Positions 1-64,000 of a DNA stretch of 64,000 nt are shown one piece after another. The DNA comes from Hemileia vastatrix. Taxonomy: Eukaryota; Basidiomycota; Pucciniomycetes; Pucciniales; Zaghouaniaceae. The position numbers and the translations under genes were made by a program. The notes below the pieces were generated by a model. It searched no databases. It was not told the origin of the DNA and worked only from the letters and a program-made list of their open reading frames with translations. Position 1 is the first letter of the stretch. The number at the start of each line of letters is the position of its first letter. The stretch spans positions 12,805,001-12,869,000 of the forward strand of contig JASXTE010000001.1 of the NCBI GenBank assembly GCA_030280995.1. Reading direction: 5' to 3'.

Positions 1-3000
1 TTTACTTGTATTTTTTATTTCGTATTTGATCCCATTTATTTTCATTTTACTTTTCTATTACTCTTTTTAATTTTAAATATCAAATTATTTTTTTAAAAAC
101 TAAACATATTCATATTTTTTTAACTTTATATAATAATATTATTAAATTTGTAACATCACCAATTTTGCATTTGGCATGCAGGTTTTTGCTATACTAGAAA
201 CATTAATAATATATATGGTGACAAAAAATTAATTATAAGATAAATATGAATGATAAAAAAAAGTTAAAAACCCAATAGAAATGTGAAAAACAAAAAACTG
301 AGGTACTGAGAAACACTTCCACCCTAGCTACTCTCCATCATAAAAGTGTCCAGCACAAGTTCGGCCGAACTTGTGCTGGACACTTTTGTTCAGGTGCAGT
401 CAGATGGGATCAATTCTCTCTGTGGAAATTAAATTAAAAAAGTTCTAAATAATTACATTAGAAGTAGTTTGGTATGGCTGAATTATCCACCTTGAGTTTT
501 TCCAAACCTCAGGTGAAAAATTTTTTATCTTTAAAAAAAATTAAATTTTATTAAATTTAGCCCTGGTGGCACCCATTTGTTTCAACACCTCTACTGGCTC
601 TTGAAGGCAGGAATTTTTCTTGAATTTTTCTTTTTCATATTTGATCTCTTTTACTTTACTTTTTTATCACTCATGTTACATTTGGATATTAATTTATAAT
701 TTTGGAAAAGAAATCATTTTCATATTTTTTTAACATTGTTTAACAATATTATAAAAGGTGTAATATAACATTGCATGCATTTGGCGCACAAGTTTTTTCT
801 GTACTAATAAAATTAATATAATTATAATGACAAAAAATTAATCAGATAATAAAATATGAATAACACAGAAAGATCAAATACCATTTGACATGTTTTAAAA
901 AAATAACAGTTGCACTGAAGAAGACCTGCACCCTAGCTACTCTCCATCATAAAAGTGTCCAGCACAAGTTCGGCCGAACTTGTGCTTGACACTTTTGGTC
1001 AGGTGCAGTCAGATGGGATCAATTCTCTCTATGGAAATGAAAAAAATTATTTGATAAGAAACTTCACTAGATGTAGTTTGATATAGCTGAATTATCCACC
1101 TAGAGTTCATCCAAACCACAGGTACAGAATTTTTTATCTTTAAAAAACAATCAATTAAGTACAATTTATCCCTGACGGCTCTCATTTGCTTTAACATCTC
1201 TACTGGCCTTTGATATTAGCAATAATACTTGGATTTCTTTTTTTATATTTGATCGCTTTAAATTAATTTTTTATTCCTCATATTGCTCTTGGATATCAAT
1301 TAATAAATTTTAAAATAAATTATTTTAATATTTTTATACATTTTTTTAATAATATTATAAAATGTGTAACATCACTCAGTATGCATTTGGCACATGATTT
1401 TTTGCTATACTTATATAATTAATAATATAATTAAGACAAAAAATTAATCAAACAATATGTATGAGTGAGGCACAAAGATAAAATACCAGTAGACATGTTT
1501 GTAAGAAATACCAGATGAACTGAAGAAAAATTCTACCCCAGCCGCTCTCCATCATAGAAGTGTCCAGCACAAGTTCGGCTGAACTTGTGCTCCACACTTT
1601 TGGTCATGTGCAGTCAGATGGGATCAATTCTCTGTATGGCAACCAAAAATTTTTTTTATCAAATTTCACTAGAAGTAGTTTGGTTTAGCTGAATCATCCA
1701 CCTGCTGTTCTGCCCAATATCAGGTGTATAATTTTTTATCTTTAAAGAAAAGTTCACTTATTACAATTAAGCCCTGATGGCTCCCATTTGCTTTAACACC
1801 TCTACTGGCTCTTGATAGCAGGAATTTTACCAGTATTTTTTTCATATTTTAACTCTTTGACTTTTATTTTACTCTTTTATTCCTCTTTTTACTTTTAAAT
1901 TTCAATTTAATTTTTGTAAAACTATTCCTTTCCATATTTATTTACATCTATTTTAAAAAATTATTGAAGGTATAACTTCACATGGTATGCATTTGGCACA
2001 CAAGTTTTTGCTATACTAATAACATTAATAATATAATGGTGATAAAATATTAATCGGATGATAAATATGAAAGATACAGACAGATCAAATACCAGTAGAC
2101 ATGTTTATGAGAAATACAAGATGAACGAACTGAAGAAAATTTCCACCCAAGCTACTCTCTATCATAAAAGTTTCCAGCACAAGTTCGGCCGAACTTGTGC
2201 TGGACACTTTTAGTCACGTGCTGTCAGATGGGATCAATTCTCTATATGGCAACAAAAAACATTTTTTTATTAAACTTCACTACAAGCAGTTTTGTTTAGC
2301 TGAATCATCCACCTGTTGTTCTTCCCAACCTCAGGTGTATAATTTTTTATCTTTAAAAAAAAGGTCACTTATTACAATTTAGCCCTGATGGCTCCCATTT
2401 TTTTCAACACTTCTACTGGCTCTTGAGAGCAAAAATTTTACTAGTATTTTGTTTTTCATAATTGATCTCTTTGAGATTAATTTTAACTTTTTGTCCCTCA
2501 TATTGCTTTTGTATATCAATTTATTTTTTGTAAAAAAAAATCATTTTCATATTTTTTTACCTTTATTTAATAATATTATAAAAGGTGTAACATCACCTGG
2601 TATGCATTTGGCACACGAGTTTTTGCTATACTTATAATATTAATAATATAATGGTGACAATAAATTAATCAAATGATATATATGAGTGACACACAAAGAT
2701 CAAGTACCAATGGACATGTTTATACGAAATACCAGATTAACTGAAGAAAAATTCTACCCTAGCTACTCTCCGTCATAAATGTGTCCAGCACAAGTTCGGC
2801 CGAACTTGTGCTGGACACTTTTTGTCACATGCAGTCTGGTGTGATCAATTCTCTCTCAATCATTGAACTAGAAGTTGTTTGATATAGCTAAATGGTTATG
2901 CTGAAGTTTTTTTAAACCTCAGATTGGCACTTTTTTGTTTTTCAAAAAAGCAATTATAGTCCAAGTTTAGCCTCACTGGTGGACATTTGCCCCAACATGT

Positions 3001-3894
3001 CTACTTGCTCTTGATGGCAGTATATTTATTTTAATTTTTTATTTCATATTTGATTCCTTTAATTTTACCTTTTTATCCCTCATATTGCTTTTGTATATCA
3101 ATTTATTTTTTGTAAAACAAATCATTTTCATATTTTTTTACCTTTATTTAATAATATTATAAAAGGTGTAACATCACCCGGTATGCATTTGGCACACGAG
3201 TTTTTGCTATACTTATAATATTAAAACATAATGGTGACAAAAAATCAATCAAATGATAAATATGAGTGAGGCACAAAGATCAAATACCAGTGGACATGTT
3301 TATAAGAAATACCAGATGAACTGAAGAAAAATTCCACCCTAGCTAACCTCCATCATAAAAGTGTCCAGCACAAGTTCGGCCGAACTTGTGCTGGACACTT
3401 TTGGTCACATGCAGTCTGATGTGATCAATTCTCTCTATTGCAATGAAGATGAATTTTTCTTCAATAATTGCACTAGAAGTTGTTTGATATGGCAAAATTG
3501 TCATCCTGAAGTTTTGGTAAAGCTCCAGTGGATTTTTTTTTATTTTTACAAAAAAGAGATTATAGTCCAAGTTTAGTGCCACTGGTGGGCGTTCACCCCA
3601 TCATGTCTACTTGCTCTTGATGGGAGGAATTTCACTTTAATTTTTTATTTCATATTTGATCCCTTTAATTTTACCTTTTTATCCCTCATATTGTTTTTGG
3701 ATATCAATTTATTTTTTGTAAAACAAATCATTTTCATAATTTTTTACCTTTATTTAATAATATTATAAAAGATGTAACATCACCCGGTATGCATTTGGCA
3801 CACGAGTTTTTGCTATACTTATAATATTAATAACATAATGGTGACAAAAATCAATCAAATGATAAATATGAGTGAGGCACAAAGGTCAAATACC
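1..3894. repeat. Tandem satellite array, ~600-bp monomers with a 46-bp palindrome
   Basis: Six full or partial monomers repeat in direct orientation. Each contains a near-perfect 46-bp palindrome whose half-site begins AAAAGTGTCCAGCACAAG and whose centre is CGGCCG. The palindromes lie at 342-387, 951-996, 1556-1601, 2166-2211, 2777-2822 and 3357-3402, so unit lengths are 609, 605, 610, 611 and 580 bp. Each unit also repeats a block with GGTATGCATTTGGCACAC and a block containing TCAGATGGGATCAATTC. The array starts before the window and ends near 3894. Open frames inside it (1009-1197, 2197-2382, 3343-3582 and others) are not conserved between monomers, so I call no genes. It could be a satellite, or internal repeats of a larger mobile element. 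Confidence 0.9.
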
Positions 3895-4111
3895 AATTAA
3901 TCAATAGTTCTTTTTAATATTATAAATTTTTTGATTAAATAAAATGGTAATAATGAATTATATTTTTCATCCACAATTCCACTCTAATGATTCCCACTGC
4001 ACAAAAAGGGTTCACTTGGTCCTTTCTTTACTGCTTGTGCATATATTTTATTGCCCACAGTACTACAATTTTTTGTAGTGATTATCCCACATCTGATTCA
4101 GGAATATTTTT

Positions 4112-4960
4112 GGGACGATATTAGGACACACCGGCACACTCAACCAAAAGTGTTAGGTGCACGCCAGTGATGCTATTTTTGTCTGTTTTCAATTCAAATT
4201 TTTTCGATGTCTCATACTATGTAACAGCATCCCTTAGATATATACATAATTCTTACGCTTGGTGTGCAAGTGTGATATTATTACCGAATAGGGAAAAAAA
4301 AACCCACTACTACAAATACATATGGTGTGCAAGTTAGATACTACTGCATTATGGGGCAACAAAAATATGTTGCCGGGCACTGTACAATCCTTTGTTAAAT
4401 ATGCAAGTATTACTTCAGTACAGGCTCAGTTTGTGAACACTGAACTATTATATACATATTTAAGGGAATGATTGTAAAGTGCACATTAATTTAAGATTTC
4501 AGTGATTGCGCAAGGTTTAGAGTCACAAAATTATTTGCTCGTTATCATCATTTGACTCATATTGATTGCCATTACCACACTTATAAGTTACTGGTGATAA
4601 AAACTAAAATTAAATATGTATATAATAGTTCAGTGTTCACAAACTGAGCCTGTACTGAAGTAATACTTGCATATTTAACAAAGGATTGTACAGTGCCCGG
4701 CAACATATTTTTGTTGCCTCATTATGCAGTAGTATCTAACTTGCACACCATATGTATTTGTAGTAGTGGGTGTTTTTTCCCTATTCGGTAATAATATCAC
4801 ACTTGCACACCAAGCGTAAGAATTATGTATATATCTAAGGGATGTTGTTACATAGTATGAGACATCGAAAAAATTTGAATTGAAAATAGACAAAAATAGC
4901 ATCACCGGCGTGCACCAAACACTTTTGGTTGAGTGTGCCGGTGTGTCCTAATATCGTCCC
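4112..4960. mobile_element. Foldback (MITE-like) DNA element, 849 bp
   Basis: Two inverted arms of about 350 bp (4112-4462 and 4611-4960) flank a 148-bp spacer. The termini are GGGACGATATTAGGACACAC and its complement. The element is bounded by a perfect 8-bp target site duplication, ATATTTTT, at 4104-4111 and 4961-4968. There is no transposase frame; the open frame on the minus strand at 4675-4905 lies wholly inside one arm. An 8-bp duplication is typical of hAT-like and some other cut-and-paste superfamilies, but I cannot assign a superfamily from the termini alone. Confidence 0.88.
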
Positions 4961-4968
4961 ATATTTTT

Positions 4969-5340
4969 AAACAATATAAGTTTTTTTTAAAAAAGACCTT
5001 ATCATATCCAATATCCCACAAAAAATACAACCTGTTTTTGTATTAAAGCCCGTTAATTATAAAGAAATTGTTAAAATAATTAGATTAGACCCTGGCACAG
5101 CTAGATCCATACCAACTGACCTAAAGTCTTTTCAATATTGAAAACAATTAAATAAAATTATGATATCATACTAAATTATGGGCACCAACCATAATTCAGC
5201 ACTTCTCATTTGCTCTGCTACAAAATGAGTGCATGTAGCATTTTTCTAACGTCGGACTGTTTTTCTTCCTTCCCTCACACCTTTAGTCCAGAATGAAAAT
5301 TTAGTATGAGTTTTGGTCAAAATGGTTTGCCAGTGTTATC
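4969..5340. other. Unassigned AT-rich spacer
   Basis: No open frame with recognisable content and no repeat shared with the rest of the window was seen here. Confidence 0.5.
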
Positions 5341-6051
5341 TGTATGCAATATGAATTCATATTGCATATTTCTATTTATGCATAAAATATACTCGTTAAG
5401 CATCATTTTTTTTGCATTTTTCAATCATTATGCATATTTATGCATATTCATATGCATATTCATTATATAGATTTATATGCATATTAATATATTTTATTCA
5501 TATATGTATATGCACCTTTTTTTTGCATATTCAATATGCATATTTTTAATGCATATTTTTATGCATATTCAATATGCATATTTTTTATGCATAATCACTA
5601 TGCATATTTTTTATGCATATTTTTATGCATATTTTTATGCATATTTATCCTTCATAGTCATTATGCATACACTTTGGATAGGCAATTCACATCAATTTTT
5701 AGCATGCAATAAGTATCCACCATGCAAATTCAAATGCATATGCATCTATATCAAACACGCAACATATATTCAAGTTTAATATTTGAATATTAAGGTATGC
5801 TAAGTGATGTTGTTCAACTTTTGCCAAACCTGAGATTAACTGATGTTCAATGTGGTTCTTAAGCTCTGCTCAAGGAGGGATTGTTCTGGATTCAATCTGT
5901 GACAGTTTATTTTTTCAATGTTTTTTCATCAGATTTAAAAACATCTTTCTGACAGTTTCAGGATGGTTTCCCAACAGTTTCCTGACAAATTCCTAATAAT
6001 TTCAAAAAGAGGGAACTGCTAGCAGTTCACCCCCAGATTTCCCGTGGTGAA
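5341..6051. repeat. Dispersed repeat with ATGCATATT low-complexity block, copy 1
   Basis: 5341-5680 is dominated by the simple motif ATGCATATT. From about 5474 to 6051 the sequence is closely similar to 43217-43789, including a GAACTGCTAGCAGTTC palindrome and the end CCCCCAGATTTCCCGTGG. On the minus strand the right end reads as a purine-rich run followed by TGAACTG, so this could be part of an LTR of a family otherwise absent from the window. It truncates the 3' end of chromodomain element C1 at about 6052. The open frame 5477-5779 is a translation of the simple repeat, not a gene. Confidence 0.7.
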
Positions 6052-6131
6052 GTTTTAGAATTTTAAGAAACAAAAAAGAAAAAAAAAGATAAAGAAGAGA
6101 AAAAATAAAAGTGAGTTTTAAGGTTTTGGTT

Positions 6132-6550
6132 TTAAAGGATATTTAAATGAAAAGATTTTAGGAGTTCAGGGGCGTTAGAAACATTGATGGCTGGTTCCCA
6201 GGATATTTTGTCTGGGTCATCAAGGAAGCCTTCCCATTCCACAAGGTATTGAAGTTTCCCCTTGCGCATTCTTGAATCAAGGATACGGCTTACTTCCCAC
6301 TCTAGATGGTCTTCTACTTTGACCGGTTCCGGAGGATGTTGGTTCTTTCCCAGGTATGTTTCTTGAGCCAGTTCCAGGAGATATACGTGGAATACAGGGT
6401 GAATAGCCAGCCATTTAGGAGGTAACTTGAGTCGAAATGCAGTTTTAGAGACTTCAGAGTCAATTTCAAATGGTCCCAAGCATTTTTCAGCCAGTTTCTT
6501 TGATGGTCGAGTCGTTCAAATGTTTTGTGCTTCGAGCCATACTTTGTCAC
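6132..6550 (-). pseudogene. C1 pol C-terminus: GPF module and chromodomain
   Basis: The minus-strand frame 6479-6132 begins with GPFEI, the GPY/F-like module that follows the integrase core of gypsy elements. A chromodomain follows, with the diagnostic run YLVEWEGF and the aromatic WEP. In this family the chromodomain binds histone tails and steers integration to particular chromatin (family knowledge). The upstream reading to 6550 continues in another frame (6550-6314), so at least one frameshift separates the module from the integrase core. The stop at 6132 is the natural pol terminus, because C2 ends similarly. Not functional as it stands. Confidence 0.85.
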
Positions 6551-6754
6551 CTGGTTTAAAAGAAGGAGAAGATTGTTGATGTTTGTTGGCCTGTTCCTTG
6601 TATCTTCAAATCGCTAATTCCAAATTCGATTTAATTTCTTCTTGGAGTCGTGATATGGTTCGAAGATAATGTTCCGCTGGATGATTAGTTCATACATGGA
6701 TTGAGTTGAATAGAGGATGTCTTCCATAAACAGTTTTGAAGGGAGATTGTCGTG

Positions 6755-7604
6755 TCAAAGAATGAGTTGAGTTATTATAAGCAAATTTGGCCAATGGTAA
6801 CCATGTGGTCCAATCGTCTTGTTGGTAACTGACATACATTTAAAGGTATTGTTCGAGGATTTGGTTGACCCTTTCCGTTCGCCCATTGGTTTCAGGGTGA
6901 TAGGCTGTGGAGAGATTACTCGTGATATTGAGTTGCTGACACAGTTGAGTCCAGAATGTGGATACAAACAATGAACCTCTATCTGAAATAATATCATTAG
7001 GTAAGCCATGTTTGGAAAATACATGTTCTAGAAACAATTTTGATAAACCTTCTGCTGTAGCAGTAGTAGTGGTTTTAATAAAAATAGACATTTTTGAAAA
7101 TCTATCTACTATTACTAATATAGCATCAAAATTATTAGAAAGAGGAAGTTGAGAAATAAAATCCATCAATAAGGATTCCCAAGGTTTAGAGGGAATAGGA
7201 AGCGGTTAAAGCAACCCATGCTTCCGGTGACGGGGAGCCTTATTCCTATTACATTTGTAACAAGCTTTTATATAGGCCTTGATTTCTCTAGTCATTCCTG
7301 GTCAGAAGAAATCCCTTGCTATTAACTTGCAGGTTTTATCAACCTTAAAATGACCAGCTAATGGAGAATCATGTCGACTATTGAAAATCCATAATTTTAT
7401 TTCATTGTTGTCGGGTATGACTACTCTACCTTCAAAAACTAATAGACCTGATTCAATACTAAATCTTTTGGCCCCTTGCTTTGAGAGTATTTTGTCTTTT
7501 AACCCTAAAAAATAGTTGTCCTTTGACTGAGCTTCAAGGATGTTGGATAATGGATTTTGAAACAATTGAATTGTCATCAAATTAATTTGATGAGTCATTA
7601 ACAT
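6755..7604 (-). pseudogene. C1 integrase core and zinc-binding region
   Basis: Frame 7169-6840 contains FISQLP followed by VDRFSKM and the run KHGLPNDIISDRG, the two-aspartate part of the D,D-35-E catalytic core, then [15 protein letters not shown] with the catalytic glutamate. Frame 7604-7302 holds the region joining RNase H to the integrase. The zinc-finger cysteines lie between the two pieces, around 7200-7290, in a damaged frame. The reaction would be strand transfer of element cDNA into the host genome. Frameshifts and stops make this copy dead. It is interrupted upstream by the E1 insertion at 7679. Confidence 0.82.
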
Positions 7605-7678
7605 TTATTCGTTGAAAATTGATTTCACATTTGCTGGGTTCTTGTCAGCAAATGCGTCCCCCCACTGTGGGTAAACTT

Positions 7679-8921
7679 TGTGGTACGCGCCTCGCAGGAA
7701 GCGTGAATTTAGACCAATCAGCGCGCGTAGTCCAGGAAGAATAAAGGGGAGTTAGCACAGCAGGAAGTGTAAAGATATAATATGCATTTGTGTGTTTCAA
7801 GGAACAAAGGAAATGGAAGTGCGGAAAAGGATTAAGGGTCTGTGCGCTCGGATATTGCAGCAAGATGTGCCGCACAATAGGAAATTGTGTATTATCAACT
7901 TAGGACTATTACGCACTAAACAAATATGGATTTGGGATTTCCAAAAAGTATGTGTTACGCATTAAGGATGACTCAAGTGCATAGTATGCTGTACAGCGGC
8001 CAGTTGAAAAACTTACTGAGACAAGTAATGAAGAAGCCTAACTAGTTAAGCGAGCTGTCGGAACTATGAACTTATTATTAAAGCAAAGAGAGTGGGGACT
8101 CAATCGTAAAACTACCCAAGAGTTAAGGCAACTAGACGCAGCGTTAGGATAAGTCAAACCTGGAACTAGAGCTGAAACAAAACAAAGGTATAGTTAAAAG
8201 CGCATATGTGGAGTATCAGTGAAACAAGTTAATACTAGTGTTAGTAATTATAGGGTATGATTTAGGCGCTGTAGTTGTTGCAAGCAGTGTATGTATCTTA
8301 CTAATAGATTAGTTATTGTATTACTAATATGGGGCTAGAGCTAGGGCTGAAGATCCACTAGGGAACTGTGTCTTGAGTACCGTAAAAATATAAAAAGGAC
8401 GACTATTTGATAGAGTCTGGGAGAGTGATATACATATAAGATAGATATATATACAAATATATAGTTTTTTTAAGAGAGAGATAGATATATACAAAATAAT
8501 AGAGTAGTAAATTAAATATTTGTCTGAATCCTTTAATTCATGTGTCTGTGTGTGTATTTCAAAAAGCATAGTGAAAGAAGCGCAACATAGAGGGGTTATA
8601 TAGATTCAGTAGGATTGATTATTACTAGAGTCATTTTATTGCTATAACAAGGCATATTCAAAGAGAGCGCTTCAAGAGGGAGTAGCTGTGGATATTAGCG
8701 CTTGTTAAGAATAGAAAAATCCAGATAGTAATACTTGTTTTTTTTTCTGATCTCTAAAACTCATCTTTCATCTTATAAACTTTCTAATCAAAAATTAGTG
8801 TTACACATTATTGCACTGTCTTTAAAATTAAGAGTGGCAGGCGCTTCTTTTAAGAAATTGGAAAGAAGAACCAACCCATCTTGCATTGTGTCTACTGCTT
8901 AGTACTTTAGAACTGTCTGAA
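7679..8921 (+). repeat. E1 5' LTR
   Basis: Begins TGTGGTACGCGCC and matches 30853-32115 over its whole length. Its right edge is placed where the two copies diverge, just before the primer-binding site. The main difference is a short insertion in the 3' copy near 31142. Small frames inside (7645-7875 and 8324-8569, minus) have no support as genes. Confidence 0.88.
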
Positions 8922-8923
8922 AT

Positions 8924-8941
8924 TGGTGTCCCAACAGTGGC
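8924..8941 (+). promoter_or_regulatory. E1 primer-binding site
   Basis: TGGTGTCCCAACAGTGGC directly follows the LTR with a 2-nt gap. Its complement ends in CCA, as expected for annealing to a tRNA 3' end. The tRNA is not identified. The leader 8942-9170 has no gene. Confidence 0.75.
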
Positions 8942-9170
8942 CATAATTGTAACTAGTATTTTTTGATTAGATTCTTTGTTTTCTTTTTAGGGTTTTGTCA
9001 GTAGGACGTAATCAAGCCGGCGCTTCAGCGGAAGAGTCGTAGGGTCTACAACAAGTGGATAAATAGCCGTTATCAGAGGATAGCATAGGGCTGTATTGTG
9101 AGAACAGTCAGGTTTAATTACCAAGCGTGTGTTTTTTTTGTGATCTTTGTTTTGATTTGATATTTCGGGA

Positions 9171-11480
9171 ATGGATCCTACTGCAACTACATCTAGGGGA
9201 TGTCAGGAGAGGGTTAAATCGCCCAATTCTTTGGCATTGTTGCCAAAAACAGTAACCACAATTATTAGGTGTAAAGATGAAGGCTTGCGCTTTGCGGGCA
9301 TTAATATTAAAAAGTTTTTACGCAGGTTTGAACAAGCAGCGGAAGTTCATGGAGCAACCAAATATCATATGGTACGTCAAGTACTATTCTTTGTATCTAA
9401 TGAGTGCAAAGACAATTTAGAGGATCTAAAAGGGCATGAGGAGCAAAATTGGTCAGCGCTAAAAGAACAAATGCTCAAGAGATGGCCAAAAGTTACTGAG
9501 GAAACTAGGTATACCATGAAGGACCTGGATATTTTTGTAAATAGGGTTAAAGCTAGAGGGGGTGTTCGAGACCCCAAGGAATTTAAAAGTTTTAGGGAAG
9601 ACTTCGATTGGATAGCGGAATATTTAATTAGTAACAAAGATTTTAGTGATGTTAATGCGTCGTTACCTTGGTTTTGTGAAGCGTTAGCGCCAGAAGTTGA
9701 AGACTGGGCAAAAAGGCGCTTGGATAACAAAGGAAAGCTGGTTAAAAAGAGGGACAGAAATTATAAGTATCCCGGATTAGAAGAAGTAGAAATGGCAGTG
9801 GAAGATGAAATGAAGTTGCATTGAGTTGAGCGACATGCAGCAAGGGTGGCTCTGGATAATGAGGGGATGGAGGAAGATGCGTCAGGCGTACAATTGCCTT
9901 CTCAGATCTCGTCTCCTAAAGTTAAAATTTTCTCTAAGGATCCAGATTCAGTCATGGAAAGAATCAATGAGTTGGAGAAGAAGATAGTTGAAGCGGCAAA
10001 GGCAAATGAATTGTTTAGGCCCAAGAGTTCTCCTCAACCTTCACGTTTTTCCGCTATGGTGTGCTATTATTGTAATAAAGAGGGGCATACAAGGATGAGG
10101 TGTAATGCGCTTCAAAAGGATAAAGAGGAAAAGGTAGTTTATGAGGATGGGACTACGCTTATGTTGGAAGATGGTACTAAGTTGGTTAAAGACAAAGATC
10201 GAGGGATGTGAGCCATGGTCATCGATCATATTAATAAAAAGTCTATGGAAAGCAGGCCAAGCAAGGGCAAAGAGCCAGAAAATAAGGAGAAAGGCAAGGA
10301 TGCAAAGTGGGTTAATTTTGCAGTTACTTGCGTTGTGTTATATTTTAAAGTAAAAGAAGGAGCGGTTGCAGCACCACTTACCGCAGCACGATTGGAGATG
10401 TTCGCGGCAAATCATAAGAAAATGGCCCCATCTACAATTACTAGTCCAAGAAGGACTGGAGCTAGGTATGTGAATCCAGAGGATATGGAGGAAGTAGGGT
10501 ATACCACTAGAGAAAATACACCTGCGCCTATTGAGGATGTCGAAATGGGGGGTATGGACCTAGGAGGTTATGGCGTAGATCACCAGGAAGTAGATCAGAC
10601 GGCAATATTAGAGGAGCCAGAGATAGTACAGCAGAGAGTGGTACTTGCTGAAGGAATGCCAGGAGCAAAGCATAATACTCCAAAGAACCCACCTGGAAGA
10701 GAGAAAGCTGGTGCCAAGTCAACTCAGCCTAAATGCAGAATGCAGTGCCCGGTTCATTCTGATTTTCCTAAAGCTGCCGAAGATCTAGTTGTGCAATGTT
10801 TGAAGACTACAGTCTCTGTTCCATTAGGGATGCTCACAGCAGTAGCACCGGATGTAGCAAATGGAATTGTGGATAAGTGCAGAAAGCAAAGGATTTCTAG
10901 TTGCACTGAGTTTGATATGGCAAAACAGTTATTTCAGCCAGTCGTTGGATTACCTAGGGAGCCACATTATGCAGGAACCTTAGGGTATTTAACTATTACA
11001 GTAAATGGTAAGCAAATTAAAGCGTTAGTGGATATTGGTTCACAAATCAATGTGGTATCAATGGATGATGAAGTCTAATTAGGTCTTCCTGTAAAAGACA
11101 GCGAAGGCACTGTCGCAGGAATTGGGGGAGGTAGGTTACCTGTTTTAGGTGTAGCAGAGTATGTACGCACTAGAGTTGCGGGAGCAACAAGAGATATACA
11201 TTTTTATGTTCCAATGAGTGTAGTTAAACCAGTTTTAGGCAAGCTATTTTTAATGGATTATTCTACGACTATAGATTATTGTTTAAATAAGACTATAGGA
11301 ATAAGGATTATGGGTGATGATGGTGTTCCAGTAACAGCAGTCTTAGTAGCGCCCAAGGATGATGGCTGGGAAACTAAGTACTCTGTAGCTGCGCGGTTAG
11401 AGAAAGAAAGAGAGTTTTATGAGGAAGTCTCAGATGAGGAGATAGGGCGACCTCCAGGAAGGCGCCAAAATTTTCATTAG
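9171..11480 (+). pseudogene. E1 gag-protease polyprotein
   Basis: One frame runs from ATG 9171 to TAG 11478-11480, broken by in-frame stops at 9822 (TGA), 10209 (TGA) and 11076 (TAA). The N-terminal part is a gypsy-type capsid, co-linear with E2 gag. A CCHC zinc knuckle, CYYCNKEGHTRMRC, is encoded at about 10060-10105. The aspartic protease region has ALVDIGSQINVVS where E2 has DSGS, so the catalytic triad Asp-Ser/Thr-Gly is altered to Asp-Ile-Gly. Gag would form virus-like particles and the protease would mature the polyprotein. The final sense codons contain a slippery site for entry into pol. Dead copy of a recognisable gene. Confidence 0.88.
11468..11474 (+). promoter_or_regulatory. E1 predicted -1 ribosomal frameshift site
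   Basis: The heptamer A AAT TTT in the gag frame fits the X XXY YYZ rule. It lies one codon before the gag stop TAG (codons AAT TTT CAT TAG). Pol is in the -1 frame and stays open from here to 12118 except for one TGA at 11486. Confidence 0.7.
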
Positions 11481-14400
11481 GGACTTGAATTTTAGGTGTT
11501 ACTATCTCCCAGGATGAGAGGAACCCGGATAGTAACCAGTCAGTCCAACAAGGAGGGATACGTAGAGCGGTACTTCATAGGTGTCTTGGGAATACTATTG
11601 TAGAATTTATTATAACTAAGCTTTTTGATTTCTTTAATTTTGGATATTGTTATACTTATATTAAAAAGAAAATACAAAAACAGGATTTAGGTTCAACCTG
11701 TAGTTATATTAGACAGGGTTTGATTTTAATTAATGAAGGAAGCAGCAAGAACTGTTTTGCATCCAAGTATAAACCAGTGAATATAGCAATGCCTGATTTG
11801 AATCCTCTTTTGCAGAGGCCGGCGCTATCTAGAAATCCTTATGATACTCCTTTAACAAAGTTTCTGCCTGATTTTGCGTCTACTAGTAAGATTACGATGG
11901 AAAGGCTTCAGATGGTAGATTTTGGACTGGAGGGCTGGTTATCGCCGGAAGAAAAGAAGTTATTGTTACATGTTATGGTTCTTAGGGAAAAGGCTATTGC
12001 GTTTTCAGAAGATGAAAGAGGTTTGTTAAAACACTCTTATGGTAAACCTTATATTGTTCCAGTTATACCTCATGCGCTGTGGAAAAAGAAGGCTTTTCCA
12101 ATACCAGCGGCTATAAGATAAGAGTATACGGAATTAATTAGGGGAAGGTTAAAGTCCAGCTTGTATGAACAGTCTATGTCTGGTTATTCAATTCCAGTGT
12201 TTTGTGTGGTCAAACATAATGGTAAATTAAGGGTTGTTCATGATCTTAGGGAGATGAACAAGGTTACAGTAAAAGATGCAGGGATGCCACCAACGCCAGA
12301 AAAATTTGTGGATTCTTTTGTGGGACGTGCATGTTACAGATTAGGTGATATTATGGGAGGATACAATGAGCAAAAATTGGACAAATTTTCCAGATGCATG
12401 AAAACATTTGAAACACCACTAGGGCGCTTTAGGTTGACAAGGTTACCGCAAGGCGCAACAAATTCTGTGGCGGTATATCAAGCACAGATGATGTGGATAT
12501 TGCAGGATGAAATTCCAGAACATGTGGGAATTTTCATTGATGATGGCGGTATAAAAGGACCAGCCAGTGATTATGAAGGGGAAGTTTTAAAAGAAAATCC
12601 GCATATTAGAAAGTTTATTTGGGAATATGCGATTACCTTGGAAAGAGTGCTATTTAGGATAGAGGAGGCAGGATTAACGATTTCTGGGTCTAAATTTTCT
12701 TGTTGTGTTCCAGCGCTAGATATAGTGGGACATGTGGTATGCAAGGAAGGGAGAATCATTGCTGAAAAACAGAGGAATAAGGTACTTACATGGCCAAGAC
12801 CAAGAAATACTAAGGAAGTTAGAGGGTTTTTAGGCATTTGTACATATGTAAGAATGTTTATTCAAGATTTTGCTTTGTTGTCTTCACCTTTACGATGCTT
12901 AACAAGAAAGGATGCTGTATGGGATTGGACGGAGGAATGTGAGGAGTCATTTGAGTTATTAAAGAGGGTTGTAGGGAAAGATATTCTTTTGAAGAAATTG
13001 GAGTATGGACCAGGCACTGGGATAATTACTCTAGCGGTGGATTCTAGTGTGTCTGCGGTGGGCGCAGTTTTGATGCAGGAGGACAAGGAAGGTAATGATA
13101 GACCTGTCCTTTATGAGTCCAAGACTTTTACCAAAGTGGAGTCTAGGTACTCCCAGTCTAAGCTGGATTTATGTGGAGTAGCGAAGATTCTTAAAAAGCT
13201 ACAATGGATGCTTTGGGGGCAGCATTTTGAGCTGCAGGTTGATGCGCTATCATTGGTGCAAATGATTAGTAGCCCGAGTTTACCAGATGCGCCCATGACG
13301 AGGTGGGTAGCGCAGATTATTTTATTTTATTTTGATTTAGTCCATAAGCTGGGGAAATCTTTCACTATGCCAGATGCACTGTCAAGAAGACTCGGAAGCG
13401 GAAGAATTTGAAGAAGACAAGAGATGGATAAACGGGATAGATTATTGTTATACAAAATTTGATAGTGATGTCTGCGATGACAATAAACTAGTAACGTGGA
13501 ATGTCCAAAAAGACATAAAACTAAATGCTAACAATTCAAAGGATGTTTGTAGCAAGGTTGAACTGCAACTGGATTTAGGGAACGCTGAAGCTAATATAGC
13601 GACAAGGAGTGCGCAAGGCGAGGTAGTGGAGGAGTCAGATGATGAAGATGCTTCAAAGGGAAGTCAGGAAAGTAGTACTCAACTCAAAGAGGAGGAGTAT
13701 TCAGTAGACAACACATCTACAGATGAGGGAGTAGAGTTGTTAAAGTTATATTTGGATGGTAATAGTCGACCCGATTTTTGCGATAAAAAGGTTTGGCGCA
13801 ATATTAAGAAGCGCGCTAAAGGCTATTTTATTAAAAATGTGAAGTTATGGAAGAATCAAGCTTTGTCTCCTCAGTTAGTTGTTCAAACTAGGGAAGGGAA
13901 GGAGAAGATACTCAGGGAGTTACATGAGAATTTAGGACATAGAGGTCAAGATGAGACTCATCGCAGAGTTAGGGAAAGATTCTGGAGGACCAACATGAAA
14001 AATGAAGTAAGAGATTGGGTTAAATCTTGTCCTGAATGCCAGCGCAGAAGTTACAGAAAGCCAAAAGAAAAAGGAAGAGCGATGGGCGAGGATACCGTTT
14101 TTGGTAGGTTCAGTTTAGATGCAGTCCATATAAAAGAAGGACGCTTTAAATACTTGGTAGTAGCCAGGGATGATCTATCAGGATGGGTTGAAGCAGCGCC
14201 GTTGATAAACCTTAAGGCAAGTAATGTGGCTGAGTTTTTGAAGAAAGAATGGATTTATAGGTATGGGGTAATGAAGATGGTAACCGTAGATGGTGGCGCT
14301 GAATTTGCGGGAGAATTCCAAGAAGTAGTAAAAGGTATTGGCACAAGAGTTGCAACACCATATTATCCTGAAGCAGAGGGAATAGTAGAAAGAGGGCATC

Positions 14401-15008
14401 AAGTTATAAAGGATGCACTAGTCAAGTTGTGTGGAAATAATGGAGCAAAGTGGAAGAGCTACTTGCGGTTAGTTTTGTTTGCGGACAGGATTTCAGTTAA
14501 AAGAACAACAGGGTTTTCGCTGTTCAAACTGATGTTTGGTCAAAGGGTGGTATTACCTATTGATATGGAGGCTGGATCTTTCCTAGGATGTGATTGAGAT
14601 CAAGTGCGCTCAACCAAAGATTTAATTCTAGCAAGGGTAGCGCAGCTTGAAAGAAAAGACGAGTTTGTGGAGAAAGCATATGAAAGAGTGATGCAGATCC
14701 AGGACAAGTCAGTTAAATGTTGGGATGAGCGCTTAGCGCATAGGTTAAGAAAGCCGTTGAACCCAGGAGATTTGGTTTTGGTTTATAATAGAAGTTTAGA
14801 AAGCCAATGGGGGAAGATGTTTTTGGATAGATGGAATGGTCCATACAGGATAAGAAAGCAGATAACTGGAGGGTCTTACTTACTGGAGGAATTAGATGGT
14901 ACTGAGTGTAAGTGGCGTGTGGACGCAGACCAGATCAAAAGATTCTACCCAAAGGGTGTTCCAGTGATACAATATAACCTCCGGAATGAGGAAAAACTAC
15001 CAGAATAA
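11471..15008 (+). pseudogene. E1 pol (RT, RNase H, integrase)
   Basis: Entered by -1 frameshift. The order is linker (11471-11800), RT (about 12161-12800), RNase H (about 13000-13370), integrase zinc domain (about 13910-14045), core (about 14110-14410) and C-terminal NGPYRI module (about 14840). RT catalytic residues appear as LGDIMGGY and FIDDGG. RNase H shows AVDSS and LQVDALS. Integrase shows HENLGH with CPEC, then LDAVH, VDGGAEF and AEGIVERGH. Breaks are stops at 11486 (TGA), 12119 (TAA) and 14595 (TGA where E2 has Trp), plus a frameshift near 13385 just after RNase H. The protein otherwise aligns along its length with E2 pol. Confidence 0.9.
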
Positions 15009-15031
15009 TACCTCCGGGAAGAGGTTAAACT
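14978..15031 (+). repeat. Two TAAACT-type stem-loops at the E1 pol terminus
   Basis: CCTC...GAGG stems at 14978-14991 and 15011-15024 are followed by AAAAACT and TTAAACT. The first is translated as LRNEEKL in the last codons of pol and the second follows the stop codon. They belong to the motif family described at 25796-26160. Confidence 0.7.
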
Positions 15032-15526
15032 AACAAGTTATTTTAAGATTGTTTTTCTAAGAGGACTCACAGGAGGCTTTTTGACACAGTTGTGAGGGAT
15101 AGAGGGAGCTAACTGGAAGTTAGGCGGAATATGGCTGAACAGGAAACTGGCACAAGCGCTTAGATGAGGGTGCAGAGGAAAATGAAATCTTATATTTTCA
15201 TCATTCGAGGGGACATGACAAAATAGGTAATTAGATTAAAGGAGATGTGTATCATGTAAGCGCGAAAGACGCTGGGGATTTAGCTAATGGGTTAACTAAC
15301 CAGGAGTGGAATAGCAATTTATAGATGAGGCACTCTATAGTTCAATTCTTATTCTTCATGGTATATTGCTGTATCGCAGTAAAGGCAGTAAAGTTTTACA
15401 ATATGAAGGTTTATTTATGATTTTTGTTTGGGTTTACAGTCTTTTAAAGAAAGTAGAGGGAGCAAAGTTAGGCTCTCTAAAAGTATGGAAGACAGGTGTA
15501 ATAAAATAGCGCCATGTCTAAAAAGA
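15032..15526 (+). other. E1 spacer between pol and antisense gene A
   Basis: No coding frame was seen. Hairpins A, B and C of the other family members were looked for and not found here. Confidence 0.5.
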
Positions 15527-16413
15527 TTATGTGAAGGCATAGCATGAAAAATATATGAAGACTATGTACAGGGAGAATGGAAAGAGGAGGCTCATAAGGA
15601 AAAGCGCTAGTGGGCTATTCAGTATCAGAGTGAAAGCTAATAGGATATCCTTTCCAGTCTTCAGGCATGACAAAGCGACAGGATTGGTGGGGAATCCAAG
15701 AATAGTTGATGAGCTGATTTCGTTCATTAGTTGACCTATCGTTTCTATATGAGTATAGCGAGCTTCAAGTTCAGTGTCAGAAAAAGCTGGTGCGTTATTG
15801 TAGGATAGGGATATAGCCTCATATATAAGACGAAGTCTGGAAAACATTTGCATGGAATGGACAAAGGGTAAAGGAATAGGAACCCATCCCAAGGAGATGG
15901 ATTCATTGAAGGCTGAAAGGAAGTTAGTAAGCAAGAGGAGCATAAGTATAGTAAAGGATACTTACTTGCTAATACGTTTTGTGGGCGCGCTTACGGCAAA
16001 GTAACGGTAACCACGTCAGGAGCAGCTGAAGTGGAGCCTGAGCGAATGGAAGCACTGGAACTCGGAGTGGAAGAAGGTGTAGCGCTAGGCTGTATGGATA
16101 TTTCGCGCCTGGGAAAACTAGGAAGCAATGGCGACTCATAAGGAACATTATTATTATTAGTGGAAATAGTGGGACTGGTGGTGGTAATTATGGGAGTGCT
16201 ACTAGTAGAGATAGGTGGAAAGCAAATATAACCAGTAGGCTGAGGAGTATTCTGGTTAAGGGAGGTATTGTAAGTTTTGTGGTACCTAAAGCAATTGTCA
16301 CAGGCAGGTCTAAAAGAGGCATACCCCCAAGGTCTAGAAAATGTAAAATGAAAGTTACGGCGTTTGCAAAATGAGCAAGCTTGATCTCTTGGAAATGTGC
16401 AATATTGAGTCAT
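15527..16413 (-). pseudogene. E1 antisense gene A (degenerate Zn-cluster protein)
   Basis: Antisense to gag-pol. The exon 1 frame 16413-15991 starts MTQYCTFPRDQAC and aligns with the intact E4 gene A (PRDYACKKC): both have an N-terminal PRD-x-AC and a second ACDNC/ACNSC pair. Cysteines 3 and 6 of the expected Zn2Cys6 cluster are lost (FHFTF and HKTYN), so metal binding is doubtful. A Ser/Thr/Pro-rich stretch follows. Exon 2 probably lies in 15943-15527. A GTAAGC donor (near 15985) and a TTTCAG acceptor (near 15912) are present, but the frames do not join without a 1-nt indel. The helical segment DTELEARYTHIETIGQL resembles the tail of E4 gene A. Probably a decayed copy. Confidence 0.65.
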
Positions 16414-16824
16414 GATGTTAGGATAGAGGAAATTCAGGTTATTAAAAGGGCTATTTATAGGTTAACAATAGCATTATAAAGAAGTCATCAGTTGTGCCAC
16501 GTCTGACTTGAGCGCTGGATGGTTTCTAAGAAGATAGTGAAAAGCATTCGTCATAATGAAGGACCCAAGGAAAGATGAATTGTTACAATCAAGGGAAAGA
16601 CATGTATTGCAAAGATCTAAAGATTGTAAGAAGCGCACGCATATACAACACAGGGGAAGTATTTGTTTTTATAGGAAGTAACAACAATCTCAAGAGGAGG
16701 ATATTCTTTGAAGGCAACTCATCTCGCAGTTGTAGAATTCTCACAGGAAAATTAAGGGAAAATAAATAATATTACATTTTTTTTAGCTACATACAGTTTA
16801 TAAGAATTATATACAAGAAAGTTT
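16414..16824 (+). other. E1 spacer between antisense genes A and B
   Basis: No supported gene. The plus-strand frame 16575-16769 has no family resemblance and no counterpart in the sister elements. Confidence 0.5.
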
Positions 16825-17648
16825 TTAGTATTCTGCTTCATCAATGATTGGGATGCAGAAAGCCCAGTCGTTAACAGCCTCTTGCATGTTTTGTTGCAAG
16901 GCAGTTATCAGCTGTTTTCGTTTATCATACTCAGAGCAAGTATAAACCGGAACCACCTCGAGGAATTCTTTGACAGCAGCTATCATATCGTTCATACGAC
17001 GCATGGTCGCATCGTATGGAGCGCAGGCGATTTGCTCTGCAAATTCCCAGTTTTGAGCCATGGCGGGCTCTTCATCATCAACGACCGGGAAGTTTTTGAT
17101 AGGCCATTGGTCTGGAATGATGGTATCGAAGACCAGCTGCATTGTAGTCCAGTCAGCAGAAGGTATTCAAGGAGCACACTCTGGAATAGGTTTGGTATCC
17201 AACACGGGATCTTCTTCCAAGGCAGGAAGGAATAAGGGAGCAATAGGAGGCAGAGGCAATTCAGCGTAAGGAGTGCCTGGAGCATTCTAAAACAGAGGGA
17301 AACAGAAGATGTTAGCATTAAAAAAGGAAGAAGTAAGAAAAAGAGAATTACTGTACTTTCCTCTGAGAAGAGAGATCTGGGGGTCGAAGAGGCGCTACTA
17401 GGCGTAGGAGCACAGTAACCAACCTTAGCTCGTTTGTTGCGAGGCGGGGTAATAAGATTGGACGCCTGGCGCTTGATGGTCATTTGACTCATCATAGTCG
17501 AGGTTGAAGTGTCAGGGTTTAGACAAGCAACGGTGGAGCAGCCCAATGTAGCTACACTTCTTCTTGCGTTGCTTGCAGTAATCGCACGACTGGAAGAAGA
17601 AAAAGTGAAAGTTGGTAACAAATAGGAAGGAAAATGAAGAAATTATGG
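16825..17648 (-). pseudogene. E1 antisense gene B, 3' exons
   Basis: Continuation of the gene whose 5' exon is at 30521-30717; E2 is inserted between them. Reading minus, an intron-like pyrimidine tract ends TTCTTCCAG, then SCDYCKQRKKKC gives the second half of a Zn2Cys6 cluster. A frameshift soon follows, then a basic segment with PPRNKRAK. An intron at 17351-17287 (GTAATT...TTTTAG, 65 nt) joins SEEST to NAPGTPY in frame. One TGA interrupts at about 17168. The C-terminal domain (17142-16825) is well preserved and contains FLEVVPVY...YDKRKQLITALQQN, which aligns with the tails of gene B in E2, E3 and E4. Disrupted by E2, so not expressible as one protein. Confidence 0.75.
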
Positions 17649-18109
17649 TGTGGTAGCCTAAAGTTTAGTACGGCATCTAAATATGTAAATGGAGTTATCA
17701 CGGCGTGCAAGATTGGCGTTATTATTTTTTATAAAAGGGTTTTATTTAATTTATTGGAGTTTAAAATATGAAGAAATTGGTCACGAGCGAATGCCTACAC
17801 AAATACAATTTATTTTATGGAGAAAACTTATTTTTTACGGTCTAAAAAATTTATAAGTATTAAGTCAAGTCACTCAAGAACCTTGGGAAATTTTCCCATA
17901 ATTTTTACTATTTTTCTTAAATTTTTAAATGAATTTTAAAGTTTTATAGAAATATTTACGTTTTCGAAAATTACTTAACTTTGATGAATTTTCACGGGGT
18001 AATTAGGGCTGCGCAGACTACGAAAATTAGTTTGGTATGTAAAGGGGAAGTAGCTCTATTATGTGTAATTTTTCTAGATTTTTTATTATGGTTTTAAGGT
18101 TCTAAATTG

Positions 18110-18160
18110 AGTCCGGAAGTCCGGACGGACTCCGTACAGGCTCCGGATTGACTCTGGAAG
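18110..18160 (+). promoter_or_regulatory. CGG/CCG triplet cluster in the E2 LTR
   Basis: Within an AT-rich LTR this short segment holds repeated TCCGGA and CTCCGTAC units, giving several CGG and CCG triplets at close spacing. Zn2Cys6 proteins typically bind paired CGG triplets, and the element family encodes such proteins. The match is suggestive only. Equivalent clusters are at 29855-29930, 47235-47295 and 58460-58495. Confidence 0.4.
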
Positions 18161-18701
18161 AGCTCTGGAGGGGAAAACTTAGGCACGTGACTAGGAATAC
18201 TTAAGCGCTTCTCAAACTCAAAATTGAGAGGGGGGACACATCATACAGCTTAATCTTTAACCACCACAGTCTCATTTTTTATTACTCAACAAATTAAAAT
18301 AACTTGTAATACCCTTATAACATTATTATTTTTTACATAACATTTTAGAAATACAATTCAACAGTTTAAATAACACTTCATACAGGGTATCTTTAGAAAG
18401 GTCTTCAACACTGGGACTTGATTATTGCTGTCTCATAAAAACTCAAATTATTATAAAAACATAAAAGTCAATCTTTTCAGATCTTTCACTGGTACACCTT
18501 AATTGTTGTTATCAGTATTTCTTTTATCAACAGCCACTTTTATTCAAATCTCAATAAGCGTTAATTATTTTAGAGTTTCATTATTTTTATTAATCAGATC
18601 CAAGTAGATTGGTTAGCTTAGTGATTTAGAACACCTACTTTGTTATTTTTATTGGAAGGACGGGGTTTTCAGCTAAATCCACATATCTCCTCCGGATTCT
18701 G

Positions 18702-18723
18702 CTTACAGCAAGGCGACTGTAAG
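18702..18723 (+). promoter_or_regulatory. Terminal LTR (U5) hairpin of E2
   Basis: CTTACAG, 8-nt loop, CTGTAAG. The same position in E3 and E4-type LTRs carries a hairpin with altered but still complementary arms (CCTATAG/CTATAGG at 57881 and 58506). Confidence 0.6.
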
Positions 18724-18741
18724 AGTTTACCTTACCATAGT

Positions 18742-18758
18742 TGGCGCCCAACGTGGGG
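18742..18758 (+). promoter_or_regulatory. E2 primer-binding site
   Basis: TGGCGCCCAACGTGGGG lies two bases after the LTR. Its complement reads as a canonical tRNA 3' end: T-arm, a 7-nt acceptor strand GTTGGGC, discriminator G and CCA. The identity of the tRNA is unknown. The same site occurs at 57850-57866 on the minus strand. The leader 18759-18915 has no gene. Confidence 0.85.
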
Positions 18759-18915
18759 TTCGATTTCTCTAGCTTTCTTTAAAGACTTACTTGAATCAAG
18801 AACGTTATTAGCCTGCAAGAGGCTTATTTTCTGGAACTCTAATTGGATTTTTGTTATTGGCCTGCAAGAGGCTTGTTATTTTATCAATTGTTAACGCTTT
18901 TCATTACTTATTGGG

Positions 18916-21525
18916 ATGTCTTCTTCTGCTGTTGCTTCTGGATCTTCTAACCCTCTTACTCCCTCAGTTAGAATTGTTTCTTGGGATGGCCCAAAGTTTG
19001 ATGGGGAGGAGGTTAAATGGTTCATTAGCAGGTATGAAGCTGCTGCTGCTGTTGATGGTGCTTCTCATGTGGACATGGTGAAGCAAGTTAGATTTTTTAT
19101 TGCTGATAGGGAGGTGGAAAAAGAGGTTATTGCTATGCAGGCATTCAAGGACAAGGATTGGGTTAAGCTTTCTAAAGCTATGGTTGATAGATGGGGTGTT
19201 AGGTTTAATATGATGGACATCAATAAAATTGTTGGAGATTGGCAAGCAAAAGGTGGAGTTTCTTCTATGGCTGACTTCAAAAAGCTCTGTGTTCAGTTTG
19301 ATGAAGTGGTGGAATATCTCATACTGGTGGACGAGTTAGTGCATGAGAACCAGGCAAAAGATTTGTTTTGGACAGCATGCAGCAGGGATATTCGAATGGA
19401 CGTCTTGAAGGATCTTTCAAGAAAAGATTTGATGAAGGAACTGCCTAATGGTGAGCAGAAACTGCCGGCTCTGGAGGTTATCAAGGACAACATTCAAGCC
19501 CATCTAAAGTTATTGGCGTTGGACAAATATCAAGAGTCATGCACTCAATATGTTAGCAAGGTTAGCGAAGTTTTGGCCGAAAACAACGATATTATGGTCA
19601 AAGCCCAGGAGGCCAAGAAGGCTCAAATGGGATTACCTGCTGCTAAAGTTGAGGGCAATGTGGATAATAAGATGGTCAATCACCTGGCCGATTTAACTAA
19701 ACAATTAACAATATTTGTTCAAGAGACACAGAAGGCTAACAAGGCCCCAATCGCTTCTTTGTCGACGTCAACTTCTTATCAGTCCAGAGGGTATGAACGT
19801 CGAAGTTATAATGGCAATAACAACAGTAACCGCTTCCCAGGCAATGGGAGAAATGGTGGGAATGGTGGTAGTAATTATAGAGGTGGCTATGATGAGCCAA
19901 AGGTGTGCTCCTATTGCAATAGGAGGGGGCACAGAGCAACAGTTTGTTTTGCTCTTGATAAGGATATGGATGCTGGGCGAGTTTTATTTGATGGTAAAGT
20001 TTATAAATTTCCCGATGGTTCGTTCATCAAGCCCAGTGATGGACAGTCTCCTTCTGATTTGGTCAGAAGAAGTTTAGCGGCTGAAAGGAGAGCCAGATTT
20101 GAAGAGGTGACGGATGAAGATGTTAATGCCAAGAGTGGCAAAAATGGTAATGGTAATGGTGGTAAAGCTGACAAGGGCAAGGAGAAAGAGGTCAGTAAAG
20201 CCACATTTTCTACTTCTTTTGGTGGTTTAGAGCTGGCGACGGTTGCCCAGGTGGAGGGTAGCTGTATGGCTGGCGAATACGATTTTAATGCTGCTAGAAG
20301 AGCAGCTGCTACTAAGGCGAAAAGTAGCATTCAGAGCCCATTGAGGGCTAATCCTGGCAAGGCCAATAACAAAGTGAACCCTTACTCTAAGGACAAGAAT
20401 TCTAGTGCTCAAACTGCCGCCAACAAATTGAACCCTTACTCTAAGGAAGAATTATATAAAATGCAGAAGGGGATTGCTGATATGGGGCCCCCTAGTTATG
20501 GCAAGTTTGATTTAAATGGTGAGCCTATGCCAGAGGATGATTCGGATTCTGAGGAGGACGTACCGTTGGCGTCTCTACCCAGACCAAGTTTTAGCGGTCC
20601 CATCCCAATGGAGGGAGTAAGAAGGACTAGCGATGGATCAGGATTAGTGCAAGAAGCTGGTGACGGAGTTAGGGTTATAGAAAGTGAAGATGTTATTATG
20701 GGGGGTGAAGATGGCTCGGTTGGACCTCAAGAGGTACCCAGGGCCAAGGTTGTTAAATCAAAGGTCCAGTATGAGCGGCCAGTAGTTTCTGGTCAAGCTA
20801 ATGCGATGGACGCAGTTTTGAACAGGGTGAATCAACTTCAGATTACCTTATCTTTGGGGGAGTTATTTACGATTGGTCCGGCGCTTGCTGAAAAGCAAAA
20901 GAAGCATTTGACGAGGCGTCGGGTTTCCACTGGAGAGGTGGAATATATTTGTGAAAATGCTGAAAAGTTTGGGGAAGATGTAGATACGCATTTTTCCGCT
21001 CCCCTGGGTTACCTGGTGGTAACTCTTAACGGTAAAGAAGTTAAGGCCTTGGTCGATTCAGGGTCTCAAATTAATTTAATTTCATTGGAGCAAGCGACGA
21101 GTATAGGCTTGCCAATTAAAAGTGGGACTGGGGGAAACCTCAGAGGTATTGGAGGGCATGCAACAGAGCTGATGGGTACAGCTGAGCATGTCAGGTTAGG
21201 CATTGGTGGATCTGTTGGTAAGGTTCACTTTTATGTGGCCAGAGGAGCAGTAAAAACTGTTCTTGGTGGTCCTTTTTTGATGGATTTTGAGGCCAGGATA
21301 GGGTATCAAGCTGGCATGGGGATTAGTTTGGAGATCACTGGTGAAGATATGCGGAGGTTACATATGCAGTTAGCGCCTCCTGGAGATGAAGGTTGGGAAA
21401 CACGGCCAGGGATTACTACTCTGTGCCAGTGTTGTGTTTGCACCAAGAAGCGGCATATAAAACGGACGGCTTCTGGTGAATTATGTTTGATGGAAAGGGA
21501 TGGATGCCCTCATTTTTTGGGGTAG
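18916..21525 (+). CDS. E2 gag-protease polyprotein (869 aa)
   Basis: Intact frame. The N-terminal 230 or so residues form a gypsy-type capsid (VKWFISRYEAAAAVDGAS, RFFIADREVEKEV). A Gly/Asn-rich segment then precedes a CCHC zinc knuckle CSYCNRRGHRATVC at about residue 330, for RNA binding. A disordered, acidic segment (DSDSEEDVPLASLP) follows. A retropepsin-like protease sits near residue 714 with ALVDSGSQINLIS and, downstream, VLGGPFLMDF. The start at 18916 is the first ATG after the primer-binding site that opens this frame. The frame ends TAG at 21523-21525, immediately after a slippery heptamer giving access to pol in the -1 frame. This is the best preserved gag in the window. Confidence 0.93.
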   Translation: MSSSAVASGSSNPLTPSVRIVSWDGPKFDGEEVKWFISRYEAAAAVDGASHVDMVKQVRFFIADREVEKEVIAMQAFKDKDWVKLSKAMVDRWGVRFNMMDINKIVGDWQAKGGVSSMADFKKLCVQFDEVVEYLILVDELVHENQAKDLFWTACSRDIRMDVLKDLSRKDLMKELPNGEQKLPALEVIKDNIQAHLKLLALDKYQESCTQYVSKVSEVLAENNDIMVKAQEAKKAQMGLPAAKVEGNVDNKMVNHLADLTKQLTIFVQETQKANKAPIASLSTSTSYQSRGYERRSYNGNNNSNRFPGNGRNGGNGGSNYRGGYDEPKVCSYCNRRGHRATVCFALDKDMDAGRVLFDGKVYKFPDGSFIKPSDGQSPSDLVRRSLAAERRARFEEVTDEDVNAKSGKNGNGNGGKADKGKEKEVSKATFSTSFGGLELATVAQVEGSCMAGEYDFNAARRAAATKAKSSIQSPLRANPGKANNKVNPYSKDKNSSAQTAANKLNPYSKEELYKMQKGIADMGPPSYGKFDLNGEPMPEDDSDSEEDVPLASLPRPSFSGPIPMEGVRRTSDGSGLVQEAGDGVRVIESEDVIMGGEDGSVGPQEVPRAKVVKSKVQYERPVVSGQANAMDAVLNRVNQLQITLSLGELFTIGPALAEKQKKHLTRRRVSTGEVEYICENAEKFGEDVDTHFSAPLGYLVVTLNGKEVKALVDSGSQINLISLEQATSIGLPIKSGTGGNLRGIGGHATELMGTAEHVRLGIGGSVGKVHFYVARGAVKTVLGGPFLMDFEARIGYQAGMGISLEITGEDMRRLHMQLAPPGDEGWETRPGITTLCQCCVCTKKRHIKRTASGELCLMERDGCPHFLG
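21513..21519 (+). promoter_or_regulatory. E2 predicted -1 ribosomal frameshift site
   Basis: The heptamer T TTT TTG sits in the gag frame within CAT TTT TTG GGG TAG, right at the gag stop. Pol is open in the -1 frame across this point. It is in the same position as the E1 site but has a different heptamer. Confidence 0.72.
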
Positions 21526-21781
21526 CAGGGGCTGATCGCTCTAATGTTGTAATCTCTCCTCATAATGAGATCCCAGATTGCAATAGGTCAGCTCACTTGG
21601 AGATAATTCAAGTGGATTCTCAATTATTTTCTGTTAATATTACTTTGGAGTGCAAATATGTTATGGACTTTTCTATATGTTTATTGGATTTACCCGGTTT
21701 TTCTATTAAATTTAAAAACGGTGAAAAAGGCAAAATGGGCCAAATTAGGTTGGATAAAGGTTGGAAGGGTGTGTTTTATGA

Positions 21782-22103
21782 CCTCCAGCAAGAGGTTAAA
21801 CTGCAATTATCTCCTTCTATTACGGACCTCCAGCAAGAGGGTAAACTGCGAAAATCTCATCAAAACCAAATTAAAAATCTCAGTATAAGTAAATCACAAA
21901 AAATTAATTTATGTGAAAAGGTTATTCCGGACCTCCAGCAAGAGGTTAAACTGCAAGTATCTCCTTCTATTTTGGACCTCCAGCAAGAGGGTAAACTGCA
22001 AAAATAACATCAAAATCCAATAAAAAATCTCAGTATAATTAAAACACAAAAAAATAATTTTTGTGAAAATTCAATTTCGGTCCTCCAGCAAGAGGTTAAA
22101 CTG
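21782..22103 (+). repeat. Five TAAACT-type stem-loops in the E2 gag-pol linker
   Basis: Copies start at 21782, 21827, 21932, 21977 and 22082. Each is CCTC, CAGCAA loop, GAGG, then TTAAACTG or GTAAACTG. In the pol frame each is translated DLQQE(V/G)KLQ, so peptide and RNA-level repeats coincide. Confidence 0.8.
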
Positions 22104-24082
22104 CCAACTTTCTTTACAGGTGATTTACTGTTGGATAAGGGAAGCAAAGGTGTTGGAAAATCTGTTTATAAATTAGACGAGGGAAAGGAGAAAAGGGTAA
22201 AATTTAAAAATGAAATAAAATATTTTTCTAATTTTTCTTATTCCGATTCTGGCGATGAAGAAGATTCATTTGATGAAAGTTTTAATGGCGATACAAAAGG
22301 CGCTGTTTTACCTCAAGTTAATTTAGATGTGGACGCAGCCAAATATAAGAAAGTAGCAAATAAAGTTTGACCTATTAATGAACCGCTACCTGCTGAATTA
22401 AATCCACCTTTGAGAAGACCAAGGTTATCAAGAGATCCTTATGAAAGTCCCTTGGTAAAGAATCCGCCTGAATTTTCTGAGACGTCAAGAATCAATTTTG
22501 AGAGACTGGGTGTTGTTAATTTTGGACCTGATGGTTGGTTGTCTGGAGAAGAGAAGAAGTTGTTGTTGGATGTGATGGTCAAGCGAGAGAAGGCCATTGC
22601 TTTTGTAGAAGAGGAGAGGGGTGTGTTGAAGCATTCCTATGGGGAGCCTTACAAGATTCCTGTGGTATGTCATGAACCGTGGCAGCAGAAACCGATTCCT
22701 ATTCCGGCTGCATTAAAAGAAGCTTATATCGAAGTTGTCAGAGAACGGATACGCACTGGACTGTATGAGCAATCAACGTCAAGTTATTCTAGTCCGGTAT
22801 TTTGTATCAAGAAACCAAATGGCAATCTTAGAGTTGTTCATGATCTTAGGGAATTAAATAGGGTTACAATAAAGGATGCTGGGATACCGCCTAGTGCTGA
22901 GGAGTTTGTTGAAGCGTTTGCAGGGAGAGTGTGTTATGGTTTGGGAGATATTATGGGTGGATATGATGAGAGAGAGTTACATCCGGACTCAAGACCTCTC
23001 ACTACATTCGATACGCCACTTGGACGTTTACAGTTAACAAGATTACCTCAAGGAGCAACAAATTCGGTTGCAGTTTATCAAGCTCAGATGGCTTGGATCC
23101 TTCAAGACGAAATTCCACAATATGCTGGAATCTTTATAGATGATGGAGGAATTAAGGGACCAACAACCGACTATGATAACCAGGTGTTGGAAGAGAATCC
23201 CGGGATACGCAAATTCATTTGGGAGTTTGCAATTACTTTAGAAAGAATCTTGTTTCGAATTGAAGAGGCTGGTTTAACTATTTCAGGTTCAAAATTTTCA
23301 TGTTGTGTGCCAGCCTTAGAAATATTAGGCCATGTGGTATGTAGAGAGGGTAGGATTATGTCCAAGAAGAAAGTTAACAAAATTCAGTCCTGGCCAAGAC
23401 CCAAGAATACGACCAAAGTTAGAGGGTTTTTAGGCGTTTGCGTATATGTTAGAATGTTTATTAAGGACTTTTCTTCATTGGCAGTTCCATTGAGACGGTT
23501 AACAAGAAAGGATGCAGACTGGGAGTGGGATGAAGAGTGTGAGAAGGCGTTTGTGAAGTTGAAGGAGGTTGTGGGGAAGGATTTAGTCCTGCACAAGTTG
23601 GATTATGGAAAAGATGCTGGCAGAATTTATTTAGCGGTTGATTCAAGTCAGGTTGCAGCTGGGGCGGTTTTGTCTCAGATGGATAAAGCTGGTTACATCA
23701 GGCCAGTTAGGTATGAATCTGTAGTATTTACTGAGGTCGAATCAAGATATTCTCAACCAAAATTGGAATTATGTGGTGTGGCAAAAATACTGAAGAAACT
23801 TCAGCATATTTTGTGGGGGCAACATTTTGAGTTGCAAGTGGATGCGAAATCGTTAATCCAGATGATTAATTCCCCAAGTTTACCGAATGCACCCATGACG
23901 AGATGGGTAGCTTTTATTCAACATTTTTCATTTGATTTAGTTCATAAGCCTGGCAAGACTTTTACTATGCCAGATGGTTTATCAAGGAGACCACCCACTG
24001 AAGAAGATTCAGACTCAGAAGAGTTCGATGAAGATATACCTATTATCAAAGCCAGCACTAAAGGAGCTGAAGACTTTCCATA

Positions 24083-24162
24083 CCTCCCCCATGAGGTTAA
24101 ACTGGCAGGACTATTGTGTTTAGATTATAATGATGATGACCTCCACCAAGAGGATAAACTGG
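24083..24162 (+). repeat. Two TAAACT-type stem-loops in E2 pol after RNase H
   Basis: Stems CCTC/GAGG at 24083-24096 and 24140-24153, followed by TTAAACTGG and ATAAACTGG. They lie in the poorly conserved segment between RNase H and integrase, translated LPHEVKLAG and LHQEDKLE. The E3 counterpart at about 55210-55290 keeps both. Confidence 0.75.
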
Positions 24163-25794
24163 AAAATAGTTTTTATGTTAATAAAGGTGTTGGAAAAGGT
24201 GTAGATAAATTCGGCAGAGAGGAGGTAGAAGAAGATGTGGTGTATGTAGAGGAAAATGGATTGGTAGTGTGGGATAGTAGTAAATTAAGGAATGGTGTAT
24301 ATGTTGGAGAATTAGAGAACTTAAATAAAAAAGTGGATAAAGAGAAAGAGGTATTTTCAAATACGGTTTTCGAAGGATCCAAAGGTTCAGAAGAAAAATG
24401 TCGACATAGCTCAATTAATGATTTATTTAGGGGTCAACGATTATTGGCTCATTCATGTGCAGGTGATATTGGTGATAGAGAAGTCCCTATTGATGTTATA
24501 TTAATCGATTTTCAAGATGAAGTCTGGGGTCAGACTGGTTTTTATTTTTTGTTAGTCAAATATTTGTTGACTTTAGAGCGGCCAGAAGATTGTGAAGACG
24601 ATGAATGGGTGGCTATCAAGAGGAAGTCATCTACGTTTTACCTATCTGGTCGACGTTTAATGAGGAGGAGGTATCCAAATCCTCAAGTAGTTATAACTCA
24701 ACAGAAGGGGCAAGAATTAGTTTTGAAATCACTGCATGAAGATCTCGGGCATAGAGGCGTTGGAGAAACATTTAGAAGAATTTCTGATAGATTTTGGTGG
24801 CCTGGCATGAAGATGGCTGTTAAACAGTGGGTTCAGTCATGCGAAGAATGTCAAAGACGAAGTTATTTAAGGCCAAAAGAACCTGGACGCGTGACCGGTG
24901 AATATACGCTCTTTGGAAGAGTTAGTTTAGATGCCGTTCATATAAAAGAGGGACAGTATAAATATTTAATTGTGGCCAGAGATGATTTATCTGGTTGGGT
25001 AGAGGCAGCGCCTCTTATTAATTTAACTGCCAAAAATGTGGCAGAATTTTTTTTGAATAATTGGGTATATAGGTATGGAGTGATGAAATTGGTAACGGTA
25101 GATGGAGGTCCTGAATTTGGGACAGAGTTTAAAGAGGCCGTATTGAAAGTTGGATCAAAGGTTAGGGTAGCAACCCCATATTATCCTGAAGCTGAAGGCA
25201 TGGTTGAAAGAGGGCATCAAGTTATTAAGGATGCTTTAGTTAAAATGTGTGGGACAAGTGCCGAAAAATGGAGGCACTATTTACCTTTAGTTTTATTTGC
25301 TGATCGAATCACTGCCAAAAGGACGACCGGATTTTCACCTTATGAACTTGTTTTTGGACAGAAAGCAGTTTTACCGGTTGATTTAGAAGCTGAATCATAT
25401 CTTGGAGTTGACTGGGATACGGTCAAAACTACTGAAGAATTATTGTGTGCAAGAATGATGCAGCTAGAAAAGAAAGAAGAATATTTAGAAAAGGCATATT
25501 CGCGGATGATGAAGATCCGAAATCATTCAGTTAGATATTGGGATGAGCGGTTGGCACATCGATTAAGGAAACCTTTGAACCCAGGAGATATGGTCCTGGT
25601 GTATAATAGGAGTTTGGAAAGTCAGTGGGGAAAGATGTTTGCAGATAGGTGGAATGGACCGTATAAAATCAAGGAGCAAGTTTCCGGCGGTTCATATGTG
25701 CTAGAAGAGTTGGATGGAGTAGTATTGAAGAAGAGGGTAGCAGCCGATCAAGTGAAACGGTTCTATCCTAGAGGCACCAGGAGTGCCGAAGTCT

Positions 25795-26162
25795 TCCTCC
25801 GCAATGAGGATAAACTATGAAATTTCTTAAATTTTATCAACTCCGAAATGAGGATAAACTACAATCTTAATGACTTTTATTAAATTTATTCCTCCGCAAT
25901 GAGGATAAACTATGATATCGACAATATTTTATGACGACCTCCGCAATGAGGATAAACTATGAAATTTCTTAAATTTTATCAACTCCGAAATGAGGATAAA
26001 CTACAATTTTTATGACATTTATGAAATTATATGGATAACTCCGAAATGAGGATAAACTACAATTTTAATGACATTTATCAAATTTTATGGATACCTCCGC
26101 AATGAGGATAAACTATGATATCTACGAAATTTTATGGATTCCTCCGCAACGAGTATAAACTA
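25795..26162 (+). repeat. Tandem TAAACT-type stem-loops across the E2 pol stop
   Basis: Eight copies of (C)CTCCGMAATGAGGATAAACT at irregular 40-60 nt spacing. The first copy encodes the last residues of pol (LRNEDKL) and its TAAACTATGA contains the stop. The stem is CCTC/GAGG or the shorter CTC/GAG; loop and 3' tail are almost invariant. Confidence 0.85.
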
Positions 26163-26380
26163 TCTTCTTATTTTTATCAAAAATACTTTACTATCATTAC
26201 ACTGTATATGGTCGACGAAACTATAATGAAACTTAACGAAATTCAAGAAGACCCTCTTTGAAATGTTCAAAAACTTAAAATTCTTAAAATATGGGTGAAG
26301 ATAGTGTTGGAAATTTTTTTAAATTTTATTGGAAGAAGTGTTCACAGGGGAACCTTCTTAATTAAATATTGGCAAGTGTG
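26163..26380 (+). other. E2 spacer before hairpin A
   Basis: Contains the conserved phrase TTCACAGGGGAACCTTCT near 26341, shared in reverse at about 53275 (E3) and, more weakly, near 60560 (E4). No gene. Confidence 0.5.
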
Positions 26381-26421
26381 GGGGTAATTGATGGGCTGGC
26401 TGCTCTATACACAATTACCCC
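26381..26421 (+). ncRNA. Conserved hairpin A (E2 copy)
   Basis: GGGGTAATTG and CAATTACCCC form a 10-bp stem around a 21-nt loop containing GGGCTGGCTGCTCTATA. Copies on the minus strand lie at 53212-53252, 60493-60533, 63400-63441 and 63660-63700. The loop is nearly invariant and the stem covaries (TAATTG/CAATTA versus TAACTG/CAGTTA). Confidence 0.75.
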
Positions 26422-26640
26422 ATAATGTTCGTTTCGAAAATTCTCCCTGTTTCTAGTTGAATCCTGGCTTTGTCTTTTAATTTTAGGAAGTCCACTAAGA
26501 CTATAAACTGGAACGAATCAAGAGACACCGCTCTCAACGCCGGATTCAAGATTTTTTTTTATTTTATTTTGTTTTTGATTTTTTTTATGTTAGATTGTGA
26601 TTTCATTTCTTTAATATATATTATGAATTATTGTAAAGGT

Positions 26641-26702
26641 GATGCTCACTGGTGGTCTCTAATCATTTTTATAAATTGGAGGGAGCCCACCCAGTGATCA
26701 TC
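26641..26702 (+). ncRNA. Conserved hairpin B (E2 copy)
   Basis: GATG-c-TCACTGG-t-GG pairs with CC-ac-CCAGTGA-t-CATC at the two ends of a 62-nt segment whose inner part includes GGAGGGAGCCCACC. Counterparts occur at 52901-52962 (E3) and 63205-63260 (E4). Confidence 0.7.
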
Positions 26703-26771
26703 ATTATAAAAATTATCTTTTAAAAACTTTCATTTATTTTCTTTTCTTTTCAATTTCTTAAAATTGTGTAA

Positions 26772-26797
26772 CCACATCAAGTTGCACTTGGATGTGG
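26772..26797 (+). ncRNA. Conserved hairpin C (E2 copy)
   Basis: CCACATCAAG, short loop, CTTGGATGTGG. E4 has two copies (62798-62823 and 62999-63024); in the second the inner pairs change together from AAG/CTT to AGG/CCT. E3 has a decayed copy at 52797-52823. Confidence 0.7.
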
Positions 26798-26859
26798 GTA
26801 TGATGTCAAGGGTACGGCTCATCAAATGGCCGGGGGGCATCTTTTAAAATTTTATTTTG

Positions 26860-26965
26860 AAATTTTTTATTTTTTATCTTCCTTTTCACATTTGTTTATC
26901 TTTCTTTAAAAATTAAATTTTAACTTTTATTTCAAAACTATCTTTACTCAAATCTTTTATTTTAA

Positions 26966-27002
<37 letters not shown>

Positions 27003-27185
27003 AAAAATTAAAAAAAAAAAAAAAAAAAAACAAAAAATAATAATATAATAAAATAAAATAAAAATAAAATAAAATTAAAAAAAAAAAAAATAAATAAATA
27101 AATAAATAAAAATAAAATAATAAATAAATAAAAAAAATAAAATAAAAAAATAAAATAATTAATTAAATCAAAATTATTATTATAT
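26860..27185 (+). repeat. A-rich low-complexity tract
   Basis: Almost pure A with AAAT and AATA runs. It occupies the place where E1, E3 and E4 carry antisense gene A, which E2 lacks. Confidence 0.85.
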
Positions 27186-27299
27186 TTCTTAGTTTTATTT
27201 TTCAGTCACTATTCTTTTTAGTTTATTCATATAGTTTAGACAGGAAACAGGGTCTAGGGGAATTCAATACCTATGGGATTTTACTTCAAGACATCTGTT

Positions 27300-27985
27300 A
27301 GTCCTCCAAGACTTTAAACTGGCTACTGTTCAAGACGTTCTTTAAGGTTTTTTTTTACACGTATTTTGGATCTGTTAGTCCTCCAAGACTTTAAACTGGC
27401 TACTGTTCAAGACGTTCTTTAAGGTTTTTTACACGTATTTTGGAGCTGTTAGTCCTCCAAGACTTTAAACTGGCTAATTTTCAAGACTATTGTTAAAATT
27501 TTTTTTTGGATTTGTTAGGTCCACCAAGACCTTAAACTGGACTATTATCAAGTGTTGGGTCCACCATGACCTTAAACTGGATTTCTTATCGATTAAATGT
27601 TTGGTCCACCATGACTTTAAACTGGTAGTTCATTCATTGTTTAGTCCACTATGACTTTAAACTAGAAAATTAATATCTGCAGGATAATTCAACATTTGTT
27701 CGACCACTATGGCCTTATACTGGATTACTTGTCGATCAAATGTTTGGTCCACTATGACATTAAACTGGATTATCAAATTTATTCAATCTTTGGTCAAGCC
27801 TAGGCCTTACTTAGGAATATATCAAGATATTTATGCACTTAAACGATCTTTGGTCCACCAAGACCATAAACTGGCAATCGATTATATGTTTGGTCTACCA
27901 AGACTTTAAATTGGAATGTCAATCTTGTTTGGATAACTCAATTCAATCTTTTAATTTATCACTGTCCACTATGACTCTAAACTGG
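27300..27985 (+). repeat. Array of TAAACTGG stem-loops upstream of E2 antisense gene B
   Basis: At least ten clear copies and a few decayed ones. Examples: AGTC-CTCCAA-GACT at 27300, 27377 and about 27450; GGTC-CACCAA-GACC at about 27519 and 27853; GGTC-CACCAT-GACC at about 27557; GGTC-CACCAT-GACT near 27602; AGTC-CACTAT-GACT near 27642. Each is followed by TTAAACTGG or a close variant. Stems differ from the pol-end array (CCTC/GAGG) yet remain complementary, which indicates selection on base pairing. Confidence 0.85.
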
Positions 27986-28272
27986 TTATTCAATTATTTC
28001 TGGAATTGGGTGCTGATAAGCTTTAGGAGGTTAAAATTTTAGGTGGTGATGATGCTAATGAAAGCATAATGGTTAATTAGGTGAAATTTGTGGCGCTTTA
28101 ACATGGTCTAAAGTTAAAATTATTATTGGAAGCCTGGCAAAAGTATTTTATGGGTTTGCTGTATAGCAAAGTTTGAAAATTGTGATGAAGGAATCAGAAG
28201 TTAGGATGGTAGTTGGATTTTAATGGAATGATTTTTTTTAGTGCCTCATAGTTAGGCCATTTTTTTTTTGGT
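27986..28272 (+). other. E2 spacer
   Basis: No gene or shared structure recognised. Confidence 0.4.
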
Positions 28273-28467
28273 GTGAAGCTTGGAGGACCTTATGGCGAGA
28301 TTGGAATCATAGAATTCGGCTCAGTGGGGGGCCCTATGAGGTTGGAATCAGGAGTATTCGGCTCATAGGAAGATCCACTCTCTCAATGCTGTGACAAGAA
28401 GGAAGACTGGTATATGGGAGTCTGAAGGGATTCAAACCTTGCTCTCAGTAGTGGAATCATCACAAGA
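28273..28467 (+). pseudogene. Sense-strand small frame shared with E3 (KLGGP frame)
   Basis: The translation begins KLGGPYGEIGIIEFGS and ends SSGIITR. E3 has an open frame at 50722-50471 (minus) reading KLGGPFGEIGIRVFGS...SSVIITR. Both are in gag-pol orientation, just upstream of antisense gene B. In E2 two stops interrupt it. Similarity is clear at protein level, but nucleotide conservation is also high, so it could be a conserved non-coding block rather than a gene. No known family recognised. Confidence 0.4.
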
Positions 28468-28576
28468 TTTATATTATTTTATTTTATGTTATATCAAGCC
28501 AGAGAAGAAAGAAAACATCATTTATGTTGAAAGTTTAAGAAGACCAAGCAAAACAAAATTTTATCAAGTTATACTG

Positions 28577-29269
28577 TTAGAAAAGATAATTTCTTTGAAA
28601 TTGTTCAACATCATTATCAAAGCTTTGCATTAAGATTCTTCTTTTCATGAGGTCTTCATGGTTATTAGCTGGAGTTTCTTGAAAATAGGCCAGCATTTTT
28701 TGTTTCAACTCATTAGTAAGGTCAAGAAAAAGATAGCGATGAAAATTTGGGTAATGATTGATATAGTCCGTCTTCACTCTACCAACATCATCAGTGTTGG
28801 TTATTTCGACAGCTAGAAGTTCAAATATGTTATTAAGTCATAGGTTTAGTCAATTTTGATTAAAAGTTTTTTTTAGTAAGATAAATAGGGTCTTACATTT
28901 AGAGCCAGGAAACATAGTCTCAGCAAAGTTAGTTGGGGGTACTGGCGTTATAGGATTAGGATCTTGTGAAGGCAAAATTAGGCCGGGATCCGTTGATGAA
29001 GATTGAACTTTTGAAGCTGTTTTTGATCTTATTCGTTTTAAGAAGACAGGAATTTTGGATCGCTTTTTAGAAGTTGAGGGATCAGGGAGAGCTGCTGGTC
29101 CTAAATATACATTTGTTTTAGAAGGAACTATTGGCCGGTTGCATTTGACTTTTTTCACACGGCATAAGTCGCAAGCTGTTCTGCCAGGAAGATTAGGGTT
29201 GGACATTAAACAAGGTACCTGGTATCGAGCGCAGAGTTCACATGGAGCAACAAGTTCTTTGGAAGACAT
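28577..29269 (-). CDS. E2 antisense gene B: Zn2Cys6 protein (202 aa, one intron)
   Basis: Reads opposite to gag-pol. Exon 1 is 29269-28897 and exon 2 is 28812-28577. The intron 28896-28813 is 84 nt, GTAAGA...TTCTAG, phase 1, and the join restores an open frame through SVEITNTDDVGRV. The N-terminus holds CELCARYQVPC and, 12 residues on, CDLCRVKKVKC: C-x2-C-x6-C-x12-C-x2-C-x6-C, the fungal binuclear zinc cluster pattern. A basic stretch (SKKRSKIPVFLKRIRSK) follows. The C-terminal domain has YFQETPANNHEDLMKRR, conserved in E1, E3 and E4 copies. The start lies 124 bp from the 3' LTR, so the LTR could promote it in reverse. Role inferred as DNA binding; target unknown. Confidence 0.8.
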
Positions 29270-29382
29270 ATTGATGAAGATGAATTTTATAGTTGATTAA
29301 AGAAGATGGTGGTTGAAGGTTAAAGATGAATATTGTGTTCGACCACTTATGCAAAGTTTTAAGAATGGGGACATTCTCGATT

Positions 29383-29392
29383 GGAGGGAGGA
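29383..29392 (+). promoter_or_regulatory. E2 polypurine tract
   Basis: GGAGGGAGGA immediately before the 3' LTR TGTGGTAG. The flanking phrase GACATTCTCGATT is also kept in E4. Confidence 0.85.
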
Positions 29393-30516
29393 TGTGGTAG
29401 CCTAAAGTTTAGTACGGCACCTAAATATGTAAATGGAGTTATCACGGCGTGCAAGATTGGCGTTATTATTTTTTATAAAAGGGTTTTATTTAATTTATTG
29501 GAGTTTAAAATATGAAGAAATTGGTCACGAGCGAATGCCTACACAAATACAATTTATTTTACGGAGAAAACTTATTTTTTACGGTCTAAAAAATTTATAA
29601 GTATTAAGTCAAGTCACTCAAGAACCTTGAGAAATTTTCCCAGAATTTTTACTATTTTTCTTAAATTTTTAAATGAATTTTAAAGTTTTATAGAAATATT
29701 TACGTTTTCAAAAATTACTTAACTTTGATGAATTTTCACGGGGTAATTAGGGCTGCGCAGACTACGAAAATTAGTTTGGTATGTAAAGGGGAAGTAGCTC
29801 TATTATGTGTAATTTTTCTAGATTTTTTATTATGGTTTTAAGGTTTTAAATTGAGTCCGGAAGTCCGGACGGACTCTGTTTCGACTCCGTACGGTCTCCG
29901 TACGGACTCCGTATGGGCTCCGGATTGACTCTGGAAGAGCTCTGGAGGGGAAAACTTAGGCACGTGACTAGGAATACTTAAGCGCTTCTCAAACTCAAAA
30001 TTGAGAGGGGGGAAACATCATACAGCTTAATCTTTAACCACCACAGTCTCATTTTTTATTACTCAACAAATTAAAATAACTTGTAATACCCTTATAACAT
30101 TATTATTTTTTACATAACATTTTAGAAATACAATTCAACAGTTTAAATAACACTTCATACAGGGTATCATTAGAAAGGTCTTCAACACTGGGACTTGATT
30201 ATTGCTGTCTCATAAAAACTCAAATTATTATAAAAACATAAAAGTCAATCTTTTCAGATCTTTCACTGGTACACCTTAATTGTTGTTATCAGTATTTCTT
30301 TTATCAACAGCCACTTTTATTCAAATCTCAATAAGCGTTAATTATTTTAGAGTTTCATTATTTTTATTAATCAGATCCAAGTAGATTGGTTAGCTTAGTG
30401 ATTTAGAACACCTACTTTGTTATTTTTATTGGAAGGACGGGGTTTTCAGCTAAATCCACATATCTCCTCCGGATTCTGCTTACAGCAAGGCGACTGTAAG
30501 AGTTTACCTTACCATA
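29393..30516 (+). repeat. E2 3' LTR
   Basis: 1124 bp, near-identical to the 5' LTR apart from a 33-bp net insertion at about 29878-29915, where CTCCGTACGG units are multiplied. The open frame starting 30417 spans the LTR end and is rejected as a gene. Confidence 0.93.
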
Positions 30517-30520
30517 ATGG

Positions 30521-30717
30521 TTTCCACGGCGGGATTTTGAGAAGTGGCAGGGAGTTATGCCATTCTCAATACAGCGGGTGCATCTTGTCCCGCCCATCAA
30601 AGTTGTCATGAGGGTTGTCAGAGGAGGGGCAGGAGGTTGAGTACGCACAAACTGATGAATGGCGTCCACGACATTGGCGGTATTTTCAGTGTTGGGGTTG
30701 GCTCTTCGAGTATTCAT
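30521..30717 (-). pseudogene. E1 antisense gene B, 5' exon
   Basis: Minus-strand start at 30717, 136 bp from the E1 3' LTR, the same arrangement as in E2 and E4. It encodes MNTRRANPNTENTANV, a Pro/Thr stretch and CTRCIENGITPC, the first half of a Zn2Cys6 cluster. The second half (SCDYCKQRKKKC) is on the other side of E2, near 17590. The frame enters E2 LTR sequence at 30516, so the reading from there to 30412 is not original. I could not place the splice donor; the E2 insertion may have fallen in or next to the intron. Confidence 0.72.
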
Positions 30718-30852
30718 TGAGAGAGTTAAAATAATAATAATAAGAAGAAAAGGAAAGATGATGAAAGAAGAAGATAGAATATGGAGGAAGGAAAACGCTG
30801 CGAGATGCAGGTATTTATGGGCTCCTGGGGACAGTCGCTAGTAGAGGGAGGA

Positions 30853-32115
30853 TGTGGTACATGCCTTGCAGGAAGCGTGAATTTAGACCAATCAGCGCGC
30901 GTAGTCCAGGAAGAATAAAGGGTAGTTAGCGCAGCAGGAAGTGTAAAGATATAATATGTATTTGTGTTTTTCAAGGAACAAAGGAAATGGAAGCGTGGAA
31001 AAGGATTAAGGGTCTGAGCGCTCGGATATTGAAGCAAGATGTGCTGCTCAATAGAGAATTGTGTATTATCAACTTAGGACTATTACGCGCTAAACAAATA
31101 TAGATTTGGGCTTTCCAAAAAGTATGTGTTTTGCATTAAGGAGAAAGTCATGGATTGAGGACGACTCAAGTGCATAGTATGCTGTACTGCGGCAAGTTGG
31201 GAAACTTACTGAGACAAGTAATGAAGAAGGCTAACTAGTTAAGCGACCTGTCGGAACTATGAACTTAGTAGTAAAGCAAAGAGAGTAGGGACTCAATCGT
31301 AAAACTACCCAAGAGTTAAGGCAACTAGATGCAGCATTAGGATAAGTCAAACCAGGAACTAGCGCTGAAACAAAACAAAGGTATAGTTAAAAGCGCATAT
31401 GTAGAGTATCAGTGAAACAAGTTAATACTAGTGTTAGTAACTATAGGGTATGATTTAGGTGCTGTAGTTCTTACAAGCAGTGTATGTATCTTACTAATAG
31501 ATTAGTTATTGTTTTACTAATATGGTGTTAGAGCTGGCACTGAAGATCCACTAGGGAACTGTGTCTTGAGTACCATAAAAATATAAAAAGGACTATTATT
31601 TGATAGAGTCTGGGAGAGTGATATACATATAAGATAGATATATATACACATATATAGTTTTTTTTAAGAGAGAGATTGATATATACAAAATAATAGAGTA
31701 GTAAATTAAATATTTGTCTGAATCCTTTAATTTGTGCGTCTGTGTGTGTATTTCAAAAAGCATAGTAAAAGAAGCACAACATAGAGGGGTTATATAGATT
31801 CAGTAGGATTGATTATTACTAGAGTCATTTTATTGCTATAACAAGGCATATTCAAAGAGAGAGCTTCAAGAGGGAGTAGCTGTGGATATTAGCGCTTGTT
31901 AAGAATAGAAAAATCCAGATAGTAATACTTGTTTTTTTTTCTGATCTCTAAAACTCATCTTTCATCTTATAAACTTTCTAATCAAAAATTAGTGTTACAC
32001 ATTATTGCACTGCCTTCAAAATTAAGAGTGGCAGGCGCTTCTTTTAAGAAATTGGAAAGAAGAACTAACCCATCTCACATTGTGTCTACTGCTTAGTACT
32101 TTAGAACTGTCTACA
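30853..32115 (+). repeat. E1 3' LTR
   Basis: Starts TGTGGTACATGCC after polypurine tract GAGGGAGGA (30844-30852) and matches 7679-8921. It carries an extra AGAAAGTCATGGATTG-type insertion near 31142 and scattered substitutions. More diverged from its partner than the E2 LTRs are from each other, so E1 is older than E2. Confidence 0.9.
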
Positions 32116-32785
32116 ATGTAGTCCCGACGTGACAAGATATCTGGGACAATGCAGTTCTTACCTGGGCGATAGGAAATAGAAAAAGAAATTCAGACAGAAA
32201 CTCAGCCCACCTGGCTTGAAGCCTGGTTAACACTTTGGAAGACATGAAGTATTTCAAAGCATTATGGTCTGTTAAAATTTTAAAAGGACTATCTAGGCTG
32301 AGAAGAAAAGAGTGCCATTTTTTAAGAAAATGAATAATAGCTAAAAGCTCTTTATCATGAATTTCATAATTTAATTCTGCTGCAATGAGTTTGCGTGACT
32401 CAAAAGAAACAGGATGAAACAATTTTGTTTCAGGATTTAATTGAGAAATGACCCCTGCGATAGCATAATCGCTCGCATCTATCTTGACAATTGTCAAAGC
32501 AGAAGGATCAAAGTGTCGAAGAATTGGAGCTGTGGTGAATTCAGTCTTCAATGCTTCAAATTCCTTTCGTGCTGTAGAAGTAAAAACAAAATGAGTATCT
32601 TTTCTAAGAAGAGAAGTAAGATTGGAAATAGTTTTAGAGTAATCTTTAATAAATCTTCTATAGAAATTTGCAAAACCCAAAAATCCTTGGAGGGATTTAA
32701 CGGTTTTGGATTCAGGCCATTCCAGGATTTTTTGGACCTTTTTGTCATCCATGAATAAACCATCAGTGGACAATGTAAAACCCAA
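32116..32785 (-). pseudogene. C1 RT thumb/RNase H fragment
   Basis: Frame 32785-32111 starts MGFTLSTDGLFMDDKK (end of RT) and holds LEWPESKTVKSLQGFLGFAN, then RNase H with VKIDASDYAIAGVISQ, HDKELLAII and ILTDHNALKYF, i.e. the D-E-D residues of gypsy RNase H. It is cut at 32116 by E1; the next residues continue on the far side at 7678. Frame otherwise open. Confidence 0.85.
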
Positions 32786-32866
32786 AAAATCGATTGATTT
32801 AAGATGGAATTCCCATTTATTGTGCTTGGCGTAGAGACCGTGATCTCAAAGTTGATTAAGAACCTG

Positions 32867-33972
32867 TCAAACATGATGAATATGTTCATCCAGCTTCTTC
32901 GAGAAAATTAAAATATCATCTAAATAGACAAAAACAAATTGTTTGACAACATCTTGGAAGATTTCATAAACAAAAGTTTGAAAAGTTGATGGTGCGTTAC
33001 ACAATCCAAAAGGCATGACTAAATATTCAAAACTACCAAATCTAGTGCGCATTGCAGTCAGTGGTTCATGACCTTCTGCAATGCGAATAAGATTATAAGC
33101 GCCTCTAAGATCAATTTAGAAAAGAAATTAGCACCATTAAAAAGGGTAAGAAGAAATGACATAGGAGGAACAGGATATGCATTCTTCTTAGTGACTGTGT
33201 TGAGATTTCTATAGTCAACACACAAACTAAGACTACCATCCTTCTTCTTTACAAAAAGAAAAGGGAAGCTGGTTGGAGATTTACTGGCTCTGATGAAACC
33301 TTTGGCTACATTCTCTGCAATGTAGTCTTGAAGAACTTGAGATTTGTCCTTTGACAAAGAATAGACAGGACCTGCCGGAGTTACTGGACCTATTAACTCT
33401 ATTTGGTGGTCATAGGGTCGATGAGGTGGTAACTTATTGGCCTTGCAGATTGAAAAGACATCGAGGAAATCATGATAGATTTCCGGTAGAATTGATTTAA
33501 TGGCTTCAACGTTGATTTGGTCGTCCTCATCATCTTTAAGAGAATCTGTTGAGGGAAGATCAGAATTGAGAGAGCATAATTCGATTACTTTAAGGCAATT
33601 TAAATCCTCTTCGAGTGAAGTCATCGAGCTAGAAGTGTTAGCCAATTGCTCATTTAGAGAAAGATCAGATGCTTGCAAGTCATCTGGCAGAGATTGGTCC
33701 TCTAGAAGTACATTGTCAGGCGGGTTGTTTAACTCCCTTTTGACCTGCATTGAAGAATTAGAAATATACTTAGTACGTGGGGTGATCAATCCCCGTGACC
33801 AATCAATTTCAGGATTCAAATGCATTAAAAATTCATGGCCAAGAATGGTATTGTCCATCCTTGGGGTGTCCAAGACTGATAATTCCCACTTGAAGGGGGG
33901 AAATTTTGGAAAGTTGAAAACCCATAAAACTTTCTTACTTACCCAATATATGGGTTCCTCTGATTCGACCAA
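32867..33972 (-). pseudogene. C1 protease end, linker and reverse transcriptase
   Basis: The frame from 33972 holds ILGHEFLMHLNPEIDW (protease C-terminus), an acidic linker, then RT with KLPPHRPYDHQIEL, FLFVKKKDGSLSLCVDYRNLN. A 1-nt deletion at about 33114 (CAATTTAG here, CAATTTTAG in C2) breaks the frame just at the FSKIDL catalytic block. RT resumes at 33052-32867 with [20 protein letters not shown] and the active site YLDDILIFS. Canonical motifs, in contrast to the FIDDGG variant of E1/E2. Confidence 0.85.
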
Positions 33973-33984
33973 GTAAATTGGAGT

Positions 33985-34300
33985 TCAATCAATATCTGTA
34001 AATGTCAGTTGTAACTTCTCGGCAAAAGATAAACTGACAAAAGGGATTGAAGCTCCAGAGTCTATAAGACAACTGAAGGGGGTATCCTCCTTGAAAAGAA
34101 TGAATCTCAAGCAATTTAAGGCAACTCCAGTCCTTAAGACATGGAGGTTCTGTGCACTGGGAGAGATAAGATAGTTTGCTTTGCACACAAGTAAACTATC
34201 AACTAGTTTTTTGACTATGAACTAGTACCTTCTCTTTCCTACAATTTTACACAATCTTCCAGCTTGTGCTTACCCCCACAATACATACATAACCCATTAT
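33985..34300 (-). pseudogene. C1 zinc knuckle and aspartic protease
   Basis: Minus-strand reading at about 34285-34245 gives CMYCGGKHKLEDC, a CCHC knuckle with C-x2-C-x4-H-x4-C spacing. The frame 34188-33985 reads FSCLIDSGASIPFVS with the retropepsin DSG triad. Stops separate the pieces from gag and from the RT frame, so this is a broken copy. Confidence 0.78.
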
Positions 34301-34541
34301 CCACTCTTCTCTTCCTCTAAGCTTCTTTAAGTTCCCCTTTAGGATCCAGTATTTTGCTGATATTTCCTGGGGTCAAGTTTTGAGGTTGAGGCTTGTCCTT
34401 TCCCTTATTGGGTTTGGATTGAGTTGTCCGTGGGTGTGAAGAAGGTCTTGATTTAAAATTTAGGCCTTGAGATTTGTTGGCGTATCGACGATGTTGAAGT
34501 CGTCCTTGGTTAACGCCGTCGAGTTCGAGGGTTCAATCCAT

Positions 34542-35171
34542 TTAATCTATTAAAGTAGTCATCTTCTGACCATGAAGATTTAACTGATCCAGAATCCTTG
34601 AAGGAAGTCCTTTTTTGAAATGATACTTGAGGGCAGCATCATTCAAACCTAATCGAGTTTGAAGTGCTCGGAAGTTAGAGATATATTCAGAGGCTTTACC
34701 ATTATCACTCATGTGAAGAAAATCAAGTTCAATTTCTGAGTTGTCAGTTTCATTAGGGTCACCGAACAATGTGAAGAGTTGGTCCTCGAACTTTTCCCAG
34801 TTATTAATAAGTAAGTAGGTTTCTGTCAAAGAGAGCATGAGAAGATAAGGTTTGAACCATCTTGCTGCTTTTCCAGATAGGAATGAAGAAGTGTAAACAA
34901 CCTTCGATCTGTCGTTATTGAAGGTTCGAGGGTCATTATGGAACAGGAGCTTGCAGGTTTGCAAGAAGGGCCGCAATCTGTCTGGATGTTCTCCATCAAA
35001 TTTATCAGGAGATTTCATGGAAGGAGTTTTGAATTTAGATCCCTGTGAAGACGTTGAATTTGAAAGGGTCTTCATGAAAAGTCTCATGAAATCTTTCAGA
35101 GAATTAGATGGTCCAGGTTCTGAAGGTTGACCAGAAGGGTGATTAGCAGGGGCAGATGGTGCCTTGTGCAT
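34542..35171 (-). pseudogene. C1 gag (capsid)
   Basis: Frame from ATG 35171: a Pro/Ser-rich N-terminus, then a gypsy capsid-like domain with MKSPDKFDGEHPDRL, GKAARWFKPYL and FGDPNETDNSEIELDF, ending at a stop before the zinc knuckle. The spacing NWEKFEDQLFTLFGDPNE is typical of retrotransposon gag of chromoviruses (family knowledge). C2 has the same protein at 42126-41509. Confidence 0.82.
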
Positions 35172-35599
35172 TGTATCCTCTTCTTCTTCATTATCACTAG
35201 AGTCATCAAAATCTTGTGGAATGTCTTCTTCAGATTATACTGAATGTTTCCGTTCCAATAGGTCGAGTGGTTCCAAGGAGTGAGTGCGGGAAACAGGCCG
35301 TGTGGCTGTTGGCCTGCCTCTGGCGCAAGTTCTAGTAGTAGCACCCGTAGGAAGAGTGTGTTGAACAGGTTCCATTTAAAGAATTTAGAAAACACCTGAA
35401 AAGGGATGTAGTAGTACAAAGAATGAGAACTACAGAGAATTAAAGTATACTGTCACTGGACTACCTATGCAAAAGGTTGAGAGTGTTCCTGGAAGTGAGA
35501 TGGAGAGAGGAGTTTAGAAACTTTGTCGAGGAACAGAGGAAATGTTTAAGGAAGTGATTCGAAGATGACTCAAAGGAAGAGCTACTGCTTCAAGATATT

Positions 35600-36261
35600 T
35601 TAGAGGAGAATTCTAATATAAGTTAAAGGTAATATTAAAATTCTTAGATTCTCACAAAGGGTTGGAAATTCAATAATCAAAGATTTTAGGATTTAGAAAT
35701 GATTACTGAGAAAATAAGAAAGATACAATAATAATTATTTAACCTGAAGCTTTACCACTATTAACTATATATACATTTTATAATTTAATTCTAAAGAATG
35801 TCGAACCAAAATCCAACCCCTTTTATATCTATTACTCCTCCTTGCATTGACCTCATACCCATCCATCATTCCGCACACCACAGACCATTAAAAAATACAC
35901 CCGTTACACCTGGACCCTCCTCACTAAAATCCGTCAACCCTTTAATCCTCCACTAACAATTCTGTCCATGCTCACTACCCCTTTTAATAATCCACAGATA
36001 CTTAATAAAACTTTTAGCGGACTATTACATTGACTATTGCGCTGTGTGTTGCTTATTGAGGAAAAGACTAACACACACTATTGAGAGATTGACTAATTTA
36101 GATTTAGCGTTTAGACTAGTGCAGTTGAATAGTGAGTACACAAAGGAAAGTTGCAGTTGCTATGTGGAGTTGCTTTCTGCGTTTTGAGTATGGATTTAGA
36201 CCTCTGTATTATTGATTTAATGAGCTTCTTTTGCCTAGAGTGTCATGTGGCGTGTGACACC
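35600..36261 (-). repeat. Chromodomain-element LTR between C1 and C2
   Basis: Highly similar to 42560-43216. On the minus strand it begins TGTCACACGCC at 36261, and both copies stop matching precisely at this TG, supporting an LTR edge. The left edge is uncertain because similarity continues into the leader and gag. It serves as 5' LTR of C1 and, by position, could also be the 3' LTR of C2 (tandem elements sharing an LTR). Confidence 0.6.
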
Positions 36262-36787
36262 ATCTCGAGGCAGACGCCAAAGAAGCGGTGGATGGGCATT
36301 GAAGATGATGAAGAGGAGAAGGAAGTGACGGTGGAGGTCACCCCGAAGTTATTTTTAGAGGCTGACCCATTTTTCAAAGTAAGTCTGCTTTTCTTTTATT
36401 TTAAAAATTTTGTTACTGATAACCGTATGTTTTTAGAATTTATAAGTCATCCTGGAAGCTCCAATTGTGGAAGCTGCACCATTGCTGCCAGTTGAGGATA
36501 ATTAACCAGTGATTGATTTGAGGAAGGACAACGAGGAAACTCTTAACCAGGTATGGTCAAAGAAACCTCGGCAGGGTCAACGAGCTCGATTCATCGAAGA
36601 TTTAAGTGGTGAGGTCAACAAAATTGTCGATGCTGCCTCTTTCAATATGGAAGAAGAATTACTGGAGATTGGAGAAGTGGTACCGGTAGGAGAGAAGGAG
36701 GTATTTGAGAAATGCAGGAAGGAAATAAGGGTGGTTTTGGAAAAAATGAAGAAATTGGTTTGGGAGAAAATACAGGAGAAAAATTGA
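36262..36787 (+). pseudogene. Antisense gene fragment with intron, downstream of C2 pol
   Basis: Opposite to C2 gag-pol. The first part encodes RQTPKKRWMGIEDDEEEKEV and ends FFK before a GTAAGT donor at about 36379. A TTTTTAG acceptor is at about 36437. The frame APIVEAAPLLPVEDN continues through two in-frame TAA codons (possibly former CAA) into PVIDLRKDNEETLNQ and a C-terminal EVFEKCRKEIRVVLEKMKK helix. That tail resembles the tail of E4 gene A (DFEKSLRKSLLDDHWKMSR). The 5' part is cut off at the LTR edge 36261, so no zinc cluster can be seen. Possibly a relic of the same antisense gene family; resemblance is weak. Confidence 0.45.
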
Positions 36788-37533
36788 AATGGAAAGAGAA
36801 AAAAGAAATAAAGAGGGAAAAAAGTAGAAAGCCATTTGTGTATTTATTTATTTATTTTATTTTGTTGTTTTAATTGAAATTTTAATATATATTTTATAAG
36901 ATTTTGAGAAAGAAAAGGAGAAAAGGATAAAGAAAAGATTTGAATAAAATTTTGTTTTAAATTTTAAAAGAAGAAAAGAAAGAATGTTTAACTGAGGAAC
37001 TTTTGGTTTAGGTTTTGAAAAGAAAAATTTAAGTAAGAAAAAAATAGTTTTTTGAAAAAAAGAATTTGAAAGAAAGAAGTAGTTTGTTCAAAGAATTTTA
37101 AAAGAGATATTTGAAATGAAGTTTGAGAAAGATTGTTTTATTGAGTTGAAAAATTTTTATAGCTCAAAGAAAAAGAAATAAGGGAAAAGAAAAAAAGTTT
37201 GAAAGGAGAAAAGAAAGAAAATTAAAGGAATTATTGATTTTTAAGATTTTATTTTAATGAATTTTAAGATTTTATTTTTATTATTTTTATTACTTTTTTT
37301 TTAATTTTAACTTTTTAATTTAATTTAATTTAATTTTAGTTTATTTTATCTTATTTTATTTTATTTTATTTATTTATTTTTAAAGAAAGTTGAAAAAAGC
37401 TTTTGAAAAGAAAAAAAAAGAAGAACAGAGTAAGGATTTTTAGAAGAGAAGAAGTTTTAGTATTTTTAAGAAAAGAAAAGAAGAGAGAAAGAAAAAAAGA
37501 GAGAGAAGAGAAAAGAAAAATAAAAAGAGATTT
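36788..37533. repeat. Purine-rich low-complexity tract
   Basis: Mostly AAAGAAAAG-type repeats with a TTTTATTTT block at 37260-37380. No gene. It precedes the C2 chromodomain stop and resembles the shorter purine tract at 6055-6115 in C1. Confidence 0.8.
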
Positions 37534-37980
37534 CTAAGGTTTTGGTTTTAAAGGATATTTAAGATGAAAAGATTTTAGGAGTTCAGGGGCGTTAGAAACA
37601 TTGATGGCTGGTTCCCAGGATGTTTTGTCTGAGTCATCAAGGAAGCCTTCCAATTCCACGAGGTATTGAAGTTTCCCCTTGCACATTCTTGAATCAAGGA
37701 TACGGCTTACTTCCAACTCTAGATGGTCTTCTACTTAGACCAGTTCCGGAGGAGGTTGTTTCCTGCCTGGGTATGTTTCTCGAGCAAGTTCCAGGAGAGA
37801 TACCTGGAAAACAGGGTGAATAGCCTGCCATTTAGGAGGTAGTTTGAGTCGAAATTCAGTTTTAGAGACTTTGGAGTTGATTTCAAATGGTCCCAAGTGC
37901 TTTTCGGCCAGTTTCTTAAATAATTGAGTTGTTAAAATGTTTTGTGCGTTGAGCCATACTTTGTCATCTGGTTTAAAGGA
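37534..37980 (-). pseudogene. C2 GPY/F module and chromodomain
   Basis: Frame 37716-37534 reads MEVSRILDSRM, YLVELEGFLDD and SWEPAINVSN, a chromodomain in which the usual EW of the aromatic cage region is changed to EL. Upstream (to about 37980) the GPF-containing part is out of frame with several stops. Decayed compared with C1. Confidence 0.75.
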
Positions 37981-38183
37981 AGGAGCAGATTGTCAATGTT
38001 TGTCGGCCTGTTCCTTGTACCTTCGAATCGCTAATTCCATGTTTAACTTAAGTTCTTCTTGGAGTCGTGATATGGTTCAAAGATAATGTTCCGCAGTATG
38101 ACAAGTTCCTACATGGATTGACTTGAATTGAGGATGTCTTCCATAAACAGTTTCGAAAGGAGATTGTTGTGTCAAAGAATGAG

Positions 38184-38712
38184 TCAAGTTATTATAAGCA
38201 AATTAGGCCAATGGTAACCATTTGGTCCAATCATCTTGTTGGTAACTGACATACATTCGAAGGTATTGTTTGAGGATTTGGTTGATCCTTTCTGTTTGCC
38301 CATTGGTTTCAGGATGATAAGCCGTGGAGAGATTTCTTGTGATATTGAGTTATCATCAAAATTGAGTACAGAATGTGGATACAAACAATGAGCCTCTATC
38401 TGAAATAATATCATTAGGTAAGCCATGTTTGGAAAATACATATTCCAGAAAAAACTTTGACAAATCTTCTGCTGTAGAAGTAGTAGTGGATTTTATGAAA
38501 ATAGACATTTTTGAAAACCTATCTAATTCTACTAATATAGCTTCAAAATTATTAGAAAGAGGAAGTTGGGAAATAAAATCGATCAATAAAGATTCCCAAG
38601 GTTTAGAGGGAATAGGAAGTGGTTGAAGCAACCCATGCTTTGGGTGATGGGGAGCCTTATTCCTATTACATTCGTAACAAGATCTTATATAGACCTTTAT
38701 TTCTCTGGTCAT
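38184..38712 (-). pseudogene. C2 integrase
   Basis: Frame 38712-38356 begins MTREIKVYIRSCYECN with the CxxC of the zinc domain, followed by LIDFISQLPLSNNF, LDRFSKMSIF and KHGLPNDIISDRGSLF, the two core aspartates. The glutamate-containing part follows out of frame near 38290 (38441-38184). Same architecture as in C1; broken. Confidence 0.8.
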
Positions 38713-38790
38713 TCCTGGCCAGAAGAAATCCCTTGCTATTAACTGGTAGATTTTATCAACCCCAAAATGACCAGCTAATGGAGAATCATG

Positions 38791-39746
38791 TTAACTATTG
38801 AAAATCCATATTTTTATTTCATTATTGTTGGGTATGACTACTCTAGCTTTGAAATTTAATAGACCTGATTCAATACTAAATCTTTTGGCCCTTTGCTTTG
38901 AGAGTATTTTGTCTTTTATCCCTAAACAATCATTGTCCTTTGACTGAGCTTCGAGGATGTTGGATAGTGTATTTTGAAAAGATGTAATTGTCAACGGATT
39001 AAGTTGATGAGTCGTTAAAATTGATTTCACATTTGCTGGGTTCTTGTCAGCAAATGTGTCCCCCTGCTGTGGGTAAACTTTGTCCCAACGTGACAGGATA
39101 TCTGGGACAATACAGTTCTTATCTGGGCAATAGGAAATATAAAAAGGAAATTCAGAAAAAAATTCAGCCCACCTGGCTTGATGCCTGGTTAACACTTTGG
39201 AAGACATAAAGTATTTTAAAGCATTATGGTCAGTCAGGATTTGAAAAGGACTATCTAGTCTGAGAAGAAAAGAGCTCCATTTTTTAAGACAATGAATAAT
39301 AGCTAAAAGCTCCTTGTCATGAATTTCATAATTTATTTCTGCCGCAATGATTTTGTGTGACTCAAAAGCAACAGGATGAAACATTTTTTTTTCAGGATTG
39401 AATTGAGAAACAACCCTGCGACAGCATAATTTCTAGCGTCTGTCTTGACTATTGGTGAAGCAGAAGGATCAAGGTGTCAAAGAATTGGAGCTGTGGTAAA
39501 TGCAGTCTTCAAAGCTTTGAATTCCTTTCGTGCTGTAGAAGTAAAAACAAAAGGAATATCTTTTCTAAGAAGACAAGTAAGATTGGAAATAGTTTTAGAG
39601 TAATCTTTTATAAATCTTCTATAGAAATCGGCAAAACGCAAAAATCCTTGGAGGGATTTAATGGTTTTGGGATCAGGCCATTCCAGGTTTTTTTGGACCT
39701 TTTTGTCGTCCATGACTAAACCATCAGTGGACAACGTAAACCCCAA
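38791..39746 (-). pseudogene. C2 RNase H and connection to integrase
   Basis: Frame 39746-39477 carries the RT end (GFTLSTDGLVMDDKK) and tether; frame 39384-38791 continues RNase H (HDKELLAIIHCLKKW, ILTDHNALKYF) and a linker with CPDKNCIVPDILSRW. A frameshift lies near 39415, where C1 has VKIDASDY. The uninterrupted reading across about 39071 defines the E1 insertion point in C1. Confidence 0.8.
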
Positions 39747-39799
39747 AAAATCAATTGATTTAAGATAAAATTCACATTTATTGTGCTTGGCGTAGAGAC

Positions 39800-40751
39800 C
39801 CTGATCTCAAAGACAATATAGAACCTGTCAAATATGATAAATATGTTCATCTAGTGTCTTTGATAAAATTAAAATATTGTCTAAGTAGACAACAACAAAT
39901 TGTTCAACAACATCTTGAAAGATTTCATTAACAAAATTTTGAAAAGTAGATGGTGTGTTACACAATCAAAAAGGCATGACTAAATATTCAAAACTACCAA
40001 ATCTAGTGCCCATTGCAGTCAGTGGTTCATGACCTTATGCAATGCAAATAAGATTATAAGCACATCTAAGATCAATTTTAGAAAAGAAATTAGCACCATT
40101 AAAAAGGGTAAGATGCAATGAAATAGGAGGAACTGGATATTCATTCTTCTTTGTAACTGTGTTGAGTTTTCTATAGTAAACACACAACCTAAGGCTACCG
40201 TCTTTTTTCCTTACAAAAAGAACAGGGGAGCCGGTTGGAGATTTACTGGCTCTGATGAAACCTTTGGCTACATTCTCTGAAATGTAGTCTCAAAGAACTA
40301 TATATTTGTCCTTTGATAAAGAATAGACAGCACCTGCCTGAGGTACTGGACCTATTAACTCTATTTGATGGTTGTAGGGTCGATGAGGTGGTAACTTATT
40401 GGCCTTGCGGATTGAGAAAACATCAAGGTAATTGTGATAGATATCTGGTAGAGTTGATTTAATGGCTTCAACATTGATTTGGTTTTCCTCATCATCTTTG
40501 TGAGAATCTGTCGAGGGAAGACCAGAATTGAGAGAGAATAATTAGATTACTTCGAGGAAATTTAAATCCTCTTCGAGTGAAGTCATTGAGCTAGAAGGGT
40601 TAGCCAATTGCTCATTTAGAGAAAGATCAGATGCTTGCAAGTCATCTGGCAGAGATTTGTCCTCTAGCAGGACATTGTCAGGCAGGTTGTTTAACTCCCT
40701 ATTGACTTGCATTGAAGAATCAGAAATATACTTAGTGCGTGGGGTGATCAA
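39800..40751 (-). pseudogene. C2 linker and reverse transcriptase remnant
   Basis: The acidic linker is in frame 40751-40542 (TPRTKYISDSSMQ, LSLNEQLANPSSS). RT follows through to about 39850 at nucleotide-level similarity to C1 but with many stops, so motifs can be followed only by alignment with C1. Dead. Confidence 0.7.
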
Positions 40752-40918
40752 TCCCCGTGACCAATCAATTTCAGGATTCCAATGTGTTCAAAAGTCATGG
40801 CCAAGGATGGTATCTTCCATTCTTGGGGCTTCAAAGACTGATAATTCCCACTCAAAGGGGGGAAAGTAAGAAAGTTGAAAACCCATAAAACTTTCTTACT
40901 TACCCAATATTTGGGTTC

Positions 40919-41290
40919 CTATGATTTGACCAAATAGATTGGAGTTCGATCGATATCTGTAAATGTTAGTTGTAACTTCTCGGCAAAAGATAAACTGACA
41001 AAAGTAATTGAAGCTCCAGAGTCTATAATACAACTGAAGGGGGTATCATCCTTGAAAAGATTGAATCTCAAGCAGTTTAAGGCAACTCCAGTCCTTAAGA
41101 CATGGAGGTTCTGTGCACTGGGAGAGATAAGATAGTTTGCTTTGCACACAAGTAAACTATCTACTAGTTTTTTGACCTTGAACTAGTACCTTCTCTTTCC
41201 TTCAATTTTACACAATCTTCTAGCTTGTGCTTACCCCTACAATACATACATAGCCCATTATTTGCTTGTCTCTCCCTCTCAGCTTCTTTA
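40919..41290 (-). pseudogene. C2 zinc knuckle and aspartic protease
   Basis: The minus-strand reading near 41245 gives CMYCRGKHKLED, matching the C1 knuckle. Frame 41149-40919 reads FSCIIDSGASITFVS with the DSG protease triad. Confidence 0.75.
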
Positions 41291-41508
41291 AGTTCCCCTT
41301 TTGGATCCAGCACCTTACTGACATCGCCTGGGGTCAAGCATTTTGGTCAAGGTTTGTCCTTTCCCTAATTGGGTTTGGATTGAGTCAAGGAGGATTGAGT
41401 TGTCGGTGGGTGTGAAGAAGGTCCCGATTTAAAATTTAGGCCTTGAGATTTGTTGGTGTATCGACGATGTTGAAGTTGTCCTTGGTAGACGCCATTGAGT
41501 TCAAGGGT

Positions 41509-42126
41509 TCAATCCATTAAATCAATTAAAGTAGTCATCTTCTGACCATAAAGATTTAATTGATCCAGAATCCTCGAAGGAAGTCCCTTTTTGAAAAGAT
41601 ACTTGAGGGCATCATCATTCCAAGCTACTTGAGTTTTAAGTGCTCTGAAGTTCAAGATATATTCAGAGGCTTTACCATTATCACTCATGCAAAGGAAATC
41701 AAGTTTAATTTCTGCATTGTCAGTTTCATTAGGGTCACCAAACAATGTAAAGAGTTGGTCTTCGAACTTTTCCCAGTTATTAATGAGTAAGTGTGTTTCT
41801 GACGAAGAGAGCATGAGAAGATAAGGTTTGAACCACCTTGCTTCTTTTCCCTCTAGGAATGAAGAAGCGTAAACAACCTTTGATTGGTCGTTATGGAGCA
41901 GGAGCTTGCAGGTTTGTAAGAAGGGGCACAATCTGTCTGGATGTTCTTGATCGAATTTATCAGGAGATTTCATGGAAGGAGTTTTGAATTTTGATCGCTC
42001 CAAAGCCATTGGATTTGAAAAGTTTTTCATGAAAATTCTCATGAAGTCTTTCAGAGAATTAGATGGTCCAGGTTCCGAAGGTTTACCAGAAGGATGAGTA
42101 GCAGGAGCAGATGGTGCCTCATGCAT
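41509..42126 (-). pseudogene. C2 gag (capsid)
   Basis: Frame from ATG 42126, with MKSPDKFDQEHPDRL, EARWFKPYLLML and FGDPNETDNAEIKLDF, aligned throughout with C1 gag. It has a short internal deletion relative to C1 (the NDPRTFNNDRSK segment is reduced). Open through to the stop before the knuckle. Confidence 0.8.
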
Positions 42127-42559
42127 TTTATCCTCTTATTCTTCTTCCTTGCTAGAATCATCAAAATCCTGGGGGATGTCTTCTACAGATTGGACTGAGT
42201 GTCCCTGTTCCTTATGATCAAGAGGTTACAGGGAGTTAATGTGAGAAAAAGGCTGTGTGGCTGTTGGCCTGCCTCTGGCGCGAGCCCTAGTTGTAGCGCT
42301 TTTAGGAGGAGTGCGTTGAACAGGTGCCATTTAAAGAATTTAAAACACCTGAAAAAAAGGACATAGTAGTGCCAAAGAATGAGAACTACAGAGAATTAAA
42401 TTATACTATCACTGGACGACCTAGGCTCAAGGTCGAGGGTTTTCCTGGAATGGAGATGAAGAAAGTAGTTAGAAATTTTTTCAAAGAACAGAGGAAATGG
42501 TTGAGGAAGTGATTTGAAGATGACTCAAAGGAAGAGCTACTGCTTCGAGATATGTTTGA

Positions 42560-43216
42560 TAAGAATTCTAATATATTTTAAAGGTAATATTAATATTCTT
42601 AAGATCTCACAAAGGGTTGGAAACTCAATAATCAAAGATTTAAGATTTAGAAATGATTACTGAGAAAAATAAGGAAAGATACAATAATAATGATTTAACA
42701 TGAAGCTTTACCACTATTAACTATATGTACGTTTTATAATTTGATTGTAAAGAAATATTGAACCGAAATCCAACCCCTTTTATATCCATTACTCCTCCTT
42801 GCATTGACCTCAGACCCATCCATCATTCGGCACACCACTGACCTCCGAAAATACACCCGTTACACCTTGACCCTCCTCACTAACATCCTTTACCCCTTTA
42901 ATCCTCCACTAACCATCCCATCCATGCTCACTACCCCTTTTAATAACCCACAGATACTTAATAAACCTTTTAGCGGAATATTACATTAACTATTGCGCTG
43001 TGTGTTGCTTATTGAGGAAAAGACTAAACACACTTTTGAGAGATTAGCCAATTTAGATTTAAAGTGTTGACTAGCCCGGTTGAATAGTGAGTACACAAAG
43101 GAAAGTTGCAGTTGCTATGTAGAATTGTTTTCTGCGCTTTGAGTATGGATTTAGATCTCTGTATTATTGATTTAATGAGCTGCTTTTGCCTTGAGTGTCA
43201 CGTGGTGTGTGACAAT
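42560..43216 (-). repeat. C2 5' LTR
   Basis: Matches 35600-36261. The minus-strand start TGTCACACACC is at 43216. The left limit is approximate. Small plus-strand frames at 42804 and 43106 are not genes. Confidence 0.6.
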
Positions 43217-43789
43217 ATGCATATTAATATATTTTATTCATATACATATATGCACATTTTTTTCCATATTCAATATGCATATTTTTAATACATATTCAAT
43301 TTTCATATTTTTATGCATATTCAATATGCATATTTTTATGCATAATCACTATGCATATTTTTATGCATATTTTTTATGCATATTCATCCTTCATAGTCTT
43401 TATGCATACACTTTAGATAGGCATTTCACATCAATTTTTTAACATGCAATAAGTATCCACCATGCAAATTCAAATGCATATGCATCTATATCAAACACAC
43501 AACATATATTCAAGTTTAATATTTGAATATTAAGGTATGCTAAGTGATGTTGTTCAAACTTTTGCCAAACCTGAGATTAACTGATGTTCAATGTGGTTCC
43601 TAAGCTCTGCTCAAGGAGTGATTGTTCTGGATTCAATCTGTGACAGTTTATTTTTTCAATGTTTTTTCATATGATTTAAAAACATATTTCTGACAGTTTC
43701 AGGATGGTTTCCCAACATTGTCCTGATAAATTCCTGATAGTTTCAAATAGAGGGAACTGTTATCAGTTCACCCCCGGATTTCCTGTGGA
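43217..43789. repeat. Dispersed repeat with ATGCATATT block, copy 2
   Basis: Same sequence as 5474-6051, directly abutting the C2 LTR edge. Ends CCCCCGGATTTCCTGTGG. Confidence 0.75.
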
Positions 43790-44921
43790 GTCTTTGGCTA
43801 TTTACCAATACTTAGTTGAACTTAATTTTTCTTTGAGGACTACACTCTTTTCTAAGCCATCACATGTCACTTGTTTCCATTAACAACACTCACATTTTTT
43901 TCTAGGACCTCAAATTTCCAAACTATCAATTCAAAAAAAATTCATGGCCATGCAGGCAGTGCATGGCTGTTGGAATTGGAATGTGGGAATACCTCCATCA
44001 GCACAAGGGTGAGGAGGATTTAGTTTGGGAATGTGTTGTTCAGGCATTAATAAAAGGTTTTAAATTTAAATAAAATATAAAAAAGAGTATATAGTTGTTT
44101 GAAATAAATAGAGGAGATAGGTTTAATCTAGAAATTTCATGCTCAACAGAGATTAAATTTCATACCTGGGCATCTGCCACACAGCATGTGACAATAAAAA
44201 AAAAGCAGCTCACTAAGTCCATAATCCACGGAATAAATTTCTCAACTAAATCCATACCCAAAATTCAGAAGCATTATTTTCTTAGAAGCTGTGTTTCCTT
44301 TGTTTTCTCAATCCAGGCTCCCTTATTTTACTGCGCTTTGTGTAAATTCTAAATCTTAATTTGTCAATTGATTTCAATTATGCACTGATTCTTTTTAATT
44401 TAAGTGAGTGAATGTACTATTAGTGCTATTATCAATGTGATATTCTCAATGTGGGTTATTGTGTGTCTGAGGGTTGTTAATGGGATTGTGAGTTGGAACA
44501 GTTGTAAATATTAAGGGTTCTGTGATATGTAAATAAAATTTATTAGAATGGTCAATGCAAGGTGGAGTTGTCTATATAAATGGTGTTGATTTTGATTTGG
44601 CATTTCTTTGAATTAAATTATAATATTTTTGTGATAGTGTTTAAATTTATATAAATATATATTGGGTATTTTTTTTCCTCCCTTTTCTTAATAATAAGTT
44701 TTAAAATCAATTCTAAATCCATAAATAATATCCCTTGATTATTAATTTATCAACCCTTTTTGAGATTTCTTAGAATAATATTATCACCTTTAAATATATA
44801 TTAATATTCCTCTAAAACATATAATGAAGCAGGGTAATTTCCTCTGAAGTGTCTTTGAAGTACTTCATAAAATTATTCTTCTATGCTCAAATTAGTTTCA
44901 ACTCCCCTTACCCAATCTAAC
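43790..44921. other. Unassigned AT-rich region
   Basis: No recognisable gene. The plus frame 44095-44352 has no family resemblance. A small inverted repeat GCCATGCA/TGCATGGC is at about 43947-43967. Confidence 0.4.
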
Positions 44922-45140
44922 TTACTCAGGAACACCCTTGACCTTGTGCGTAAGTTGTCCAGTGACACAAAGTACAGGACCATGAGCTTGCTGTATCACA
45001 GTGAATAGTCTAAAAATTTCTTGTTGTTGGCAAAAGATAATTGCTTCTTGATTTCCAAGAGATTCATGTGTTATGCATGTGTTGTCTTCCAGAGTCTCAT
45101 AAAAGACAGTATATTGGCCATAAGATTTTAATTGACTGTG
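44922..45140 (-). other. Possible coding exon of unknown gene
   Basis: A 72-codon open minus-strand stretch without ATG, reading YGQYTVFYETLEDNTC, EAIIFCQQQEIF and HGPVLCVTGQLTHK. It is bounded by AG near 45142 and followed by a consensus donor GTAAGT overlapping the terminal TAA (about 44926). Composition is more protein-like than its surroundings. It does not match anything I recognise; it could be a retroelement fragment or chance. Confidence 0.25.
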
Positions 45141-46288
45141 TTGAACATTGGGCTTAACAGGAAGAAGGGGGAGATGTCATCAGTTATCTCAATGGGACCT
45201 GAAGGGTCATATTCCAAGGAAGGTGAGTGGAAGGAGGAAAAACTTTCCTGGTTAAAAGTGGTTGTAGCAAATTAAGTAGTAGAGAAGGATAATAAAAGGA
45301 GAGAGAAAAGTAAGAAATAGAGAAAGATAGAAAAAAGTACAGAAAAATAATAATAAGAAGAATAAGAACAGGTAAAGGTAAATAGAAAAGAATGAAAGAA
45401 AAAAAAGTATCATAGAAAGCCAAGGGAGAAGAAAGAGAAATTTACTAGTAGACTTACACACTTGTGAAAAAATTCTGAGACATGCTAGCAGGTGCCTTCC
45501 CCCAATTCAACTACCATAGTTAAGTCAGGGATGGTAAACTTCAAGCAGGTGCCAGATTTTTTTATGGTGAGATGGTAATAAAAATTTAGAAAAGTGATTT
45601 AAGGAGAAAAAGATAAAGAAAGATTAAAGATTGAAGGAAGTTAATATAGTAATAGATAATATTTAAATTAAAATAGTAAAAATATAGATGATAGTAAAAA
45701 ATAGTAAGAATGAATCAAATGAATAAAAGGTTTCTAAGGGATGTAGGGAAGTAGGGCAAGATTGAAACAAAATTGTATTGAAAAAAGAGGTAGCTTAAGT
45801 GTGTATTATGGTCTGCTCTGATGAATTTAAACTTCTAATATAGATAAAAAGACTTATATTGATAGCATCCACACTCTCAGGTCAAGTTAGCTTTGGTATG
45901 CATATTTTACTGAAAATAGCAGCTAAAATTCAACAATCTTCATTACATCACACCCAAAAATAGCTCTTTATTATTTTACCACATGTTCTGTGCAATGTGA
46001 ACACCTCTAAAAATTCCTATCAATACATAAAGTAAAAAAAATTGGTTGATTAATTAACATCCACTTGGAACGCAGTTAAACAGTAAGTAAAGCAAATATA
46101 TTTCTCATTTAGTTCTAGTAATTCATAGAAAAAGTTAAATGTAGAAATAAAAAAAATTGGGACCAAAAAAATTTGAGTAAAAAAAAATGAATATACTGAG
46201 TTAATGCATAGAGATGTGAAAAAATAAATTAAAAATTACTGAATTCATTCAAAAACATGAATGTTGAATATTTTTTGCAAGTGGTACT
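45141..46288. other. Unassigned AT-rich region
   Basis: Purine-rich tract at 45230-45430 gives spurious hydrophobic minus-strand frames. No gene found. Confidence 0.4.
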
Positions 46289-48329
46289 TGTGGAGAATGA
46301 TGCCTTGCATAACCAGGGTAAGATCTCTGGAGAACTCAGATGCTAAACTATATACTGATTGAAGACTAGCTAAGTACATAGTGTGGTAACACCATAACAT
46401 TTCCTAACTTCACTAGACAGACATCAGCCTAAAATTAATGTAACTACCACCAAAGAGTGACTAGAGATAAACATATACCTACAATCATGTAAAAAAAGTA
46501 TGAAAACTTAAAAGTAAACAAAATACTCATCCCCTATCACCAAATCAAAATACTATCTAGTACCAGCAAGAAGAAAAGGAGATAAAAAATATTGGGACTA
46601 AATGAAAGGAAAGTAGATCCATGGGCTAAGGTGGGAGGATGTGTTTGACGTTATGGTAAGGTAAACTCTTACAGTCGCCTTGCTGTAAGCAGAATCCAGA
46701 GGAGATATGTGGATTTAGCTGAAAACCCCATCCTTCCAATAAAAATAACAAAGTGGGAATTCTAAATCACTAAGCTAACCAGTCTACTTGGATCTGTTTG
46801 ATAAAAATAATGAAACTCTAATATGTTTAACGCTTATTGAGATTTAAATAAAAGTGGCTGTTGAGAAAAGAAATACTGATAACAACAATTAAGGTGTACC
46901 AGTGAAAGATCTGAAAAGATTGACTTTTATGTTTTTATAATAATTTGAGTTTTTATGAGACAGCAATAATCAAGTCCCAGTGATGAAGACCTTTCTAAAG
47001 ATACCCTGTATGAAGTGTGATTTAAATTGTTGAGTAGTATTTCTAAAATGTTATATATAAAATATAAAGTTATAAGGGTATTACAATTTTATTTAATTTG
47101 TTGAGTAATAAAAAAATGAGACCGTGGTGGTTAAAGATTAAGCTGTATGATCTATCCCCCTTCAATTTCGAGTTTGAGAGACTCTTAAGTATTCCTAGTC
47201 ACGTGCCTAAGTTTTCCCCTCCAGAGCTCTCCCAGAGTCAATCCGGAGCCCGTACGGAGTCCAAATGGAGTCTGTCCGGACTTCCGGACTCAATTAGAAC
47301 CTTTAAAACTATAATAAAAAATCTAGAAAAATTACACATAATAGAGCCACTTCTCCTTTACATTCCAAACTAATTTTCGTAGTCTGCGCAGCTCTAATCA
47401 CCCTGTGAAAATTCACCAAAGTTAAGTAATTTCTAAAAACTTAAGTATTTCTATAAAACTTTAAAATTCATTTAAAAAATATAAGAAAAATAGTAAAAAT
47501 TCTGGGAAAATTTCCCAAGGTTCTTGAGTTACTTGACTTGATACTTATAAATTCTTCAGACCGTAAAAATAAGTTTTCTCCGTAAAATAAATTGTTTTCG
47601 CGTAGGCATTTGCTCTTGACCAATTTTTTCATATTTAAAACTCAAATAAATTAAATAAAACCCTTTTATATATAAAAAAATAATAACGCCAATCTTGCAT
47701 GCTGTAATAACTCCATTTACATACTTATGTGCCATACTAAACTTTAGGCTACCACAACGTATAAAAGAGATGAGTTAGTCATAATGTATTTTTAAGATTG
47801 AGAAAATTAAAAGCAAAATTTAGAGTTTGGGAGAGTACTGAATTGCTTGAATATTTAGTTGGAGGCTGATAGAAGTGAGTTAAAGGTAAGTGTGGGAGAA
47901 GTTTGGAGAAACAGAGATAAGTAACTTCAAAATTTAGGAGCTTAGAAAGCACAATAAGGGAAAAAGTGTTGAATTGGAAAGGCATCCAAAATTATCCAAG
48001 GAGAAGGGCTTGGGTTTAAGAAGTGAGATATTCAGGAAGGGAAACTTTTTCACAGTTTTCAAGGGGAAAATATTCCACAATTTTCAGGGGGAAAACATCC
48101 AACAAGCTTAGTTTATTTTCTAGAATAAAAGGATAGATTGAGGTGTACTTAGAAAATAGCTATGAAGGAGCAACAGGGGCTCCTCACGGGGTTCTTCACA
48201 AGCAGAAGGCCCACAACCTGTAGAGAATGATGCATTTAAGAACAAAGGAAACATATCTGGTACACTCAGAAGCTACACTATATATTGATAGAAAACTAGT
48301 TAATTAAATAGTATGGTAACACCATAACA
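46289..48329. mobile_element. TRIM-like element with 111-bp terminal repeats, interrupted by a solo LTR
   Basis: Direct terminal repeats of 111 bp at 46289-46399 and 48219-48329 begin TGT(A/G)GAGAATGATGC and end ACACCATAACA, obeying TG...CA. Flanks GTACT (46284-46288) and GTAAT (48330-48334) look like a 5-bp target duplication with one change. Removing the solo LTR and its 4-bp duplication leaves about 930 bp with no coding capacity. Orientation is unclear. Confidence 0.6.
46652..47756 (-). repeat. Solo LTR of the E2 family
   Basis: 1105 bp, minus orientation, TATGGTAAGG to GGCTACCACA, clearly the E2 LTR with moderate divergence. It is flanked by the perfect 4-bp duplication ACGT (46648-46651 and 47757-47760), which fixes the LTR ends and shows recombination between LTRs of a former full element. 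Confidence 0.9.
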
Positions 48330-48427
48330 GTAATGGCACTTTAATTTTTAGTATAGTAATAACTTATTAATTGTTAAGTACATAACATGTATATAGTCTG
48401 TGGTGCATCTGTCATTTCTAACTCCAG

Positions 48428-49562
48428 TGTAGAAAGACTCTTACAGTTGCCTTTCTGTAAGCAGAATCCAAGGTAGTTAAATAAACAGAAGAAAAACCTG
48501 TCCCTCTAAGTAAAATAAGAGTTCTCAATTAAGTAAGATAAATCCTCTACTTGATATTAAGTGAAAAATAAACTATTTGTTATTAACAGTGTTGAGATTT
48601 TGAATCAGTGTTTTTTATAATGATAGTAAGAAATAAAACAGTGAAGCTGTATTTAAAAAAGTTATTAAAATGATTGAATAATATATTTTTATGAAGCTTT
48701 TATTTTTAAAAGATTTAGTTGTCAAATTCAGATCCCTGGTGATGAGACCCTTAAAATAATACTCTATAAGTTATTATATGTGAAAATGAATGAATTTTAT
48801 AAAATTTTATGTAAAAGTGTTATATTTATAAAGGTATTTCAAATTCCTAACTTTTTATGTAAAATAATAATGAAGACTGTAGTTATATGTTATGATGTCT
48901 GATTATTGATTTTAATACTTAAGATACAAGTTTTTAGATAGATTGTTATATAGATTGTTAGATAATTTCATATTTTGAGTCTACAGACTTTATATGCATA
49001 GTATTTCATGTGCCCTATTTTCACTAGCTGGAGCATCCCAGAGCTTGTATGGAGCTTTTCTGGAGCATTCCAGAGTCTGTACGGACTTTTGGACTCAATA
49101 AGTACCTTAAAATACTGCTAAAAATCTAGAAAAATTAAAGATAATAAAGCTACTTCTCCTCTAAAATCTCTTCTACTTTTTGTAGTCTGTGAGGCCCTTT
49201 TTCACTAGTAAAAAATTATCAAAGCTCAAGTAAATCATGAAAAATTAAAAATAATCAAAAATACTTCATAAAATTATTGAAAATAGTAGAAAAATGGTAA
49301 AAATACCAAAAAATTTTACAACAGCTCTTGAGACTCCTTAATTTGATTTCAATGTACTTTTAGACCTATACTTGCATATTCTGACCAATAATTATTTGTT
49401 TATTTTTGACTTGTAAAAATACCCTCTTAAACACTTTTCCATACTAATTTTATTAAATAAAAACTATTATAAATTTAGATTAGCTCTCCCAATCAAAATA
49501 ATCATCTCCAATATTCCTCTTTTAATAAAATTTAGTGACATACTAAACTTTAGACTTCAACA
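48428..49562 (-). repeat. E3 3' LTR
   Basis: 1135 bp. The minus strand begins TGTTGAAGTCTAAAG after purine tract AGAGAGATGA (49572-49563) and ends TCTACA. It is a distant homologue of the E2 LTR, with the terminal CTTACAG/CTGTAAG hairpin kept. Confidence 0.75.
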
Positions 49563-49710
49563 TCATCTCTCTAATGAAGAATGTTCCCATTCTTTTTAAA
49601 TTTGCATAATTGATTTAAAACATATTCATCCTCTTTTCATCCTCTACAGCTAGCTACCTTAACTACTAATGAATATTTTCACTTTAATTATAATCAATAT
49701 CATCATCAAT

Positions 49711-50389
49711 ATGTCATCAAAATATCTTGCTTTCCCATGTGAACTGTGTGCCAAATACCAGGTACCTTGTCTGACTTCTAACCCTGGTCTTCCTGGAATA
49801 ACTTCCTGTGATCTTTGCAAGCTTAAGAAAATAAAGTGTAATATTATAATTATTCCTTCCAGAACTAAATTTTATACGGTACCAGCTGCTCTTCCTGATC
49901 CAACAATTACCAAAAAGAGATTATCAAAAATTCCCACCTTTTTCAAAATATAAAGGCCAAAACAGCTTCTTCATCTAAGAATCCTAATTCTGAGCTCCTT
50001 TCTCCATCTCAAGATCCTAATCTTATTATGCCTGTTTCTCCATTCAATTTTTCCAAATAATTATTTCCTGACTCAAAAAGTTAGTCGTTTACTTATATTT
50101 AGTAATACTCCTACCAATTCCAAATCCAACTACTATCCCTTCCAAAACCTAAGCTATTAAAATCACCAATACAGATTATGTTGGCCATGTACAGAATGAT
50201 TAAATTAATTATTATCCTAAATATAATAGATATCTCTTTCTTTATTTTTGTGATGATATGAAGCATAAATTTTTAACTTATTTTCAGGAAACCCCCACTA
50301 ATAATACTGAAGATTTAATGAAGAGATGAATTTTGATGCAGTTTTTTGATAATGGTGTTGTAAAATTCAAAATAAATTATTTATTTTGA
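49711..50389 (+). pseudogene. E3 antisense gene B (Zn2Cys6), decayed
   Basis: Exon 1 starts MSSKYLAFPCELCAKYQ and carries the whole cluster: CELCAKYQVPC, then CDLCKLKKIKC, nearly the same as E2. A frameshift follows the basic segment TKKRLSKIPTFFK at about 49950. Exon 2 still reads YLFLYFCDDMKHKF and LTYFQETPTNNTEDLMKR, ending NYLF with stop at 50389; a TGA interrupts after LMKR. The start lies 148 bp from the LTR edge, as in the other copies. Closest relative in the window is E2 gene B. Confidence 0.8.
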
Positions 50390-50470
50390 TTGTCTTTTCT
50401 TGTTTTGAAATTTAATTCCTTAATTTTTTTGATTCTGATAACTTTTATTGTCTGGTTCATTTTAATTCTT

Positions 50471-50722
50471 TTAAAATTGTCTTTTTAATTTTAATCTTCG
50501 AAATAAACTTTTAATAATCCTTATTTGCCTTGTGATGATTACACTACTGGGAGAAATTTCAAATCCCTTAATACTATCCTCTACCATTTTCCACCTGTTC
50601 TCACAGCATGAGAGAGTGGGCCTCCCTGTTGAGCTGAATACTTTTGATTCTCTTCCCATTGGGCTTCCCCCTGAGCCAAATACTCTGATTCCAATCTCTC
50701 CAAAAGGTCCTCCAAGCTTCAC
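50471..50722 (-). CDS. E3 sense-strand small frame (KLGGP frame)
   Basis: 83-codon open frame in gag-pol orientation: MKLGGPFGEIGIRVFGSGG, then ESKVFSSTGRPTLSCC and SPSSVIITRQ. It aligns residue by residue with 28273-28467 of E2. Contains an internal near-repeat (GGP...VFGS / GSP...VFSS). Function unknown; it may be a conserved RNA block that happens to be open. Confidence 0.35.
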   Translation of the reverse strand: MKLGGPFGEIGIRVFGSGGSPMGRESKVFSSTGRPTLSCCENRWKMVEDSIKGFEISPSSVIITRQIRIIKSLFRRLKLKRQF

Positions 50723-51135
50723 CTAAAATAGTCTACCAAAGAGAGCCAGTAAATCCAGATCCTATCCTTCTTCTATGATTGAGTATCATAACATTCAAAT
50801 AAAGTTCCAACCCTTTAAAATCACTCCTAATTTTTATCATAAATCATAATTTTCCAGACATTCTTGGTACTTTTATTTTCAGCTTTTTAAAAATCTCCAT
50901 CAATAACCTTTAAAATCTCCATCTTTCTTTATTCCCAAAATATATCCATTTAATGAAATCTTCATTCCCTGAATTTTGTTGAACTGTTTCCATTAATGAC
51001 TAAGTTGTCTAAATGAGTGAGTTCCAGTTTTAGTAGTGATGAACCAGTGATTCAATAAAAAATGACTGAATTGAATATCCCACTAGATTAAATTTTCCTC
51101 CTAATATCCTTGAAAACCAAACTTTCAATTGATTT

Positions 51136-51290
51136 CCATTTCATAGTCTTGGTGGACCAAAGAGAAAGTAATTTTCCAGTTTAAGGTCATAGGGGACCAA
51201 TGATTGACATTTTTCTGTTTGATTCCAGTTTAGGGTCATAGAGGACTAAATCACAATAGTTCATTTCCATTTTTAGGTCATAGTGCACCA
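51136..51290 (-). repeat. TAAACTGG stem-loop motifs in E3
   Basis: On the minus strand three to four copies, including GGTC-CCCTAT-GACC followed by TTAAACTGG (about 51210-51185) and AGTC-CTCTAT-GACC followed by CTAAACTGG (about 51252-51228). They lie between antisense genes A and B, as in E2 and E4. Confidence 0.75.
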
Positions 51291-51412
51291 AAGATTGTGT
51301 TGATTCCAACTGCCTACTACTGTCCTTGAACCCATTTTTCCACCATACTTTTCTCCATTCTCTATTTTCCTATCCAGGTTATCCTTTCCATCCTAATTTA
51401 AAAATTTTCAAG

Positions 51413-52509
51413 ATGACTCCTTCTAACTTCACCACTTCTAGTGACCAAGTCTTTTATTACTGTTCTTTTACACATCAAGAGTGCACCTACACTTATAACC
51501 AGAAAAGATAATTCTACAACAGAACCTGTTTAAACTGCTTTGAAAAGAAGAAGAAATTCTCTGGCCTTAAATATGGCTTTCTCCCTCTTCCTGCCACCTG
51601 CTTTGCCTCTCATTGAAAAACTTCTACTCCTTCTCCAAAATCATCCACCTCTAAAATTCTTATTCCTTTCACACCATCAGTCTTTTTAAATATTTCTTCT
51701 GACTCTGAGTCTCTGTCTCAACCTCCATCTCTCCAATCAATACTCTCTTCTATCATTCCTAGAACTCCTACTTCTCCAAAAGTGATGTTGAATCCACCTA
51801 AATCAATTCTGGAAATTTATCCTTCTTCATTTTCTCCACATCCTATATCAGAGCTTATTCCTCCTCAACCCAAAATCAGCAGCCCCCCTTGTCCTTCTTC
51901 TTCATCAAAGAGACCCAGATCCCCTAGTCCTCGAATAATTTTCTGTAAGAAAAGATATATTCCAAAATTTAATGGATCACCAATCCCTGCTCCATCCAGA
52001 GATATCCTAACTATCCTAAAACCACCTTCATTCCACAACATTAAAAATACCTACTCTTCCCTTCTTGAAGAAAAATTTCTACAAAGCCTGCCTTTAAATC
52101 TTGATATTGACACAGTTTACTCTAGTAAGCAAATAAAATCTCATTCTTCTATATAAATTTATCTCTTGACTTTTATTGATGAACTGATCTAGATTTTCTT
52201 GGATCCCATTATTCTCTATCCGCTTATTATATTCCTGATTGAGAACCCACTTCAGCTATGGTGAAATGTAATGAGGTCACTCAACAACTATATTTCATTT
52301 TCAAACTCAACTTTGCCCATTACAAGGATTATCTGCCAAAAGACTCATCAGAAGTATTTGCAAGAGAAAAATTCCTAAAATGTCACTTTGAAATGGTCAC
52401 TCGGCTTGACCATAAAAAATGACATCAATTCAAAGAAATTGAAAGATTTAATAGAACCTTTCCTGAAATTTTTACTGTGCTGTCTTCATTGAAAGAAAAA
52501 CATCTTTAA
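51413..52509 (+). pseudogene. E3 antisense gene A (Zn-cluster protein), decayed
   Basis: Exon 1 51413-52124, intron 52125-52192 (GTAAGC...ATCTAG, 68 nt, phase 1), exon 2 52193-52509. Intron length and phase equal those of E4 gene A. The N-terminus is degenerate: YYCSFTHQECTYTYN, then TCLNCFEKKKKF, so several cluster cysteines are lost. Stops at 51509, near 51616 and in exon 2. The middle is Ser/Pro-rich with KRPRSPSPRIIFCKKRYI. Exon 2 has SSEVFAREKFLKCHFEMVTR, corresponding to the helical tail of E4 gene A. Confidence 0.72.
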
Positions 52510-52539
52510 CTCTTCAGGATCCTGCTAGAAATTTTAAAG

Positions 52540-52755
52540 AAACAAAAAAAATCCATATATATAAAAATCCTAAAAAAAACACACTACTATTTATTTTTTA
52601 TTATATTATATTTTTTATTATTATTTTTTATATATGTTATTTCATTTTTATTTTTTTTACTTTATGAAATTTATAAAATTGTAGAGTAGAAAATTTTTGA
52701 AATAGAAAATATATAATTATAAATTTGAAAATTAAAATTAAATATATAAAAAGTT
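52540..52755. repeat. AT-rich low-complexity tract in E3
   Basis: TTTATTATT-type sequence between antisense gene A and hairpin C, comparable to 26860-27185 in E2 and 62620-62750 in E4. Confidence 0.7.
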
Positions 52756-52796
52756 GCCCCCAGCCATTTGATGAGCCATACTCTTGACATGATACC

Positions 52797-53252
52797 CACA
52801 TTCTAGTTCACCTTAATTTGGGATACAAAAAAAAGAAATTGAAAATAAACAATAATAATATTTGAAAAAATTTAGAAAACCATAAAAAACAAAAATAGAA
52901 AATGATTACTGGGTGGGCTCCTTCCAATTCATAAAAATTTTTGGAGATCACAAGTGATCATTATCCCTGAATAAATTAATTTTTAATAAATTTAAAAGGA
53001 AAATAAAATAAAACTTTAACATAAAAAATTCAAACATAAATTTCATAAATCAAATATTAAACATAAAAACAATTTGTTGAATCCAGCTTCAAATGAGTTT
53101 AATCAGTAAACATTGTGTTGTTCCAGTTTATAGTCTTTGAGAACTACCTATAAAACAAAAACAAAGCCAGGATTCAACTAGGAACAGGGAAAATATGGTA
53201 AAAAAAATTCTGGGGTAACTGTGTATAGAGCAGCCAGCCCTACAATTACCCC
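52797..53252 (-). ncRNA. E3 hairpin block: C (52797-52823), B (52901-52962), A (53212-53252)
   Basis: Same order relative to pol as in E2. Hairpin A keeps GGGGTAATTG/CAGTTACCCC with one G-T pair and the loop GGGCTGGCTGCTCTATA. Hairpin B keeps the outer pairs. Hairpin C is weakened (one arm reads AATTTGGG). Confidence 0.7.
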
Positions 53253-53379
53253 CAAACTTCCCAATATTAAATTTAGAAGGTTCCCCTGTGAACACATCTA
53301 CCAAAATAATTAAATTCCAACTCAATTTTCCACCATAATCTTTTTCAACATTCAAATTTAATGATTGTTAATTTAAATG

Positions 53380-53520
53380 GTAGTTTTAGTTTATACTCTC
53401 TCGCAGAGTAAATCTTCTTTAGGAATTATTAAAGTAGTCTATCCTCATTTTGGTGGAAATTTTTTTAAACAATGGTGGGTAGTTTATCCTCATTTCAGAG
53501 TCAGACATTGGAACATCTTT
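53380..53520 (-). repeat. TAAACT-type motifs at the E3 pol end
   Basis: Minus-strand copies AATGAGGATAAACTAC (about 53498-53483), AATGAGGATAGACTAC (about 53446-53431) and a decayed GAGTATAAACT (about 53400), matching the array after E2 pol. Confidence 0.65.
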
Positions 53521-54635
53521 TTTTTCTAGGATAAAACCACTTGACCTGGTCAGAAGCTACCCTCTTTTTTAAATAAAATCTGTCCAACTCCTTTAATACA
53601 TATTAACCACCAGATAATTGATCTCTGACTCTGTATGGTTTATTCCAACTATCTGCAAAAAGTCTTCCCCACTTACTCTCCAAACTACTATTATATGTCA
53701 AGACCATATCTCCAGCCTTCAAAGGTTTCATAATTCTATAGTCCAACCTCTTATCCTAATATCTAACTGACTAATCTCAAATAGTCATCATTTTTGAATA
53801 TGCCTTTTCTATAGTTTCTTCTTTATTTTCTAACTAAACCATTTTTGCACATAGTAATTATTCAGTAGTTTTGACTGTGTCCTGGTCTACTTCAAGATAT
53901 GATTTGGCCTCTTAATCAACTGTTAATACTGCGTTTTGACCAAAAACTAGTTTGTATGGTTAATATCTAGTTTTCCTTTTATTAGTGATTCTGTCAGCAA
54001 ATTATACTAATGTTAAATAGTGCATCCACTTTTCAGTGCTTGCTCCACACATTTCAACTAAAGAATCCTCTATAAATTGATGCCCTCTTTTTAACATTTT
54101 ATCAGCTTCAGGATAATATGGGGTTGCTTCCCTAACCTTTGTTCCAACTTTTGATATAGCCTATCTAAACTCTGTCTTTAATTCAGGACCTCCATCAACC
54201 AATACCAAATTCATAACTCCATACCTATACACACATTTTTTCATTAAAAAATATGCCATATTCCTGGAATTCAAATTAATAATAGGTTCTGCCTCTACCA
54301 AACGAGATGAATTATCTCTGGCTACAATTAAGTATCTTTATCTCCCTTCCTTAATATGAACCGAATCCAAACTAACCCTACCAAAAAGTGTGTTTTCACC
54401 AGTTGCATGTCAGGTTCCTTTGGCCTTAAATAAATTCTCCTTTGACATTAATTTTATGACTGAACTTATTTTTTAACAGTCATATTCATATGAGGCCACT
54501 AAAATCTATCAGAAATTTTTCTATAAGTTTCACCTACTCCCCTATGTCCAAGAACTTCATGCAGTGATTTCATAACTAATTATTTCCCTTTTTTTTCAGT
54601 AATAAAAAATTGAGGATTTGTATACCTCCTCCTCA
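53521..54635 (-). pseudogene. E3 integrase remnant
   Basis: No long open frame, but the minus strand can be followed against E2 pol: GHRGVGET (about 54550-54525), core block, and near 53690-53530 readings such as WNKPYRVRDQLSGG and KKRVASDQVKWFYP, the GPY/F end. Numerous stops and frameshifts. Confidence 0.7.
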
Positions 54636-55326
54636 TTAATTGTTTTTGGGAAATATATAGGACAGATACTTCCTTTTGATAGCCACCCATTCATTGCTTT
54701 CACATTTATCCAGAATTTCTAATGTTAATAAATATGTTACCATTTTATAATAAAAACCTGTCTGTCCACAGAAATCATCTTGAAAATTCATTAAAACTAT
54801 TTCAATGGGCACTTCCCTATTTCCTAGATCACCTGAACATGAATGGGCCAATAATTTTAATCCTAGCCTTTGCTTTTTGTCATTAAAGTTTTTGAATTAT
54901 GCATATTTGAACCTTCCAGGTTTTTACAACCAAATTTTGTTCTTTTTCCTTTTTACCCTTTTCAGAATCAACATTTTCATCTTCATTTAACCTCCTTTTT
55001 ACTGAATTTTTATTAACAACCAACCTCTCTTTAACCAAATTTTCTATAACTCCAACATATACAACATTCACCATTTCTCTAATATCCCACACAATTTCAC
55101 CATCCTTGTCCATAAACACAACATCTCCAACCTCTTTTTTATCAAATATATCTACATCATCATCAAACTCCCCAAACAAATAATTTACCATATTTTTATT
55201 ATTTTCCAGTTTATCCTCTTGGTGGAGATAATCATCATCTATATCCACAGATATTAATCCTGCCATTTTAACCTCATGGGGGAGGTAAGGAAAGTCTTCA
55301 GCACATTTTTTACTGGCTATAGTCAC
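54636..55326 (-). pseudogene. E3 pol segment between RNase H and integrase
   Basis: Frame 55326-54883 reads FPYLPHEVKMAGL and LHQEDKLE as in E2, then a divergent acidic stretch. Frame 54851-54636 reads AHSCSGDLGNREVPIE and GQTGFYYKMVTYLLTLE, aligning with E2 at about 24445-24600. A frameshift separates them. This segment is specific to the E1/E2/E3 family; its function is unknown to me. Confidence 0.75.
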
Positions 55327-55606
55327 AGCTATATCTTAATCAAATTCCTCCAAGTCAGAATTCTCTTTAGTAGGTGGTCTTCTTGATAATCCATCAGGAA
55401 TAGTAAACCTCTTTCCAGGCTTATGAGCTAAATAAAAAGAAAAATGTTAAATAAAAGCTACTCTTCTAGTCATGGGACCATTAAGTGGACTAGGGAAATT
55501 GATCATTTTAATAAAAGATTTAGCATCAACTTTTAATTCAAAGTGTTGTCTTCATAAAACATTTCGAAGTTTCTTTAATATTTTTGCCACACCACAAAGT
55601 TTCAAT
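55327..55606 (-). pseudogene. E3 RNase H C-terminal remnant after RT deletion
   Basis: The minus strand, reading down from 55606, gives KLKLCGVAKILKKL directly after protease sequence ARIGYQ. In E2 these two points are about 2.45 kb apart, so RT and the first half of RNase H were removed in one deletion. The rest reads HKPGKRFTIPDGLSRRPP with a stop. Confidence 0.8.
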
Positions 55607-57779
55607 TTAATCAAATTGATAACCAATTCTTGCCTGAAAATCCATTAAGAATGACCCACCCAAAACAGCTTTAACTGTTCCCTTAGCAATATAAAAATGA
55701 ACCTTCCCTGAGGCTCCACCAACATCTAGCTTTACAAACTCAGAAGTCCCAACCAATTTAGTGACATGGCCACCAATCCCTCTCAAATTCCCACCAATAC
55801 CAGTTCTTATGGGGAGTCCCAAATGAGTAGCCTCAAATAAAGAAATCAGGTTTATCTGAGAGCCTGAATCCACCAATGCCCTTGCCTCCATGCCATTCAG
55901 AGTGACATTCACATAACCCAGAGGAGAAATAAAAATGAGTTTCCAACCCCTCACCAAACTTTTCAGCAGAATCACAAATGTATTCCACCTTCCCAGAAGA
56001 AACTCATCTCCTGGTAAACAACTTTTTCTGTCTATCAGCCAACTCTGGACTGATAGCATACAATTCCCCATAAGAAAGGGAACCCTGACCCTGATTCATC
56101 CTTTCAAAAACAGAGTCCATAACATTGGATCGACCAGAAACCACTGGCCTCTCAAAGTGAGCCCTTGGATTCACTACCTTGGTCCTAGAAGCATCTTGAG
56201 GACCAGCACCACCAAAAGATTTACCATCAACAGGAACCAAACCAGATCCCTCACCAGAACCTCTAATTCCAGCAGGCTTTGGCAATGAAGCCAAAGGGAC
56301 ATCCTCCTCAGAGTCAGAATCCACCTCCATTGGCATTGGCTCACCATTCATGTCCAATGCACCAAAACTAGAGGGGCCCATGTCAGCCTTACCCTTCTGC
56401 ATCTTGTACAGCTCCTCTTTGCTGTACCGCTTCCTAGCTGCACTCATAGTAGGATCCACCTTTGAAAGCTTTGGCTGTGGTTGGGCCTGAGAACTGCTCT
56501 TAGGCCTTCCCACCTTCCCTGCTTCCACATCATAAACACCAGCCAAGCATTCTCCACTTGACTGTCCACCACAGGAATACAATTCCAAACCACCAAAGGA
56601 AGTAGAAAAAGTGACCTTATTGACCTCCTTCCCCCTTCCCTTGACATCATCATCCTACTTACCAGAAGACTTCCCCTGATCAGGAATCTCCTCAAACCTT
56701 GTCCTCCTTTGATTGAGACCACCCCTTCTCCTGACCAAATCAACAGGAGCCTGCCCCTCACTTGGCTTCACAAATGAACCATCAGGGAACTTGAAAACCC
56801 TGCCATCAAATTCCACCTTTCCTTCAGAAACATCCCTGTTCAATTCCCAACAATCATTGGACCTGTTCCCCCTCTTGCTGCAATAAGATCAGACCCAAGG
56901 ATTACTCCTACCAGCCCTCCTATTAAAATCTCTAGGCTGAGAAGGTGCTTATTGAACTTCTTAGCCTCCTGAACAAAAATATGCAGCTGCTTTGTGAGAT
57001 CAGTTAACTGCTCCACCACTGGGTCCCTCTCCTGTTTGGCAACCTGCACCATATTCTTCTCCTCCTTCTTCACCCTAACTTCCTCTTCAGAAAAAGCCTC
57101 ACTGACTTTACTGACATCTTTGGCTCACCCCTCCTGATAGGTGTCCACAGCCAATAACTTCAAATGGGCCTCAACAGCCTCCTTCACATTATCCAAGTCA
57201 GGAAACTTCTGGTCCCCATTAGAAAGATTCTTCATCAAGTCCTTCCTTGAGAGCTCCTTCATCACATCCATCCTTACATCTCTATCCAGGGAAGACCAAA
57301 AAACATCCTTGGCAGAATTTTCATGTGCCAGCTTCTCCACTTCCACCAAGTATTCCACCACAGGATCAAACGGTAGCAGAAACTTTCTTTAACTATGCAA
57401 GTTACCAACACCACCATAAGATTTTTCATTCACTGACAACCTTGTTCAGATCCACCATACTGAACCTGACACCCCATTTATCTACCATCTTCTTACACAA
57501 TAACTTCCAATCCCTCTTCTTGTAGCCAGACATGGCCACAATCTCCTTCTCCACTGCCCTATCACCAATGAAGAAGATAATCTGCTTCACCATGTCCAGG
57601 TAAGAAGCACCATCCACTCCAGCAGCAGTTTCATACTTCTCCAGAAACTACTTGACATCCTCCCAATTAAACTTGGTACCATCCCAAGTTTTAATCCTAA
57701 CACACTCCTTGACCATCACAGCAGGAGGAACATCTCCCCCACTGACAGTCACCACAGGAATAGAAGAACCAAAAGCCAT
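55607..57779 (-). pseudogene. E3 gag-protease
   Basis: Start at ATG 57779, 71 bp after the primer-binding site, reading MAFGSSIPVVTVSGG. Pieces align with E2 gag: VDGASYLDMVKQIIFFIGD (57617 frame), DVFWSSLDRDVRMDVMKE (57361 frame), FKFPDGSFVKPSEGQ (56843 frame), KRYSKEELYKMQKGKADMG (56588 frame). The zinc knuckle near 56890-56850 is destroyed (first Cys is a stop, His is Asn). The protease in frame 56071-55607 keeps ALVDSGSQINLIS and VLGGSFLMDFQARIGY. Several stops and frameshifts. Confidence 0.85.
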
Positions 57780-57849
57780 TCCTCCAGACCAAAACACCAA
57801 AAAGAGCCAGCCAAAGAAAACAGAGATTCCAAAGAACTAGCAAGTTCTA

Positions 57850-57866
57850 CCCCACGTTGGGCGCCA
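57850..57866 (-). promoter_or_regulatory. E3 primer-binding site
   Basis: TGGCGCCCAACGTGGGG on the minus strand, identical to that of E2, separated from the LTR end TCTACA by TTTC. Confidence 0.85.
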
Positions 57867-57870
57867 GAAA

Positions 57871-58495
57871 TGTAGACAATCCTATAGTACTAGCTATAGG
57901 CCTTGACCAAGGGAGTTGGAGAAAAACCAGAGAGAAAATCCCCTGTCCCTTTAGAAAAATAGAGTGAGATTTACTTGCTAAAGTAAGTTGGTTCCTGTTT
58001 TCTAAAGCCCCTTTTTCAACACACTTGACTGCTTGATGAGCCAAGAAAGTAGTCCCCAGACAGACTACCAGACCAAAGAACTGAAATGTAGACCAATGTC
58101 CACACCAGAGAAAGCAAAGATTCTTGATGTTGGCTGCAAATCCACACCAGAGACAGAAATAATACTTGATATAGCTTGCATGACTATACCAGAGAGCCTG
58201 TTGCCAAAGTTGAGTTAAATGAAGAACTAACCTTGCAACAAACACAGCCAATTATGGCCAAAAAAAAGTGAATACTGAGTGAGGAACAAGGATATTACCT
58301 CCAGATGGTTGTATGATACTTAAAGTTGCCCCAAACTGTCTTATTCACTATGTACACACAGACTACTATCTAAGAGCCCGTGCACACCAACAAATTTGGC
58401 ACCTGTACCAGCCAAATTGAATAAAAACCCTTCAGAAGCGCTCCCCAACCTTCTAAAACAGAGGCGGGTGGGCCGCCGGACGTCGGATGTGCCGC
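57871..58495 (-). repeat. Partial LTR copy (last 625 bp), duplicated in tandem
   Basis: Directly repeats the first 600 or so bp of 58496-59589 (same TGTAGACAATCCTATAG start on the plus strand). The two diverge only near the end, at about 58478. It is the LTR end adjacent to E3 gag. Contains terminal hairpin CCTATAG/CTATAGG. Confidence 0.85.
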
Positions 58496-59589
58496 TGTAG
58501 ACAATCCTATAGTACTTTCTATAGGCCTTGACCAAGGGAGTTGGAGAAAAACCAGAGAGAAAATCCCCTGTCCCTTTAGAAAAATAGAGTGAGATTTACT
58601 TGCTAAAGTAAGTTGGTTCCTGTTTTGCTAAAGACCCCTTTTAAACACACTTGACTGCTTGATGAGCCAAGAAAGTAGTCACCAGATAGACTACCAGACC
58701 AAAGAACTGAAATGTAGAACAAAGTCCACACCAGAGACAGCAAAGATACTTGATGTAGGCTGCAAATCCACACCAGAGACAGCAATAATACTTGCTATAG
58801 CTTGCAAGACTATAACAGAGAAAACAGTTGCCAAAGTTAAGTTAAATGAAGAACTTACTTGCAACAAACACAGCCAATTGTGGCCAGAAAACAGTGAAAA
58901 CTGAGTGAGGAAAAATGAGATCACCTCCGGATGGTTGTATGATGATTAAGGTTGCCCCAAACCGTCTTATTCACTATGTACACACAGACCACTAACTAAG
59001 AGCCCATGCGCACCCACCAATCTGGCGCCTGTACCTGCCAAATTGCATAAAAAACCCTCCTGGAGCGCTCCCCAACCTCCTAAAACAGAGGCGGGCGGGC
59101 CGCCTGAAGCGGCCCGGCCTCCCTGAAGCGGCCCGGCCTCCCTGAAGCCAGAAAACCAATAAAAACCACTAATCTACTTAGAAAAATTAGCTACAACTAC
59201 TAAAACCTTTAAAACACGGAATTTCACTATAACAACATTGAGACATGAAATATAGAGAAAAATTAGCTCTATCCAATGGTACTAAGCACTTAACCCTAAG
59301 AATTAATGTTAGCCCATAAAACACGAAAAACAAAATTAAACAGCAATCTTTTATAAATGAGAAATGAGGAAATGACCCCTTAAAACTCAGAATATGACAA
59401 ATGTCTTCAAGACATAAAATATAGAAAAAAACCATGGCTATCCAATGATAGTACCCACATACCAGCAGACCCAATATCCACGGAATAAAACCATAAAAAT
59501 ACCAAATTCCTTAACAGATGTCAATTAAGACATGCACAAACAGCGCCAAATCACACAACAAAGGCCCCTGCCAATGTTGGAAGACCACA
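58496..59589 (-). repeat. Full LTR: E4 3' LTR (and upstream of E3)
   Basis: 1094 bp. The minus strand begins TGTGGTCTTCC after polypurine tract GGAGGGAGGA (59599-59590) and ends TCTACA. GC-rich CGGCCC repeats at about 59090-59150. Length and ends agree with the E2 LTR, although the sequence is only distantly similar. Confidence 0.82.
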
Positions 59590-59637
59590 TCCTCCCTCCA
59601 ATTGAGAATGTCCGCATTCTTTCTTCATCCAACCACC

Positions 59638-60278
59638 ATGTTTAACCTCCTTCCCAAATCTGCCTCTGAAATGGGCCCCTGCCAATACTGCATCAACAAT
59701 AATTTAATCTGCGCCATGACACCACCTGTTCATCAATACAGAACGTCCTGCGATGTCTGCCACTCCAAAAAGAAGACCTGCCACAGACCTGGTCCACTTT
59801 CTTCCACAACAGATTCACCTCCGCCTCAACCTGGTGCTTCTTCTGCCAGCACCAAAAGATCTAGGCCATCCATCCTGATACCCAGATTAATCAAAAAGCT
59901 CCACCCTTCCCAGAAGAGTGCCACAACCCATAAAGCAACTAGTTCCCCCATCCCTGGTCCATCTGATGGTAAAGAACATTCATTCCTTCCTTCAACTTTA
60001 AAACTGACAACTTCTCAGTTCCTTCCTCTTCTGATAGTGATGATAACAATGTAGGATCCATTGCACCACCAACACCAACGCACTTGCCCACTATAAAGGC
60101 CAAGTTCCAACAACACACATCTCAACAGAAACAACTTCTGCTTGACTACTTCCAATCCACTCCTGCTAGAGATCCACAGGACATTGAGAACAGAAGACAC
60201 CTCATTCACCAGTTCAAGGCTAATTCTGAACATTTCATTTCATCTCTTGATTCCCTCTGTAATTCCACTAGTACTTGA
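59638..60278 (+). CDS. E4 antisense gene B: Zn2Cys6 protein (196 aa, one intron)
   Basis: Exon 1 59638-59968, intron 59969-60018 (50 nt, GTAAAG...TCTCAG, phase 1 as in E2), exon 2 60019-60278. The cluster is CQYCINNNLIC, 11 residues, CDVCHSKKKTC, a perfect C-x2-C-x6-C-x11-C-x2-C-x6-C pattern with the typical lysine run. A Ser/Pro-rich segment and a basic KRSRPSILIPRLIKK segment follow. The tail has LLLDYFQSTPARDPQDIENRR, homologous to E2 YFQETPANNHEDLMKRR. I chose ATG 59638; 59671 is possible. The in-frame ATG 59518 lies inside the LTR. Start is 48 bp from the LTR edge. Likely nuclear DNA binding; target inferred only. Confidence 0.82.
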
Positions 60279-60337
60279 ATTTGATTCAGAAAATAAAAAT
60301 TGACCACACCCTCTATAGGATGTAACCACAAACAACC

Positions 60338-60874
60338 CTCAGTTTTAAGTCTTGGGGGACCATCCTCATTTTATAGTCTTGGGGGACTCAAAAACCCTCA
60401 GTTTAAAGTCTTGTGGGACACAAAAAACCTAAATCATTAACCCAGAACCAGAGATCAACCACATTAAGACACAGAGAAAAAACTAACATTCTGGGGTAAT
60501 TGTTAATAGAGCTGCCAGCCCATCAATTACCCCCAAACTTGCCTTTGCAGAATTCGGAGGCTCCCCCTGTGGATACCCTCCACCAATCTTTCAAAACCAC
60601 TCCAACAACAAAAACTTTTTCCTCAGTTTATAGTCTTGGGGGACTTATAACCCTCAGTTTAAAGTCTTGGGGAACTAACACAGTGTTCAGTTTAAAGTCT
60701 TGACGGACTACTTCTTGATAAAATCTTGAAACCAGCCAGTTTAAAGTCTTGGAGGACTAACAGAAACCAGATTTCAGTTTAAAGTGTTGATGGACTGACT
60801 TGATACCATAGCTTTTTTTAGTTTAGAGTCTTGATGGACTGATAAAATTTCCAGTTTAGAGTCATAGAGGACTT
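60338..60874 (-). repeat. TAAACT-type stem-loop array between E4 antisense genes B and A, with hairpin A
   Basis: About ten copies. In minus-strand sense they read as AGTC-CNCCAA-GACT followed by TTAAACTG, with changed stems and loops such as AGTC-CTCTAT-GACT near 60874-60851. The stem usually stays paired. Hairpin A (60493-60533) sits inside the array. Confidence 0.85.
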
Positions 60875-61020
60875 TCAGAATCTTGCATGAATCTGACCCA
60901 GCCAATTTCATACAATACACACACAGCTAGACCCACAGAGTGTCCGCCTTCACTTCATCTTCTACTCATAACTGACAAAATCTTCTCTTATCCTTTTCAT
61001 CACCTTTCACACCACAAATA

Positions 61021-62594
61021 ATGTCTGGATCCCCTGCTGTTGACTCCTCTACTCTTCCTTGCTTCACTGCTCCAAGGGACTATGCCTGCAAAAAGTGCAT
61101 CCACATGTGCAGACCTTGCACATTCACTCTTCCAAATCCAGAAGCCAAATTCTACAACATGGCTTGTAACTCTTGCTATTTCAAAAAAAAGAAATGCGAC
61201 AGAGATGCCCACTATCCTATTCCTCCGCCTTTTCCTTCTCACAAGTACATCTCCAGATCCCCTACCAGGTCTCCAGAACTTGGTCCATCCTCTTCCTCTC
61301 TATCTTCAGCTCCTTCCAGAAGATCCAGAAGCTCAGCTTCCCGCACTCTTCCAAAAAGACCAGCCTTAGCTTCTCAAGAAACTGCTTTTATCACTGCTAA
61401 ATTAGCTTCAAAAGCTTCAAAATCAACCCCTAGGCTTCTAGACCGCGTCCAGGCGGCCCGGCCAATGTTGGGCGGCCCGCCCGCCTCACCAAAAAGTGAA
61501 AATCAGGGCCAAAACCTCCAAAAACGGCCAGAAAATAGCCAAATTCATCCAGACAACAATAACAACTCAACCCAACTACCTCCTACTGCTCCCAGAGCAA
61601 TGCAATCCACCCTTCCAAAATCCAAAAACACCAAAATTTCCCAGATTTCTAAGAGAACTGCCAGAGAGCCCCAAGAAGAAACCAGAACACCACACACTGC
61701 TCCACAACAACAACTTTGTCCCCAACTAAGACAAAGAAACTACACCTCTCCTCTGTCAGCCAACTACTCTTCTGACAGTTCCATCTCTTCAAATTCTCCA
61801 TCCAGAAGAGAGCAGTCTGCTTCCAAATCCCCCTCTCCTGCTACATCCTTTAACAACCCTGGTACTCCATCACCAGCACCTCCTCCAGCTGAATCCAACA
61901 GAAATAACAACCACAACAACAACAACAATCTCACTGCTCCAACTAGGCCCCAGGAACATCAGCATCCCAGTTCACCTTCTCAGGATCCTTCAGAGGAAGA
62001 CCATGAGAATTCATATCTTTCCCTAGTTGATCCACCCACTATAACCATTACAAAATATTCAGAGATCCAAATCCCAGCTGCTTACAGATTTGATGAGCTT
62101 CCAATCTGTCAGTACCAAATTAATTATTCCATTTCTTCAACAAAAATAATTACTGATCCAATTCTTCTTGTTTAGTTGGCACCCCTCCTCCTGAATCTAT
62201 TATTGGAGTTGGCCAACCTCTTGAAACTTCTTTGACCCTAAATTATGGAGACATGAAGAAACACCTAAGCACCATGTGTTCCAACATGATAAAAGCCTTT
62301 GCCCCCCATGGACCCTTGAATGACTTTGAAAAATCCCTGAGAAAGAGCCTACTGGATGACCACTGGAAAATGTCTAGGATCATTAAACACACCCTCCAGC
62401 ACTCCATTCCTGCCTCTTCTTCTTCCTCCTCTGAACTTCCCTCTAATCCAATCCCTATAATCTCTCCAGCAGGATGCACTTCAAAGAACACAGTGCTTCC
62501 CACAATCCCAACAAAAAACAAAAACGTCATAACAATCCGGACCAGCCTCCAGAAGCTTCATCATCCAGACAATGAGCTCCTGCAAAAAGATTAG
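61021..62594 (+). CDS. E4 antisense gene A: Zn2Cys6 protein (501 aa, one intron)
   Basis: Exon 1 61021-62107, intron 62108-62175 (68 nt, GTCAGT...GTTTAG, phase 1), exon 2 62176-62594. Residues about 21-60 contain CKKCIHMCRPC, 15 residues, CNSCYFKKKKC, fitting the fungal binuclear zinc cluster with a long middle spacer. A long disordered region rich in Ser, Pro, Asn and Gln follows (about residues 80-330), typical of activation or linker regions. Exon 2 supplies YGDMKKHLSTMCSNM and DFEKSLRKSLLDDHWKMSR, a helical tail shared weakly with E1 and E3 gene A. No stops or frameshifts. Without the intron the frame would end at 62175. Opposite to the E4 gag-pol direction, between gene B and the conserved hairpins. 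Confidence 0.82.
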
Positions 62595-62619
62595 AAACAT
62601 AATAATAATATAAAACAAT

Positions 62620-62755
62620 TAATAAAAATAATTTCAGAATTTTTTTTTTTGGTTTTTTATCTACTAATATACTAAAACTAAAAATTAATAACTAAAATGA
62701 AATGAAATAAAATAAATGAAATAAAATAAAATATAAAAAAAAATAATACAAATGG
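62620..62755. repeat. AT-rich low-complexity tract in E4
   Basis: AAATAAAATG-type repeats between antisense gene A and hairpin C. Confidence 0.7.
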
Positions 62756-62797
62756 TATCCCCCAGCCAATTGATGAGCTGATCCCCTGATACCTTAC

Positions 62798-63024
62798 CCA
62801 CATCCAAGTGCACCTTGATGTGGATACACAATTAATTCTTTTAAATGGTTAACAGAAAACGAAATTCAAAAAATTTAGAAATTCAGAAAATAATAAAAAG
62901 AAATAATGAAACACAGAAACACATAAAATAAATAATAATTAAAAATAAGAAAATAGCTTTGCCCAGCCAATTGATGAGCCTTTCCCCACCAATGCTTGCC
63001 CACATCCAGGTGACCCTGATGTGG
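62798..63024 (-). ncRNA. Hairpin C, two E4 copies (62798-62823, 62999-63024)
   Basis: Stem CCACATC/GATGTGG with inner pairs AAG/CTT in the first copy and AGG/CCT in the second. Each is accompanied, about 20-30 nt to its left on the plus strand, by CAGCCAATTGATGAGC. Confidence 0.72.
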
Positions 63025-63204
63025 TAACACCCTATATTTTGATTTTATAATTCTAAACAACCCCCATAAAAAAATTAAAAGAAAAAAAAAGAAGAAAAAG
63101 AAAATAATCTAAAACTACTATCTAGCAAAAAACATAACTGCAAAAATCAAAGAAAAACCAGCTCCATAAATTGTCCAATAAGGGAAAGTCCGGTCCATAG
63201 AAAT

Positions 63205-63260
63205 GATCACTGGGTGGGCTCCCTCCAATAAGTAAAAATGATGGGAGACCACCAGTGATC
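63205..63260 (-). ncRNA. Hairpin B (E4 copy)
   Basis: GATCACTGG-TGG pairs with CCA-CCCAGTGATC across the segment, with GGAG/CTCC inner complementarity. Similar to 26641-26702. Confidence 0.72.
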
Positions 63261-63305
63261 CACCACCAATCTGAAAGAGCCAAAGATAAAGAAGCCAGTC
63301 CCAAA

Positions 63306-63842
63306 CCAGTCTAAAGTCATAGCGGACTTAAAACCTGAATAATAAACAACAGAACTAGAATTCAACTAGGAAAAACAAAAGACTTGAAACAGACATTCTG
63401 GGGTAACTGTTCTACAGAGCAGCCAGCTCATCAGTTACCCCCACACTTGCCAAAATAAAATCTAGAAGCCCCCCCTGGGTACCTTCTAACAAAAACCCAA
63501 CGTCCAACACAAAAAAACCAAAACCAATAAGAGTGAAGAGACCAGCACATGAAAACCAAAGGAATTTCCAGTTTAAAGTCATAGAGGACTAAAACCTGTG
63601 AAAATAAATTAATACTAGGGTTCAACCAAATAAAGAGAAAGGGTTGGAACAGACAATCTGGGGTAACTTTTGATAGAGCAGCCAGCCCATCAGTCACCCC
63701 CACACTTGCCAAGATCAAATCTAGATGCCCCACCCATGGGTACCCTATAACAAAAGTTTCCAACAAACAGATGCATAGCATCACCACAAAAGAAAAAATC
63801 CAAAATTAAAGAATGGTCCGTAGTTTATTCTCATTGCCGAGT
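63306..63842 (-). ncRNA. E4 hairpins A (63400-63441, 63660-63700) and interspersed stem-loops
   Basis: Two hairpin A copies. The first has GGGGTAACTG/CAGTTACCCC and the second GGGGTGACT/AGTTACCCC. Both keep the GCTGGCTGCTCT loop. TAAACT-type motifs lie at about 63306-63330, 63568-63590 and 63820-63842. The last follows the pol stop directly, as in E2. Confidence 0.78.
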
Positions 63843-64000
63843 CAATCTTCTTCATGCCTAGTGCCTCTGGAATAAAACCTCTTCACTTGGTCTGTAGCCA
63901 CCCTATTTTTCAAGACTGCACCATCCAACTCTTCCAAAACATAAGAACCTCCAGACGCCTGAGATCTGACTCTGTAAGGTCCATTCCATCTGTCAGCAAA
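63842..64000 (-). CDS. E4 pol C-terminus (partial)
   Basis: The minus-strand frame enters from the window edge and ends at TGA 63844-63842. It reads FADRWNGPYRVRSQASGG, then YVLEELDGAVLKNRVATDQ and KRFYSRGTRHEED, the GPY/F-containing end of integrase, clearly homologous to E2 pol at 25640-25790. Open over all 52 visible codons. Compared with E2, the stop comes a few codons earlier, within the first stem-loop motif. Confidence 0.85.
   Translation of the reverse strand, partial: FADRWNGPYRVRSQASGGSYVLEELDGAVLKNRVATDQVKRFYSRGTRHEED

What the first reader, a model, noticed from the sequence alone, without database searches (positions are those of the whole stretch)
59638..62594. Antisense, intron-bearing Zn2Cys6 genes carried by a gypsy retrotransposon family
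E4 carries two open genes (A, 501 aa; B, 196 aa) opposite to gag-pol. E2, E1 and E3 carry homologues at matching positions. Directly visible: C-x2-C-x6-C-x(11-15)-C-x2-C-x6-C clusters, and short introns whose phase (1) is conserved in gene B of E2 and E4 and gene A of E3 and E4. The E3 and E4 gene A introns are both 68 nt. Gene B tails are conserved (YFQxTPA...DxxxRR), even in diverged E1 (FLEVVP...YDKRKQ). Antisense placement explains how introns survive retrotransposition, since the sense genomic RNA would not splice them. Extra antisense frames are known in some plant LTR elements; I do not know of fungal elements carrying paired zinc-cluster genes. This is my best candidate for an undescribed system.
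Basis: partly seen in the sequence, partly recalled or inferred. Interest (0 to 1): 0.93.

Follow-up and report, generated by a model that had tools for sequence, protein, structure and literature searches.

The report
Backward zinc-protein genes in fungal retrotransposons
A very abundant family of jumping genes in what looks like a rust fungus carries one or two extra genes, read backwards and containing introns, that encode small zinc-binding-type proteins whose zinc module is rearranged compared with the usual fungal kind; selection has kept them, and they may control the element itself.

Summary
Element E4 (Ty3/gypsy) carries two genes, B (196 aa) and A (501 aa), antisense to gag-pol between integrase and the 3' LTR, each with one phase-1 intron. 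E1 and E3 carry both in decayed form; E2 has B only. The window's own 748-Mb genome holds at least 150 scored copies of each of two B types and at least 113 and 150 of two A types (rank-biased lower bounds). Introns are supported by comparison: in nine E2-type copies the intron varies from 84 to 93 nt, yet eight keep the same spliced frame to the end. Purifying selection shows in E2-E3 B (dN/dS 0.20, like pol) and in shared versus private changes of A in two families. New here: the two halves of the Zn2Cys6 motif are in swapped order; swapping them back gives a single full-length Pfam match in all five pieces tried. LTRs of the E2 and E4 types hold the window's only dense CGG/CCG clusters, apart from one inside gene A, at similar LTR offsets. 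Best reading: antisense-expressed DNA-binding regulators of the element, loosely like HTLV-1 HBZ. Expression, DNA binding and direction of control are untested. Antisense genes at this position are known (Grande, Retand, fungal Boty); this is a new variant.

The parts
59638..59968 (+). E4 gene B exon 1, with zinc half-motifs CQYCINNNLIC and CDVCHSKKKTC
   Evidence: 150 scored matches at 94-100% identity (100% is the window copy); spliced B intact in 42 of 57 rows
59969..60018 (+). E4 gene B intron, 50 nt, phase 1, GTAAAG..CTGAC..CAG
   Evidence: GT..AG with 50 nt in 53 of 57 rows
60019..60278 (+). E4 gene B exon 2, YFQxTPA..DxxxRR tail
   Evidence: E4-E2 similarity z 13.9, 0 of 2000 shuffles as high
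61021..62107 (+). E4 gene A exon 1; zinc half-motifs CKKCIHMCRPC and CNSCYFKKKKC, then a long Ser/Pro-rich stretch
62108..62175 (+). E4 gene A intron, 68 nt, phase 1
   Evidence: donor GTAAGT in 28 of 30 rows, acceptor TAG in 30 of 30
62176..62594 (+). E4 gene A exon 2
58496..59589 (-). E4 3' LTR (about 1.1 kb), followed by a polypurine tract; the B start codon is 48 bp beyond it
   Evidence: 5' LTR found beyond the window at 96.8% identity
59092..59136 (.). CGG/CCG cluster in E4 3' LTR (9 in 60 bp)
   Evidence: 0 of 1000 shuffles; 6 or more in 60 bp in 19 of 25 family LTRs examined
63821..64000 (-). E4 integrase C-terminal part (rest of gag-pol lies beyond the window)
17649..30516 (+). E2, Ty3/gypsy element, TSD ATGG, inserted in E1 gene B
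18916..21525 (+). E2 gag and protease frame
   Evidence: Pfam
22410..25820 (+). E2 RT, RNase H, integrase frame
   Evidence: Pfam
28897..29269 (-). E2 gene B exon 1, zinc half-motifs CELCARYQVPC and CDLCRVKKVKC
   Evidence: 150 of 150 scored matches (of 8789 candidates) 100% identical protein
28813..28896 (-). E2 gene B intron, 84 nt, phase 1; 84-93 nt in eight family copies
28577..28812 (-). E2 gene B exon 2
29857..29923 (.). CGG/CCG cluster in E2 3' LTR (10 in 60 bp); matching cluster in E2 5' LTR from 18113
   Evidence: 0 of 1000 shuffles; also in 8 of 8 fetched family copies
49711..50079 (+). E3 gene B exon 1 (decayed)
51413..52124 (+). E3 gene A exon 1 (decayed); intron 52125-52192, 68 nt, phase 1
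15966..16413 (-). E1 gene A exon 1, up to the GTAAGT donor; intron 15913-15965 (53 nt, phase 1), exon 2 from 15912 downwards
16827..17590 (-). E1 gene B, second zinc half and tail (frameshifted)
30525..30717 (-). E1 gene B, first exon with first zinc half, cut off from the rest by E2
46652..47756 (-). Solo LTR of E2 type, TSD ACGT, with CGG/CCG cluster at 47243

Best explanation
Genes A and B are real, spliced, protein-coding accessory genes of several Ty3/gypsy families. They are transcribed antisense to gag-pol, B probably starting at or in the 3' LTR (its ATG lies about 50 to 140 bp from the LTR edge in the four elements). Their products carry a Zn2Cys6-like module with its two halves in swapped order, followed by a Ser/Pro-rich stretch and, in B of E2, E3 and E4, a conserved C-terminal tail. 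The most likely role is sequence-specific DNA binding to CGG/CCG sites clustered in the element's own LTRs, to regulate its transcription, in the way that antisense HBZ regulates HTLV-1. Introns survive retrotransposition because the genomic RNA is the opposite strand and cannot be spliced there. Shown by comparison: genes, introns, selection, half-swap, LTR clusters. Inferred: expression, zinc binding, DNA binding, LTR as target, sign of the control.
For: Coding and selection. Introns. Module: Pfam places the first half of E4 B on the profile's second half (17-35) and the second half of E2 B on its first half (1-15). Swapped back, five of five pieces give a single full-length match: 29.0 (E4 B), 40.2 (E2 B), 22.3 (E4 A), 30.7 (E1 B piece) bits against 17.6, 27.2, 14.9, 23.8 in native order, and 24.5 against 23.2 for an E1-type A copy. 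Three canonical controls behave the other way round (48.7, 47.4, 47.7 native; 33.0, 35.2, 32.4 rotated). Rotated E2 B matches solved Ppr1 over nearly its whole length at E 1.7e-6; in native order the two halves align separately in swapped order. Targets: the only places in 64 kb with 6 or more CGG/CCG in 60 bp are five LTRs of E2/E4 type and one site in gene A; in the four LTRs complete at their start they lie about 450-530 bp from it.
Against: No transcript, binding or mutant data. E2 lacks A although its family is very abundant, so A is not needed in cis. E1-type LTRs have no CGG/CCG cluster. The E3 3' LTR has none either, having lost nearly all its CpG. For B in close E4-type copies the selection signal is uncertain: p 0.021 with 30 loci, but 0.055, 0.094, 0.21 and 0.66 by threshold with 57 rows. 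The scores of the swapped-back pieces stay well below canonical domains (22-40 against 47-49 bits). The AlphaFold model of the E2 zinc region is poor (pLDDT 62) and Foldseek finds no zinc-cluster structure. Binding of CGG by a half-swapped module is an analogy only.
Confidence: 0.6

Rival explanations
1. The proteins act in integration or tethering: they guide the integration complex to CpG- or CGG-rich DNA rather than regulate transcription.
For: Both families insert at CpG: the 4 bp next to the LTR have CG in the middle in 22 of 26 E4-family flanks (the other four CA or TG) and in 7 of 7 E2-family true flanks, against 1.3% CG dinucleotides in the window. E4 itself sits in the CGG cluster of the E3 LTR with TSD CCGC on both sides.
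Against: Integrase alone could read a central CG. E2 has only B yet shows the same preference. No domain links A or B to integrase.
Confidence: 0.14
2. The proteins are anti-silencing factors that bind the element's CpG-rich LTR and keep it unmethylated, as recalled for VANC of plant VANDAL elements.
For: CpG is strongly depleted in old copies (observed/expected 0.05-0.07 in E3) but near normal in the young E2 LTRs (0.84-0.94); DNA-binding type domain.
Against: CpG content tracks age, which alone could explain the difference; the E4 3' LTR has only 0.36. No methylation data.
Confidence: 0.12
3. The proteins bind the element's own RNA, for example the many short hairpin repeats, for packaging or export.
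For: Sense-strand hairpin repeats with covarying stems lie at many places in the elements, several next to A and B; zinc modules can bind RNA (recalled).
Against: The nearest solved relative of the module is a DNA-binding one (Ppr1); hairpins also occur in parts of E2 far from the genes; no link shown.
Confidence: 0.06
4. The antisense RNA is what matters (silencing or interference) and the reading frames are incidental or captured host debris.
For: Non-coding antisense RNAs of LTR elements are described and a regulatory role is discussed (passages of PMC7264820).
Against: Frame-specific purifying selection with wrong-frame controls, introns whose length varies while the spliced frame holds, presence in three families.
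Confidence: 0.04

Closest known systems
[quoted passage not shown]
   Same: Position, orientation, presence in most copies, nuclear or predicted DNA-binding role for some, tandem repeats in the same region of Retand (passages of PMC7264820 and PMC11963269).
   Different: Different proteins: 'zinc' and 'intron' have 0 occurrences in the main text of both papers. Here one or two genes, with introns, in a fungus.
Boty brtn, antisense gene of a Botrytis cinerea gypsy element
   Same: Fungal LTR element with an extra antisense gene (passages of PMC7264820, PMC8365987 and PMC4227169). The original paper (Zhao 2011) was not seen.
   Different: One gene; its protein was not compared here and no zinc cluster is mentioned in the passages read.
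HTLV-1 HBZ
   Same: Antisense gene; antisense promoter in the 3' LTR; nuclear protein (passages). Its spliced form and bZIP domain are recalled.
   Different: Protein of a retrovirus of people; no homology found or sought beyond Pfam. Works-like comparison only.
Gal4-type Zn2Cys6 proteins (Pfam PF00172; Ppr1, Gal4, Leu3)
   Same: Six cysteines in C-x2-C-x6-C halves, basic stretch in one half; rotated E2 B aligns with Ppr1 at E 1.7e-6.
   Different: Halves are in swapped order and the linker between them is longer.

Membership tests
Ty3/gypsy LTR retrotransposon | protease, RT, RNase H, integrase in that order, flanked by LTRs | tested here: met
   E2: Pfam RVP, RVT_1, RT_RNaseH, Integrase_H2C2, rve (rve at 29.7 bits, below its cut-off 32.6) and LTR pair. 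E4: gag-pol and 5' LTR found beyond the window.
[quoted passage not shown]
   Layout in the four elements; 29 of 30 E4-type A loci show the 50-nt B intron upstream. Loci were found by A, so the share of all copies is not known.
Zn2Cys6 (PF00172) | two C-x2-C-x6-C halves | tested here: met
   Sequence; each of the six Cys of A and of B kept in 49-55 of 57 rows, gaps counted as lost. E1 A in the window lost two; most relatives keep them.
Zn2Cys6 (PF00172) | basic half first, then the other half, as one domain | tested here: not met
   Halves swapped. Native proteins: E2 B 24.0 bits (cut-off 21), E4 B 16.1, E4 A without exon 2 10.6.
Zn2Cys6 (PF00172) | binds two zinc ions and CGG-type DNA | not testable with these tools
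   No binding data; only CGG/CCG clusters in LTRs.
HBZ-like antisense regulator | antisense spliced transcript from 3' LTR | not tested
   No RNA data were available.
HBZ-like antisense regulator | bZIP domain | tested here: not met
   PF00172 is the only Pfam family listed at E up to 10 for B of E4 and E2 and for A without exon 2.

The most novel reading that the evidence does not exclude
Rust-fungal gypsy elements evolved a self-regulating pair of spliced antisense transcription factors built on a circularly permuted zinc cluster, with binding sites clustered in their own LTRs; the same CpG/CGG recognition also guides their insertion at NCGN sites, so a mobile element has both its own control circuit and its own targeting code.
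Probability: 0.15. Interest if true: 0.93.

Novelty: new variant of a known kind. Interest (0 to 1): 0.76.

Why it matters
The function of antisense genes in LTR elements such as Grande and Retand is stated to be unknown (passages). Here the proteins belong to a recognisable DNA-binding type and candidate target sites lie in the same element, so the question becomes directly testable. The swapped zinc cluster would be a natural circular permutation of one of the commonest fungal DNA-binding domains. Intron retention by antisense placement gives a neat way for a retroelement to own spliced genes. In a 748-Mb genome with very many of these copies, the circuit may bear on why the genome grew so large.

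Tried and rejected
Relatives elsewhere: protein database with the B pair alignment (563 candidates) and with the 384-aa A frame (7594 candidates), none at E 0.01. The word-based method is weak at 30% identity. Viral and prokaryote contigs with B and with pol: none. A-B homology of C-termini: rejected for lack of support (hhalign probability under 1%, shuffles); the zinc regions of E4 A and E4 B are alike (z 6.4). A third antisense gene at 28266-28466/50529-50728: not supported by codon pattern. My first codon test of B exon 2 used a wrong frame and is not used; it was not rerun. First alignments of A loci had rows in the wrong orientation and were redone. Model of the zinc region: too poor to use. 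Papers: ten searches listed nothing on a permuted zinc cluster (0 papers) or on zinc-cluster genes in LTR elements; listings were cut at 8-20 rows and subscription papers are mostly not held. A rust-TE paper (PMC12210899) has no occurrence of antisense, zinc or target site in its main text (word search only).
Full report
What is there. Four Ty3/gypsy elements lie in the window. E2 (17649-30516, + strand) is complete, with LTRs 98.8-99.2% alike over the aligned pieces and 4-bp target duplication ATGG. It is inserted in E1 (LTRs 7679-8918 and 30853-32112, 93.7% alike), which is itself inserted in an older element X. E4 (- strand, 3' LTR 58496-59589) is inserted in the 5' LTR of E3. I fetched the next 9 kb of the contig: gag-pol continues and the 5' LTR lies there at 96.8% identity, with TSD CCGC on both sides, so E4 is a whole element of about 13 kb. 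Pfam names protease, RT, RNase H and integrase in E2. The closest pol relatives that bear a species name are from Puccinia striiformis and P. coronata (56-72% identity over about a third to half of the query among the 120 listed of 280 matches); unnamed metagenome proteins reach 75%.

The genes. In all four elements gene B lies antisense, next to the polypurine tract and the 3' LTR; its ATG is 48 bp from the LTR in E4 and about 125-140 bp in the others. Gene A lies between B and integrase in E1, E3 and E4. E2 has no A. E4 A and B are both open. E1 and E3 copies are decayed, E1 B being cut in two by E2.

Introns. B has a phase-1 intron in E2 (84 nt) and E4 (50 nt); A has a phase-1 intron in E1 (53 nt), E3 (68 nt) and E4 (68 nt). 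The own genome gave a stronger test. In eight fetched E2-type copies plus E2 the B intron measures 84, 84, 85, 86, 87, 88, 90, 93 and 93 nt while donor GTAAGA and acceptor TAG stay, and the spliced frame reaches the same stop in eight of nine; L004 has a premature stop. In 30 E4-type A loci the A acceptor is TAG in 30 and the donor GTAAGT in 28; B has donor GTAAAG in 27 and acceptor CAG in 29. Spliced B is intact in 18, A in 13, both in 9 of the 30. In 13 E1-type rows GTAAGT and CAG are kept in all 13. Downstream, the spliced frame runs open to one shared stop in 8 of 13 rows; L082 and L092 have earlier stops, and L082, L084, and near the end L090 and E1 shift frame. The unspliced frame meets stops in 12 of 13; in L084, because of its frameshift, it is the unspliced frame that stays open.

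Copy numbers. Searches score only the best candidates, so these are lower bounds biased towards the query: E2-type B 150 of 150 scored identical in protein (8789 candidates); E4-type A 113 scored, 90-100% identity, 55 without stop by my count (14,944 candidates); E4-type B 150 scored, 94-100%, 148 without stop (11,622 candidates); E1-type A 150 scored, 80-100% (3151 candidates).

Selection. E2 versus E3 B exon 1: 120 codons, pN/pS 0.38 (bootstrap 0.27-0.50), dN/dS 0.20. Integrase 0.24 and RNase H 0.23 for the same pair. The two wrong frames of B give pN/pS about 1.2. Among copies I compared changes seen in one copy (mostly after insertion) with shared changes. E4-type, 30 loci, shared in at least three: A+B amino-acid-changing or stop versus silent 23:22 shared, 268:93 private, p 0.0015; A alone p 0.018, B alone p 0.021; four wrong-frame controls p 0.15 to 0.95. 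E4-type, 57 rows after removing 3 duplicates of 60: first 149 codons of A 9:24 shared versus 77:24 private, p 6.8e-7. B alone is weak there: p 0.055, 0.094, 0.21 and 0.66 at thresholds 2, 3, 5, 8. E1-type A exon 1, 13 rows, shared in at least two: 22:20 versus 48:15, p 0.010; its zinc part alone p 0.14. Exon 2 p 0.051 in the spliced frame, 0.19 and 0.96 in the others. Copies were chosen by protein similarity, which lowers amino-acid changes in both classes; an unbiased sample is still needed.

The zinc module. In E4 B, Pfam places residues 13-30 on the second half of Zn_clus (17-35); in E2 B, residues 31-45 on the first half (1-15). The half with the basic stretch comes second, the reverse of Gal4; in E1-type A the basic stretch itself is less clear but the first half again matches profile 20-37. 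Putting the halves in Gal4 order gives one full-length match in all five pieces tried, while Ppr1, Gal4 and Lac9 show the mirror image when rotated. The gain is small for the E1-type A piece (23.2 to 24.5 bits). My rotated pieces have a shortened linker, which helps the score; the order of the halves does not depend on that. The E1 B piece joins two parts that E2 separates. Rotated E2 B finds Ppr1 at E 1.7e-6. The window's own E1 A, which lost two Cys, matches nothing in Pfam. The Cys residues of E4-type copies are kept in 49-55 of 57 rows. The AlphaFold model from three sequences is poor and adds nothing.

Possible targets. CGG is the usual core site of Zn2Cys6 proteins (recalled). In 64 kb, 6 or more CGG/CCG within 60 bp occur at six places only: both E2 LTRs, the solo LTR, the E3 5' LTR, the E4 3' LTR and inside E4 gene A. 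None of 1000 shuffles of each of these five LTRs reaches its count. In the four LTRs complete at their start the clusters lie about 450-530 bp from it, although the E4 LTR shows no match to E2 LTRs in a sensitive BLAST. They are two independent families, not five cases. E1 LTRs have none. In the genome, 19 of 25 E4-type LTRs examined (5 of 30 loci lacked the exact landmark) and 8 of 8 E2-type ones keep a cluster.

How it probably works. B, and perhaps A from its own promoter, would be transcribed from the LTR side against gag-pol, spliced, and act in the nucleus on the LTR clusters. Because the packaged RNA is the other strand, introns are copied with the element. That antisense RNA is made and spliced, that the module folds and binds zinc, and that it binds the LTR are inferred. 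Sign of control is unknown. E2's success without A suggests that B suffices or that A is supplied in trans.

Compared with the known. [quoted passage not shown] Their function is unknown; for Retand a DNA-binding role is proposed. What differs here is the protein type, the half-swap, the pair, the introns and the matching LTR clusters. I rate it a new variant of a known kind.

Noticed in passing
flanks of L001-L008 and L039-L068; window 17645-17648, 46648-46651, 58492-58495: Both E2 and E4 families seem to insert at CpG: the 4-bp target is NCGN. 22 of 26 E4-type flanks examined (of 30 loci) have CG in the middle, the other four CA or TG; 7 of 7 true E2-type flanks have CG (the eighth locus continues into an internal region). 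CG is 1.3% of dinucleotides in the window. Mostly one side was seen; both sides agree for E2 (ATGG), E4 (CCGC) and the solo LTR (ACGT).
   Followed up: partly
E2 21797-22097, 24098-24155, 25811-27978; E3 51183-55213; E4 60405-63575; E1 15026: A short hairpin repeat on the sense strand: 4-bp stem, 6-nt loop, 4-bp stem, one base, TAAACT. Stems covary (CCTC/GAGG, AGTC/GACT, GGTC/GACC). 33 of 100 TAAACT have four pairs against 0-2 each for seven control hexamers; 39 of 40 with the loop pattern are sense. On 30 of the 31 distinct rows (the antisense one left out) 95% of cells pair and 23 cells are changed on both sides. Many rows are tandem relatives.
   Followed up: partly
55608-55616: E3 is a composite or deleted element: its protease end (55616) meets RNase H (55608) with the RT missing.
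   Followed up: partly
28266-28466 and 50529-50728: A 200-bp block beside gene B, 78-80% identical between E2 and E3, more alike than B exon 1 (66%), with no clear codon pattern.
   Followed up: partly
1-3900: Tandem copies of a satellite-like repeat, seven starts spaced 581-615 bp.
   Followed up: no
4111-4463 and 4610-4961: Inverted repeat of about 353 bp, 97.7% identical, with a short spacer.
   Followed up: no
6075-7681 with 32121-36259, and 37488-43214: Two copies of another gypsy element (X), minus strand; one is split by E1.
   Followed up: partly
E3 49576-57870: CpG observed/expected is 0.07 in E3 and 0.56-0.94 in E2, as if methylated CpG decays with element age.
   Followed up: no
proteins P0024 and P0035: Two proteins filed under a Sphingobacteriaceae genome bin are 71% identical to this fungal pol; probably contamination of that bin.
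   Followed up: no
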